Shown: positions 1-64,000 of the stretch, piece by piece | Numbering within the stretch: position 1 is the stretch's first letter | Layout of the letters: each line of letters begins with the position of its first letter | Assembly: GCF_029633865.1 (NCBI RefSeq) | Contig: NC_079214.1 | Location: forward strand, 27,522,724-27,586,723 | Direction: 5' to 3' | DNA length: 64,000 bases | From: Lampris incognitus | Taxonomy: Eukaryota > Chordata > Actinopteri > Lampriformes > Lampridae | Made by a program: the position numbers and the translations under genes | The notes under the pieces: model-generated | Databases searched by the model: none | Seen by the model: the letters and a program-made list of their open reading frames with translations, nothing else | Told to the model about the DNA's origin: nothing

Positions 1-703
1 GTTAACATTTTTTTCTGAATTTCATGTCACAATATTTAGTTACAAGCAAACAGGTGAGAAGCATCGGTATAACACAATGTATACCCAAAGTAAACCAATG
101 AGAGATTGAGCTCGAGGTGTTATTTGTGATGTAAATACATGAACAAGAGGCCAACTCTCTTATAAAACCCTAGTGAATAGAGTTACGCTATGGCCAATGC
201 AGATACAGAAGACAGTGAACCAGCCCTGAAATGCATCATGCAAACCACAAGAGCTCCACGATGAACCGTGACCAACATAAGAGATGACCCAACTTACAAA
301 TAATGAGCAGGTTTTCTCAATATCATCAAATAAAGGTAAAATAAACAGTGCTGCAGCAAGCCCTGCAGTAGGCTGAAATGAAAAGTATGATTTGCAGGAA
401 AAGGAACAAAATATCTCCTCGGGATGTTTTCAAAATAAAGATGTAATAGGGGCCTTTTTGTTAGGAAACAACACATTGTGCCCCCCCCCCCCATATTTCT
501 CATCTAATTGAATAGTGTGATTTTGCCCTTACATGGCATATTATTAATTTGAATATAATGTCAACTATGGGGCATTTTGGGAACGTAAAGGGCTATTTTC
601 TTAACTCTTCTGTTAGTGAGAGGTATGTCCTCCTCCTATTCCCCATTAAACTGGCCTATGTTCATAGCTAGGCTATAAATGAAAACGTACTGGGACTCCT
701 CAC

Positions 704-764
704 CTGGCCCATTGCCATTCAGCTGAGTAAAGTTGTCCAGCATAAAACTGAAGAAACTGGAGAG
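704..764 (-). CDS. ppef1: ppef1 coding exon 3 (partial gene)
   Basis: This exon continues the ppef1 reading frame from the IQ-motif exon. It opens after a polypyrimidine-AG acceptor, reads LSSFFSFMLDNFTQLNG, and closes at a GTGAGG donor. It is 61 nt, or 20 codons plus 1 nt, and it accepts phase 0 from the upstream exon at 920. The stretch resembles the LS-FFSFML-N- segment that follows the IQ motif in vertebrate PPEF proteins (calcium-binding EF-hand serine/threonine phosphatases). The phosphatase and EF-hand exons must lie beyond position 1, because I find none in 1-700. PPEF1 rather than PPEF2 is inferred from this segment and from the neighbouring rs1 gene. Confidence 0.8.
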
Positions 765-919
765 CTGAGGAAAGACATGACATAGGCCTTAGCTACAACA
801 TGGAGCCTATTTCTATTGCACTATGAATTGAGATGGTAATATAGATTAGCCTTTACATGCACCAAGTTCTTGGAAAACGCATGCTTTCTAAGCCGAGAAC
901 TGCTCATGACAACGATCAC

Positions 920-1047
920 CTGCAGTTGGTCCTGTTCTCCTGCATATTCAATGGACTGGAAGATGTTCCAGGTATACCTGCGTCTCATCTCAAGACGGGC
1001 CATGTAGCGCCGGTACCATCCTTGAATCAAAATGGCCGCCTTCATGA
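920..1047 (-). CDS. ppef1: ppef1 coding exon 2, IQ calmodulin-binding motif
   Basis: The 128-nt exon (2 nt completing a codon, then 42 codons) lies between a CACAAG acceptor and a CAG/GTGATC donor. It encodes an IQ motif ([19 protein letters not shown]) followed by [17 protein letters not shown]. In PPEF-family phosphatases the N-terminal IQ motif binds calmodulin, and the IFQSIEYA block is a family signature. The phase matches exon 1 (1 nt left over) and exon 3 (phase 0). The motif is somewhat PPEF2-like in wording, but the position next to rs1 fits PPEF1, which neighbours RS1 in vertebrates. Confidence 0.88.
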
Positions 1048-1277
1048 CTTGTGAGGGAAAAAAAATAGATGAATAAATTTCCAGCCTAGTTTCACTTTTT
1101 TATATCAACTTAGTGTATGGGCATGTAAAATACATAAAATATATCTTGCACAGGAGTTACATGCATACATACATACATCACATGTGCCAAATCATTCCTC
1201 ATTCAAAGCCTTCTCACAGAAATGGTTTACCTGATGACCTTTGACCTTAACACTTTGTTGGTTGTACAGAGGGTGGG

Positions 1278-1852
1278 AGGGTTTTTTGTCCCCCACCCCT
1301 TTTTCTCCACAATTGTACGTGGCCAATTACCCCACTTTTCCGAGCCATCCCGGTCGCTGCTCCACCCCATCTGCCGATCCGGGGAGGGTTGCAGACTGCC
1401 ACATGCCTCCTCAAGTACATGTGGAGTTGCCAGCCGCTTCTTTCACCTGACAGTGAGGAGTTTCACCAGGGGGACCTAGCGCGTGGGAGGATCATGCTAT
1501 TCCCCCCCAGTTCCTCCTCCCCCCGGGAACAGGCACCCTGACCGACCAGAGGAGGCGCTAGTGCAGCGACCAGGACACATACCCACATCCGGCTTCCCAC
1601 CCTCAGACACGGACAATTGTGTCTGTAGGGATGCCCGACCAAGCCGGAGGTAACACGGGGATTCAAACCGGTGATCCCAATGTTTTTTTTTTTTAAATCT
1701 TTTGCCTGTGAAGCACTTTGAATGACTTCTGTGATGATAAGGTGCTATACAAATAAGCTTGCCTTGCCTGGCCTTTTCTGGCCTTGCCTTGACTTGCCTT
1801 GCCTTGCCTTGGAAGGCAACGGAATAGACCGCTACACTACCCAGATGCCCTG
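1278..1852 (-). repeat. SINE copy, split by a LINE tail
   Basis: A minus-strand copy of the tRNA-like SINE described at 59153-59602. The body is 1278-1682 and ends in the reversed box-B region (gattcaaacc). The head (ggcaacggaatagaccgc) reappears at about 1811, after an inserted A/T-run and LINE-type 3' tail. Confidence 0.6.
1690..1810 (+). repeat. LINE 3'-tail-like fragment inserted in the SINE
   Basis: It contains gaagcactttg, a ggtgctatacaaata block and a run of cttgccttgc units, the usual look of teleost non-LTR retrotransposon 3' ends. It sits inside the SINE above. No coding part is present. Confidence 0.45.
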
Positions 1853-1953
1853 GGCGGGGGGTTTAGTCTTTATTTTAACTGTATGCCATGCTGGAAAAAG
1901 GGAGCAGCTAAATGTATAAAATGTGAAAAATCGTGCACTTTGCCCCCAAAACA

Positions 1954-1954
<1 letters not shown>

Positions 1955-2041
<87 letters not shown>
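1955..2041. repeat. (CA)n microsatellite
   Basis: About 43 uninterrupted CA units, followed by a purine-rich stretch at 2160-2345. It lies in the ppef1 first intron. The poly-TH and poly-VC frames across it are artefacts. Confidence 0.95.
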
Positions 2042-2042
<1 letters not shown>

Positions 2043-2634
2043 ATTCATAAAACAGAATAGTCTGTAGATATAACTAGTCTTACTGAGAGCAGGGCTGGGA
2101 TTCTTCACTATTTCATCTGTGTGGAGAAAACTACACTTCAGCATGAAAAAGGGTAATTGAATAAAATCACGTGCAAGGTGAGAGAGGGAGAGAGAGAGGT
2201 AGTGAACAAGCAAGAAGAAAGAGATAATAAGTCACAAGGGAAGAGAAAAGGAACAAAGGGACATGGGGGGGAAGGGTGCAAATTAATAGAGCTTGCAGAA
2301 GAAACACAACTAATTAGAGAGAGAAACAAAAGAGGGGATAAAGGAAAGCAGTATTTGTGAACATTTTTGACATCACTTAATGGGGTGTTAAAAGATTTTA
2401 AACAGAGTTTCAACAAATCGCACTGAAAAAATCCTGCCGGTTCAAACAGGGAGGTGGTGGCGGAGAAAACTGTGGAATGGGCTGTGTGGATTTACTGATG
2501 TCTCCAGCCTCCTCATCCAACAAGTCCAATAACCAATCAAACATGCAGGGCACTTTGGAGGGGGGGGGGAACGCTGTCCATTCAGGGAAAGCAGTTGATA
2601 ATTACAAAACAGTAAACAAACCACAAGTCTTTAC

Positions 2635-2689
2635 CTGTCTCCAGCCTTCTTCCTCGGGTCTCTGTGGCAATGGAGGTGCCACAGCCCAT
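2635..2689 (-). CDS. ppef1: ppef1 first coding exon, myristoylation start
   Basis: On the minus strand an ATG at 2689 opens MGCGTSIATETRGRRLET, followed after one further base by a GTAAAG donor. The exon is 55 nt (18 codons plus 1 nt), exactly the phase needed to join the IQ exon at 1047. The start has Gly2, Cys3 and Ser6, the pattern for N-myristoylation plus nearby palmitoylation, as in the human PPEF1 and PPEF2 N termini (MGCSS and MGSGTS). This suggests membrane attachment of the phosphatase. The exon is too short for standard ORF calls and was found by looking for a phase-compatible MGC start. Confidence 0.75.
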
Positions 2690-3159
2690 AATGACGAACG
2701 AGGAAGTTAAGTGGTCACATGGGTCTGTATCTAACAAGCCCGTGCCAGTGAGTCAGCTGCAGCAACAAGATCTATAGGGTATAGCACAGAGTAGCAGAAA
2801 TGGTTCATGGTGACCATAGTGTACTTGTAGTGGAGACTTATTGACAATCCTGCCTTGCTGCTTTTGTGTTGACTGTGCATTGCTCTTGATCTGCACTTGT
2901 AAAATGGCTTTCTTTCTTTCTTTCTAAATCCACAAAGACACAAAGTAACACCCTCTGGCCTTCTCTATACTTCTTTTTTTGTTTTTTTTACATGATGATA
3001 CTGGTTGCATGGCTTGGGTCCTGGGCTGTTCTGGTGGCGTCTGGACACTGCTTGGCATCCTGCACATTACATTCTTCATAAACTTTATAAGTCCATTATA
3101 ATTCTGTTTATCTTCTTTCAATGTTGTATTGAATAAATTGTGCAAACACAACATCCATT

Positions 3160-3480
3160 GCACGTCGTCCATCTTGGGAGAGAGATCCCTCCTCTGTTGC
3201 TCTCCCTGAGGTCTCTTCCTATTTTTTCTCCCTGTTAAAGGTTTTTTTTTTAAAAATGTTTATTTTTTTTAGGGAGTTGTTCCTTATCCGATGAGAGGGT
3301 CTAAGGACCGGATGTTGTGTTGCTGTAAAGCCCACTGAGGCAAATTTGTAATTTGTGATCTTGGACTGCTGGAATAGGCTCCAGCATCCCCGCGACCCTG
3401 AGAGCAGGATAAGTGGTTAAGATAATGGATGGGTGGATATTGGGCTATACAAATAAAATTGACTTGACTTGACTTGTCTC
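3160..3480 (+). repeat. LINE 3'-tail-like repeat carrying a second repeat
   Basis: It reads gagagatccctcctctgttg, then T-rich text, then gaggcaaatttgtaatttg, and ends tatacaaataaaattgac with ttgac units, a common teleost LINE 3' end. A separate repeat of about 80 bp (3363-3441, reverse of the CATCCATCCATTATCC type) interrupts it. A diverged relative lies at 4690-4925. Confidence 0.5.
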
Positions 3481-3653
3481 TCTGTCTGTTGCGAGTGTTG
3501 TGTCTGGTTTTCCTCCTGTGTGCACGAGAGCTCAATCCTTCTCTCTAGTCACTAAACTGACATTAAACTTGTGTTGATGCATTAGGGCATACCTGCTCGA
3601 TACCGCCGTCTGGGAAGGATTCCTGACATGCTACTGGGGAGGATGCTTGACTA

Positions 3654-4554
3654 CAACGATCAGCCAAAACATTAAAACTACTGCCTGATATTGTGTAGGT
3701 CCCCCTCGTGCCGCCAAAACAGCTCTGACCCGCTGAGGCATGGACTCCACAAGACCTCTGAAGGTGTTCTCTGATATTTGGCACCAAGACGTTAGCAGCA
3801 GATACTTTAAGTCCTGTAAATTGTGAGGTGAGGCCTTCATGGATTAGACTTCTTTTTCCAGCACATCCCACAGATGCTTGATCAGGTTGAGATCTGGGCA
3901 ATTTGGAGGCCAAGGCAACACCTTGAACTCTTTGTCATGTTCCTCAAACCATTCCTGGACAATGTGTGCTGTGGCAGGGCGCACTATCCTATTGAAAGAG
4001 GCCACTGCCACCAGGGAATACTGTTGCCATGAAGGGGTCATCATTGGCAATCTGACCAGTCTGCAGCTACACAGCCCCATACGCAGCAAGCTGCGACGCA
4101 CTGTGTTCTGACACTTGTCTATCATAGCCAGCATTAACTTCTTCAGCAATTGGAACTACAGTAGTTCTTCTGTGGGATTGGATCAGATGGGCTAGCCTTC
4201 GCCCCCCACATACATCAATGAGCCTTGGGAGCCCATGACCCTGTCACCAGTTCTCCTTCCTTGGACCACTTTTGGTAGGTACTGACCCCTGCATATGGGG
4301 AACACCCCACAAGATCTGTCGTTTTGGAGATGCTCTGACCCAGTCGTCTAGCCATCACAATTTGGCCCTTGTCAAAGTTGCTCAGATATTTACGACTGCC
4401 CATTTTTCCTGCTTCCAACACATCAACTTCAAGAACTGACTGTTCACTTTCTGTCTAATATATCCCACCCCTTGACAGGTGCCATTGTAATGAGAATGCT
4501 ATTCACTTATCAAAACATTAAAACCAGTGGTTTAAATGTTTTGGCTGATTGGTG
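3654..4554 (-). mobile_element. Tc1/mariner-like element, degenerate
   Basis: Inverted ends (tcagccaaaacattaaaac at the left, the reverse at the right) are flanked by TA on both sides. Minus-strand fragments encode a transposase N terminus at 4215-4421 ([20 protein letters not shown]) and a C terminus at 3844-4149 (EEHDKEFKVLPWPPNCPDLN). About 0.9 kb remains, so the middle is deleted, and the catalytic Glu position reads Lys (LIKHLWD). It is a dead copy related to the element in rs1 intron 3. Confidence 0.8.
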
Positions 4555-4689
4555 TATGTACACTTCATACTGTTTTCCTATAACTTACTGTAAATAATCA
4601 TTAAGTTTCACTTATTTTGCTATAATTTATGTGTAAATCTTATTTATTGTGCACTATTTTGCCAATTGTGTAATCATTCAGATCCTCAT

Positions 4690-4925
4690 TGGGTGGTTAT
4701 TGTGAATTGCTTGTCCACTCTGTTCACTCGGCCCCTATTACATGCCTATCTGTCCTGGACAAGGAATCCCTCCTTTGGTGCTGTACCTGAAGTTTCTCCC
4801 ATTGTTTTTTTTCCCCTGACAGTTTTTTTCCTCATCCAAACGGTGTCTAAGGATAGATGATGTATATTGTCCTCCGGGCCAAAACTGTGATTTCAGACCA
4901 TACCAATAAACCTGACATGACTCGA
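4690..4925 (+). repeat. Diverged LINE 3'-tail-like repeat
   Basis: The block order matches the repeat at 3160-3480 (aaggaatccctcctttggtg, T-rich segment, ctcatccaaacggtgtctaa, ataccaataaacctgacatg). No coding part is visible. Confidence 0.35.
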
Positions 4926-5661
4926 TATCGTTTATGAAAGTCTTTCAAAGGGACGCTTGGGTTTTGATTTCTTTCATGCCAGATAGACTTAATACATTTC
5001 ATAGGAGGCTTTACAAATTCCCCGTGTGTTACACCAACTCACATCATTGCCTACAGTGGAGATGCAGCAAGCCGGTCTGTTAGTGTCTGGGGAAAACCGT
5101 CTTTCATTCAGGCACCTTTGTGCTCTGACCATACGAGTGCTTTCAGGTGAGAATATATTTACTGTATAATCAGATTCCAATCCTGACATTTCAGCTGCAC
5201 GGTCTTCGGCAAAATTGATCAAGCCTCGATAGTGTCACTGAGACATGGAAGAACCCCCCCCCCCCCAAAACACCCGACCAGAGTTTTTAAAATACAGTTT
5301 AGCCTCAATTAAATTGTCCATCAAGGAGACGTCAGCTGTGTGATTCTCCCATCTTCACATCCTTTAAAGACCGGATGATGTACACGTGCCAGCCCTGTAA
5401 CAAGGTTATTTTAAGCTGCACGATTTGAAAACAGCAGCTGGTTGCTACGGAGGTCTAGCGACACGTTTCGAGTCACTGCACGGTGGCGTTACTTCCCTCA
5501 ACACGTACAGAGCATAACGCAAGTCCGAGTCCCTTACTGCACACCATCGCAATCTGCTCGCCTCCATTAACGCTCACATTCGTATTTACCCATTCTTGTG
5601 TGGATACGAGTCCCTTGTGCAAAGTCGCGACAGTAATAGTTGCCATTTAGAATCGTCTTAC

Positions 5662-6005
5662 CTGGATCCACTAAATCAGTGTTGCAGTAGCTTGAAGAAT
5701 TGCGCTGCAGTTTCTTCCCCAAAAACTGTTTTGTTGTTTTAACGCCGTAGGCGAGCATTAACAACGGAACCAAGGAAAACCGCCGCTGCAGCGCAAACGG
5801 GCGTCTGCCAGCTGAGGCAAACAGAGGCGGAGACGTCAGGTGAGCAAAACACCTCCGGGACGAACATGCAAAAACCACCAACCAGACATGCAGGGTCCGG
5901 AAACGGGCCGTTTTTGCCCTTTTGAACATGCACGAAAAGTTCAAGTCACTGGTATAAACGGCAAATAACGGTGGAGGAAGTCCGCATAACAAAGTCAGCT
6001 TCATG
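5662..6005 (-). other. Possible CpG-rich 5' noncoding exon or promoter
   Basis: This stretch is richer in CpG than its surroundings. On the minus strand it carries a good donor (GATCCAG/GTAAGACG) at 5662. It lies about 3 kb upstream of the ppef1 start exon on the same strand, so it could be a 5' noncoding exon of ppef1. A 145-codon open frame crosses it, but I recognise nothing in it. The remainder of 4926-6406 shows nothing I can name. Confidence 0.2.
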
Positions 6006-6406
6006 CAGGGGTATTCAGTTTTATGTCATGGAGGTCCGTGGGTTCCCTTTCCAACCCCAGCCGATTATTATTATTTTACCGATTAACACAAAGGACTACT
6101 TATTGAAATCAACTGGTGCAGTGCTGGGTTGGAAAGAAAACCCTGAGTGCACACAGCCCTCCATGGCACAAAGTAATTAAACCACTGATTTAGAGAGTCC
6201 TTTTGGGGGAGGGGAAAAGAAAAAAAACCTATTAAGTGAACAAGCAACAGGTTGATTGGATAGCCTTAAAACCTTTAATACACAGTAAAATAAAATAAAC
6301 CATTAAAAAGGAAAAACAAAACACACGCCTTAAAACCTTTACACAGTAAAATAAAATATACAATTAACAAAACAAAAAAAAGACGTCCAGCTTCAAGTAC
6401 AATATT

Positions 6407-6598
6407 TCATGCAGCCACTCTCGTGCTGGTCCTCTGCAGATTTCTCAGAGCTGCAATTATCTCTTGTTTGGTGATGATTTTATACCTGTTGGTCTTCGAT
6501 AGCCGGGAAGCCTCCGAGACCACCAGTCCAAGCCAAAGTGACTTTGGGCAAGAGGCCCGGCTTGCCAGGACAACTCCTCCAACCCCAGCACAACTGCC
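6407..6598 (-). pseudogene. Histone H2B-like exon 2
   Basis: After a TCTCTTCAG acceptor the phase-0 frame runs 63 codons to a TGA. It contains SEASRLSKTNRYKIITKQEI then IAALRNL, which aligns with [20 protein letters not shown] then QTAVRLL of H2B. Joined to exon 1, the spacing from the first helix to EASRL equals that of ordinary H2B (28 residues). The middle helix is poorly conserved and the C-terminal helix (ELAKHAVSEGTK) is missing, giving about 98 aa instead of about 125. That favours a decayed gene, or a fast-evolving germline-type variant. Confidence 0.35.
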
Positions 6599-6822
6599 CT
6601 GAAGAGAGAACAGATCCTACTGGTAAGGGGGGTAGACGTGCAATGGGGCTCAACATGTACAGTACAAGGTAACGCACCATTCAAAGCAATGCACACACCA
6701 CTATGTGATAGCATGTAGCTACTGGCATCAGATAGCCACATGACGTTAAAACACACATGTACACATCTCATATGTGCAGGAAAGAGAAGCTGGATAGAAT
6801 AAGTATTTGCTGATATTCCCAC

Positions 6823-6927
6823 CTCTTTTTGAGCTCTGTAGATGAAGGTGGTGTAAAGCCTGGTTCTCCGCTTTCTCTCACGTGGCCCCCTTCTTGCTGC
6901 ACTGACCGGCGCTTTCATTTTGGCCAT
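6823..6927 (-). pseudogene. Histone H2B-like exon 1
   Basis: A minus-strand ATG at 6927 opens a basic tail (ARRGPRERKRRTR) followed by LYTTFIYRAQKE, then a GTGGGA donor. This resembles the end of the H2B N-terminal tail and the first histone-fold helix (RKESYSIYVYKVLKQ in ordinary H2B). The exon is 35 codons in phase 0. Canonical H2B genes have no introns, so this would be a diverged intron-containing variant or its relic. The similarity was judged by eye only. Confidence 0.35.
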
Positions 6928-7196
6928 GTTTTTCTTGTAAAAGCTTAACCAACATACAAATTCCTGCAGAGGACTACTGGGGTTTTTAATAGCAGTGAGA
7001 GAGGTGGAGCATGTTTTCATTATCGGGATTAAAAGCAGCCTTGTGTAGATTGTCCTGATTACTTTCACCTGAGTTTCCATAAAGTCTGGATCCACTACTG
7101 GCAATGAAATTTAACACAAGAGTTTTCCAAGTCAAAGCTTGTCTTATAATCCGGCTGTACATCTAGATTTATTTTAACGTCAATGTTTTTGGTGTA

Positions 7197-7805
7197 AAAC
7201 ATTGACGTTAAAATAAATAATTTATTTTTATAAAAAAATAAATGACGTTAAAATAAAGTTGGGGATGAGTTGTTGCCTCAAGTGAAGGAGTTCAAGTATC
7301 TCGGGGTCTTGTTCACGAGTGAGGGTAGGATGGAGCGGGAGATTGACAGGCGGATTGGTGCAGCATCAGCAGTAATGTGGATGTTGTACCGGACCGTTGT
7401 GGTGAAGAGGGAGCTGAGCCGGAAGGCAAAGCTCTCAATTTACCAGTCAGTCTTCGTGTCTGGGCTCAGCCTTAGAGATAGGGTGAGGAGCTCGGACATC
7501 CGAAGAGAGCTCGGAGTAGAGCCGCTGCTCCTTCGCATCGAAAGGAGCCAGTTGAGATGGTTCGGGCATCTGATTAGGATGCCTCCTGGGTGCCTTCCTT
7601 TGGAGGTTTAGCCAACTGGGAGGAGACCCAGGGGTAGACCCAGAACTCGCTGGAGGGACTACATGTCCAATCTGGCCTGGGAATGCCTTAGGATCCCCCA
7701 GGTGGAGCTGGAGGGCGTTGTTGAGGAGAGAGACGCCTGGAGTGCCCTACTTAGCTTGCTGCCATCGCAACCCGACCCCGGAAAAACGGCTGAAGATGAG
7801 ATGAG
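7197..7805 (+). mobile_element. 5'-truncated non-LTR retrotransposon (LINE) 3' end
   Basis: Two in-frame pieces (7270-7611 and 7663-7848) match the reverse-transcriptase C terminus of a fish LINE: FKYLGVLFTSEGRMEREIDR, then SLRDRVRSSDIRRELGVEPL, then RPRTRWRDYMSNLAWE. A short deletion has removed the segment between VSG and LSLRDR, and a stop breaks the second part. The copy ends in GATGAGATGAGATG and is flanked by a perfect 14-bp direct repeat (ATGTTTTTGGTGTA at 7183-7196 and 7806-7819). The clade is not certain. Confidence 0.8.
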
Positions 7806-8129
7806 ATGTTTTTGGTGTATTTACAAGATTTTAGCAGATAAAATGTAACAATGGTAAAAGAAATGTTCACATTTTTCTGATCTATATTTGGGGCAGATTT
7901 ACATTTTTCAAGTCATTTTTGCTGAAATTTCACGTGAACAATTGTTTCATTATCTATGAGGCGAAAAATCATTTCAACTCCTAGATGAAAGCTGACTTTT
8001 TTGAGATTCAACATGTTCATATTCAACATATTTTTTAACTATGTGGCGCACAAAGTATGCACCAATTTCCAGTGATCCACTCAGCTTTGGGTACACTGAT
8101 ATTTCCTCCTGTGATTTCCCAATAGACCT

Positions 8130-8215
8130 TAGTAATCCATCCATCCATTATCCAAACGGCTTATCCTGCTCTCAGGGTCGCGGGGTTGCTGGAGCCTAGC
8201 CCAGCAGTCTTTGGG
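8130..8215 (+). repeat. CATCCATCCATTATCC-type interspersed repeat
   Basis: It reads ccatccatccattatccaaa, then gcttatcctgctctcagggtc and cgcggggttgctggagcc. The same unit, reversed, lies at 3363-3441, and a diverged relative at 54745-55070. Confidence 0.5.
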
Positions 8216-8254
8216 CCTTGGTCATATTTGGTGAAAATAATCCATTTTAGCGGT

Positions 8255-8478
8255 ACTAGGAATTGCAGGAAAGTAGAGACAGACAATTTCACTCATTGAC
8301 TACTACATGAACGCGTGTGTCTTTTATTTTCTTTATACAAAACCTACAGCCAGAGCAACATGGCGCTGCCCTGCCCCAACCAATCTAGTCCTCGCTCCAC
8401 CCTCTCAACCCGGAAACCCTTTCTTAAAGGGCTTGTGTCTACCAGTTATGGTGAATTGTGCCCATATAGTCCGCTACA
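8255..8478 (-). repeat. 3' LTR of Gypsy C
   Basis: 224 bp, clearly homologous to 19120-19332, with its outer end decayed (actagg instead of tgtagg). The inner boundary follows a G-rich purine tract (read on minus: tctggggggaca). Confidence 0.85.
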
Positions 8479-8512
8479 TATGTCCCCCCAGAATTCAACA
8501 TAATAAAAAAAG

Positions 8513-11157
8513 TCAGCATGGAGGGGGGCGGATGGCCCAGCCACAACGGCTTTGCCGAACGGGTGCGGAAGCCGGGTTGCTTACAGGAGGGGCCTTAAGG
8601 ACCCTGCGACGGCGTGGGGGTAGGGCGGGCGGTGGAGGAAACTTAGGGGCATTGTTGGGGGATGGGGGCAGGGTAGGAGGACGCCCCCGCCGTGGGGGCT
8701 GGGCAAGTCCAACAGGTCGGTCCACGTCCAGGTGAGCTGGTTTGAGGCGATCTAGTGAAATGTGCTCTGGCTTGTTGTCGACTTCCATGACAAAGTGTTT
8801 TTTTCCAGTCTCCAGGACGAGGAACGGCCCGCCGTAGGGAGGCTGCAGGGGTCCACGGTGGTCGTCATGGCAGATGAAAACATATTTTGCCCATTGCAGA
8901 CTTGCGGGGATGAGAGATTGTGGGAGGCCGTGTTGCGAAGTGAGGACTGGTGCGAAAGCTCTGACGTTATCCAAGAGCATGGTCCGTTGATGGACTGCAG
9001 ACCAGGAAGCTGTGGTATTGGAGACGAAATCCCCTGGGACCCGCAGCAGCTGTCCATAAACCAATTCAGCGGACGAGGACTGGCGGTCCTCCTTAGGGGC
9101 GATCCTGAGGCCCAGCATGACCCACTGGAGCATGCCGACCCAGCTGCAATTCTTGAGGCTGGCCTGAAGGGCGGCCTTCATAGAGCGATGAAACCACTCG
9201 CACAACCCATTGGCCTGCGGGTGTTATGGTGGACCTTCACCCCTATGCTCTCTGCGACTGGGTTTCAGATCTCAGATGCAAACTGTGAGCCCCGGTCCGA
9301 GGAGAGGTCAAATGGGTTGCTGAACCGGGCGACCCAGGTCCCGATGAACGCCTGGGCTACGTCGGTGGATGTTGTCAATGACAGTGGGATGGCTTCTGGC
9401 CATCAAGTGGTCCTGTTCACCATGGTGAGGAGGTAAGTAAAACCGTGGGTCGGGGGCAGGGGGCCCACTAGGTCCACGTTTACTCGGTTGAACCTCCTTT
9501 CGGGCACCAGGAACTGTGCCAGGGTGGCTCTGGTGTGGCAGTTTAGAGCACTGACACTACACGCAGGTGTCAGCCCAGTCTCTCACGTCTTTTTTGAGCC
9601 CATGCCAGACAAACTTGGCTGCCTGCCACTAGTCTTTGAGACGACTTTTTGCCAGGGTGGGAGAGGCCATGGAAGGTGTCGAAAATACGCCGCCTCCAGC
9701 CGGTGGGAATGACGGGCCGGGGCTGACCCGTGGAGATGTCGCACAGGAGTGTGGTGCCAGTGTCGTCGAAAGCCATGTCCTCTAACTGCAGCCCTGTGAC
9801 AGCCGTCCTGAAAACCTGCACATCTGGGTCGGCGGCCTGGTCAGCTGCCATACGGTCATAGTCAGGCTCAAGTGGACGGCCCCCGCAATGGCCCGGGAGA
9901 GGCAGTTGGCGACAAGGTTGGTTTTGCCAGCAACATGCTGTACGTCCGTGGTGAACTCCAAGATGAAGGAGAGCTGTCGTTGCTGGTTGGCGGACCACAG
10001 CTCAGCTACCTTGGCCATGGCGAACATCAGTGGTTTGTGATCTACAAACACCGTGAACTGGCCGGCCTCCAGCAGGGAATGGAAGTGTCGAACAGCGAGG
10101 TAGAGAGCGAGGAGCTCCCGATCGAAGGTGCTATACGTCTGTTCGCTGGGGCGTTACTGTTGGCTGGAGAAAGTGAGCGGCTGCCAAGCGCCGTTCACCA
10201 ACTGCTCGTGCACCATCCCAACTGCATAGTGCGAAGCGTCTGCAGTAATGGCGATTGGAGCCTTGGGTGACAGGTGCACCATCATTGTTGCATCAGCCAG
10301 AGCAGCTTTAGTGTCCACAAACGCCTTGTCCCTCTCCGCAGACCAGTCCACAGTGTGTTTGGTGGCCCTGCCATTTCAGGGCCTCATACAGGGGTCGCAT
10401 GAGTTGAGCAGCTCAAGGGATAAAGTGGTGGTAAAAGTTCACCATGCCGAGGAACTTCTGTAGGGACTTGACTGTTAGCGGTCGCCGGAAGTTCACGACG
10501 GTGTCCACCTTTGACGGGACACGTACCACCCCATCTTTGGTGATGGTGGTCAGCCTGAACTGGCACTCGGCTGGATTGACAATCAGCCCGTGCTGGCTGA
10601 GCCGCTCGAAAAGAGTCCGAAGGTGGGACAGGTGTTCCATTTTGAAGGTGCTGGTGACGAGGATGTCATCTAGATAGACGAAAATGAAAGGCAGGTCCCG
10701 TAGCACCAAATCCATGAGGCACTGAAATGTCTGCGCAACGTTCTTGAGGCCAAACGGCATGCATAGGTACTCGAACAGTCCAAATGGGATGCTCATCGCC
10801 ATTTTGGGGACATCCAGTGGGTGGACAGGCACCTGATGGTAACCATGGACAAGGTCCACTTTGGAAAAGATGACTTTTCCAGCCTGGTGGGCAGAAAAAT
10901 CCTGGATGTGTGGGACTGGGTGGCATCCGGTGTTGATGTATTGTTGAGTCGGTGGTAATCACTGCACGGGCGCCACCCGCCACCAGGCTTTGGGACGATG
11001 TGGAGGGGTGAAGCCCACGGGCTGTTGGAGTAGTGAATGATGCCAAGACGCTCCATGTTCTTGAACTCCTCCCTGGTGGCAGTGAGCTTGGCCGGGTTGA
11101 GGAATCAAGCCCGAGCATAGACTGGTGGGCCAGTGGTGGCGATGTGGTGCTCCACTC
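8513..11157 (-). pseudogene. Gypsy C pol: RT, RNase H and integrase, broken
   Basis: Minus-strand pieces run in pol order: reverse transcriptase ([47 protein letters not shown]), RNase H (FVDHKPLMFAMAKVAELWSA), then integrase C terminus (RFHRSMKAALQ relative, ELVYGQLLRVPGDF). Many frame changes separate them, so no polyprotein can be made. The N-terminal pol portion lies on the far side of the Academ-like insert at 17954-18503. Confidence 0.85.
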
Positions 11158-11160
11158 TGT

Positions 11161-11741
11161 TAGTCCATGGGCCAGAGCCCAAAATTTCCAATTTCGGTAC
11201 ACTCAAGGTGGCAAAACTTACTTATAATTTTTGAAAGGATCCATGTCTGTAGATGATATTTTGGTATGATAACCATTCCTGAGTGGCAGCTGTATCACAG
11301 TTATCAGCTCATGAAGTTAACCACCCCCTAAAGTAAATTGCATTTTAGACGCTGGTGCATATCCTGGTTTAGCCTCATGGTCAGGACATTTTTCAATGTT
11401 CTATAATATTGTCTTTGGTATCATTTTAAAGGGGACCTTCTTAGCTTTCATTCAAGCCCTGTTGTGGATATTTCTCACAAATATAGAGGTCACTTGAGCT
11501 CTTCAACCCGTCAATAACACACATCTTTCTGCAATGTTCGCCTAAACTATATACTTTCTTTTAGCCCTATGGCATCTAGGAATATCAGGGACACAAAACA
11601 CAAAAACTGGAATACTCACAGGACTGTAAAGATTCAGGAAATGTATAATATACCCATACTATTTCATTGGGTGAGGTGATTGTGAACCTTAAATTAGAAG
11701 GGCATTATTACTAAGAAACTAACTAGACCAAAGCCAGTTAG
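11161..11741 (+). repeat. Left TIR of Academ-like element
   Basis: 581 bp, matching the reverse complement of 17403-17950 apart from small indels. A 10-base gap lies just inside the tip, where the left end has extra bases before tttcggtacactc. A diverged second copy of the tip sequence starts at 11739. Confidence 0.9.
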
Positions 11742-12418
11742 TCCATGGGTCAGACCAGATATCGATATCACCCAAGGTGACACAACTTCACTGGTGCCAT
11801 TTTATTTGGTACACTAACAGAAGTAAAATAATACATGATAACCTTTCCAAATGAGCAGCTATTTCATTTTTCTTTCAGGAAACCTGTTTCTGTGCCTCTC
11901 ACGATTGTGTATTTGCCCAGATTTTTACAAATATAGCATTTCAACACCCCTGGTACTGATTAGCCTAGCTTAAACTCTGGGACAGTTCTTAGTTGGCCAA
12001 CAACCAAGGATAACCAGTACTGTGTACTTCCATTCATTGTGCTAAGCTAGGCTAACGTGCAGCCAGATAGCTTTCTACTAAACACATATAGAGGAAACTG
12101 GTATCTATCTTCTTGTCTCACTCTGGAGAAGATTGTAAGCTAATTTCCCATAATGTTAGCATGTTCTTTTAATGTATATGTTAATATGATTAGTTAAAGT
12201 GGCTACGAGGAACTTTCATCTTGTGTTGATTTTAGCGGCCTCATGTGGACAAAATACAGCTGTTGCATAGCAACTAGGTAATGTATCTATTTGTGGCTAT
12301 GTAAGATAAATAATGGTAATATGACGCTGGTGAAGCAAAGTAAACTTTGTTTTAGTAGTGTTCATACACCTAAGTTATATGTATTTGTTTGTATGTGGCA
12401 GGTGAAAACTGACAGAAT

Positions 12419-15400
12419 ATGGCCACTGGTGAACAAGCAAGTTTTTACCCAATACCAAAGCGCCCACGGGTGGAGTTTATTATCCACTGTTCTGATGATA
12501 CAGATAAGCTGGTTTCACTACAAAGTGTCGACTCATGGAGAACTCTGCTCAGGGCAGCTCAGATACGAAATCATGCACCAGTTTTGAAACTGGCCAAAGA
12601 CATTCCTGAGGGACAGATTCCAGCAATCTACTACCACAGAAAGTGTCGCATTATCTTCACTATGAAGCAAATTCTTGATGGCCTCCTTGCAAAAGAAAAG
12701 AAAAGTTGTGTCTCTGCTGAAGAGAAACAATCTAAGAGAGTAGCTCGACATGCTCCAAGTACATCTAGGACTTATGATGCAGAGTGCATATTTTGTCAGA
12801 AAAACAGCAAATATTCCAAGAGACAGAATACGAGAGAAGTACTGGTGCAGTGTCGAGAACTGCGAGCTGATGCAAAGATCAGGAGTGCAGCCACAAAGAA
12901 AAGGGACAGCAGAATCCTTGCCATTGTGAGTAGAGACCTTGTAGCAGCTGAAGGGCACTACCACAGGTCATGCTATAGACTTTACACCAAAGAAGAGGTT
13001 TCCAAAGGAGAGGTTGCCAGCAATGAAGATGATGATGCTGCAGTCCAGTATGAAGCTGCTGTGAATAAGGCATACAATGAGCTGCTCCTCTTCATCAGGA
13101 TGGAGCTTTTTGGCAATCCTCAAGTGATGACAATGACTGATCTCTCTTCTAGACTGGTAGCTTCAATGAACTCCCAAGGCATTGCCCAAGTCAAGGAATC
13201 AACCAAGAAGCACATAAGGCGAAACCTGGAGAGTGAGTTTGCTGGAGCCTTGCAGATATTCCCTGATGAGAAAGGAAAATTCCTCCTCTATCCCGATAAC
13301 TTGTCCATGAGGGAACTTGCCAAAGAAAATCAGTCTCTCAAAAGGGAGCTGCAGACCCTGAAAAGTGTCAGTGCACAAGATGTTATAGCCAAAGCAGCCA
13401 TCAAATTGAGAGCAGACATTAAAAGTCAAGATGTTCCTCAAACCTGGCCGCCTGAAGTCAAACCAGAAGCAGAATGTCCTACCATTCCAGAGTCGCTCAT
13501 TATCTTCCTGTACTCTCTACTCACAGGCTCAAATGATCCTGATCATGCATCCCAGAGAGTGCAGTGCCTTCTGCAGTCATTTGGCCATGACATAGTATAT
13601 GCAGTGACATGTGGAAATACCAAGCCTTCCAAGCACATTGTTCTGCCATTCAGTGTCAAATCGTTGACAGGAAATGTAGAGTTGATAAACATCCTCAACC
13701 GACTTGGTCACAGTGTGTCCTATTCACAGATGGAAGAGATCAACACTGCCCTGTGTCTCCAGAAACTCTCATCATCAGGGAGTGGCATTGCCCTTCCAGC
13801 TAACATCCATCCTGGCATATTCACAACTTTAGCCTGGGACAATATCGACCGTCTTGAAGAAACTGTCAGTGGTGAGGGAACATCTCACAGAGTCAATGGG
13901 ATTGCTGTGCAAGCAAAGCCAGTCAACCCACTTCCTGTCCAACCCATGCCCACTGTTCCCAAAACAAAGAAGAGAAGCATTGATGGACCCCCACCAATGT
14001 TACCAACTTACAATGCTGGACAACGGGTAGGGCCACCACAAAGCAAAAAGTCAGATGCCGATACTGCAGCCAATACTAAGCTTGCCAGAGAGAAAAACCT
14101 TCTTTGGGTCCTAGCACGCATGTCACAACAAGAAGAACAGTCAGTCAGCAGCTGGACAGGCTTCAACATCCTGACTCGAGGAGAGATGACGGTCATCCCC
14201 GACAATATAGGCTATCTGCCTACCATCAATGCTCCAGCGACACAAATGTCTACTGTCAACGAGGTGCTTAACCAGTCACTGAGCATCATGCAGTGCTTAG
14301 GCCTGAGGAAGATTGTCTGTGTCTTTGACCAAGCCCTGTATGCGAAGGCTGTCGAGATCACATGGAAACACCATGACAAGTTCCATGATATCATCGTTAG
14401 GCTTGGGGTATTCCACATCATCTGCACACTGCTGGCAATAATAGGAAAGCGTTTCCAAGATGCTGGACTCAAAGACCTCTGCATTGAGTCTGGCATGATT
14501 GCAGAAGGCTCAATTGCTGGTGTTATGGATGGCCGCAAGTACAACAGGGCAGTGCGACTACACAAGCTCCTGTATGAGGCTCTCATGCGACTGACCTTGA
14601 ATGGTTTCCTGTCCTGGTTGGAAGAAACTCACAGGAATGACATGGTTCACCTGAATGAGACACCGAAGACCATTGACAGCCTTGGGAAAGAAGTCTCACA
14701 ACATGCTTTGAAGGAGGTCCTCAAGAACAGCTCTTGTACACGCATCAAGGATCTATTTGAAGTCTACCGTGAGTTCCTTAGAGGTGGAAACGGCAGCCTC
14801 TCGAACTTCTGGATGTCCTATTTGGACATGGTTGAAATCTTGTTGGGGCTCATCCGAGCATCCAGAGAGGGAGACTGGATGCTACACTTGGCTAGCATTC
14901 GAGCAATGATCCCATGGTGCTTTGCTTATGACAGGATGAATTATGCACGCTACCTCCCCTACTACTACGCCCAGATGTCTGAGCTGCCCATCACACACCC
15001 AGATGTGTACACAGAATTCATGGAAGGAGGCTTCTCAGTCCAACTGGGCTCCACCAATCCCTTTGGCCGAATCCCTGTTGACCAAGCTATAGAAGAAATG
15101 GTGAACAAAGACACCCAAACAGCTGGAGGGACAAAGGGATTCAGCTTGAAGCCAGGAGCTGTGACCAAATATTATCTCACAGCTGAGTATAGAAGCATGT
15201 ACCTCAGACAGCTGAGAGACCTGACAGGTCAAGGCAGGTGCAAATGGTCTCATCCAGATCTACAGAGTCCAAGGATCAAGAGAGATGAAGCAGATGTCCA
15301 GTCTCTCATGGACCTTATGGAGAATAACTGGCTCAATCCTATGTCCCCTGATGAGATTGATTTGGTTAGCCTCTCCACTGGCAACATGGCTCCACCTGAT

Positions 15401-17095
15401 GTGACCATAGATCTCTTGAGAGCTCTTGAGAAAGGAGAAGAGGCCTACCAAGCATTCCAGCAAACAAGGTTAGATGCAGACCCACCACCTGTGAAATTCC
15501 ACGACAAGATGACCAAGCAAAGTCTGAAAACATTCTCCAATGTCAGCACAAAACAAGCTCATGGAAAGAAAGCACAGGATGTGGTTCTGAAGGCAGATAG
15601 AAACCTTTTCAGTCACATGATCCTGGTGGCTGAAAGCAGGAAGGTGAATCTGAAGGATGTCCTTGCCTACCCATTGGGCCCACTACTATGGGCACTGGCA
15701 AATGCTGATGGGTCCTTACGAAAAACAAACAAGGCTGCACTTGCCAGAGAGCTTGAAAAGAATGTATCTCCTGCAGAAGACATCCCAATCCCATCTACTT
15801 CCATCATTGATGGGATGAGCCTGGTCCAAAAAATGAATGGCAACAACAAAACCTTTGCACAGGTGGCAGAGTCAGCCTTGACCCAGGTCCTCCATGAGGG
15901 AGCACAGAGTGGGAGGATTGATGTTGTTTTTGATGTCTATCACCAGACTTCGATCAAAGATGCTGAACGACTGAACCGGGGTGGAGACATCACTCTCCAG
16001 TACAAGAATCTTGCGGGGGGACACCACGTCCAGCAGTGGAGAAAATTTCTGTGCAGTTCCTCCAACAAGACCAGTCTCATCAAGTTTCTGGTGGAAGAGT
16101 GGAAACTCCCACGATACAGAGCTATGCTGCATGGCAAGGTGTTGTACATGACCTGTGAGGAAACCTGCTACAAGTTGACAGAAGATGGGTGTGAGGAAGC
16201 AGCAGAACTGCACTCCACACATGAAGAAGCTGACACCCGTCTGCTCCTGCATGCATTGCATGCAGCAAATGCGGGCTCAAAGTCAGTTATCATCACAGCT
16301 GAGGACACTGATGTCATGGTGCTTTGTCTTGGCTTCCAGAAGGACATCACCTGTCCCATCTACCAGAAGTGTGGGACTCAGAACCGCACACGGTTTGTCG
16401 ACATCACCAAACTGGCAAGTTCACTTGGAGACAGCATCTGTGACAGCCTAATTGGCTTACATGCCTTCACAGGCTGCGACACTGTCAGTGCATTCGCTGG
16501 TCGAGGGAAGCTGAATTCCCTGAAGATAGTGAGAAAGCACACTTCCTGCCAAGAGACTTTTAGTCAACTGGGACAGACATGGAATGTGAGTGATGAGCTG
16601 TTCCAGAAAATTGAGCAGTTCACCTGTCGGATGTATGTTGCTAATAGCAGCACTGCTGAGGTGAACAAACTGCGTTACCAGCTCTTCTGCACCAAAAGGG
16701 GAGAGGTTGAGTCCAGCCAGCTGCCACCATGTAGAGACTGTCTCTTTATGCATGTTCAATGAGCCAACTATCAGGCAGCAATATGGAAGTGCTGTCTGCA
16801 GGCTAACCCTGTGGTGCCAAGCCCTACTGAGTATGGATGGACAGACGATGAAGGCAAGCTGGCCATTTACTGGATGCGCTCCCCACCTGCACCAGATGTG
16901 GTCTTGGAAATGCTAACATGCAAGTGTGTGCATTCATGCAAAATGCCAAGCTGCATGTGCCTGTCAAATGGACTTCCATGCACAGACATGTGCAGGTTAC
17001 AGACCTGCAGTAACCAAAAACAGCAGGATGGTCCAGAACTGGACTTTGAACTTGGGGAGTCAGATGATGAGAGAAACGAGCAGTTTGATGAATGA
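12419..17095 (+). pseudogene. Academ-like transposase/nuclease, one internal stop
   Basis: The ATG frame runs 1,447 codons to a TGA at 16760-16762, then stays open in the same frame to a second TGA at 17093-17095. The ancestral protein was therefore about 1,558 aa, and the stop is consistent with a CGA-to-TGA change. In order: a zinc-binding-like region (C123-x2-C126 to H180/C185); a possible DDE-type core (candidates D474 in WDNID, D637 in FDQALYAKA, E696 in AEGSIAG); then three acidic motifs, HEEADTR (about 1268-1274), AEDTDV (about 1294-1299) and GCDTVSAF (about 1352-1359), with the order and look of XPG/FEN nucleases. After the internal stop comes a Cys-rich tail (CKCVHSCKMPSCMC) like CXC domains. 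No introns are evident. The catalytic assignments are inference. Confidence 0.75.
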
Positions 17096-17402
17096 CAGTG
17101 TGATGATTCTGATGGTATTACTGTGGTAGTAGTCTATTGATGCACAGGATGTTGATTCTGGACTTGGTTACCCAGAGCTTGATAACAATAATGTAACCAT
17201 ATTCACATATACCCATTACCCTACCCATTACCATTACATATACCCACTAATGATATGGGATTACATGTATCATTGACTAAGTATATGTAAATGTCAATGT
17301 TGTTTAAAATATTAAAATAGTTCATTACCTCACTATGGTATTCCTTTTTATCATGTATTTTGATTGTGTATTTAAACAAATGTATAGAGACCAGTTTGTG
17401 AC

Positions 17403-17950
17403 CTAACTGGCTTTGGTCTAGTTCTCATTTAAGGCTCACAATCACCTCACACAATGAAATAGTATGGGTATATTATACATTTTCTGAATCTTTACAGTCC
17501 TGTGAGTATTCCAGTTTTTGTGTTTTGTGTCCCTGATATTCCTAGATGCCACAGGGCTAAAAGAAAGTATATAGTTTAGGCGAAAATTGCAGAAAGATGT
17601 GTGTTATTGACGGGTTGAAGAGCTCAAGTGACCTCTACATTTGTGAGAAATATCCACAACAGGGCTTGAATGAAAGCTAAGAAGGTCCCCTTTAAAATGA
17701 TACCAAAGACAATATTATAGAACATTGAAAAATGTCCTGACCATGAGGCTAAACCAGGATATGCACCAGCGTCTAAAATGCAATTTAGTTTAGCGGGTGG
17801 TTAACTTCATGAGCTGATAACTGTAATACAGCTGCCACTCAGGAATGGTTATCATACCAAAATATCATCTACAGACATGGATCCTTTCAAAAATTATAAG
17901 TAAGTTTTGCCACCTTGAGTGTACCGAAATATCGTCTGGCCCATGGACTA
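17403..17950 (-). repeat. Right TIR of Academ-like element
   Basis: 548 bp. Homology to the left TIR stops at the block read on minus as gaccaaagccagttag. Confidence 0.9.
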
Positions 17951-17953
17951 TGT

Positions 17954-18503
17954 GCTTGGTGGTGGAAGACGAGAAGGTGGGCTGCGTGAGGACCGGGAAC
18001 TCAGCGAGAAGCCGGAGAAAATTGTCTGTGGCGGAGAGCACTCTAGACAGTCTGATGGAGTCCAGTCCGTTGAGAGTACACACATACGAACTGAAAGTGA
18101 CAGCGTTGATCAAGCGGCGATTTTGACATCCACTAGCAGCCCATAGGCGCATAGGTAATCCGCGCCGAAGAGGGAGACGGTCACTTTTACCTTGACAAAT
18201 TACCAACCGAACCACTGTCCTCCGAAACACAGCTCCTCGTACCTAGTGCCATAAGTGCGGATGGGGCTGCCGTTAGCGGCTTCCATGGAGGGGGGGGGCA
18301 TATCCGCAGGACAGGATGTCTACTCTCGATGCGGGCAGGACGCTCCTCTGCGCGCCCGTGTCGCACAGGAACCGCCGTCCAGAAATGGAGTCTTTGATTA
18401 AAAGCAGCCTGTTCGGCCGACGCACATGGCCATTACTGAGCGCCGGTCCCGGCGTTTCCCTCCGCACTTGGCCTTGGGTCCAAACTTTGCGTGGTAAAAA
18501 CAC
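17954..18503 (-). pseudogene. Gypsy C pol N terminus (aspartic protease)
   Basis: Minus-strand frames show [19 protein letters not shown] with the D-T-G protease motif, then AVTFSSYVCTLNG and LLAEFPVLTQPTFSSSTTKH, where the Academ-like insert interrupts. Several frame changes are present. Confidence 0.8.
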
Positions 18504-18523
18504 AGGCCGTGGTCCTGCCGCCG

Positions 18524-19075
18524 TTAAGGAGCTGCTGCTGCGGCGGCGACTGTTGTGTCTCCAGGCAGTTTGAAAATGTTTGGGCAGGAAAAAAATGCGG
18601 CTGTGCAGTGCTGTTGACCAGCCAGGAAAGATTTATCAGCCTCCTCGGCCAGAGCACGACAGTCAGTGATGGCGGTGTTGGCTAAAGCATCTCGTACCTG
18701 AGAAGGCAGCTGTCGCAGAAACGGTTGGATGAAGAGGAAGTCGGGCTTGTGCTCTCCCAGGAGATCCAGCATCCCGTCCATAAGTTCTGATGGCTTACCG
18801 AGGCCTTGTAGAGAGAAAAGCCGGCTGGCCCGCTCAGCGTCAGAAAGTTCAAAAGTTTTCAACAGGTGAGCTTTGAGTGTTTCGTATTTATCCTGCTGCG
18901 GAGGATTTTTGAGGAGGCTCACCACTCTGGTTGCCGCACCACATAATAGTATTTTGTGGCGTCCGCGATGATTTCCCGCAATGCGAACTGCGCTTCTGTC
19001 TGGGCGAACCAAGCCGAGGCTGACGACTCCAGAACTCTGGCAGCTTGATAGAAACTGCATTAATCGTTATGTTCA
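18524..19075 (-). pseudogene. Gypsy C gag, broken
   Basis: Minus-strand similarity to gag of the related elements: INAVSIKLPEFW near 19060, then LKAHLLKTFELSDAERASRL, FSLQGLGKPSELMDGMLDLL and ALANTAITDCRALAEEADKS. A frame change follows the first block, and the CHCC finger is not readable. Confidence 0.8.
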
Positions 19076-19119
19076 CGAAGAGTGGTCCACGTCCAGCAGA
19101 CAAACATCGGGGTCCCCAG

Positions 19120-19332
19120 TGTAGGAACTGCAGGAAAGTAGAGACGGACAATTTCGCTCATTGACTACACGAACGCGTGTCTTTCATTTTCTTTATACAA
19201 AACCAACATCCCGAGCAACATGGCGCTGCCCAACCGATCTAGTCCTCGCTCCGCCCTCTCAACCCGGAAAGCCTTTCTTAAAGGGCCCGTGTTAACCAAT
19301 TATGTTGAATTGTGCCCATATAGTCCGCTACA
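19120..19332 (-). repeat. 5' LTR of Gypsy C
   Basis: 213 bp starting TGTAGGAACTG and ending TCCGCTACA in plus orientation, followed by target duplication CGGT. The tRNA-Trp-like primer site abuts its inner end. From 19337 to 19806 nothing is recognised apart from ordinary fish intergenic DNA. Confidence 0.9.
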
Positions 19333-19810
19333 CGGTGCCTATAGGCCCTTTTCACATGACGTCAGAGAATTTCCATTCTGACTCCTTGCAGGGTATGCTA
19401 ACTTCCGGATAGCGGATGAGTTAAGTGACTTTTGACTTCAACTTATGATGAAAAGGTCCCCTTTGGTATGGAAGTACCTTAGGGCTGTAGTGATACACAA
19501 ATGACGACAGATTCACCAGGGGCTGCTGCTCCTTTAAGGCAGACGTTCAGAGTGCTGACGTAGGCACTGCTGAGAGTTGTCCAGGAAGTAGAGCCCTGTT
19601 TGCAGCAGCCTAGCGGTTAGCTGGTTGCCACGAGAGATTGTGCTGTATCGGTGTTGTTTTGTGTGGCGAGTAAACGGAATTGACTCGACTCCTCATTCTT
19701 GCACTCCCACTGGGTCATAGAAAGTTTTTATCCAAAGAAACAAGTTAGATCTCATTTCGTATGTGAAATATAGGCGTTTTTTCAAAATGGCCGCCGAAAA
19801 TACACCAGAC

Positions 19811-20050
19811 TGTAGAGCCGAAGGAACGGAGAAGACCATAGGTTCACACTTTAGCCGTGTAGGCAACTTTCTTTAATCCCGGTAAATCAGAGAGACAACG
19901 AAACCACAGCTCGACTGAGCGGAGGCGGCAAGAATAACCAGAAAACTGGCTGAGCAACCATAACTTAACCCTGCGTTAACCTGCCAGGGCAACCCTGACT
20001 TAACCCTTAGTTCCTGGGGTGAATTCTATCCCCAATACGTGTCCACCACA
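19811..20050 (-). repeat. 3' LTR of Gypsy A
   Basis: 240 bp, TGTAGAGCCG to GTCCACCACA in plus orientation, nearly identical to 22871-23111. Confidence 0.95.
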
Positions 20051-21309
20051 TGAGCCCCCCCAGAATTCGCCCTAGTAATCGAAGTCAGGCAGGCGCGGGG
20101 GACGACAGGCCGTCCGCGGCGGCTCCGGGTAACAGGTGCCGGAGTGTCACTGGGAGGCATTGACGCGGGCCTGTGGAGGTCGGTCTGAGGAGCAGAAGAG
20201 GCAGCGCGGGCCTCCACGGGGGGAGGAGGCGGAGCCGGGGGACGACCGCGACGAGGAGGTTGGGCTAACTCCAACGGATGCGTCAAGTCCAGGTGTGCGG
20301 GTTTAACTCGGTCCACTGAAACATGCTCAGCCGTGCCCCCAAAATCCACCACCAGGTGCTTAGTTCCCCATTCCAGGACGTGGAAGGGGCCGTCATAAGG
20401 GGGTTGCAGAGGGGGGCGGTGTGCGTCGTGACGGATGAACACGTAGTCCGCTGACAGCAGACCTGGGGGCACCTGGGACACCGGAGCGCCGTGTTGGGCG
20501 GTAGGGACGGGTGTGAAAGCTCTGACCCCGTCCAGCAAGGAGGCTCGTTGGTCCACAGCTGACCAGGGACGCGTTGCGTTGGGCATGAAATCGCCTGGGA
20601 CTCGCAGCGGCGTGCCGTACACCAGCTCCGCAGAGGAGGCTTGTAGGTCTTCCTTCGGGGTGGTCCGCAGGCCCAGCATGACCCATGGGAGCTTGTCAAC
20701 CCAGTTGCAGTCCTTGAGAGTAGCCCGAAGCGCAGCCTTCATGGACCGGTGGAAGCGCTCATATAGGCCGTTCGCTTGAGGGTGGTAGGCGGTAGTGCGG
20801 TGAAGCTTGACGCCCAGAGCCTCACCCACAGCATTCCATAGCTCTGAGGTAAACTGTGGCCCGCGGTCAGATGAAAGGTCGGAAGGCGTACCGAAACGTG
20901 AGACCCACGACCCAATAAAAGCCCGGGCCACATCAGCAGACGTCGTGGATGCCAGGGGAACAGCTTCAGGCCAGCGCGTAGTCCTGTCCACCACAGTGAA
21001 GAGGTAGGTGAACCCATGGGAGGGGGGTAGGGGACCAACCAGGTCGACGTGGACATGTTCAAATCGTCTCTCCGGCACTGCGAAGCGTTCCAGGGGCGCC
21101 TTAATGTGGCGGTGTATCGCCGGGTTGACGATCAGCCCATGCTGGCTGAGGCGTATGAAGAGGGCGTGAAGATGGGACAGGTGTTCCTCCTCGGAGGCGC
21201 TGGCGATGAGTATGTCGTCCAAATAGACGAAGATGAAAGGAAGGGCACGGAGCACTGAATCCATCAGCCGCTGAAAGGACTGGGCCGCGTTTTTGAGTCC
21301 AAATGGCAT
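20026..21309 (-). pseudogene. Gypsy A pol C-terminal part, with deletion
   Basis: The frame begins in the reverse transcriptase (MPFGLKNAAQSF, YLDDILIAS) and jumps from HGLIVNPA straight to IHRHIKAPLERF in the integrase. The rest of RT, RNase H and the integrase zinc finger are deleted in frame. The integrase core (SSDRGPQFTSEL, AYHPQANGL) remains. A one-base loss in a C run near the 3' end destroys the normal stop and runs the frame into the LTR. Confidence 0.9.
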
Positions 21310-21319
21310 TCGTGGGAAT

Positions 21320-22249
21320 TCAAATAGGCCGAATGGGGGTAGTCACCGCTGTCTTGGGGATGTCCGAGGGGTGCACGGGAACTTGATGACAACCACGGAG
21401 CAGGTCGAGTTTTGAGAAGACGCGTTTGCCAGACAGGTTTGCAGAAAAGTCCTGGATATGCGGGACAGGATAGCGGTCGGGCGTGGTGGCGTCATTTAGT
21501 CGGCGGTAGTCCCCGCATGGGCGCCAACCTCCATCAGACTTAGCGACGCTGTGGAGTGGGGACGCCCACGGGCTGTCAGAGCGGCGGAAGATCCCCATGC
21601 ATTCCAGGTGCTCGAACTCAGACTTGGCAATGGCGAGTTTGGCGGGGTCGAGACGCCTGGCTCTGGCATAGACCGGGGGCCCCTTCGTAGCAATGTGATG
21701 CTCCACCCCATGCTTAGCGGTGGGTGCAGAGAAGGTAGGCTGGGTGAGGTCAGGGAACTCAGCGAGGAGGCAGTTGAACTTGTCTGCCTCTGAGAGAGAG
21801 TTGGCTAGACCTGCATAGGCCGCTTCCCCCCGCGTACATGCGAAGGAGGAGAAGGTTAAGGCATCGACCAGACGGCTGTTCTGAATGTCCACTAGCAAAC
21901 CGTAAGCGCACAAAAAATCAGCTCCGAGGAGGGGAAGCGTTACATTGGCCATGACGAACTCCCACGTGAAACGTTGTCCACCAAAACACAGTTCTACAGA
22001 CCGCACGCCGTAGGTGTGGATAGGGCTGCCGTCAGCCGTCGCCAACTGGGGGCCCCGCTCCCCGCCCATGATGTCGACGTCAGTAGCAGGGAGCACGCTT
22101 CTCTGTGCGCCCGTGTCACAGAGAAATCGCCGACCGGAGATGGTGTCGAGGATGAAGAGTAGCCTGCTCGTATCGCCAACACTCATGGCCGCTACTGAGT
22201 GTTGGTCCTCTCGTTTCCCGTCGGCCTGTAGTTGCAGGGGGAACGGCAC
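21320..22249 (-). pseudogene. Gypsy A pol N-terminal part: protease and RT start
   Basis: It contains [18 protein letters not shown] (protease), the connecting region and the RT fingers ([20 protein letters not shown]). An extra C in the run encoding TTPF shifts the frame at about 21325, just before the RT palm. The frame starts overlapping gag in the -1 phase, as in the 42-kb copy. Confidence 0.9.
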
Positions 22250-22818
22250 CGTTTAGCTTTCGCACCAAATCGAGCGTGGTACATACAGAGTCCAGAGGGC
22301 TTGTAGCGGTCTGATGCTGTGGCGCCACCGTCGGGCCACGCCCGCGATGTCGGCGGGGGGCCAGTGAAGGTAGGAGCCAGCACCCCGGCATGGGAGGAAC
22401 GTTGTGTAGCGACGAAGAATCGGTCAGCCTCCTTTGCCAGCTCACGGGGATCAGTGATGGTGGAGTTAGCGAGCGCAGTCTGGACGTGGGGCGGCATGCT
22501 GCGCAGAAACAGCTCCATAAACAGGAAACATGGCTTTTCTTGACCCAGTAGGTTTAACATCCTGCTCATTAGCTCCGATGGTTTGCCATCTCCCAAGCCC
22601 TGAATTGCGAAGAGGCGACGTGCTCTCTCCGTTGTTGACCGTTCAAAAGTTTCAAGGAGGAGATTTTTAAGTGCGGCGTATTTACCATCGGCCGGTGGGT
22701 TGGTTATGAAACCGCTTATGTCTCTGAGCGCGAACTGTGCCTCAGCCTGCGCGAACCATGTAGCCGCGGAAGACTCCCAAAACTCCGGCAGTTTAATTGC
22801 AACGGCGTTCGTAGCCAT
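22192..22818 (-). CDS. Gypsy A gag, CHCC finger
   Basis: An open 208-codon gag frame: [59 protein letters not shown] and a C-terminal [18 protein letters not shown]. That Cys-His-Cys-Cys arrangement, with the tRNA-Trp primer site, is typical of the CsRn1 clade of Ty3/Gypsy as I know it. About 22 residues after LRDI are missing compared with the copy at 41.7 kb. Confidence 0.85.
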
Positions 22819-22870
22819 AATGTGTGTGGTTTCAGAAAACTTATCCGAAAACCGACGTCGGGGTCACCAG

Positions 22871-23111
22871 TGTAGAGCCGAAGGAACGGAGAAGACCGTA
22901 GGTTCACACTTTAGCCGTGGAGGCAACTTTCTTTAATCCACGGTAAATCAGAGAGACAACAAAACCACAGCTCGACGGAGCGGAGGCGGCAAGAATAACC
23001 AGAAAACTGGCCGGACAACCATAACTTAACCCTGCATTAACCTGCCAGGGCAACCCTGACTTAACCCTTAGTTCCTGGGGTGAATTCTATCCCCAATACG
23101 TGTCCACCACA
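22871..23111 (-). repeat. 5' LTR of Gypsy A
   Basis: 241 bp. The primer-binding site adjoins its inner end at about 22856-22870. Confidence 0.95.
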
Positions 23112-23482
23112 AGACCACACATCTTTGCTTCTACTATAGCTATAATGACAAAAATGGTGTCAAAGTATAAATTTTTGTGGTCAATTAATTCAATAAAATA
23201 GGCTTTAAAGCTAAAAACACAATAGTTTTCAACTTACCATGACAATTTGGGGTAAAATACGCGAATTTCGTTAAAAGAAATAAGGGAAATCAGGGTGACT
23301 TTCTATATATTTCCTTTAATAACTTTAATTTTGTTTTGAAAATGCGTTATTTTAAAGGTCCACTCACTGAAACAACAACTTAAATTGTTTTTAAAGCGGT
23401 GTAAACACTTCTATGCATGACATGTGTGTCCGTCCGCGAGTACAGGGCTGGCCCTAGGGTTTTGGTGGCTCTAAACCAAATC

Positions 23483-23691
23483 GGTACCACTTCCTATTAC
23501 AGATTGGTAATAACAGGGTAATACCATGGTAATATTGACATTACTAGGAAATTACACAGCAATTACCTTCATTACTACTCCTACTAGTAATTACCAGTAA
23601 CTAAGGGTAATTGCTTGTTAATTTCCTGGTAATAGTCGCTATTACTATGGTATTACCCTGTTATTACTGACCTGCAATAGGAAGTGGTACC
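23483..23691. mobile_element. MITE-like near-palindrome
   Basis: The two ends form an imperfect inverted repeat of about 75 bp starting GGTACCACTTCCTATT. Inside, AATAACAGGGTAATACCAT is repeated in reverse. There is no coding capacity, and the superfamily is unknown. Confidence 0.65.
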
Positions 23692-23730
23692 CCAAAATTT
23701 CTTTCTGCCCCCAAAACACGGAAAGTTACA

Positions 23731-24075
23731 CTGATCGTGTGAAAAATAAGAACAGCACATTGCCTCCAGCTATGGATGCTCCAAGCAACCAGGCCCACAC
23801 CAGACCCTCTCTCTTGGTGGCCCGGATAAGATGGACCTTCTTCAGGTTCAATATGTAGATCTCCAAAGGCTCCTTCATATGAGCTCATTCACTGTAGTCG
23901 TCTACCAGCACGATCTCCTTCAACAGAATAGCCTGGGAGGTCTCCAGTTCACTGTGGACCATCCTCAGCAGGTTGGCTCAGGCCTCGTACTCGTTGTAGA
24001 AGGCAATGATCACAGAAGTCGATGGCAAGGAGCAGTAGTCATACTCCAGCTCCCTGCAAAGTGGGTTCCATCTTT
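23731..24075 (-). pseudogene. GALNT-like retrocopy fragment
   Basis: Minus-strand translation gives CRELEYDY, then LPSTSVIIAFYNEYEA, stop, ANLLRMVHSELETSQAILLK, EIVLVDDYSE, stop, and HLIRATKREGLVWAWLLGAS. This is the start of the catalytic domain of polypeptide N-acetylgalactosaminyltransferases (SVIIAFYNEAWSTLLRTVHS, LVDDYSD, LIR-KREGLVRARL). It has in-frame stops and covers several exons of a normal gene without introns, so a processed pseudogene is likely. Confidence 0.75.
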
Positions 24076-24204
24076 ATGGCAACCTGCAGTACAGTGACAC
24101 TTTATTGCTGACCTAAGTATTGATTTGGTGCTTTTTGATTCTTTCCTCTTCCTCATACCCCCCACCTCTTTGTCTTTCCTTATCTTCATCCTCTGCACAG
24201 TGAG

Positions 24205-24485
24205 AAGGACCTTAGGTTATAACCGCCACAAGGTTCTTGCTGATCATGGCAGACAGAGCTCAGGTGTCCTTAACAGAGAAGCTGTCAATGCCCAGAACTG
24301 GCCCCAGTGCATCATGAGAACAGTGGATTATGTGTTGCTCTCTTTGGTCATCGAGCTGCTTCTGCATGATGTACTGACCCAGATAGAAAATCCCCTCCTT
24401 CAGTGTAAAAACATCCTTAGTGGCTCTCGCATGCTGTAATAGTGAATGAAACTCGGCTTTAGGTCTCACCAGGTTGTTCGACAAG
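24205..24485 (-). pseudogene. MDM4/MDM2-like retrocopy fragment (SWIB domain)
   Basis: Minus-strand frame: LVRPKAEFHSLLQ, then KDVFTLKEGIFYLGQYIMQK, QREQHIIHCSHDALGPVLG, DSFSVKDT, stop, and MISKNLVAV. This matches the p53-binding SWIB domain of MDM4/MDM2 (VRPK, FTVKEVMHYLGQYIM, SFSVKDPS). By eye it is nearer to MDM4. The in-frame stop and lack of introns point to a pseudogene. It sits just upstream of, and on the same strand as, the GALNT fragment. Confidence 0.7.
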
Positions 24486-24897
24486 GCTCCCATCACTACT
24501 TGCTCAACGTTCTGAACACAATGACAATTCATCCAGTGATGAAAGGTGCCTACCAAAAGCTGCTCGAAGCTCCTGATGACCCTGCTGACCTGACGATACA
24601 TATCATCCCCTTGGAGTGGAAGCTGGGTTGCTCCTGCTTGCTGCAAGTGAAAAAAAAAAACTGGACCCACGGTGTGGAGAGGACAACTTTGGGCCTGGCT
24701 AGTTTTTTTTGATTTTTTGGGGAACGGTTTGACTTAAGTATTCTTTGCATCAGTAAGGAAGGAGACTGTAAGTAACGAACATTTTCTTTGTGGATTCATA
24801 TGAGCGTGCCAATGATGGTACCATAGACTTTATGAACTGAAACCACAGGTGTTTCTCTTTTTTTGTTGAACTGTTTCTTACTAATCCATAGAGGTAG

Positions 24898-24931
24898 GTG
24901 TGTGTGTGTGTGTGCGTGCGTGCGTGTGTGC

Positions 24932-24962
<31 letters not shown>
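24898..24962. repeat. (TG)n/(TGCG)n microsatellite
   Basis: A run of TG and TGCG units. It leads into the direct repeat that flanks the next fragment. Confidence 0.9.
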
Positions 24963-24966
<4 letters not shown>

Positions 24967-24984
24967 GGGTCTAATAAATACACA

Positions 24985-25337
24985 CTATGTTTAACTTTGC
25001 TCTCCGGATTGAGACATAGAGTGATATTGCTGTTGGCGTATTACAAGGTGACACGCCAACACCATTCTTTTTATTCTGTGTCTCGATTATGTTCTAAGAA
25101 CCTCCATCGACACAATCAAGGAGCTTGGCCTTACAGTGAAGCCCAGCAGAAGCAGTCGACATCCTGCTCAAACCTTAGCGGATGTCAACTACGCAGATGA
25201 TCTTGCCCTCCTCGCTGACAACATTGAGCATCCTACCTCGCTGTTGCACAGTCTTGAAAATGCAACGAAACAAGTAGGCCTCCACATCAACGCTAGGAAA
25301 ACTGAATTCATCAGCTACAAAAAAGAAGCAATGAGAG
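24985..25337 (+). mobile_element. LINE reverse-transcriptase fragment between 35-bp direct repeats
   Basis: Translation gives VLQGDTPTPFFLF and, after frame changes, IDTIKELGLTVKPS and DVNYADDLALLADNIEHPTS, with the YADD box of non-LTR reverse transcriptases. Neither a 3' tail nor a 5' end is present. The same 35-bp sequence (gtgtgtgtgtg then ttttgggtctaataaataca) flanks it at 24950-24984 and 25338-25372. Confidence 0.7.
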
Positions 25338-25817
25338 GTGTGTGTGTGTGTTTTGGGTCTAATAAATACACAATATATTCAAGTAAATACGTATATGTGG
25401 TCTGTGTGTTATTAATGTAATTAGTTTTGTGGATATTTCTCTGAGTAAGTATTCAGAGTGGGGGCTCAAGAGCAAATGTTTTGTTGCATGGGAGGTTGTT
25501 TCTTATGCAGTATAGCTACAATTTGGTGTCCCTGTGGCTACCTCAGGCCTCTTAGTGACCCTGGTGAGAGCCTAGATAACGAGCATAATATTGGTACATC
25601 CCACTATAGCGCCTCCCATGCTTTTCGGTATTATTTCCTTTTATGTTAATTGAACAAGGCGGTTGGGGGGGGGGCTACATACTGAAAAGGGACATGAATG
25701 TATAATGCTGACCTTGGCAATGAAAAGGCTGCAACTATATAAATGGGGAAAAACAGCCTCTGTTGTATAATATGGATAAAAGGACCAGTGAACTCTCCAC
25801 ATATACACTTTTTGTAC

Positions 25818-25948
<131 letters not shown>

Positions 25949-26152
25949 CAGCTCCACCTTCCAACTCATGCACACCCCACTGGGCCACACATAAGCAACC
26001 ATCTTGCATTGCCATTTTAATTTTTGGCCTTTGTGGCTATTATAAGGTGATTTCTGCAAACTATTGGCAGAATGCATGGCAGTGGTGGGTCAACATGTGG
26101 GAGGGGCTTTATGAGATAAGGATGGCATTAGGTTAGGCCATTAGTGTTCTGT

Positions 26153-26167
26153 GGATTACAATAATCC
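26153..26167 (+). promoter_or_regulatory. rs1: Inverted CRX/OTX-type sites in rs1 promoter
   Basis: GGATTACAATAATCC holds two TAATCC-type homeodomain sites facing each other, about 72-86 bp upstream of the rs1 ATG. CRX is known to drive retinal RS1 expression in mammals through such sites near the promoter. Function here is inferred from sequence and position. Confidence 0.55.
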
Positions 26168-26238
26168 AGCCTCTCTATACGGCCGGGTTGGCTGTTTTGT
26201 TTACTGTTAAGTCCAGTTGGATTGACGCAGGTTGTAGG

Positions 26239-26290
26239 ATGGCTCTCAGCATGCAGCGTTTCCTATTGGCTCTTGTGCTGGTAGCTAACG
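26239..26290 (+). CDS. rs1: rs1 exon 1 (signal peptide)
   Basis: The ATG opens MALSMQRFLLALVLVAN, a hydrophobic secretion signal, and ends at an ACG/GTAGG donor. The coding length of 52 nt equals that of human RS1 exon 1. Retinoschisin is secreted by photoreceptors and bipolar cells and holds retinal layers together as a disulfide-linked oligomer. The six exons of this gene total 702 nt, encoding 233 aa (human 224 aa). Confidence 0.9.
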
Positions 26291-26751
26291 GTAGGATGAT
26301 TTTATTAATTACACTTTGGTCTTTGGTTGATCTTGAACTGGCTGAGCGCATAGTCCCTTGTTATTAGTTTCTCATCCTTTGGTTTGTAAGGGCACAATTA
26401 GAATTGTATGGAGTAGTCAAGCTGCATTGGCTTTCAAATGGCATGCTGCACAGGGCTCCCCAGATTGAAGAAGAACAGAACACTTCTATATTTGCAGCAG
26501 TCCAACTTGTATCACATTTGAAATAGCTTTTCCTCAGTTATCCTCTTGATGGTGAACTGAATTTTGTGACAAAAAAACCCAAAACTCATGCTCTTTTGTC
26601 TGGGACTTTGCTAAATTTCATTTTATTTGTGATAGGTTAATTCTGTTCGTTTTGACCAGATACTGCTGAGTCCTCATTTTGTGTTCTTTTTTTCCTCTAT
26701 GCTGCCCTGGCTATCTGTCTTTTCATCCTGCCTTTCCATCTGTCCAAACAG

Positions 26752-26777
26752 TATTCATCAGCATCCATGCTCAAGAG
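26752..26777 (+). CDS. rs1: rs1 exon 2 (26-nt micro-exon)
   Basis: A 26-nt exon between CCAAACAG and GTAGGT completes the signal peptide region (VFISIHAQE). The length is identical to the tiny human RS1 exon 2, and the phases fit both neighbours. The signal cleavage site is probably near its end. Confidence 0.85.
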
Positions 26778-26943
26778 GTAGGTAGAAACCTCACATTCTG
26801 GTGTCTCTGCACCAACTCTCTGCCTTTTCTCCTTACACAAAGCCAAAGCCGTCATCAAACCTGTTCTAAGTTACTCTTTTTATTAATGGCAAATCAGCTA
26901 TTTAAAATAGCTGTCTTTCTGCTAATTGTTACTTTGGGCTTTT

Positions 26944-26945
<2 letters not shown>

Positions 26946-27006
<61 letters not shown>
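26946..27006. repeat. rs1: (TG)n microsatellite before rs1 exon 3
   Basis: About 30 TG units, continuing as mixed TG/CG/CA text to within 10 bp of the exon 3 acceptor. Confidence 0.95.
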
Positions 27007-27008
<2 letters not shown>

Positions 27009-27049
27009 ATGTGTGCGTGCGTGTGCATGTGCGTGTGTGTGCATATCAG

Positions 27050-27182
27050 GCAGGTGTGTCTGAGGCATGGACAAGCAAGGCCTGTAAATGTGACTGCGAT
27101 GGAGGTGAATCTCCCACAGAGTATCCCTCCATGATGTCTCCGGCTGGCTCTCTCGTGGTGCGAGGTGTTGACTGCATGCCAG
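27050..27182 (+). CDS. rs1: rs1 exon 3 (Rs1 domain)
   Basis: 133 nt from acceptor ATATCAG to donor CCAG/GTTAGT. It encodes the Rs1 domain with CKCDC (Cys38, 40, 42) and Cys68, which correspond to human Cys38, 40, 42 and 59 used in oligomer disulfides. It is 27 nt longer than the human exon, giving nine extra residues before Cys68. A second AG four bases downstream of the chosen acceptor would break the frame. A long TG microsatellite lies directly upstream. Confidence 0.9.
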
Positions 27183-28354
27183 GTTAGTCCCATACTCCTC
27201 TTCTACCCCTCTAAACTTTTGCTATAGATATATATTTTATATGCTCTCCATTGTTTCCTCCTCACGTTCCACTGAAGGATTTGTACTGTATCAAAATGCA
27301 CTCACTCATTTGTGAAGCCCAAGGATGGGATCTTTATTCCCTCTGATTTCTTATGAATAGTGTCTGCTCTGAAGCCAGTCAAAATATAAGCAATTCAATT
27401 GTGTATCCTGGATTTGGTCTTGGAGAGATTGTTGCAGAAGCAATTGACAAAACTAAAGTCAATTTCAGTAACAGCGCATGCAATAATTATTCGGCACACT
27501 GTGCAATAAAGACAGGACCTGTAACGCAATGCAGCAGGGCTGTGCAAGACATTAAGGAGACAGTAGACTGCAGCCATTGCTCTATCTATATATACATGCT
27601 ATACCTATCTAAATTCTATGCTGTATACAGTGTGGTTGCATTTGGTGAGAGACATCTAATGAATTATAATGATAATTGTAAGGTAGGTATACTGAATAGA
27701 AGAGCTTAAATAAGTATTCAGTTACAGCAGAAAACACAAACATGTCCATAATCGTAAGTGCCATTATGCAGAGATCAGAGATGACAAATGGTTGTGCAAA
27801 AATTGTTAAGTAGTTTTGTAATTGTGAAAATCCATATTATTAAAGAAAGACTGCTTGTTCAGTTACTGTTGAAAAGATGTCAAAATGGCTATTTCATTTC
27901 ACTCGTTCAGCAATGCTTTGTGGTTTGTTCACATACTTACTTGATTTGATTAAATTATGATTCAAATGAGTTGTACACATTACAATAAATGGCACAGATT
28001 TTATTTTGCCGAATAGAGAACAGGGTGACCTACTAAAGAATAGATTTTTTTCTATTGAATCATTATTTCAATAACATAAAGACAGTTGATGGGTGATGAT
28101 GGGTGAATGGGGTTTTTATGTGTTTTATTTTAGTGACTGTGCAAAGCTGTAAACTGACAGAGAAACAATGAGAAGGAAACATGTCTGTCAAAATGCTTGA
28201 AACTCATAATAAACCACAGATGGAGGGAAAGTCTGTTTTTGTGTGTGATAGACAGGCAAAAGGAGGGGGAGAGAGACAGTTGGTTTGCATGTATACATTT
28301 GTGTGTGTGTGCGTGCGCATGTTTGCACGCACATGCATGTGTGAGTGAGTGAGC

Positions 28355-28355
28355 G

Positions 28356-28440
<85 letters not shown>
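28355..28440. repeat. (CA)n microsatellite in rs1 intron 3
   Basis: About 42 CA units. The rest of 27183-29830 shows no recognisable gene. Confidence 0.95.
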
Positions 28441-28444
<4 letters not shown>

Positions 28445-29834
28445 ACATACATGTGTGACTAGGCTACAGATCTCACACCACAGGACAAGCACGCTTCACT
28501 GAACGTCCTCAGAAGGTGATGCTGTTTGGCTCAATGAAGTGTCGCTCCACTGACCACCGCCAACCTCATTCTCAGATGGCACAATGAGATAAAGTTATGA
28601 AGTGGCATTACATTGCCAAAGATTGACGATAAAAACATGAACAAGTTTAGGAAGAGGGTTATGCTTGAGAAAGATGATAAATAGACTTATTGGAGAGAAA
28701 AGAAGAGTGTAAGAGAGAGCAGAATGTGGGGTGGTAATTGCGAAGAACAGCTTGGTATTTGAAGAAAACAATAAATAAAAGGTAGCTGTGACAAGCAGAG
28801 GTATCAGTGCGAGGGAATTCACAGATAGTCTTCCCGCCTATTCTAGGGCACATGGCAAAGTGGAGGTTTTTTCTCAGCTAGTCAATGCATGTGTTGCCTT
28901 GGGTCAAGAATGCTAACAAGTGATGGAAAGGAGAAAGTAGTACAGCAGATTATCGTATTCTTGGAACTTGATGCTTAGATTACAGCGCTTGGAATAGATG
29001 TGTGCGACGTACAGTGACAAAAACCAGTAAATGGGATGACATGGGTCTGATAACTCCTAGTGATTGAGGAGAACCACCTCATGCACACCCTCTGGGGTAC
29101 CTGTCCACTGCAGATTACCACTTAGTTTCCCAAAATACAAGTACAATTTTTTTCCAGCCTGGTAAATCAGCAAAAACAACGCACGAGAAACGTTAACGTA
29201 GCCTTTCACATTACTGTTATGTAAAACACTTGGGCTTCTGACTCACACATAGGCCCTGCCACTCAGTGCAGTGTAATACCAGGATTAGGCGGGATATGAC
29301 CCTGTGTCAGATAAGCTTAAGGGTAGTAGTAAACAAAAGAGCAGCGGGATAGCTCCGCTCCAGCTGGTCATGCATAGCTTTTGTTTTGTAACGTCGTGCC
29401 TCTTGACAGATCCAGCACCCATGTGTTGGATTTTCTGTTTTATATATATATTTTTAATTTAATTAAGTCAGGACAAGCCCATTTCTAACTGTCATATATT
29501 GGCTTGGTAAGGGATAGAAGGAACAGATTTGTATAGCCAGAGTGTGTATTCATTTGTGGGGTTAGGTCAAATGGCTCACAATGGAAAGGAGAGTGGAGGC
29601 TGACAGATCAAAAGATGGCAACAACACAGACCTAAAGCTGTGGTGAGCAGAACATGGCCATCTGTTTGCCTGCTGCCCTAATGGACATCACTGATCTCTC
29701 ACTGTGGAGAATTAAACTGGAAGCTTTTAGGATGGGATATGGGTCACACTGGGCCTGGTGATGGTGGGGGTTTTTGAATCATGGAAAAGGGGTTGGAAGC
29801 ACACGGGACAGGGTGATGGACAAATTGAGGGATA

Positions 29835-31029
29835 CACTAATGAACCAAAACATTATGACCACTCAATCAACCTTTGATTATCTCCAAACAAAGGCACATG
29901 TCACGGTAGATTAGATGGTAAGCTAACATTTAGATCTTGTAGTCAACGTGTTGGATGCAGGGGGAATGGACAGTAGTAAAGACCTGAGCGACTTTTACAA
30001 GGGCCAAATTGTTATGGCCAGACTGGGCCAGAGCATCTCTGAAACAGCAAGGCTTGTGGGGTGCTCTCGGTCAGCAGTGGTGAGTACGTACCAACAGTTG
30101 TCCAAGGAGGGACAAACCACTAACCAGTAACAGGGTGTTGGGAGCCCAAGGATCATCAACACATGAGCGCAACGAAGGCTTTTCCATCTGGTCCAAACTG
30201 ATAGAAGGTCTGCTGTGGCACAAGTCACAGAAAACTTCGATGATGGTTACTGGAGGAATATGTTGCAACAAACAATACTGTCCATCGCACTCTGCTGCAT
30301 AGCTGCAGACTGGTCAGAGTGCCCATGATGACCCCTATCCACCATTGACAGTGCTTACAATGGGCACTCGAGCATCGGAACTGCACCTTGTAGCAGTGGA
30401 AGAAGTTCACCTGGTCCAATGAGCCCTGTTTTCTTTTAGATCATGTGGATTGCCATGTACGTGCGCACCGTTTACCTGGGGAAGAGATGGCACCAGGATG
30501 CACTGTGGGAAGATGACAAGCCGGTGTGGAGGGAGTGTATTGCTCTGAGCAATGTTCTTCTGGGAAACCCTGGGTCCGGCCATTCATGTGGACGTCAATT
30601 TGACAAATGCCACCTACCTAAACATCGTTGCAGACCAGGTACACCCCTTCATGGCAATAGTATTCACTGATGGAAGTGGTCTCTTCAGCAGGATAATGTG
30701 CCCTGCCACACTGTACACACTGTTTGGGAATAGTTTGTGGAACATGATAAAGTGTTCAAGGTGTTGCCTTGGCCTCCAAATTCTCCAGATCTCAATCTGT
30801 TTGAGCGTCTGTGAGATGTGCTGGACCCACAAGTCCGATCCACAGCGGCTCCACCTCACAACTTACAGGACTTGAAGGACTTGCTGCTAATGTTTTGGTG
30901 CCAGATACCAGAGGATACCTCCAGGGGGCTTGTAGAGTCCATTCCTCGGTGGGTCGGCGCTGTTTTGACAGCACACGGAGGACCAACAGCATATTAGGCA
31001 GGTGGTCATAATGTTTTGGGTCATCAGTG
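29835..31029 (+). mobile_element. Tc1/mariner-like element in rs1 intron 3
   Basis: Inverted ends (CACTAATGAACCAAAACATT at the left, reverse at the right) are flanked by TA at 29833-29834 and 31030-31031. The plus-strand transposase is recognisable but broken: [20 protein letters not shown] at 29980, then stops. The C-terminal block on plus reads DNVPCH, FVEHDKVFKVLPWPPNSPDL. The spacing between the second Asp and the Glu position is 36, as in the intact element at 53 kb. Confidence 0.85.
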
Positions 31030-31376
31030 TAGCTTCAAGGGAAAATGGATTGAGGTATAGAGAATAATAAAATGTAGAAAGGCCTAATGTTGTTAATAAG
31101 GCTGTGACATTTCCCTGAGTCGTATTGCTACTAAGCCATAGGACTTAGCAGCGATCTGTTTGTGTTCCTGTCTGATACAGTGGTGGCCTTGACATCCAGT
31201 TATGTTTTTCTTTCATATAACATGATTCATGTAACATGATTAATCCAGGAAGTCCCAGACTGGAAAAGCGACGATAAATGACATTATAAAAGAGATTTAT
31301 ATTTAAACCTCTTTTCACAGAAAATTCTGGCTCGTGATCTCCTCTTAACATCAGTTATGTCTCTGATCCTTTCCAG

Positions 31377-31518
31377 AGTGCCCATACCACAAGCCAATGG
31401 GCTTCGAGGCTGGGTCTGTAAGTCCAGACCAAATCACCTGCTCCAACCAGGACCAGTATACCGGCTGGTTCTCTTCCTGGCTCCCAAGCAAGGCCAGACT
31501 TAATAGCCAGGGCTTTGG
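31377..31518 (+). CDS. rs1: rs1 exon 4 (discoidin domain start)
   Basis: 142 nt, the same length as human exon 4, between TTTCCAG and GTAGGT. It encodes [20 protein letters not shown], then [10 protein letters not shown] and KARLNSQGF, the first part of the discoidin (F5/8C) domain, with Cys72 equivalent to human Cys63. It is separated from exon 3 by a 4.2-kb intron holding a Tc1-like element and a CA array. Confidence 0.97.
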
Positions 31519-32172
31519 GTAGGTATGCAGAAAAAATTGTGCTGTGTGATTTGTCTGTGTCTGCGTAAATATGGCTTCAGTTCTTTTCAATCTGAAATCA
31601 TAATCTGATCTAAGGAAAAATTAAAGGCTCTCCCCAGGAAAGAGCGACTCATAACCAAAAACCCAGGCACTCATCTCTGTGAAAAATGTGCATAAAGAAC
31701 AACATATATAGAAAGGGATGGGGGGCACAACATGGTAAAATGAGACGTAACAACATGTCTTTTCTTATATTAAAATATAGTAACATTTAAACAAGGCAAC
31801 ATAGCATAGATGTGCAAAATGGGCAGCTTAGTTAGTATGAAATCCACTTTCCTTTTGCTCCTCCATAGTAGATCACTGTTTCACTAATTCTTTAATCATG
31901 CATATTCTACACTGATCCTTCATTTATTTTGTAGGGGCTTGGCTAGCCTTTTCATTTATCGATGTCATAAATTCCTTGTCTGTGTACCCGTGATGCATGG
32001 TTTTTGGGTTTAACCATTTTGTCTGTTTTCCCAACCACCATATGCTGTATGCCCATTTTCCTAATCCCCACTGTGGGATGAATAAAGTTCACTGAATAAA
32101 ATCAAACCTTTTGTCCTGATGTGTATGTGTGGTAAGCAGGTTCACATCATGAACAGTTGTGTTTCTCCTCAG

Positions 32173-32368
32173 ATGTTCATGGCTATCTAAGTTCCAGGAC
32201 AACAGCCAGTGGCTGCAGATTGACCTGAAGGATGTGATGGTGGTGTCTGGGATTCTGACCCAAGGCCGCTGTGATGCTGATGAGTGGATCACTAAATACA
32301 GTGTCCAGTACCGCACAGATGAAAAGCTCAACTGGATCTACTACAAAGACCAGACTGGAAACAACAGG
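32173..32368 (+). CDS. rs1: rs1 exon 5 (discoidin domain core)
   Basis: 196 nt, as in human exon 5, between TCCTCAG and AGG/GTCAGT. It encodes [33 protein letters not shown] and [20 protein letters not shown]. Cys119 and Cys151 correspond to the human Cys110-Cys142 disulfide. Conservation with human retinoschisin is very high across the whole exon. Confidence 0.97.
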
Positions 32369-32936
32369 GTCAGTGGGTCATGTTTAAGAATAGATTGCAA
32401 CATTGATTGTAGACAGAAACTCACATTTATGTGCAACCTCATATTTGTGCACACATGCATGCTAGCAACCAACCTATCACACCCGCCTCTGCCAAGACGG
32501 GGTGGCAGGTTGCTTTAGTAGCCTAAAACACAGTCCTTCATCAACAGAACCAGGGTTCAAACTGCAATGTCGCCAAGCATCCAACCTGCTTAAGCATCTT
32601 TGAAGCTGCATCAAGTTTTGGGTTTTTACTGACTTGTGTAAGAAAAATGTAATTTCGCAAAAATCTACATTTACCCTCTGCTAGCTCGTGTATTTGTTTT
32701 GAAAAGAAAAGCTGGTGGAAAAACTGGTGTTTGCAAGATATACAGGGATGAGGTCATTTATCTCTAACTGTGGCTATGTATCCTACCTGTGTGCCATAAA
32801 TAATTTTTGTCAAATTTCACAGGAATCCGAAATTGATTTTCAATATTGACGTTCGATTTGAAATTATTATATGGCATTATATAATCTTCTGGCTGATGGT
32901 CTAATTTGCTCATATTGGTCATATAGCAGTGATTCT

Positions 32937-33698
32937 CAACCTTTTTGCCCTCAAGGCCTCCCATGTCCAAGGCCTCCCACAGTTGAAATGATAACTTCTC
33001 ATCATCCCCATTCCATCTGTAAAGTCATACACCTTGTCCTAACTGCATACATAGATAGTAACTGTCAAATGCAAAAAAAAAAACATGTCGCTCCCATTAT
33101 AGTCAATGAGACTGTTCTAACCAGCTGCAAGTGTCAAAATGCGAAACGAATGCCTCTTTTCCCAGGCTGATGCCGTCTCTATTTTTTTTAACACCGGCCT
33201 TGCCATATAGCAGTGGAAAAAAGGTAGTGATCTCACGTGGATCAGATAGATTGGTCCTTGGTTTGTCTCCATTTTGACTTCACACAATGCCTCTGTGGCT
33301 CCAGTGCAGACAGCCTACATAGTTGTACCGCGACTTAGCATTTTGAAACACGCTTGCAGTCAGGGCAAGGTGTAATGTAGTTAGTCGAGCTTATTCCATT
33401 TAACCCCATAAAAAGCAGAAAAAGTGATTTAAAAATATTTTCCAAATTTTACAAAGCAAAAATCATTTTTATTTCTTCCATTTATTGCAAACATATTTGT
33501 GTGACATCTCCAGAAAGTAAAAAAGCTATTATATTTTATATGATACTAATTGCTTGCTCTGTGTTATTTATCAAGCTGAACCTTTACTTATGTCTTACTC
33601 TTTTGTGATTGAAGCTTTCACTAGTTTCCCATCATCTCAAGGCTACCTTTAGGTAGCGGGCCCCCCCATTGGGCCCCGGGCCCCTTGTTGAGAACTGC
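32937..33698 (+). mobile_element. hAT-like nonautonomous element in rs1 intron 5
   Basis: The left end CAGTGATTCTCAACC and the reversed right end (ttgagaactgc) are the typical hAT inverted tips. Flanking octamers TCATATAG and TGATACAG match at 6 of 8 positions, as an old 8-bp duplication would. There is no transposase frame. Confidence 0.55.
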
Positions 33699-33909
33699 TG
33701 ATACAGACCCATCAAATTTAGATGAAGACGGGTAAATAACCAATGAAAAAAACTCCTCGCAGCAGCTAAAAAACAAAACACTAAGTCCTTAACAGCTCTT
33801 TGGAACTGTTCTGTAGCCGTCCCTGTGCTTACCTCCCTACGTGGTTATTGTTGTTGCCGATCCTATCTTTTTAAATGGTGTTTCTGACTCCTCGCTTCCC
33901 TCTCCCCAG

Positions 33910-34062
33910 GTATTTTACGGCAACTCGGACCGCTCCTCGTCCGTGCAGAACCTCTTGCGCCCGCCTATCATGGCGCAGTACATCCGCATCCTGCCGCTTG
34001 GATGGCATACACGCATCGCTCTCCGCCTGGAGCTGCTGCTCTGCATGAGCAAATGCACCTGA
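33910..34062 (+). CDS. rs1: rs1 exon 6 (C terminus and stop)
   Basis: 153 nt to the TGA at 34060, the same coding length as human exon 6. It reads [40 protein letters not shown] and MSKCT. Cys228 and Cys232 correspond to human Cys219 (pairs with Cys63) and Cys223 (intermolecular bond with Cys59). All key cysteines are intact, so the gene looks functional. Confidence 0.97.
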
Positions 34063-34224
34063 ACCTCTCCGTCTGCTGTCCCGGAGGCCTCGTCCCAAAT
34101 CTCACCTCACCTGAGTGTGTGGTACAAATTCCATTAGAAAAGTGTGAAGTCAGTGTGCGTTCCTGACCTACGTATTTAAGACCCCAATCTCGTTTGGTGA
34201 AACTGGTTCTTTTAATTACTGAAA

Positions 34225-34230
34225 AATAAA
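34225..34230 (+). promoter_or_regulatory. rs1: Candidate rs1 polyadenylation signal
   Basis: AATAAA about 165 bp after the stop codon. Another AATAAA lies at about 34924. Confidence 0.5.
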
Positions 34231-35020
34231 CAACCTTTTAAACATAATAGAAGGACTTGCACATTCTCTTATGGACTTTGTTTTACTTACGACCATGGAC
34301 TCAGATGAATAATCTCCATATATTTGGATTGTGTGTAGATAGCATGTGCAGAATCACAAAGAAATGTTTCTCTGAAGCTTATAACCACAGGTTTGAGTTG
34401 GGACAGGTGCCTCAAAAAGACCTGTTTGCCTCTTTGTAATGTTCATCACAGTGCTAAACCAGTCCTTTATCAGCAGGGAATTTACTAATCTTATTAAGAC
34501 CTTCCAGTCAGTCTCTTTTCTTCATACCTTAAATACGGCCCTGTGATTTAACATACCGTTATCCTAGTGCCCTTTTTTTATTTGTGAACAATGACCATGT
34601 TTAAGCTCAGGCATTTTTTTCATTGTTGCGTTTTAAACTTTGTTCTGATATAATCCATAATGCTGACACCATATGCTGTGAATCTTGTGTCATATGTCTC
34701 TTCACTTTGTCAAGAATAGAGCTTGATAATGGTTATACAGGAGGGAAAGTTCACCAACAGATTATTTTTTTGTTTTTTTTTGGATGTGGTTCTGTATTGT
34801 GTGCATCTCTTGATGTGTTTAGTGATGTAGTCTTCTTGATCTTCCATGTCAGCTCGGATTTGTGTCCCGGATAATTAACTCCGGCAAGGTATTCATTGTA
34901 TCTTTTGCCTTTTTCCTTGATTAAATAAAGAATAGTACTGTGTGCTCACTGTCATTGCAGAATATATATATACACATACCTACATACATATATATACATA
35001 CATACATACATACATATATA

Positions 35021-36239
35021 CACTCACTGGCCACTTTATTAGGTACATCTTGCTAGTACCGGGTTGGACCCCCTTTTGCCTTCAGAACTGCCTTAATCCT
35101 TCGTGGCATAGATTCAACAAGGTACTGGAAACATTCCTCAGAGAGTTTGGTCCATATTGACATGATAGCATCACGCAGTTGCTGCAGATTTGTCAGCTGC
35201 ACATCCATGACGCGAATCTCCCGGTCCACCACATCCCAAAGGTGCTCTATTGGATTGAGATCTGGTGACTGTGGAGGCCATTTGAGTACAGTGGACTCAT
35301 TGTCATGTTCAAGAAACCAGTCTGAGATGATTCGAGCTTTATGACATGGCGCGTTATCCTGCTGGAAGTAGCCATCAGAAGATGGGAACACTGTGGTCAT
35401 AAAGGGATGGACATGGTCAGCAACAATACTCAGGTAGGCTGTGGCATTGACACGATGCTCAATTGGTACTAAGGGGCCCAAAGTGTGCCAAGTAAATATC
35501 CCCCACACCATTACACCACCACCACCAGCCTGAACCGTTGATACAAGGCAGGATGGATTCATGCTTCCATGTTGTTGACGCCAAATTCTGACCCTACCAT
35601 CCGAATGTCGCAGCAGAAATCGAGACTCATCAGACCAGGCAACGTTTTTCCAATCTTCTATTGTCCAATTTTGGTGAGCCTGTGCGAATTGTAGCCTCAG
35701 TTTCCTGTTCTTAGCTGACAGGAGTGGCACCCGGTGTGGTCTTCTGCTGCTGTAGCCCATCTGCCTCAAGGTTCGACATGTTGTGTGTTCAGAGATGCTC
35801 TTCTGCATACCTCGGTTGTAATGAGTGGTTATTTGAGTTACTGTTGCCTTTCTATCAGCTCGAACCAGTCTGGCCATTCTCCTCTGACCTCTGGCATCAA
35901 CAAGGCATTTCGCCCACAGAACTGCCGCTCACTGGATATTTCCTCTTTTTCGGACCATTCTCTGTAAACCCTAGAGATGGTTGTGCGTGAAAATCCCAGT
36001 AGATCAGCAGTTTCTGAAATACTCAGACCAGCCCGTCTGGCACCAACAACCATGCCACGTTCAAAGTCACTTAAATCACCTTTCTTCCCCATTCTGATGC
36101 TCGGTTTGAACTGCAGCAGATCGTCTTGACCATGTCTACATGCCTAAATGCATTGAGTTGCTGCCATGTGATTGGCTGATTAGAAATTTGCGTTAACGAG
36201 CAATTGGACAGGTGTGCCTAAAAAAGTGGCCGGTGAGTG
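35021..36239 (-). mobile_element. Tc1/mariner DD36E element, frameshifted copy
   Basis: 1,219 bp with inverted tips CACTCACTGGCCACTTTATT and its reverse, flanked by TA. The minus-strand transposase is split in two frames, 35838-36092 (N terminus, [20 protein letters not shown]) and 35053-35877, by an indel near residue 65. Otherwise it is nearly identical to the intact copy at 52993-54215. Confidence 0.92.
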
Positions 36240-36375
<136 letters not shown>

Positions 36376-36419
36376 TTTTTTTTTTTTAAACATTTTTGGA
36401 TTTTCCCTACTTTTTCTGG

Positions 36420-36627
36420 GCTGTAGACTACCACGTTTCCTCCGATAAATGTGGAGTCACCAGCCGCTGCTTTTCACTTCACAGTGAGGAGTTTCGCCAG
36501 GGAGACATAGCACGTAGTGGACAGGGAGGGGGAACTGGGGGGAATAACGGAGGCGCTAATGCAGTGACCAGGACACATACCCACATCCGGCTTCCCACCC
36601 GCAGACACGGCCAGTTGTGTCTGTAGG
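36420..36627 (-). repeat. SINE fragment broken by the outer Gypsy
   Basis: A minus-orientation SINE body related to 59153-59602. It stops at tctgtagg where the Gypsy LTR begins, and the SINE head (gcaacggaatagaccc) resumes at 48329-48345 beyond the far LTR. Confidence 0.65.
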
Positions 36628-36822
36628 TGTTTCGGTGTTAAATGACGAGATGGGTGATAAGTGCTGACATACTCTTTATCTGGCTCAGAGCACAACATCA
36701 TCTGGGCACAACGCCCCTACAACGATACACAGCTGGCAAAGCAGCACCACCCAAATTCCAACAGATGGCAGTAACACACAAACTTGCGCCTTTTTTTAAC
36801 GCGCCATTTAACACCCGTAATG
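36628..36822 (-). repeat. 3' LTR of outer Gypsy
   Basis: 195 bp, clearly homologous to 48144-48323. From 36823 to 37400 lies the noncoding and decayed pol C-terminal part of the element. Confidence 0.8.
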
Positions 36823-37400
36823 TCTTCCTTTTCTGAAATAAGAAACATCTCATTAAGTTCCAGAACTAAACTGTACTTATGTATTTGTGTACTTCGTACT
36901 TAGCCCTCCATTACTGAACATGACATAAATATTACAAATCAATCTCAGAAATTATTATACTGGCAAAATTATTTCAAAATGTTTTATTATACTGTTGCCA
37001 GTATTCAACAAACTTGCAACCTTTTTATTATAACAACAACAATATTGGTATAACAGTCCGACCAAACTACAAATTAAGCCTACAGGTGCCCGGGACAGCC
37101 ATCCAGAGCACAATTGTGTAAAGGGCCTTGCCGGGGTATTTGCAGGACAATGGGGAGGCAGAACGTCAGAATGCCCGAGTGGGGTACCAGGGGGCAGAGC
37201 AGCGCATATTCTGTGACCACTCGGCTCTTCGCCCAGCGCCTCTGGTCTGGGCTGGCATGGCACGTGGGAATGGGGGGGTTGGGCCAGTCTCTTCATTTCT
37301 TCTTTTTTTTTCTCCAGTCTCTTCGGGGGCATGAGCCAGTGGCATGCTTTCCAGATGAGTTCCTGGGTTCTGCGGCAGTGCTGGCTCTGACACCCGCAGG

Positions 37401-39961
37401 TCAACTCTGTTTCGGCGGTACAATGGTCCCTCCACTTCTACCAGGTGGGACCGTGGAGTGACCTTCTGTACACAGAATCCACATCTCCAAATGCCTGTTC
37501 AGTTTCCTAGTAGTGGCTTCATCTGCTTCGCCCACTGTGAGTTCCCTTGCTGATTTGTCATAGATCACTTTGGAGATCTGTCTTCTGTGATGCAGCTGGT
37601 CCAGTACCCCGGTCACCACACATGGCTCCAGTAGCCTGTAGGCCACAGGCAGCACGGTCTTCAAACGCCTCGACATCAGGCGCTGGGCTGGAATACTGTC
37701 CATACCCTCTGTTGGTGTGTTACGCCACTGCAGGATTGCCTTCCAGGCATCATTACCCTCACGGAGAGCTTTCTTGCATAAGTTCTTGGCTATCTTCACG
37801 GCAGCCTCAGTCTTACCATTAGCTTTGGGATGGCATGGCGAGGAGGTGATGTGCTCAAACTCCCAGTCTGCAGCAAACCGCTGGAATTGGTGGCACGAGA
37901 ACTGGGGCCCATTATCAGAGATGACCTGGTCAGGTTGACTGTAGTGAGCAAACTGAGCCCTGCAGTGTTTTATTGTCATCTCAGCTGAGAGGTCTAGAAG
38001 AAGGTCAATTTCTCAGAAATCAGAATGGTTGACTAGCAGGAGGAAATCTTTGCCACGATGCTGGAAGAGGTCTAGGCTTACAATCTGCCAGGGGCATGTT
38101 GGCAGCTCGTTCCACATCATTGTCTTCCTCTGCTTGCCAATGGTGTATTCGTTGCAGACAGTGCATTTGCCTACAAAGTCCTCGATTTTGCTCCGCATCT
38201 CCGGCCAGTACAGGTGCCACATGCTTGCCTGTAACAGGCCTTTGCCCCTATGTGACAGGAGTGCACTCGTGCCAACATTTCGCAGTGGAGTGAACTGGGA
38301 ATGATAACTCTTTCACCTTTGAATAGTACTCCATTTTGAATACTGAGCTCCTCCTTAAATGTCCAATATTCCCTTGCTGCCAGTGGAGTTTAATCTCTGT
38401 TCAGGCCAGCCGCGCAGAGTCACAGATTTCACAGTCTGGAGTTGCTCATCATTGTCAGTGTGCTGCCGGATCTGTATGAGTCGCCGGTCTGTGACATTGA
38501 GGTAGTCAGCCTGGTTGATGAGCACCACATCCAGCTGCTCTGTCTCTAAACTACAGACAGTGTGCTCGTTGTGCGTGGACCCTGCATGTGTGTTTGACAC
38601 AGTGGCCTTGCTGAGGGTATTGCTCACATGCATTTCTGGCCCTGGCTTACACACCACCCTGAGGTTGTAGCTCTGCAGAGCCAGCAGCATGCTCTGCAGA
38701 CGCTTCGGGGCACTCAGAAGGGGCTTGCTGAATATGGTGATGAGGTGCTTGTGATTGGTCTCTGCTGTAATGCTGTCGTGTCCATACAGATAATGATGAA
38801 AATGCTGGCACACAAACACAATGCTGAGACACTCCTTTTCGATTTGAGCATAATTCTGCTCTGTTGGTGTGAGGGCCCTCGAAGCGAATGCGACAGGGCA
38901 ACCCCTCTGCATCAGACAGAAGCCCAGGCCATGCTGGCTTGAATCACTCTAAATAGTGATGTCCTTTGCCACGTTGTAGTAGGACAACACAGGTGTTGTT
39001 GTCCCCAGCTGTTTTATCACTTTCACCGTTGCATCATGCTTTGGGAGCCAGTGCCAGACGGCATCCTTGTCCATGAGTCTTCTCAACGACTCGCACACCT
39101 CTGAAAGCCATGGCAGGAATTTGGCCAGGTAGGTGACGAATCCAACAAATTGCTGCACAGCCTTCACATCTGATGGGGGGGGGGGGCATTTCCACAATGC
39201 TTTCACCTTCTCTGGATCTGCCTTCAAACCCATGGAAGACAGGATGTGCCAATGGAAGTGGACCTCTGACACCTTGAAATGGAGCTTTTTTAAGCTAAGT
39301 CACAGCTTGACCTGCCTGCATCGGTCCATTAGGGCCAGCAGCTTGGTGTCATGGTCTCGGTCTGCCTCCTTATCTGTTTCACCACAGCCCATGATGAGAA
39401 TGTTGTCGGCTATGGGCTCTACCCCATTAAGGCCAATCAGCAGTTCATGCTGTTTCCATTAGTATACTTCTGGGGCCACAGACACATCAAAGGGAAGCTT
39501 CAACCAGCGTTTTTGACCCCAGGGTGTCCAAAAAGTGGTCGGGTAGTTGCTGGGCTCATCAAGCTTGCATTGAAGCAAGGCATCCCTGGCGTCCATGAGA
39601 GTGAAAACCCTTACCTTCAGGAGCTTGTAGAGTACATCCTCTACTCTAGTGTGGGCAGGATGTAATGTGATCGTCTCAGTGCTTGGTTGAGGTGCTTTGG
39701 ATCAATGCATATCCGCAGCTTGTCAGGTCACTTAACAATCACCATATTGCTAATCCAGTCTGTTGGCTCTGTAACTGGAGTAATATAGCCCTCCGCTTCG
39801 TATTGATCGAGCTGTTCCTTCACTGCTTTCTGCATAGCAACAAGAACATTGTGAGGTGCACTCTGGACTGGCCAAATCGCTGCATCTAACTCAAAACGCA
39901 CCTCACCTGGCATGGAGTCGACTGGGGTAGTGAAAACATCTTGGTATTTGCTAAGCAGCAT
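37401..39961 (-). pseudogene. Outer Gypsy pol: RT, RNase H, integrase, broken
   Basis: In pol order on minus: RT start (KYQDVFTTPVDSMPGEVRFE, YITPVTEPTDWISNMVIVK at 39728-39961); RT palm near 39440 reading IADNILIMGCG where an active enzyme has a DD pair; RT thumb (38949-39272); RNase H (PVAFASRALTPTEQNYAQIE at 38355-38912); integrase zinc region (CTVCNEYT at 38013-38222); and integrase core (SDNGPQFSCHQFQRFA, CHPKANGKTEAAVK at 37401-37979). This architecture and wording are of the K02A2.6-like Gypsy group. Stops and frameshifts separate all parts. Confidence 0.85.
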
Positions 39962-40303
39962 TCTTAGTCAGGGGCCTGGCTTGAACATTGTCCAAAGCAT
40001 TAAGGTCTGCTGGAATGGTAAACTGCATGAGCTCAAGGGTCACAGCTGGACCCTGAGAGCAATGGCTGCTGACTGGCCTCAACTACCTCGAAATCTAGAA
40101 TGTATCTGCGTCCGCACACAATACACTCTGTAACAAACAGGCCCATGGAGGGCATCAACTGGCCTGAGTTTCACCTGAGTAGAGTCTGAGTTTGGTGATA
40201 CTTGGCACGAGATTGTCTCTGGGTTCAATCCTCATTTTGTCCTTGAAACTCATGACATTACACGTGGCTCCTGAATCGAGTTGACATTGCTACTTCTTGT
40301 TGT

Positions 40304-40954
40304 TCAGTTGAAGAGTGACAAATTACTTTTTTCCTTTCCTCCCACAGCTCCAGTACATTCGTTTGAATAAACATCATTTTCGGTGCTGCCGCTGCCCTGG
40401 CCTGGAATTGAATTGTCCATGGAATGAACTTGTGCCCCCGCTCTCTTGGTTTTGATGCACACTCTTGCAAAATGGTTAGCCATGCCACAGGCTCTGCACA
40501 CCTTGCCATATGCTGGGCATTGCTCTTTTCCCTGCCCATGCGAAGCGCCACAATATCTACATACGGAAAGGCTATATGTAGCCGTATCATATTGTCTCTG
40601 TTGCTTGTCTATGACCGGGGAATTTTCCTTGAATGGCTGCCTGAATGTTGCATTGACGCTGTCTATGTGTGGCCTTTCTTGGTCAATAGACATCAGCCTC
40701 ATATCTGTCAGCTCCACAACATGGCATGTCTTCACTGCAGCCGTCGGTGTTAAATCTTTCTCCCTCAACAGACATCTGCATGTGCCCTCATTTGCAGTGC
40801 CTAGTACAACTTTGTCCCTGATCAGTTCATCTCCCAGCACCCCATAACCACATGTAGCAGCCTTCTCCCTAAGGCTCCGAGTCAGGGTCAGGTAGTCCAC
40901 CCTGGCCCTGATAGCTAGCGTGTTTATTGTGTGTTTATTAAAAAAAAAAGTCAC
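40304..40954 (-). pseudogene. Outer Gypsy gag C terminus with zinc knuckles
   Basis: A 216-codon minus frame: LREKAATCGYGVLGDELIRD, LLREKDLTP, then paired Cys/His knuckles CRYCGASHGQGKEQC and CRACGMANHFARVC. The N-terminal gag (48022 downward) is separated from it by the nested insertions and decays after about 35 codons. Confidence 0.8.
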
Positions 40955-41021
40955 CTATGTTTAGTTGTAGCCTACATCCTGACAAGTTATGTTTTGTTTT
41001 GTTGTTTTAAAGAAAGGGAGA

Positions 41022-41122
41022 TGTGGCGATAGCAGGCTAGCGTTATCTTTGGAAGCCCCGGTAGGGGGCACTAGTTACATGTTGCAATGTGTTTTAGGAA
41101 TAAACCCGGGACTCGTTGTTCG
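41022..41122 (+). repeat. LTR-like fragment next to the P-like element
   Basis: A purine tract (aaagaaagggaga) leads into TGTGGCGATAGCAGG, with AATAAA at about 41100. The text appears to continue on the far side of the P-like element (47794-47836). It is possibly an LTR of yet another element. No target duplication was found. Confidence 0.3.
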
Positions 41123-41238
41123 CATAGACATATAAAGAGTAGACGCCGCATTGGCTGTTGGGGCGCGAGAAATACGGACGCCATCTTGGACCGGTCATCC
41201 TACGAGTTGCCTAGCAGCAGAATACACGACTGAGAAAG

Positions 41239-41318
41239 ATGCCAGAACACTGTTCAGCATATTCCTGCTCCAATCAACGGACCGTCGAAAACAGGGCTCG
41301 GGGGATTACTTTTCACAA
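41239..41318 (+). pseudogene. THAP-domain first exon of the P-like element
   Basis: The ATG opens MPEHCSAYSC then SNQRTVENRARGITFHK, ending at an AA/GTAAGA donor (26 codons plus 2 nt). The Cys-x4-Cys start and the ITFHKFP-type end are the first half of a THAP zinc finger, the DNA-binding domain of P-element transposases and THAP proteins. The downstream partner exon is missing, and Gypsy B sits in what was the first intron. Confidence 0.75.
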
Positions 41319-41371
41319 GTAAGATTGAACATCACTATTGGTTGTATTTTGTGAATATAATATTACTGTAC

Positions 41372-41612
41372 TGTGGTGGACACGTATTGGGGACAGAATT
41401 CATCCCAGGAGCTAAGGGTTAAGTCATGGTTGCCCTGGCAGGTTAACGCAGGGTTAAGTTATGGTTGTCCAGCCAGTTTTCTGGTTATTCTTGCCGCCTC
41501 CGCTCCGTCGAGCTGTGGTTTTGTTGTCTCTCTGATTTACCGTGGATTAAAGAAAGTTGCCTACACGGCTAAAGTGTGAACCTACGGTCTTCTCCGTTCC
41601 TTCGGCTCTACA
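41372..41612 (+). repeat. 5' LTR of Gypsy B
   Basis: TGTGGTGGACACG to CGGCTCTACA. I see about three differences from the 3' LTR over 241 bp. Confidence 0.97.
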
Positions 41613-41664
41613 CTGGTGACCCCGACGTCGGTTTTCGGATAATTTTTCTGAAACCACACACATT

Positions 41665-42359
41665 ATGGCTACGAACGCCGTTGCAATTAAACTGCCGGAG
41701 TTTTGGGAGTCTTCCGCGGCTACGTGGTTCACACAGGCTGAGGCACAGTTCGCGCTCAGAGACATTAACAGCAGACGAGACCAGGTACTACTACGTAGTG
41801 GCAACGCTGGGGTGCGCTACGGCTTCCAGGATAAGTGGTTTCATAACCAACCCACCGGCCGATGGTAAATACGCCGCACTTAAACATCTCCTCCTTGAAA
41901 CTTTTGAACTGTCAACAACGGAGAGAGCACGTCGCCTCTTCGCAATTCAGGGCTTGGGAGATGGCAAACCATCGGAGCTAATGAGCAGGATGTTAAACCT
42001 ACTGGGTCAAGAACAGCCATGTTTCGTGTTTATGGAGCTGTTTCTGCGCAACATGCCGCCCCACGTCCAGACTGCGCTCGCTAACTCCACCATCACTGAT
42101 CCCCGTGAGCTGGCAAAGGAGGCTGACCGATTCTTCGTCGCTACACAACGTTCCTCCCATGCCGGGGTGCTGGCTCCTACCTTCACTGGCCCCCCCGCCG
42201 ACATCGCGGGCGTGGCCCGATGGTGGCGCCACAGCATCAGACCGCTACAAGCCCTCTGGACTCTGTATGTACCACGCTCGATTTGGTGCGAAAGCTAAAC
42301 GGTGCCGTTCCCCCTGTTACTACAGGCCGACGGGAAACGAGAGTGCCAACACTCAGTAG
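41665..42359 (+). pseudogene. Gypsy B gag with two frameshifts
   Basis: It starts [19 protein letters not shown] at 41665. An extra A near 41767 (ATTAACAGC where ATTACAGC keeps frame) moves the sequence to the next frame until an extra C in the run near 42191 (seven C against six in Gypsy A) moves it again. It ends in the CHCC finger [18 protein letters not shown] and a TAG at 42359. Unlike Gypsy A it keeps about 22 residues after LRDI. Gag and pol overlap in the -1 phase. Confidence 0.85.
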
Positions 42360-45300
42360 TGGCCATGAGTGTTGGCGATACGAGCAGGCTACTCTTCATC
42401 CTCGACACCATCTCCGGTCGGCGATTTCTTTGTGACACGGGCGCACAGAGAAGCATGCTCCCTGCTACTGACGTCGACATCATGGGCGGGGAGCGGGCCC
42501 CCCAGTTGGCGACGGCTGACGGCAGCCCTATCCACACCTACGGCGTGCGGTCTGTAGAACTGTGTTTTGGTGGACAACGTTTCACGTGGGAGTTCGTCAT
42601 GGCCAATGTAACGCTTCCCCTCCTCGGAGCTGATTTTTTGTGCGCTTACGGTTTGCTAGTGGACATTCAGAACAGCCGTCTGGTCGATGCCTTAACCTTC
42701 TCCTCCTTCGCATGTACGCGGGGGGAAGCGGCCTATGCAGGTCTAGCCAACTCTCTCTCAGAGGCAGACAAGTTCAACTGCCTCCTCGCTGAGTTCCCTG
42801 ACCTCACCCAGCCTACCTTCTCTGCACCCACCGCTAAGCATGGGGTGGAGCATCACATTGCTACGAAGGGGCCCCCGGTCTATGCCAGAGCCAAGCGTCT
42901 CGACCCCGCCAAACTCGCCATTGCCAAATCTGAGTTCGAGCACCTGGAACGCATGGGGATCATCCGCCGCTCTGACAGCCCGTGGGCGTCCCCACTCCAC
43001 ATCGTCGCTAAGCCTGATGGAGGTTGGCACCCATGCGGGGACTACCGCCGACTAAATGACGCCACCACGCCCGACCGCTATCCTGTCCCGCATATCCAAG
43101 ACTTTGCTGCAAACCTGTCTGGCAAACGCGTCTTCTCAAAAGTCGACCTGGTCCGTGGTTATCATCAAGTTCCCGTGCACCCCTCGGACATCCCCAAGAC
43201 AGCGGTGACTACCCCATTCGGCCTATTTGAATTCCTACGAATGCCATTTGGACTCAAAAACGCGGCCCAGTCCTTTCAGCGGCTGATGGATTCAGTGCTC
43301 CGTGGCCTTCCTTTCATCTTCGTCTATTTGGACGACATACTCATTGCCAGCGCCTCCGAGGAAGAACACCTGTCCCATCTTCACGCCCTCTTCACACGCC
43401 TCAGCCAGCATGGGCTGATCGTCAACCCGGCGAAGTGCCGGTTCGGGCTGACGGCCATTGATTTCCTCGGGCACCGCATCACTGGGGACGGGGCAGTCCC
43501 CCTGCCCTCAAAGATGGAAGTGGTGGCGGCCTTTCCGCGCCCCCAAACAGCTCATGCGCTCAGGGAGTTCATCGGGATGGTGACATTCTACCACCGCTTC
43601 ATTCCCCGAGCCGCCTTTATCATCCGGCCACTGTACGAGGCGCTGAAAGGCATGTCCCCCAACCAGGCGGTCGACTGGACAGCAGAGCGGGACCATGCGT
43701 TCACCGAGACTAAAGCTGCGCTCTCCCAGGCTACCCTGCTAGCGCATCCTTCACCTACAGCGCCTATTTCCATAACCACGGATGCATCGGACTATGCTGT
43801 TGGTGCGGTTCACGAACAGTGGGTGGGGGGGGCTTGGCAGCCTTTGCCCTTTTTCAGTCGCCAGCTTACACCTCGAGAGCGCAAGTATAGTACTTTTGAC
43901 AGGGAACTCCTCGGTCTCTGGCTCGCCGTCCGGCATTTCCGTTTCCTGCTTGAGGGCCGCGAGTTTACTGCGTACGTGGACCACAAGCCCCTCACGTTTG
44001 CCATGTCCAAGATGGCCGAGCCATGGTCCGCTCGCCAGCAGCGACAACTCTCCTACATTTCGGAATTCACTACCGACATCCAGCACATTGCTGGTAAGTC
44101 TAACCAGGTAGCTGACTGCCTCTCTAGGGCAGTGATTGGAGCGGTCCACCTAGGCCTGGACTATGCACAGATGGCCGCTGACCAGGCCACGGACCCGAGC
44201 ATCCTCCATCTCCGGACCTCTGACACGGGGCTCTGCCTGCAGGACGTTCCTTTCAGCGACACAGGTGTCACCCTCCTGTGTGACGTCTCCACAGGACAGC
44301 CCAGGCCCATCGTCCCGCACAGCTGGAGACGCCCCGTATTTGAAGCTGTGCACGGCCTCTCTCATCCAGGCGGTAAGCCATCCGTGCGCCTGACCTCTGC
44401 TAAGTTTGTGTGGGAGGGACTTAAGAGAGACGTGAAAGCGTGGGCCGACTCGTGTGTTTCCTGTCAGCGGGCTAAGATACACCGCCACATTAAGGCACCC
44501 CTGGAACGCTTCGCAGTGCCGGAGAGACGATTTGACCATGTCCACGTCGACCTGGTTGGTCCCCTACCTCCCTCCCATGGGTTCACCTACCTCTTCACTG
44601 TGGTGGACAGGACTACGTGCTGGCCTGAAGCTGTTCCCCTGGCATCCACGATGTCTGCTGATGTGGCCCGGGCTTTTATTGGGTCGTGGGTCTCACGTTT
44701 CGGTACGCCTTCCGACCTTTCATCTGACCGCGGGCCACAGTTTACCTCAGAGCTATGGAATGCTGTGGGTGAGGCTCTGGGCGTCAAGCTTCACCGCACT
44801 ACCGCCTACCACCCTCAGGCGAACGGCCTATGTGAGCGCTTCCACCGGTCCATGAAGGCTGCGCTTCGGGCTACTCTCAAGGACTGCAACTGGGTCGACA
44901 AGCTCCCATGGGTCATGCTGGGCCTGCGGACCGCCCCGAAGGAAGACCTACAAGCCTCCTCTGCGGAGCTGGTGTACGGCACGCCGCTGCGAGTCCCAGG
45001 TGATTTCATGCCCAACGCAACGCGTCCCTGGTCAGCTGTGGACCAACGAGCCTCCTTGCTGGACGGGGTCAGAGCTTTCACACCCGTCCCTACCGCCCAA
45101 CACGGCGCTCCGGTGTCCCAGGTGCCCCCAGGTCTGCAGTCAGCGGACTACGTGTTCATCCGTCACGACGCACACCGCCCCCCTCTGCAACCCCCTTATG
45201 ACGGCCCCTTCCGCGTCCTGGAACGGGGAACTAAGCACCTGGTGGTGGATTTTGGGGGCACGGCCGAGCATGTTTCAGTGGACCGAGTTAAACCCGCACA

Positions 45301-45523
45301 CCTGGACTTGACGCAGCCGTTGGAGTTAGCCCAACCTCCTCGTCGCGGTCGTCCCCCGGCTCCGCCTCCTCCCCCCGTGGAGGCCCGCGCTGCCTCTTCT
45401 GCTCCTCAGGCCGACCTCCACAGGCCCGCGTCAATGCCTCCCAGAGACACTCCGGCCCCTGTTACCCGGAGCCGCCGCGGACGGCCTGTCGTCCCCCCGC
45501 GCCTGCCTGACTTCGATTACTAG
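42302..45523 (+). CDS. Gypsy B pol polyprotein, intact
   Basis: 1,073 codons in order: aspartic protease ([12 protein letters not shown], Asp about 45); reverse transcriptase ([17 protein letters not shown], palm YLDDILIAS at about 342-350); RNase H (TTDASDYAVGAVHEQ about 492, FTAYVDHKPLTFAMSKMAE); integrase with HHCC zinc finger (HGLSHPGG about 683 to CVSCQRAK about 718), catalytic D,D35E (VDLVGPL about 750, SSDRGPQF about 809, CERFHRS about 845), then GPF-type module YDGPFRVLE. The first ATG is given, but translation probably enters by -1 frameshifting from gag. It ends with TAG just before the polypurine tract. All catalytic motifs are present. Confidence 0.95.
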   Translation: MPFPLLLQADGKRECQHSVVAMSVGDTSRLLFILDTISGRRFLCDTGAQRSMLPATDVDIMGGERAPQLATADGSPIHTYGVRSVELCFGGQRFTWEFVMANVTLPLLGADFLCAYGLLVDIQNSRLVDALTFSSFACTRGEAAYAGLANSLSEADKFNCLLAEFPDLTQPTFSAPTAKHGVEHHIATKGPPVYARAKRLDPAKLAIAKSEFEHLERMGIIRRSDSPWASPLHIVAKPDGGWHPCGDYRRLNDATTPDRYPVPHIQDFAANLSGKRVFSKVDLVRGYHQVPVHPSDIPKTAVTTPFGLFEFLRMPFGLKNAAQSFQRLMDSVLRGLPFIFVYLDDILIASASEEEHLSHLHALFTRLSQHGLIVNPAKCRFGLTAIDFLGHRITGDGAVPLPSKMEVVAAFPRPQTAHALREFIGMVTFYHRFIPRAAFIIRPLYEALKGMSPNQAVDWTAERDHAFTETKAALSQATLLAHPSPTAPISITTDASDYAVGAVHEQWVGGAWQPLPFFSRQLTPRERKYSTFDRELLGLWLAVRHFRFLLEGREFTAYVDHKPLTFAMSKMAEPWSARQQRQLSYISEFTTDIQHIAGKSNQVADCLSRAVIGAVHLGLDYAQMAADQATDPSILHLRTSDTGLCLQDVPFSDTGVTLLCDVSTGQPRPIVPHSWRRPVFEAVHGLSHPGGKPSVRLTSAKFVWEGLKRDVKAWADSCVSCQRAKIHRHIKAPLERFAVPERRFDHVHVDLVGPLPPSHGFTYLFTVVDRTTCWPEAVPLASTMSADVARAFIGSWVSRFGTPSDLSSDRGPQFTSELWNAVGEALGVKLHRTTAYHPQANGLCERFHRSMKAALRATLKDCNWVDKLPWVMLGLRTAPKEDLQASSAELVYGTPLRVPGDFMPNATRPWSAVDQRASLLDGVRAFTPVPTAQHGAPVSQVPPGLQSADYVFIRHDAHRPPLQPPYDGPFRVLERGTKHLVVDFGGTAEHVSVDRVKPAHLDLTQPLELAQPPRRGRPPAPPPPPVEARAASSAPQADLHRPASMPPRDTPAPVTRSRRGRPVVPPRLPDFDY

Positions 45524-45544
45524 GGCGAATTCTGGGGGGGCTCA

Positions 45545-45785
45545 TGTGGTGGACACGTATTGGGGACAGAATTCAACCCAGGAACTAAGGGTTAAGTCAT
45601 GGTTGCCCTGGCAGGTTAACGCAGGGTTAAGTTATGGTTGTCCAGCCAGTTTTCTGGTTATTCTTGCCGCCTCCGCTCAGTCGAGCTGTGGTTTTGTTGT
45701 CTCTCTGATTTACCGTGGATTAAAGAAAGTTGCCTACACGGCTAAAGTGTGAACCTACGGTCTTCTCCGTTCCTTCGGCTCTACA
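45545..45785 (+). repeat. 3' LTR of Gypsy B
   Basis: 241 bp, followed by the target duplication GTAC. The stretch 45790-46190 is decayed P-element interior with nothing recognisable. Confidence 0.97.
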
Positions 45786-46189
45786 GTACTGTATTTATGT
45801 CCAACTGCGAAATCATAGCCAGCTAGCTAGGCTATGCTCAGTGCCGGTTTTCACCCGGCTATGAACTGAGACTTTATAAGTCATATTCCATAACACTGAC
45901 TTTACAACTGACAAAAGAATGCTATTGTACAAATAAAACAATATTAACGTTACTGGTATTATATTGACCAGCGAATTTTACACAGGTGGCACAGACTGTA
46001 TTATTCACATGTAATCCATCCTAACAACAGTAAGATAGGGGAGAACCGGGCTGAAAGTAACACGCCACGAAATTAGCACAGAGCTTTTTTCCAAGGAAAC
46101 AAAACAGGACGTGATGCAATTAAGTCAGTGTGTGTGTTTATACGACCTCTCCCTTCTCCCAAAAAATTGGCGCGATACGCAGTTATTTA

Positions 46190-46348
46190 AAAAAGTTATA
46201 TAGCGAAAGCTGTCCTGTGATGTGTGCCGTGCGAGCCTCGTCAGAGATGCTGTCCCATCCTCATTTGACGAGAGCTACCTACCACCTTCTAGCCCTGAAA
46301 AACAACGGCGGCCTAGTGATTCCATCACAAGGCACAGTGAAGGTTTGA
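46190..46348 (+). pseudogene. P-transposase-like C-terminal relic
   Basis: Two overlapping frames give CRASLVRDAVPSSFDESY and then YHLLALKNNGGLVIPSQGTV with a one-base frame change between them. The LLALKN-GGLV-PS block is a recurring feature of THAP/P-element proteins in fish. This is only the tail of such a protein. Confidence 0.5.
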
Positions 46349-46471
46349 TTTCATTATCTTGTTTGAAAAAATATTTTAATCTTTGTATATTAAAGTTGCT
46401 TTGTTCTTATTTTCTCTGTTCTGTAAAGTGTCTTTGAGCACTGTGTAAAGCGCTTTATAAATATGATATAT

Positions 46472-47134
46472 TGTAGCGAATTCGGGGGACAACGCAATCA
46501 CAGGAATTGCCGCGGCGGGGAAGCGCACCTGTGTCGCCCGCACCGCAGGAGACATCGCTAACCCCTCGACTAAAGGGTCAGACCCGCCAGCCAGCGGCCA
46601 CCGTGTATACTTATCCATGCACGTTACACTACCCCCCTCCTTCGGGAAGCGCGTCCCCGCGCGTAAGCATATCAGCTCCTTCACGCCTCAGAGCGCATAC
46701 GCTTCCGATGGCCTTACGATCGCTCCATCCCACTTCTGATACCAATGTAGCGAATTTGGGGGACAACGCAACCACAGGAACTGCCGCGGCCGGGAAGCGA
46801 ACCTGTGTCGCCCGCACCGCAGGAGACATCGCTAACAGCTCGACTAAAGGGTCAGACCCGTTAGCTAGGGACTAACGCGTCTTATTAGTAGTTTACAGTC
46901 GTCACCCTCCCCGGAAGCGCGCCCACGCGCTTGTTCTTCCCGCGCTCCGAAGAGACTTCTGAGGATCTGCACACTTCCGGATCCCACCGCTGCCGCCAAT
47001 GTAACCGGTTATTTTTTTGCCCGGTGCGGGATTCGATATGGGGTGTACTGCGCCACAAGGCAACATCACTAACCGCTCGACTAAAGAATCAGATTCGTTA
47101 GCTAGGGACTAACGTGTCTTATTAGTAGTTTACA
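46472..47134 (-). mobile_element. Tandem miniature LTR elements (TRIM-like) with tRNA-like LTRs
   Basis: Three LTR-like units (46472-46628, 46746-46897, 47000-47134), each TGTA...TACA, are separated by about 117 and 102 bp. Read on minus, each spacer starts with a primer-site-like sequence (TTGGTATCAGAAGTGGG; TTGGCGGCAGCGGTGGG) and ends in a purine tract (GAAGGAGGGGGGTAG; CCGGGGAGGGTGAC). That is the LTR-PBS-PPT-LTR layout of a TRIM with no coding capacity. The LTRs contain box-A-like (TAGTCGAGCGG) and box-B-like (GGTTCGCTTCC, TCGAATCCC) tRNA promoter motifs on minus. Confidence 0.6.
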
Positions 47135-47407
47135 TATGTATATCTGTATTTATTTTTTATTATTACATCATACTATTGGATATAATTACGATATTATTAC
47201 AGTATTATACCACTTTATTATACACACACACACACACACTGTATACTTCCTACCCTCACATGTAAATATTTTGTGTTGTTGTCAGTGTTTACGTTTGTCC
47301 ATTGTGTGTAATGTACTGGTCACCTATGTAAGCAACTTTGTACATGTGTAAATATGGTTTGGGGCGGGGATTTATATATATTTTCATTTTTCTGATATAT
47401 AACATAT

Positions 47408-47686
47408 TGTAACGTGCATGGATAAGAAGACACGCTGGCCGCTGGCTGGCGGGTCTGACCCTTTAGTTGAGCGGTTAGCGATGCCTCCTGCGGTGCGGGC
47501 GATACGGGTTTGCTTCCCGGCCGCGGCAGCTCCTGTGGTTGCGTTGTCCCCCGAATTCGCTACATTGGTGTCAGAAGTGGGGTGGAGCGACCGTAAGGCC
47601 ATCGGACGCGTATGCGCCCTGAGGCGTGAAGGAGCTGATATGCTTAAGCGCTGACAGTTCATTGCGCCTGCCAAACACATTACACT
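47408..47686 (+). mobile_element. TRIM-like LTR plus primer site, opposite orientation
   Basis: A 157-bp LTR (47408-47564) that is the reverse complement of 46472-46628 with some changes, followed by TTGGTGTCAGAAGTGGGG (tRNA-Leu-type primer site) and about 100 bp of leader similar to the spacer at 46629-46745. The second LTR is lost. Confidence 0.6.
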
Positions 47687-48143
47687 GAGTGGAGCGGGTG
47701 ACCGGTCCAAGATGGCGGCCCCACGGCTCGTCAGCGCCAATAGGCAGTAGCGATCGATGCGGCGTCTACTCTTTATATGTCTATGGTTATTCGAGTGTTC
47801 GCCTACGATACTGTTTCCGTCTCCGTTATTCATTCACCTCTTTGCAGTATTCAGGGCCCATTATACTCCTCAGAGTAGCTGCTTGGACCTCCGCAGGTTT
47901 CTCATGCAGTCCCGTTGCTAAACTGGAATCCTCAAAATCTGCCTGAAGATGTCCCACTTAGCATTCCAGTCTCCGTTAAGCTTCATTGGAGGGGGAGGAG
48001 GAATCACGTTCACTGCTGCCATGACTTAGCTCTGGTATACTCGCTAACTTTAACTTTACCACACTTAAACTGGTAAGCTAATATTCACGTCCCCTTGGGA
48101 GAAAAGGGTAAGCGTCGCTATCATTCACTCACTTCTGACACCA

Positions 48144-48323
48144 TGTTTCGGTGTTAAATGACGAGACGGGTAATGAGTGCTGACATACTCTATCTGGCTC
48201 GGAGCACAACATCCGGGGCACAACAGTCAGGGCACAACGCCCCCACAGCAATACACAACCGGCAAAGCAGCGCCACCTAAAGTCCAACAGATGACAGTAA
48301 CGTGCCATCTAAGACCCGTAACA
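48144..48323 (-). repeat. 5' LTR of outer Gypsy
   Basis: 180 bp, TGTTTCGGTG to ACCCGTAACA in plus orientation. Then comes GCAGG (target duplication) and the SINE head to about 48365. From 48366 to 49590 I see nothing recognisable. Confidence 0.8.
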
Positions 48324-49599
48324 GCAGGGCAACGGAATAGACCCGCAAAACGGGTTTTATCTACCTCTACGGCGTGGCCTGTTCTGTTCAGTATACCGCT
48401 AAAGTAATCACAGAGGCAATTCAAAAATGTACAGTTGGCTTTTATTATCATACTCTATCATTTTAAGGTAGAATGGTCAGTTTAGATACACTATTTACAC
48501 CCTGTAAGAAGTGGGGGACAACTGAACGGGGGAGGAAAAAAAAGCTAAATGCTTCAGGAAACACATTCATGTCTGCAAACAAAAGTCAACTCTTCTCTCC
48601 ACCTCAGTTACCATATGGGACATGTTGTATATGAAGCCTGCATCTCTGTCTGAAGTGTTGGGTTAGTTACCCAACGTAAAGCTTCGGGTCTCTGTAAAGA
48701 CAAACCCCATATCATCTCTCCGTTTCAAGAGTGAAATACACAGATCCAACAAAATATCAATACTGTATGTGGACAATTTACTCACTTTAGTTACAGCCCC
48801 CTTAGTTTTGAGACAAATTGTCCTCTGTTTGGTTCCAACTGACGTATCGCCTTTGATTTGGCTAGTTGTACCACTGCAGTCTGGACATTATTGCTTTCAA
48901 TCAGCCAAGCAGACAATGTTTTCAGTTTTAGCTCAGATCAGATCTTCTTTTCATCATTGTGATAGATTATAGAAGAAAACCCAGGCTGAATTGGAATTTT
49001 CTCAAGGCTATGGATCTGTTTAGACTTCACACAGATTCTTCTGATTTTCTTTCTCTCACCCTTTTCCCTTTGGGATATCACAGATCTATTTGGCTTAAGG
49101 ACATGCTTTCACCTCTCTTACTTTAAGCATTTAAGCGACAGCAAAAACATGTAAGGGAGGAAGAAAGAAATAAGGGATGAATGGGAAAATGGTTCAGTAT
49201 GTTAAAGTGAGGCAGTGTTTTCTTTATCATCCACAGGTCAATAAACAACAAAGAAACACTTTCATTATGAACAGGCCAAACAATGAAATTCCTCCCTGAT
49301 AGTGATAATCAGTGTAAATTCATGAGAAAAAGGTAAAGAATAAGGTTAAAACCCAAATCAGGCTTTCAGAAGACACTTCCAAGGTGACTGATAACAGGCT
49401 TTTCAGCACGGCAGTAAACAAAATGCATACTTTAATAGGTGAAAGATAGTGGGTGAGGTACGCATACTGTATCCTAAAAAAGGGTGACTGTTGTGCCCGA
49501 GTTACTTGAGTCTCAGTCAAACAGGATATATGAGTAACTTTTCTCTGGTCAGCAACACAACAGGATGGGTGTTGCTGTGGGCAAAGGCCAAACGGCCAC

Positions 49600-50330
49600 C
49601 GGCTGGCAGTGCTTTCCTTCAGGGCTTTCTGGCAAAAAGCTTCCGGTCTAACAGAAGCATTTGGCTAATAGGGTTAGGGTGAGGCTAGGTTGAGGGTTAG
49701 CTATTGGTTAGGTAAAAGTTAGCTAATGATTAAGGTTAAGGTAAACGTTAGGGTTAGGTTGAGGGTGAGGCTAGGTTGAGGGTTAGCTGTTTTAGGTAAA
49801 TGTTAGTTTGAGGGTTAGCTATCAGTTAGGTTACGTTAGCTATCAGTTAAGGTTAGGTTAAGGCAAGTGTTAGTTTAAGTTTAGGGTTAAATTGAGGTGT
49901 TGGTTAGGTTAAGGGTTAACTATCAGTTAGGTTAAGTTAGCTATCGGTTAAGGTTAGGTTAAGGCAAGTGTTAGTTTAAGTTTTGGGTTAATTTGAGGTT
50001 AGGTTAAGATTGAAGTTGAGGGTTAGCTATCGGTTAAGGTTAGGTTAAGGTAAGCATTAGTTTAAGGTTAGGGTTAGTTTGAGGTTAGGTTAAGATTGGG
50101 TTGAGGGTTAGCTATCGCTTAGGATAAGGTTAGCTATCGGTTAAGGTTAGGTTACGGTTGAGGTTGAGGTTAAGATTACATTAGGTTAAATGTATGCAAA
50201 TTCAGTGAACTTGGCAGAAAGCCTTGAAAGCCCTTTACGCTTTCTGGCAGGAAGCCCTGAGGGCAAACTTGTCCCGTGTCCGCTGGCAAATGACAGCCAG
50301 AACCGGGGTGGTCAACCATGGCGGCAGACA
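49600..50330. repeat. Telomere-like (GGTTAG) degenerate array with inverted flanks
   Basis: From about 49665 to 50190 the text is a degenerate array of GGTTAGGGTT, GAGGTTAGGTT and GGTTAGCTATCGGTTAAGG units. It is bordered by an imperfect inverted repeat, CCTTCAGGGCTTTCTGGC at 49616 and, reversed, at 50239-50263. No coding frame. The stretch 50340-51570 downstream holds nothing I recognise beyond the cdkl5 3' flank. Confidence 0.7.
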
Positions 50331-51571
50331 GTAGATAACGGCATGAACCCTACACACAGTGCATTTCCCTTGAGGAGGGAAAGTCCAGTGAATAGGATCT
50401 AACAAGAACGGACATCAAGGATACATGAGTTGTTGGTATGCCATCAAATGAATACCCTTTCTGTGCACACCGGGTGTAATACAACTAATCCTTTTTTCTT
50501 TTTTTTAATAACTTGGTATTAATAAAACCTTCAGACCTGCAATATTTTGGTTGGATCTGGCCAGGCAGTCTAGAGCAAAACATGTCAGAGGAATGAATGA
50601 AGGAAGGAAGAAATGAATGCACAGTAGTGGAGATTTTGTTCATGTTCATTTGTAATAGCAAGGTTATTATTACAACTTCCTGGAAAGTGGCGACTACCTC
50701 ATACATGAAGAGCCCAAAACTGTCATCCATGTCGGGAAATGAATATTTCTCAATCATTTTCACACTTTAAACAAAATAATGAAAAAAAATATCATGAGAT
50801 ATATGAAACACTGTAATACCATATTAAATTTTTGGTAAATGGAAAAAAGACATTCACCATTATGTATTCCTTGTGACATATTATTAACACATAAATATCT
50901 ATGCATTTCTTTTTGTGTCGAAACTAAAGCTCTTGCAATTACACAATATTTCTATATTACCTTTTAATATTCCATATAGCCTACATACTGTGTCATTTAT
51001 AGCTTATATCCTTGAATTTAAAACAAATAATTATTTCATAAATAATGCTGATATAAATTTTTTTTTGTTATTATCAAATATCAGAGTCTGAAAAATGTGA
51101 CTTTGCGTTCCACTTGATGTGTTGTAGTCGTGTCCTGTCTGCAGGAGATGGCAGCAAAGAGGCCGGGTGGGCAGTGTCTCTACTGCTGCAGTCATAGGGC
51201 CTGTTACTGTTCACAGGACTGATCAGTTCTTATTCAGAGGCTCTAATCTTACAATCAATAGAGAACAAACAACATACAACCAATAAAACACTGGCAGACC
51301 TGGAGGAAAACGCCCCCACTGATCTCTAAAAAAACACACACAGTAACTTGTGTGTGCCTTGCCCAGTCAATGTCTACTCCTCACTGGAGTGGTTACAGTG
51401 CAGAGACATAAGCATCAACATAGAGGTTATGTGTCTGGATGAGGACGTTCCAGAGCCGCACATCCGATTCAGTGAAATAGGTTTCGTGATGTAAACTTTT
51501 ACAACGGTGCGATATATATGTATAGCGTCCGACAGATGCTTTCAAGATGGAGGTGTTGTGGTTTCAAGGTT

Positions 51572-51973
51572 TTACAGCGCTGTCTCCTTCAGGTCATTAA
51601 GGTTTGGCATCCTGGTGCGGGAGGCGCGGGTGAAGGTGGGTCCGTTCAGCCCCGGTTTGATGCCCAACTGTTCAGCGGTGTACTGGCCCCCCTCGGCTCG
51701 TTGTAAGGCAGACACGTGCCAGCTTGACTCAATCTGTCCCGGGAGGGGGTAGCTGGCCTTGCGACTCTTGGCCTGGACTGAGCTGCTCACTCCGGAATGC
51801 CCCCTGCTCTCTGTGTGACTCCTGCCCTCAGAGTAGCCCCCTTTGGACGAGGGCTGTGGGGGGTTGGTGAGCGTTGCTTGGAAGCGCAGGTCTGGGGGAG
51901 GAGGAGGCTGTGCTTGGCTAGACGAAGAGGGGGAGAGGTGGAGGAGTCTGCGAAGTGACTTCAGCGGTTGGCT
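51572..51973 (-). CDS. cdkl5: cdkl5 terminal coding exon
   Basis: From a CTGCCAG acceptor, 133 codons to TAA (51572-51574): SQPLKSLRRLLHLSPSSSS, then PLPGQIESSWHVSALQ and the end RTRMPNLNDLKETAL. The human long CDKL5 isoform ends with nearly the same words (SQPLKSLRKLLHLS, RSRMPNLNDLKETAL). CDKL5 is a serine/threonine kinase of neurons, and this is the far C-terminal tail after the kinase domain. The eight exons listed here add 772 residues in one open phase-consistent frame. Confidence 0.97.
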   Translation of the reverse strand, partial: SQPLKSLRRLLHLSPSSSSQAQPPPPPDLRFQATLTNPPQPSSKGGYSEGRSHTESRGHSGVSSSVQAKSRKASYPLPGQIESSWHVSALQRAEGGQYTAEQLGIKPGLNGPTFTRASRTRMPNLNDLKETAL

Positions 51974-52170
51974 CTGGCAGGACAGAGACAGATAGATATG
52001 ATAGATAGGGTTATATGTAATATGCAGATGGAGCAGACAGGCAGTAAAAAAAAGAAAGAAAAAGAAACAGACCCAAAACACTACACAGTCTTGCCCCAAA
52101 GAGATGTATACATTGAGAAACTGTCTTCAAACATGAGGAAACCCAAATCTCCAGTATAGCGTATTCATAC

Positions 52171-52419
52171 CTGAGAGTGTGAATCAACCGGCTTCTCTGG
52201 TGGCCAGTCACTGAGTCTTTCTCTCTCTCTTCCTCTGTCCCTCTCTCTTTCCCTTTCTCTCTCTCTCTCCCGTTCTCTCTCTCTGTCTCGACTCTGTTCT
52301 CGCTCCCGCTCTCGATCTCGGTCTCGGGAGCGCTCGCGATTTTTTCGACAGCTACTGTGGTGAGAAGATGACTTGGAGCCCCTCTGCAGGGACAAGTGGT
52401 CTTGCCCATTACCAGGAAC
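52171..52419 (-). CDS. cdkl5: cdkl5 exon with Arg/Glu/Asp repeat
   Basis: 83 codons, phase 0 at both ends, between GGTAG and CAG/GTATGA. It opens VPGNGQDHLSLQRGSKSSS and closes LSDWPPEKPVDSHSQ, aligning with human VPNSDSPDLLTLQK and PEKISDLQTQ. Between them lies a long run of Arg-Glu and Arg-Asp units, coded by a CT/GA microsatellite and absent from human CDKL5. Such mixed-charge tracts resemble those of nuclear-speckle proteins. Confidence 0.93.
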
Positions 52420-52992
52420 CTACCATTTTGGGAAAAGAAACAGATGCACACAATTAGGCAGGTAAGCTATAAATTCAGCAAATACTTATTTCATCTTAAC
52501 GTTCATGTAAGTGTGACCAACATTAATTGTCAACACAAACATTAACAAGCATTGTCAGAGCTGTCACATACTCAATCCTGGTGAGGTTCTTCATGCACCT
52601 CTCTGAATGCATCAGACAAGACACAAGCTGGTAATGGCGATTAGTGATGACATCATACAGAAAAATCAGTCTCCAACACAAACGTTTCCAAATGCTTGCT
52701 TTTTTTAATATACAAAAGCATACCATACTATATGCAGTGTATGAGCATGTGTGTGTGAGGGGGGAGGGGGTTGTACCTGAGAATTATTCTAGCACATGAT
52801 TATTGTTAAAATGTGACTATAAATAAAGACTATTTGTTCTTGAAATCATAAATCTACCAGTGAGTTTGAATGTAAATGTTTGCTTGAAATATGAAATTAA
52901 GTACATACTGCAGCATTATATCAATGTCCTTCAGTGCAATGAATGCATTGTGATTGCGATAGACATACATCAAGACAATATGGATGCACATA

Positions 52993-54215
52993 CACTCACC
53001 GGCCACTTTATTAGGCACACCTGTCCAACTGCTCGTTAACGCAAATTTCTAATCAGCCAATCACATGGCAGCAACTCAATGCATTTAGGCATGTAGACAT
53101 GGTCAAGACGATCTGCTGCAGTTCAAACCGAGCATCAGAATGGGGAAGAAAGGTGATTTAAGTGACTTTGAACGTGGCATGGTTGTTGGTGCCAGACGGG
53201 CTGGTCTGAGTATTTCAGAAACTGCTGATCTACTGGGATTTTCACGCACAACCATCTCTAGGGTTTACAGAGAATGGTCCGAAAAAGAGAAAATATCCAG
53301 TGAGCGGCAGTTCTGTGGGCGAAAATGCCTTGTTGATGCCAGAGGTCAGAGGAGAATGGCCAGACTGGTTCGAGCTGATAGAAAAGCAACAGTAACTCAA
53401 ATAACCACTCATTACAACCGAGGTATGCAGAAGAGCATCTCTGAACGCACAACACATCGAACCTTGAGGCAGATGGGCTACAGCAGCAGAAGACCACACC
53501 GGGTGCCACTCCTGTCAGCTAAGAACAGGAAACTGAGGCTACAATTCGCACAGGCTCGCCAAAATTGGACAATAGAAGATTGGAAAAACGTTGCCTGGTC
53601 TGATGAGTCTCGATTTCTGCTGCGACATTCGGATGGTAGAGTCAGAATTTGGCGTCAACAACATGAAAGCATGGATCCATCCAGCCTTGTATCAACGGTT
53701 CAGGCTGGTGGTGGTGGTGGTGTAATGGTGTGGGGGATATTTTCTTGGCACACTTTGGGCCCCTTAGTACCAATTGAGCATCGTGTCAACACCACAGCCT
53801 ACCCGAGTATTGTTGCTGACCATGTCCATCCCTTCATGACCACAGTGTTCCCATCTTCTGATGGCTACTTCCAGCAGGATAACGCGCCATGTCATAAAGC
53901 TCGAATCATCTCAGACTGGTTTCTTGAACATGACAATGAGTTCACTGTACTCAAATGGCCTCCACAGTCACCAGATCTCAATCCAATAGAGCACCTCTGG
54001 GATGTGGTGGACCGGGAGATTCGCATCATGGATGTGCAGCCGACAAATCTGCAGCAACTGCGTGATGCTATCATGTCAATATGGACCAAACTCTCTGATG
54101 AATGTTTCCAGTACCTTGTTGAATCTATGCCACGAAGGATTAAGGCAGTTCTGAAGGCAAAAGGGGGTCCAACCCGGTACTAGCAAGGTGTACCTAATAA
54201 AGTGGCCAGTGAGTG
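52993..54215 (+). mobile_element. Intact Tc1/mariner DD36E element in a cdkl5 intron
   Basis: 1,223 bp, tips CACTCACCGGCCACTTTATT and its reverse, with TA duplications at 52991-52992 and 54216-54217. It carries an uninterrupted transposase gene and shares almost all its sequence with the broken copy at 35021-36239. Confidence 0.97.
53140..54183 (+). CDS. Tc1/mariner transposase, DD36E, full length
   Basis: 347 codons with no stop: N-terminal paired-type helix-turn-helix DNA-binding region ([39 protein letters not shown]), then the catalytic core. Visible catalytic acids are Asp155 (SDESRFLL), Asp247 (QQDNAPCH) and Glu284 ([12 protein letters not shown]), with exactly 36 residues between the last two. 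Classic Tc1 has 34. DD36E is the signature of the Incomer-type Tc1/mariner lineage as I know it. It probably inserts at TA. It lies antisense to cdkl5, so a spliced cdkl5 transcript would lose it. Confidence 0.97.
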
Positions 54216-54744
54216 TATATCGTGTGTGCAGTATCAAAGTGGTTTCAAAACATATTTGAAATCCTTTCAATTTGCAAAAATTTCTCATCCATTACGTCAG
54301 GAAAACGTTCAATTAATCACAAAGCGCTTGAGAGGATTTCAAACCAGGTGATCCTGGTAAGTGCATTATGAAAATTAACATGCAGCGGCAGGGTCGAGGT
54401 TAGATTACTGGTGAGGCAGGATAGGGCGTGGTAGGCTGGTGTTGTACCATAGGCGAGACGACTACAGGTAGGACTTTGACAGCTGAGTTGTGCTTTAAGC
54501 TATTCTTAGAGCTAAAGAGGGGGAAAAGGCTTTTCCTTATGCTGGGGTTCCTCCCATCTTCCATGTCCGTCTGTGGAGCAGAAGATGCACAGCCAAGACT
54601 CTCAACACAAAGTTTTCAACCCAGACTAAACAAGCCTAGTGTTCGTTAGCACAAATTCATCATGACCTTAAAATCATAGCAGAGGTTAAAGTAATAGTCA
54701 CCTGAAGACATGATTGTAGAAACAAAAAGTCAGCGATATTACAC

Positions 54745-55070
54745 TTCATCCATCCATTATCTATACCCTCTTAATCCAATTCAGGGAGCTGGAGACTTTC
54801 CCAGCAGGCACTGGGCAGGAAGCATGGGCTGCCAGGTTGCCAGTCCTTCACAGGTTCCACACACAAACACTTACACCTATGAGCAATTTAGGGAGTCCAA
54901 TTCACTCGGCATGCATGTCTTTGGACTGTGGGAGGAGACCAGAATACCCAGAAAAAACCCAGGCAAACACAGGGAGAACTACCAAACTTCACACACATGG
55001 GCTGGAATCAAACCTATGACCCACTTGCTGGGAGGTGACAGTGTTAACTACTGAGCCACCATGCTGCCAT
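54745..55070 (-). repeat. Interspersed repeat (CATCCATCCATTATC type)
   Basis: It reads catccatccattatctatac, then agtccaattcactcggcatgc, ggaggagaccagaatacccag, aacacagggagaactaccaa and gttaactactgagccacc. This is the widespread fish repeat whose other end appears at 63635-63990. Confidence 0.5.
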
Positions 55071-55701
55071 GGCATGATTCAGCATAGCATTAAAGTGAAA
55101 CAGGTCACGGTTCAAAGCCGATGCTGTTTCTTTCAATAAAATATGAATATTGACATTGGTACGGTATCAGTGTTGATGGCAATCCTTGCTGCTTTGGCTA
55201 GCTTATTTATGCAGCACACATCAAAGTACAGACACTATAATGAAATAGTATTAGGTGCATAAGATTTCTAGAAAGCACTATCTGCAGTTAGCATACAAAT
55301 TGCAGCTGGCAGCATATAACTATATTCACAATCTACATCCCTATTCTAACATAATGCAATCGTGCCAAAACATAGACACATGTCTAGTATCATACTATCT
55401 TTTCTTTCTTTAAATGACTAATTTTACCATCTCCATCCAGCTGATGAGGATTTAAAATACAATACAATATGGAAAGCCAGAAAACACAATAGCCTTCTCT
55501 GAACACCAATGTTGGGAACCCCCCCCCCAAAAAAATCTTCATTTCCATCTGCTGAAAAGTCTGTGTGTGAATCAACAGGAACTAGAAAATAAAGCAGACT
55601 TTCCAGACATTGTGAGCTATCTGAACGCACCAACCCAGCAAGCATTTCTGTGTTTTAGATAACCTGAATATTATGTGAGGTAGGTACAAATGGGATCTTA
55701 C

Positions 55702-55807
55702 TATTTGTGTCTTCTTCTTTTTCTTTTTAATAGCCCTGAAGAAGCCTTGTTTCTCCTTCTCTTTGATGGGCTCTGGAGGACTCATGACCATGGCCTCTGC
55801 AGCAGTC
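55702..55807 (-). CDS. cdkl5: cdkl5 exon with [10 protein letters not shown] and Lys cluster
   Basis: 106 nt from CACAG to ATA/GTAAGA, coding [20 protein letters not shown] then KKKTQI, matching human [20 protein letters not shown]. This basic cluster overlaps a nuclear localisation region described for human CDKL5. Its first base completes the Trp codon of the upstream exon (FDW). Confidence 0.95.
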
Positions 55808-56195
55808 CTGTGCAAGAAATTCAGAAAACGTTTTACTTTTATGACTTTTGTATGCAATCATAAACTAAGGTTGAAAAGATACAAGTCACAGGAAAAACAT
55901 AGGGGAAAAAAGAAAGTGTCAGCACATCAATTCTCTTGGACTGAGGGAAGAGAGAGCTTGGATGCAGGTAATGCAACGTATATACAACTTGAATCACAAA
56001 TCGGAGCAGATGTGAAAACAGGCTTTACTCATTTTATTCAGTTTTATAGTTCTTTATCAACTGTATATTTTTGATCCTAAAAGTTTAAAGCTAGGCAGAG
56101 ACAGTGTAGGTTAAGTGAAAATGGGCATACTATATCTTGAGGAAAAAACATTTGATGGTTAGTATTGACCGTTTATTGCCAAAAAAACAAAAAAC

Positions 56196-56305
<110 letters not shown>

Positions 56306-56324
56306 AAATCCAGTGATTGTCAAT

Positions 56325-57230
56325 TGACAGCTGATGATCGCTTATAGCACGAAACAGGCTTGTACTGTCTCATAAAGAATTTACTTGACTCACTGGATTA
56401 TTTTGCTCCTTGTTTGTTGAGCACTTTCTCCCTACTGTTGAGTGTGTGTGTGTGTGTGGGGGGTGGGTTATTTGTTTATTGGCATGATTATTTATAATTA
56501 CAAATTAGGTGCTTATATCTATGTCTGCAACTGCCGTGTGAATGACTCATGCTCCCTCGAAAGAAAATGCCAGACAAAAGGAGTTATCTACCAACCTACG
56601 GTGATGAGAAATGACAACGGCAAAATAGAGACATACTACGTCGACCTAACAGAGGGAACATTCAAAAAGAGGTTTAATGCACACGTGTAGCTTTAGAGAC
56701 AACCGTTTGAAGAATTAACATCTTTAAGCCGTTATATTTGGTTATTGGTGGACAGAAACATTAATTATTCAACCACCTGGAAAATCCTCTCAGAGAACAA
56801 AGCTTAATCAACCAGTAGTAAAATGTGCAATCTATGTCTAACTGAAAAATATTTTATCATTAGCAAACCAGAAATGTCCACATTGATTAACATGAATGAA
56901 TTGGCCAGCAGTTGCAGACATAGGTATAAACACCTATTTTGTAATTGTAAATAAATCATGCCAATAGACAAATATACCCCCCCCCCATTGGACCGTTAGC
57001 GATCACGTGTTTTTGAATTTTTGGATGTCGCACCTCTCCCTTCCCCATTGGACGCTGTGCACATGATGTGCATGACAAGGCAGTAAATGGTATGTTCTTT
57101 CCCATGTAGCTTTATTGACAGCTGATGGCTGATCATGGCATGAAACAGGCTTGTACTGTCTCATTAAGAATTTACTTGACTCACTGGATTATTTTGCTCA
57201 TTTGTTGAGCACTTTCCCTACTATTTAATA
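56325..57230 (+). mobile_element. Penelope-like element remnant between pLTRs
   Basis: Direct repeats of about 110 bp at 56325-56437 and 57115-57222 (aacaggcttgtactgtctc, then gaatttacttgactcactgg) flank a C-terminal piece of a Penelope-like element. The plus frame 56516-56690 gives CNCRVNDSC, KCQTKGVIYQPTV, ETYYVDLTEGTFKKRFNAH, the GIY-YIG endonuclease of Penelope elements, and decayed text [13 protein letters not shown]-like follows to about 56960. The reverse transcriptase is missing. It lies in a cdkl5 intron, antisense to the gene. Confidence 0.8.
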
Positions 57231-58143
57231 TTTCTTTTAACAAAGTTATATATATGTATATATATATATTTTTCTTTTTTTTAGTTTACAGTGATAAGTG
57301 CCTACTCTTATAGATTGTCATGACAAGATACACAAAAATCCTTTTCTTCAAATTATAAACGCCTCAGTATGTCTATACCAAAGAAAGAAAATAACTAAGG
57401 TCAGTACATGATAAGCTTTAATTTCTGTGAAAATGTATTGTTTTTAAATGCATTATTTTGGATTTTTGTGAACACAAAAGTCAGGTGTGTAATAATAACA
57501 TTCTTTGCTACTTCTGTTTCCACAGAAAAAACCCCATCTAGAAACCTCTGGGATGTCAACTAGAAGTTCATAGCAGCACTAAAATTAGTGCATCTAACTA
57601 AAATGGAAGGAGTCTCTGTCTTTCTGTATGTGTGTGTATTTATGTATGTCTGTATGTCTGTCTGTCCTTCAATTTTCTTGACAACCGTTTATCCGATCGA
57701 CTTCACATTTGGCAGGTGTATTACTGAGGACACAAAGAAATGCAGTGTTGAGTGTGACGTTATTTCAATGAGCGATTCTCAAGAAAGCTGCAAGCAGCAA
57801 TACCGGAGGCCAAGCAATCGGCCAGTTCCAAACAGGCATGTTTGAAGTGGGCACTACCCTAGTTTAAACTTAATATACAATGGCAGCTACATAGTCACTA
57901 TAAATGGTAATTTTACACACTTTCATTTTACAGATTGGATATATGTCATGCAAGGTTGAAGAAGCAAGCTCCTGGCCAAGTGGTCACAGGAAGGGGGGGG
58001 GGAGTAATGACTAATGTAAATGTAAATATTGTAATGAGTAGGATTTCTCTGGCATCCAAATTTTGCTGTGGAGGTCTGCACTGCCCAAAAGTCAGAAACA
58101 GAGACCCGCGCCACAACTGCCAATCCAGAAAATGAGATCTAAC

Positions 58144-58279
58144 CAGTCAAAAGCAGTCTGGCGTTTGGAGTGGTTTGCCATAGCAACAGGGTCTACTGGT
58201 CCAACTGGAATAACAGGCCCTCGCCCCTGCCCGATACCATCATGGAAAGAGGAGGAGTTATCTGGTCTGGGAGAAGGGA
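58144..58279 (-). CDS. cdkl5: cdkl5 exon PSPRPDN ... SKRQTAFD
   Basis: 136 nt from CTCCTCAG to GACTG/GTTAGA. It starts by finishing a Val codon (VPSPRPDNS) and ends NHSKRQTAFDW across the junction, as in human (VPSPRPDNSFHENN, NHSKRQPAFDPW). The middle (GPVIPVGPVDPV) is specific to this sequence. The intron below it (55808-58143) holds the Penelope remnant, the microsatellite at 56.2 kb and a short unknown repeat at 57650-57850. Confidence 0.95.
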
Positions 58280-59137
58280 CTGAGGAGAAGCAGAGAGGAA
58301 AGAAAAGTAGGAAACTATGCAGAGACATCAAGAGTACAACTCTACAGCAAATCTTACCACATCCTTAACACAGTATCCCAAAATCATTTGTTGGTAAATA
58401 TGACTTCTGTAAGTGTACAACACTGGTGTTCAGTCATGCATCCTGAGGTAAGACATATAGACCAACTAGGTAGCTGGTTTCACTGATTTCTCTACTTAAA
58501 AATATGTTAATTGTGATATCTGCTGGTGTTTATTTGCAGCGGAAACCTAGATAATAAACCATGGACTGTACATGACTGGACCCTCATGGACTGCATACTG
58601 CTGTGCCCTGAACCCACTTCAACTCTGCTTTGCTTTCAATCTATTTCTTTTCCTGGAGCTTCACACTCATATTATTGTTCTACGTGAACATCCTACAGTC
58701 ACAGCAATTATGTAAAGGCACTTAAAGGTGCGTTGAAACGAAAAGTGTCTTTTTCATTCATTTAGCCAATTATCCGTGCCCTAATGGAGTTCTATCAAAC
58801 AATGTGGTAGAGCAAAAAAACAACCCACATTTCTTCTGTTTTCTAGAAAGCAGATTTTTGTCGTTTTGCTCGAATCACTGCGTTCTTGTAAGCTTGCATT
58901 GAAAATCACAGCAGTAATATAAGTCAAGGCTATCTGCGGAATCCGTAGCCTTCTCGCTCTATCGTATAAAAAACTGCTTTATCGCAGGCCCATTTTTCAA
59001 AACTGTTGTCAGGTAGCCATCTATCAAGTGTGATAAGAGAAAATGGCCCAGTGTACTATTTTTGGTTGCTCTCCCCTGAAAACCTTGTTCCCCTTCCCTA
59101 AATTACCGTTGCTATCTGTTGTTTTTTCATGTATTTC

Positions 59138-59617
59138 AAGAAAGTAGGGATTGGGCGTCTGGGTGGCATGGCGGTCTATTTCGTTGCCTACCAACACAGG
59201 GATTGCTGGTTCAAATCCCCGCGTTACCTCCGACTTGGTCGGGCGCCCCTACAGACACAATTGGTCGTGTCTGCGGGTGGGAAGCCGGATGTGGGTATGT
59301 GTCCTGGTCGCCGCACTAGCGCCTCCTCTGGTCGGTCGGGGCACCTGTTCAGGGGGGAAGGGGAACTGGGGGGAATAGCGTGATCCTCCCATGCGCTACG
59401 TCCCCCTGGTGAAACGCCTCACTGTCTGGTGAAAAGAAGCGGCTGGTGACTCCACATGTATCAGAGGTGGCATGTGGTAGTCTGCCGCCCTCCTCGGATC
59501 GGCAGAGGGAGCGGAGCAGCAACCTAGGTGGCTCGGGAAGAGTGGGGGTAATTGGCCAAGTACAACTGGCGGAAAAAGGGGGGAAAAATCCACACAAAAA
59601 AAAAGAAAGCGGGGATT
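59138..59617 (+). mobile_element. tRNA-derived SINE with target duplication
   Basis: The head TGGCATGGCGGTCTATTTCG and, about 50 bases on, GGTTCAAATCC look like RNA polymerase III boxes A and B. A body of about 400 bp follows, then an A-rich tail (to 59602). Flanking AAGAAAGTAGGGATT (59138-59152) and AAGAAAGCGGGGATT (59603-59617) are a 15-bp duplication with two differences. Other copies are at 1278-1852 and 36420-36627/48324-48365. Confidence 0.8.
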
Positions 59618-59861
59618 TTTGACAGTTCACTATGTCCAAACCTAATGCTCTGTTTCCCTCATGCATCATGAGAGAAAAACACTCTCATGATGCAACTTCA
59701 GCCTGCCTTTAAGTCCAGAGGTCTGCATTGACTTTTTGTGGATGTTGCAATTTTGACAAGCTATGAATTGAAGGATATTTTTCCACTGTTCTGCACATAA
59801 CTTATTCTGGATCAAATCTGAGTAAGTGCCTCAAATGTGAAGGTAAAATGTTATTCATTAC

Positions 59862-59967
59862 CTCGGTAGAAGCTGCCTACTCTCCGAGGCATAGACTCGC
59901 TGAAGATAATACGGTTCTCCTTGGAGGATGCTCCATCTTCACCGTGTGGGTCATGGTACATGCCCAC
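59862..59967 (-). CDS. cdkl5: cdkl5 exon YHDPHGEDG ... RRVGSFYR
   Basis: 106 nt from TTTCCCAG to CGAG/GTAATG, coding VGMYHDPHGEDGASSKENR and SMPRRVGSFYR, close to human GVYHDPHSDDGTAPKENR and PVPRRVGSFYR. A CA microsatellite lies about 20 bp upstream of the acceptor (59988-60040). Confidence 0.96.
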
Positions 59968-59984
59968 CTGGGAAAAGCATGCAT

Positions 59985-59987
<3 letters not shown>

Positions 59988-60040
<53 letters not shown>
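59988..60040. repeat. (CA)n microsatellite beside a cdkl5 acceptor
   Basis: About 26 CA units, read as a TG tract upstream of the exon acceptor on the transcribed strand. Confidence 0.95.
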
Positions 60041-60043
<3 letters not shown>

Positions 60044-60370
60044 CACAGATAAACACATGACGGACACATCACAATACAGTGCAACTAGTGTGTCTCAATC
60101 TCAGTTGACCATCAGACCAGTGATTAAATCTTCACCTTCTACTTCTAGCTACCACATTCTTTACTGGCTCACATGACAAGACGTTTGGGACAATCTTGGG
60201 ACCTTTCAGTGAGTTTACATTTATAAAAGTGGCATGCAGGAAAGACAAGTTGTTAACCTGAGTAGGCAACAGAGGAAAAAACTATGGAGAACCAGCAGTC
60301 GGCAAAGCTACTGTATATATTCATTGAGCTGACTGGTGGTTAGGGTATTGGGGGGGGGGGGGGGTCGGAC

Positions 60371-60472
60371 CTCATTTTTAGAGCGCTGTGAATGAAAAGC
60401 AGGAGTGTTGTCCCGCGTAGAATCTTTGATGGGGGCACAAGGGTGGCTCATGTCTTTAGGAGACTGCTCACT
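60371..60472 (-). CDS. cdkl5: cdkl5 exon KDSTRDNTPAFHSQRSKNE
   Basis: 34 codons in phase 0. It aligns with human [20 protein letters not shown]. The donor is GAG/GTCCGA. The acceptor chosen is CTCAACAG at 60473. An alternative CTCCAG further upstream at about 60510 would add about 13 codons in frame, so the 5' edge is less certain than the 3' edge. Confidence 0.8.
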
Positions 60473-60681
60473 CTGTTGAGAAGACGGACAGGCGCAGGTC
60501 AAAGCAGACTGGAGTAGTAGCACAGAGCAGTGACAATGAAAATGAGAGACAAAGACAGTCCCCTGCACGCATTCTTCAGCACACACAAATAACAAATATA
60601 TCCTGACAAAACACACACACACACACACACACCTAACGCACTTGCAATCTACCAATTCACACTCATCGCCTGCTAACTGAC

Positions 60682-61025
60682 CCTAGTCATGTCGTCGGTG
60701 CAGTCCTCTCTGGAAGAGCTCACAGAGTGTCCGGTGAGGGTGGTCCGGTGTTGGAGCTGGGGGGAGAGGAGCTGCAGGCTACTGGCACGTGTTGGCATCC
60801 CCTGCCCTGGTGCAGGCAGGCCCCCCAACCCACCTTCCACCACTCCATGGGGCCGGTGGCGCTCCCTCCTCACGTACATAGAGTGGCGGTGAGGTCGTTG
60901 CTGAGAGGAAAAAGGTGAGGTATAGCCCAGCCCATAGTGGTAAGACTCATGAGGCGATGGCAGGGTATGAGTGGAGGGCATGCTGGCTCCTCCTGGGTCT
61001 AGGAGCTCTGGTGCTTTGGCGTCTT
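60682..61025 (-). CDS. cdkl5: cdkl5 exon with [16 protein letters not shown] block
   Basis: 344 nt from CACTAAAG to AGG/GTCAGT. It contains [20 protein letters not shown] followed by RPHRHSMYV, almost identical to human CDKL5, then [17 protein letters not shown] (human [17 protein letters not shown]). The conserved GLGYTSPF block is one of the strongest identity marks of this gene outside the kinase domain. The intron 61026-62210 upstream shows nothing I recognise. Confidence 0.97.
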
Positions 61026-62210
61026 CTTTAGTGGGGGAGAGGAGAAAGACAGCCAAAGAGAAAAGATATGAGAGTGCGGCAAAGCTGCGCCACAGCCGGA
61101 GGCTCCCTGGCACAGAGACATGGACAAAGATGTTACTTAAGAGCTCATCAGGCCAGTTATTAAAAACATAAAGAAATTAAAGCCACTGATTAAACACAAT
61201 AAAAAAGCAAGATGCCTCTTCAGTCTTTTAGCTTGGGGAGAGAGCTACATGGTTCAGCTCTCTCTCAGTCTGGTGTGTCTTCATTTGGGGTGCGGATGCT
61301 ATTTAATCTACCCTGGGCTAGTTAAGCTAATGGGGCAGCAGGTCAACAGCCCACTCTGCTGCAAAGAAAAACAGAACTCTCACATTTACTGACTGAAAGT
61401 TTTAACTTCCTTCACTACAACAGATTTTATTCTTCCATTATCCAAGTAACAATTTGTCTCTTTACGTTTAGTGTCCCAAAGACATACACATCGAAAAAAA
61501 CTTCAGTCAAAGCAATCAGACATGGAACAGGGAAACAGGACATGCACACTATGCTCCATAAAACCAATTTATTCCATCACAGTTAATGTTTCAACTTGAC
61601 AGTCTTCATCTTAAAGGGAATTGAACTGATGGTTTTGTGTATGTGCATCAGTAGTGATGAGTAATGTACTCGATTGAAGCAATGAAGTCCTCATGGTTTA
61701 CTATATGGACAAAGAAATCTGGGTTCTCCTGCTCACAGTCTTTCCCACAGCACCCAGAATGCACTGCGCATAAGCTTCTGTATTGTCGTCCATAAAATCC
61801 TCTTTGTTAGTGTTTTGGGACTTTACACTGATGGAAACATAACTTAGCCAAGACAATAAGGATCTTTCATTTGAACAGCATGTTTAGAATATATTAGAGT
61901 ATTAATTTAGTCGGAATATCAAAATGTCATTTGGTAGGAATGTCAACTGTTTCTTAGAAAGGGGGTACCTGTAGTCAGCTGAGACTGACAAAGTCACTTA
62001 GATGAGTGATGAAAAATGTCTCCCGCTAAACGTGTCCAGATGAACTGATTCAACTTTCTGCGATTTCCTTACCTGGATTATTTAGCACGCATCAAGATGT
62101 CAACTGATTCCTCAGTGTGTCTGTCAACACTATCCAATCATCAACCACGATATTAACTGTACTCCTCAATATTAAAAGTGACTGATGCTAGTTTTACACC
62201 ATCAACCTAC

Positions 62211-62686
62211 CTGGTGCCAAAGATTTGTGTCTGGACTTGTGCCTTGAGGAGGAGTCAAGTGTGCTGCTCTCCATTCGGATATTGCTGCTGCCACGAGAGG
62301 CAGGGCTATGCCCGGAGCGGTCACTGTGTCGTGCGGAGGGGCTGCCGGGGGGCCCCAGAGGTCCTGAAGGGGCATTGAGGTCTAAACAGCTAGTGGGGAA
62401 GAAGCGAGCTCCAACACCAACCCCCGCTGTTGCGTTTGAGGTTGGGTCATCTGGATGAAGCCGGCCATCGCTGAGGTTTCCCACAGACTTTGCATCGCTC
62501 AAGGCGCTGTGGCTCTTGGACAGGCTCAGATACGAGGCCGAGCTCTTAGAGGAGGAAGACATTGATCCATGGGCGGAGTCTGCCATACTGTGGGCGTGAC
62601 GACTATGTTGTTTCTCCGCTCCAGACTGCAGTGTGTTGGTCTTTCCCTCCAGGAAGGGGTGACGGCTGGCCTGCTGTTGTTGCTGA

Positions 62687-62727
<41 letters not shown>

Positions 62728-63085
62728 CTGAGAGCGGGAGGAGCTGGGCTTACCATGGCTGTACTTGACCCCAACTCCCTGCTCTGGCAGCTTTGGGGCT
62801 GACCCCATGTTGAAATCAAACTCTGTCTTGCCTTTGGGCTCCTTGGGACTGAGGAGGTGTGGCAGATTGTTATTGGCCAGGTCTTTGCTGCAGGAGGCAG
62901 AACGATTTAGAGTCTGGGACAGGTATTGGCTCTTGGGATGGAGGGTGGGACTCAAACTGGTGGGGGCCGGTTTATTACCATTGAGAAAGCTCTCATTGCC
63001 CAGGTGATGGAGATCTCCATGGCGAGGGAGACTAGAACATTCTTTACTGTTGGATCGACGGTGGCTCGAGCTCTTACCATGACTT
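62211..63085 (-). CDS. cdkl5: cdkl5 large exon with polyglutamine tract
   Basis: 875 nt from TTTCAG to CCAG/[46 protein letters not shown] and KTEFDFN, then a 14-Gln/His/5-Gln tract, LSKSHSALSDAKSVGNLSD, CLDLNAPSGP, SARHSDRSGHSP. Human CDKL5 has the same blocks ([63 protein letters not shown]) but only SQQNRHS where the Gln tract sits. One base of the first codon comes from the next upstream exon, which is outside the window or unseen in 63086-64000. Confidence 0.97.
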
Positions 63086-63634
63086 CTGAAATGACACAAC
63101 GTACATTATATTACAGTGGTTGTGCTTTGTATCATGAACAAACTAGGTGTGTTCTGGCATGATCTGATAGATTGTATTGGAGTCGATCAATACTTATTTT
63201 TAATTGACTTTATCAGCTAGATTAAGCTACATCAAATTCCCATCCTTTTTTTATTTTAACCCATTTGCGCTCTATCTATGCACGTTGTCATACCAGAGTC
63301 GGAAACATCCCAAATTGCACTCCGTCTAGCCCTAAACTGACATTATCCATGACTTGCAGCAGTGAGGCACATGTTTAACAAATATCAAAAAACAAGTGTC
63401 AAAAATGTCTACAGAGTGCAACCTTTAGTCTGCAATGCCAGTGCTTCATGAGGCAATAGTACTCAACCGACTTTCAATACAGCTAAGGCATTTATAGAAA
63501 AAAATGAATTCAAAGGAATAGAACGAGTTCACAGGACACTCTTTTGAGTGTCTTTTCTTTTTGTTGGTGTTTTCATATTTGTAAGCACTATGTTTACTTT
63601 CTTATTTCATTAAAAAAGGAATGAAAACCATTAA

Positions 63635-63990
63635 TTAAGTTTCCTTTATTAATCCCCTTGGGGAAATGAAGTTACTGCAATCAACCCATCCTTGCTGTGA
63701 TCTGTGTAGCTAGGAGCAGCGGGCTGCCACCTTCATGCAGTGCCTGGGAACCAACTCCAGTTCTTTTCCCATTGCCTTGGTCAGGGGCACAGGTAGGAGT
63801 ATAAATCCTAACATGCATGCCTTTTTGATAGTGGGGGAAACCAGAGCACCTGGAGAAAACCCCCCGCAGACATGGGGAGAACATGCAAACTCCACACAGA
63901 GGACGACCTGGGATGACCCCCGAGGTTGGACAATCCTGGGGTTCGAACCCAGGACCTTCTTGCTGTGAACCTAAGTCCTTATTCATGCTG
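63635..63990 (+). repeat. Fish interspersed repeat, antisense to cdkl5
   Basis: It starts tttattaatccccttgggga, continues tggagaaaaccccccgcaga, gggagaacatgcaaactccac and ends gttcgaacccaggaccttct then tgctgtga. It is a widespread fish repeat of uncertain class. 63086-63634 is intron with nothing recognised. Confidence 0.5.
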
Positions 63991-64000
63991 TGTTAAGTTA

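Follow-up and report, generated by a model that had tools for sequence, protein, structure and literature searches.

Why does a eukaryotic DNA transposon carry a nuclease beside its transposase? An element in the analysed window (the whole stretch of 64,000 nucleotides) raises this question: it interrupts a Gypsy element, and its long protein combines a putative DDE transposase core with a nuclease-like region near the C terminus. The family very probably represents a young, autonomous-type AcademX transposon, a kind that has already been described, of which the copy in the window was recently inserted and is now truncated. It is a good place to ask what the AcademX nuclease does.

Ends, insertion site and classification

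The element, its repeats and its flanks were placed as follows.

11161..17950, + strand: whole AcademX-type element, 6,790 bp, delimited by arms, tips and the empty-site test
11161..11741, + strand: left terminal inverted repeat, 581 bp, tip TAGTCCATGGGCCAGA
17403..17950, − strand: right terminal inverted repeat, 548 bp
11158..11160: left target site duplication (TSD), TGT
17951..17953: right TSD, TGT
10861..11160, − strand: interrupted Gypsy element, left flank (part tested)
17954..18253, − strand: interrupted Gypsy element, right flank (part tested)
11739..11788, + strand: duplicate of the tip sequence (TAGTCCATGGGTCAGA...) at the inner boundary of the left repeat; present in all 32 copies examined

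The earlier note had described inverted repeats of about 550–580 bp, TAGTCC tips and a TGT duplication in a Gypsy element, and all three were borne out by the arm lengths and the empty-site alignments. The tips were TAGTCC/GGACTA, both arms started with TAGTCCATGGGCCAGA, and alignment of the 581-bp and 548-bp arms gave 537 identities, 10 mismatches and 35 gap columns. The two 300-nt flanks, joined with a single TGT, aligned continuously across the junction with two further Gypsy copies of the window (over 592 columns, 67.4–67.6% identity, E 2e-48 and 8e-47), and when both TGTs were kept, a 3-nt gap appeared exactly at the junction. Since the joined flanks match uninterrupted Gypsy copies, the insertion and the 3-bp duplication are directly shown.

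The inner edge of the right repeat was examined for a second tip-like sequence and no counterpart was found; the second tip of the left repeat perhaps marks the end of an older, shorter element. In addition, 10 extra bases near the tip were present in the left arm and absent from the right arm in 15 of the 18 copies checked (the remaining three were L045, read in reverse, and L009 and L046, unscorable on one or both sides). Since the two arms are told apart by variants found across the family, they are not being made identical. A stretch of the genome that holds the window (C1:131921376-131921817) matched a portion of the left repeat at 83% identity and perhaps comes from a related family.

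The termini and TSD length of other copies had been set beforehand as a refutation test. Among the 32 copies examined, the ends were the same and an exact 3-bp TSD was present in 26 of the 29 with both ends found, L005, L046 and L019 being excluded from this count for one end not found. The three exceptions were L044 with 5 bp (AGCTT), L049 with 9 bp (CCACACACA) and L029, which was mismatched. When left and right flanks were re-paired at random in 10,000 trials, exact 3-bp matches numbered 1.7 of 29 on average and never more than 9. At the 26 sites, A/T accounted for 62 of the 78 positions within the TSDs and G/C for 39 of the 52 that adjoin them, with about 50% G+C farther from the insertion sites; the target preference was weak, a strict S-WWW-S arrangement being found at only 5 of 26 sites.

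The 3-bp TSD, the terminal inverted repeats and the large protein with its FEN/XPG-type region support the fit to AcademX that the earlier note had proposed, an assignment made against published descriptions rather than reference Academ sequences. Kojima 2020 is reportedly the defining AcademX paper, and we take the AcademX nuclease to be of the XPG type; the source cited below has 'nuclease'. Judgement by description, together with the TSDs of 2–5 bp in other superfamilies, leaves some room for another short-TSD superfamily (for example EnSpm or Transib-like) with an acquired nuclease, which we consider highly improbable. Against it, a 3-bp TSD with a nuclease is the combination given for AcademX in PMC10045372, where TSDs are 3 or 4 bp in AcademX and 9 or 10 bp in AcademH and the author relates these lengths to the encoded nuclease or helicase, respectively. 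If the host is a fish, it also matters that Academ is reported from teleosts, namely zebrafish, medaka and stickleback (PMC4746887) and Xiphophorus (PMC4705583). Academ is listed among the superfamilies with a DDD/E transposase (PMC9587614), and 5,565 bp is given as the mean length of bivalve Academ elements (PMC10294476).

Elsewhere in the window, a Gypsy element at 41372-45785 had 241-bp repeats (99% identical) close to its two ends and encoded a pol frame of 1,073 aa, with a second copy in opposite orientation at about 19811-23114. Two Tc1-type transposase copies (35053-35877 and 53140-54183) lay in opposite orientation and were about 98% identical, and a diverged GGTTAGG-rich minisatellite array occupied 49672-50205. 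Nothing was found by Rfam and tRNA scans of the window.

Reading frame, copies and relatives

The protein-coding features are listed below, with residue numbers counted from the first codon.

12419..16762, + strand: transposase-nuclease reading frame as present in the window copy, 1,447 aa
16760..16762, + strand: in-frame TGA, codon 1448 (a stop in 3 of 32 copies; the other 29 have Arg)
16763..17095, + strand: C-terminal frame after codon 1448, encoding a CXC-like cluster of Cys (residues 1501-1530), untranslated in the window copy
12488..12973, + strand: N-terminal part with two Cys/His groups (C24/H73/C76; C123/C126/H182/C185)
13838..15094, + strand: putative DDE transposase core (D474 or D477, D637, H666, E892), identical in L055
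15791..16558, + strand: FEN/XPG/Xrn-like nuclease region, limits approximate (D1131, D1172, E1270, D1272, D1296, D1298, D1354)

In the window copy, the frame runs from the ATG at 12419 to the TGA at 16760-16762, and the same frame is then open to 17095. The protein of about 1,558 codons that the earlier note had read here is thus the length of the family and not of the window copy, which is stopped at codon 1448; likewise, the CXC-like Cys-rich tail is encoded from residue 1501 but lies downstream of the TGA and is untranslated. The frame was uninterrupted by internal stops across the alignment in 25 of 32 copies, of which L005 has an incomplete tail and L026 undergoes a shift close to its end (with a stop at 1531), leaving 23. 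The stop at 1448 was found in the window copy (L004), L020 and L047, whose TSDs differ (TGT, TCG and ATA, respectively). Since the stop recurs in three insertions, each at its own site and with its own TSD, this truncated subfamily moved after the mutation, which suggests movement in trans or with the shortened protein. Copies without the CXC tail have apparently spread, whether in cis or in trans.

The genome that contains the window, of 1.48 Gb, holds 57 or more distinct copies of nearly full length. Two queries gave 32 places each (the first set at 99–100% identity, window included), with 7 common by coordinates; only the best candidates were scored, so that copy numbers are lower bounds. 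With the C-terminal part as query, at least 150 places were found, more members of the window family among them, and a search with the terminal repeats gave 18 places, which is not a copy count as common words were skipped. The other 31 of the 32 examined copies were 99.3–99.6% identical to the window CDS. Mutual divergence among the 32 was 0.30–0.64%, each copy had 7–15 differences from the majority sequence, and of 331 variants, 309 were each confined to one copy. This star-like pattern, which is one of variants and not of a tree, points to a recent burst. Silent changes made up 107 of the 309 singletons against about 28% expected, a small excess in a sample biased by the choice of copies by protein score.

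Relatives outside the family came from scanning the genomes of 84,980 prokaryote species with a degenerate pattern for HEEADTR-like codons, which led to two contigs. L055, a 6.5-kb contig filed under a Planctomycetota MAG, encodes a nearly complete colinear protein (2112-6512) with 34% identity to copy L008 over 1,469 columns, and is probably stray eukaryote DNA in the MAG bin. L056, from the assembly of a Bathymodiolus gill symbiont, has only the part with the nuclease and the tail, spread over three frames, and is probably mussel host DNA. The CXC-like Cys cluster was present in both. When the L056 piece was used as query in the genome of the window, the best match reached 38% and 117 bits, whereas the window family gave 31–32% and about 85 bits; since these places are closer to L056 than the window family is, further AcademX-like families are probably present in the same genome. 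No relative was found in viral-contig scans, where three pattern matches were checked and rejected and none of 207 further ones was confirmed, or by tblastn against phages and plasmids.

Candidate catalytic regions

The motifs HEEADTR (1268), AEDTDV (1294) and GCDTVSAF (1352), to which the earlier note had drawn attention, sit at these positions in the translated frame and are retained in the relative L055. The nuclease region starts about 110 residues before them, with IIDG at 1129 and VVFD at 1169-1172. D1131, D1172, E1270/D1272, D1296/D1298 and D1354 follow the FEN order, a pattern visible in the proteins compared. All seven are identical in L055. Among the 32 copies, D1131, E1270, D1272, D1296 and D1354 were kept in all, and D1172 and D1298 in 31 each, although conservation is biased in a sample chosen by protein score. 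Judged by sequence, the C-terminal region carries the ordered acid set of FEN/XPG/Xrn nucleases.

Profile searches gave no such assignment: neither XPG_N nor XPG_I appeared in Pfam, and sequence-only searches of the protein and its pieces against Pfam, NCBIfam and PDB gave no match at threshold. The sub-threshold rows Kazal_1, HALZ, Phage_clamp_A, TcA_TcB_BD and tail-fibre chains were taken as chance. With hhalign, alternatives past the first were spurious or uninformative, and global mode gave nothing. Single-sequence AlphaFold prediction had a mean pLDDT of 32. The structural neighbours of the partial AlphaFold model included Xrn1, T5 FEN, FEN1 and EXO1, with weak scores, and nitrilases scored as high as every nuclease neighbour except Xrn1. 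The predicted structure around the nuclease, which the earlier note had proposed as a check, points towards a FEN/Xrn fold rather than away from it, but weakly, and nitrilases tie. The nuclease model also weakly matched fish herpesvirus Allo54 proteins (ranks 2 and 6; E 0.12 and 0.22).

The missing Pfam and PDB sequence match to XPG and the nitrilases among the neighbours of a partial model would both suit a region without nuclease activity, whose acids belong to a PIN-like fold for DNA binding or to other motifs. We regard this as quite unlikely, as the seven expected acids are identical in L055 and are kept in 31 or 32 of 32 copies, albeit in that biased sample.

The transposase core is assigned to D474 or D477, D637 and E892 as the putative DDE residues. 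D474 and D477 lie in DNID, D637 in VxD and E892 in AIExTxNKDT; D474, D637, H666 and E892 were kept in 32 of 32 copies and D477 in 30. E690 is likewise identical in L055, and E892 was chosen over it by analogy with transposases in which a helical insert follows the second D. The transposase core had no match at threshold among protein families. The core region of L055 gave a weak Pfam DUF6589 match (E 0.0021, below the cut-off), whereas the protein of the window family gave no DUF6589 match in Pfam; we guess DUF6589 to be AcademH-related. At the N terminus, the Cys/His groups are possible zinc-binding modules that may contact DNA.

Proposed role of the nuclease and comparison with known systems

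In the mechanism that we propose, the Cys/His modules and the CXC tail would bind DNA, and the DDE core (D474 or D477, D637, E892) would cut the ends of the element and link these to the target with a 3-bp stagger. At those ends, the nuclease would cut or trim the non-transferred (5') strand, and gap filling would produce the 3-bp TSD. Action on the 5' strand at the ends, with labour split as between TnsA and TnsB, is by analogy the likeliest role of the nuclease, and we favour it tentatively.

Enzymes of the FEN type have 5' flaps and gaps as their substrates, as is established for FEN1 and EXO1. The nuclease might accordingly work after integration, removing flaps or trimming gaps in aid of host repair instead of cutting ends. 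The presence of T5 FEN, FEN1 and Xrn1 among the neighbours of the partial model and the exact 3-bp TSD of 26 out of 29 copies would fit such a role, which we place on the unlikely side: host FEN1 could presumably serve any transposon, and AcademX's own nuclease would be left unexplained.

The nuclease could instead set the TSD length by trimming a stagger of about 9 bp, as in AcademH, to 3 bp. The account in PMC10045372, with 9–10 bp in AcademH against 3–4 bp in AcademX tied to helicase and nuclease, and the 9-bp and 5-bp duplications of L049 and L044 speak for it. However, odd lengths occurred in only 2 of 29 copies, the L049 case lies in a CA-rich stretch where coincidence or slippage is possible, and the left part of L044 is shortened (tip 1,224 versus 1,258 nt before the ATG), so that we find this reading improbable.

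The favoured action on the 5' strand can be carried further. AcademX might be a one-chain eukaryotic two-nuclease transposase, in which the DDE core acts on one strand and the FEN/Xrn-like nuclease on the other, and trimming helps set the 3-bp TSD. This is doubtful; if true, the 9-bp and 5-bp TSDs would be insertions in which trimming failed, and the 3-bp TSD that trimming helps to set would be what separates AcademX from the helicase-bearing AcademH with its 9–10 bp. The many near-identical copies with clean TSDs and mapped candidate catalytic residues are material for an AcademX excision or transposition assay.

Two catalytic folds in one polypeptide are unusual, as the earlier note had stressed, but not new, the transposase-nuclease fusion being the known AcademX plan. 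In Tn7, the DDE protein TnsB works beside a second nuclease, TnsA. The likeness is a functional parallel, a DDE enzyme with a second nuclease; TnsA is a separate, restriction-enzyme-like protein with a fold other than that of the nuclease here. With FEN1, XPG, EXO1, T5 FEN and Xrn1, the nuclease region shares the ordered acids D, D, E.D, D.D and G.D. It differs from these enzymes in having E.D instead of E.E and 98 residues from D1172 to E1270, lies below Pfam/PDB sequence detection and, unlike them, is part of a transposon protein.

KolobokE, KolobokD and KolobokP are likewise DDD/E transposons with an added nuclease, but with different folds (lambda exonuclease-like, DnaQ and His-Me), according to PMC9587614. 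Among the papers searched, none mentions both Academ and XPG, and none mentions DUF6589; in those found, the action of the AcademX nuclease is not stated beyond the suggested link to TSD length. AcademH belongs to the same superfamily and possibly shares the core, given the weak DUF6589 match in L055. As described, AcademH has a helicase and TSDs of 9–10 bp, whereas the window protein had no helicase match in Pfam or NCBIfam and the window family has a 9-bp TSD in 1 of 29 copies (L049). With AcademX, as described, the family shares the 3-bp TSD and a nuclease-like region within the element protein, and by that description no difference was found.
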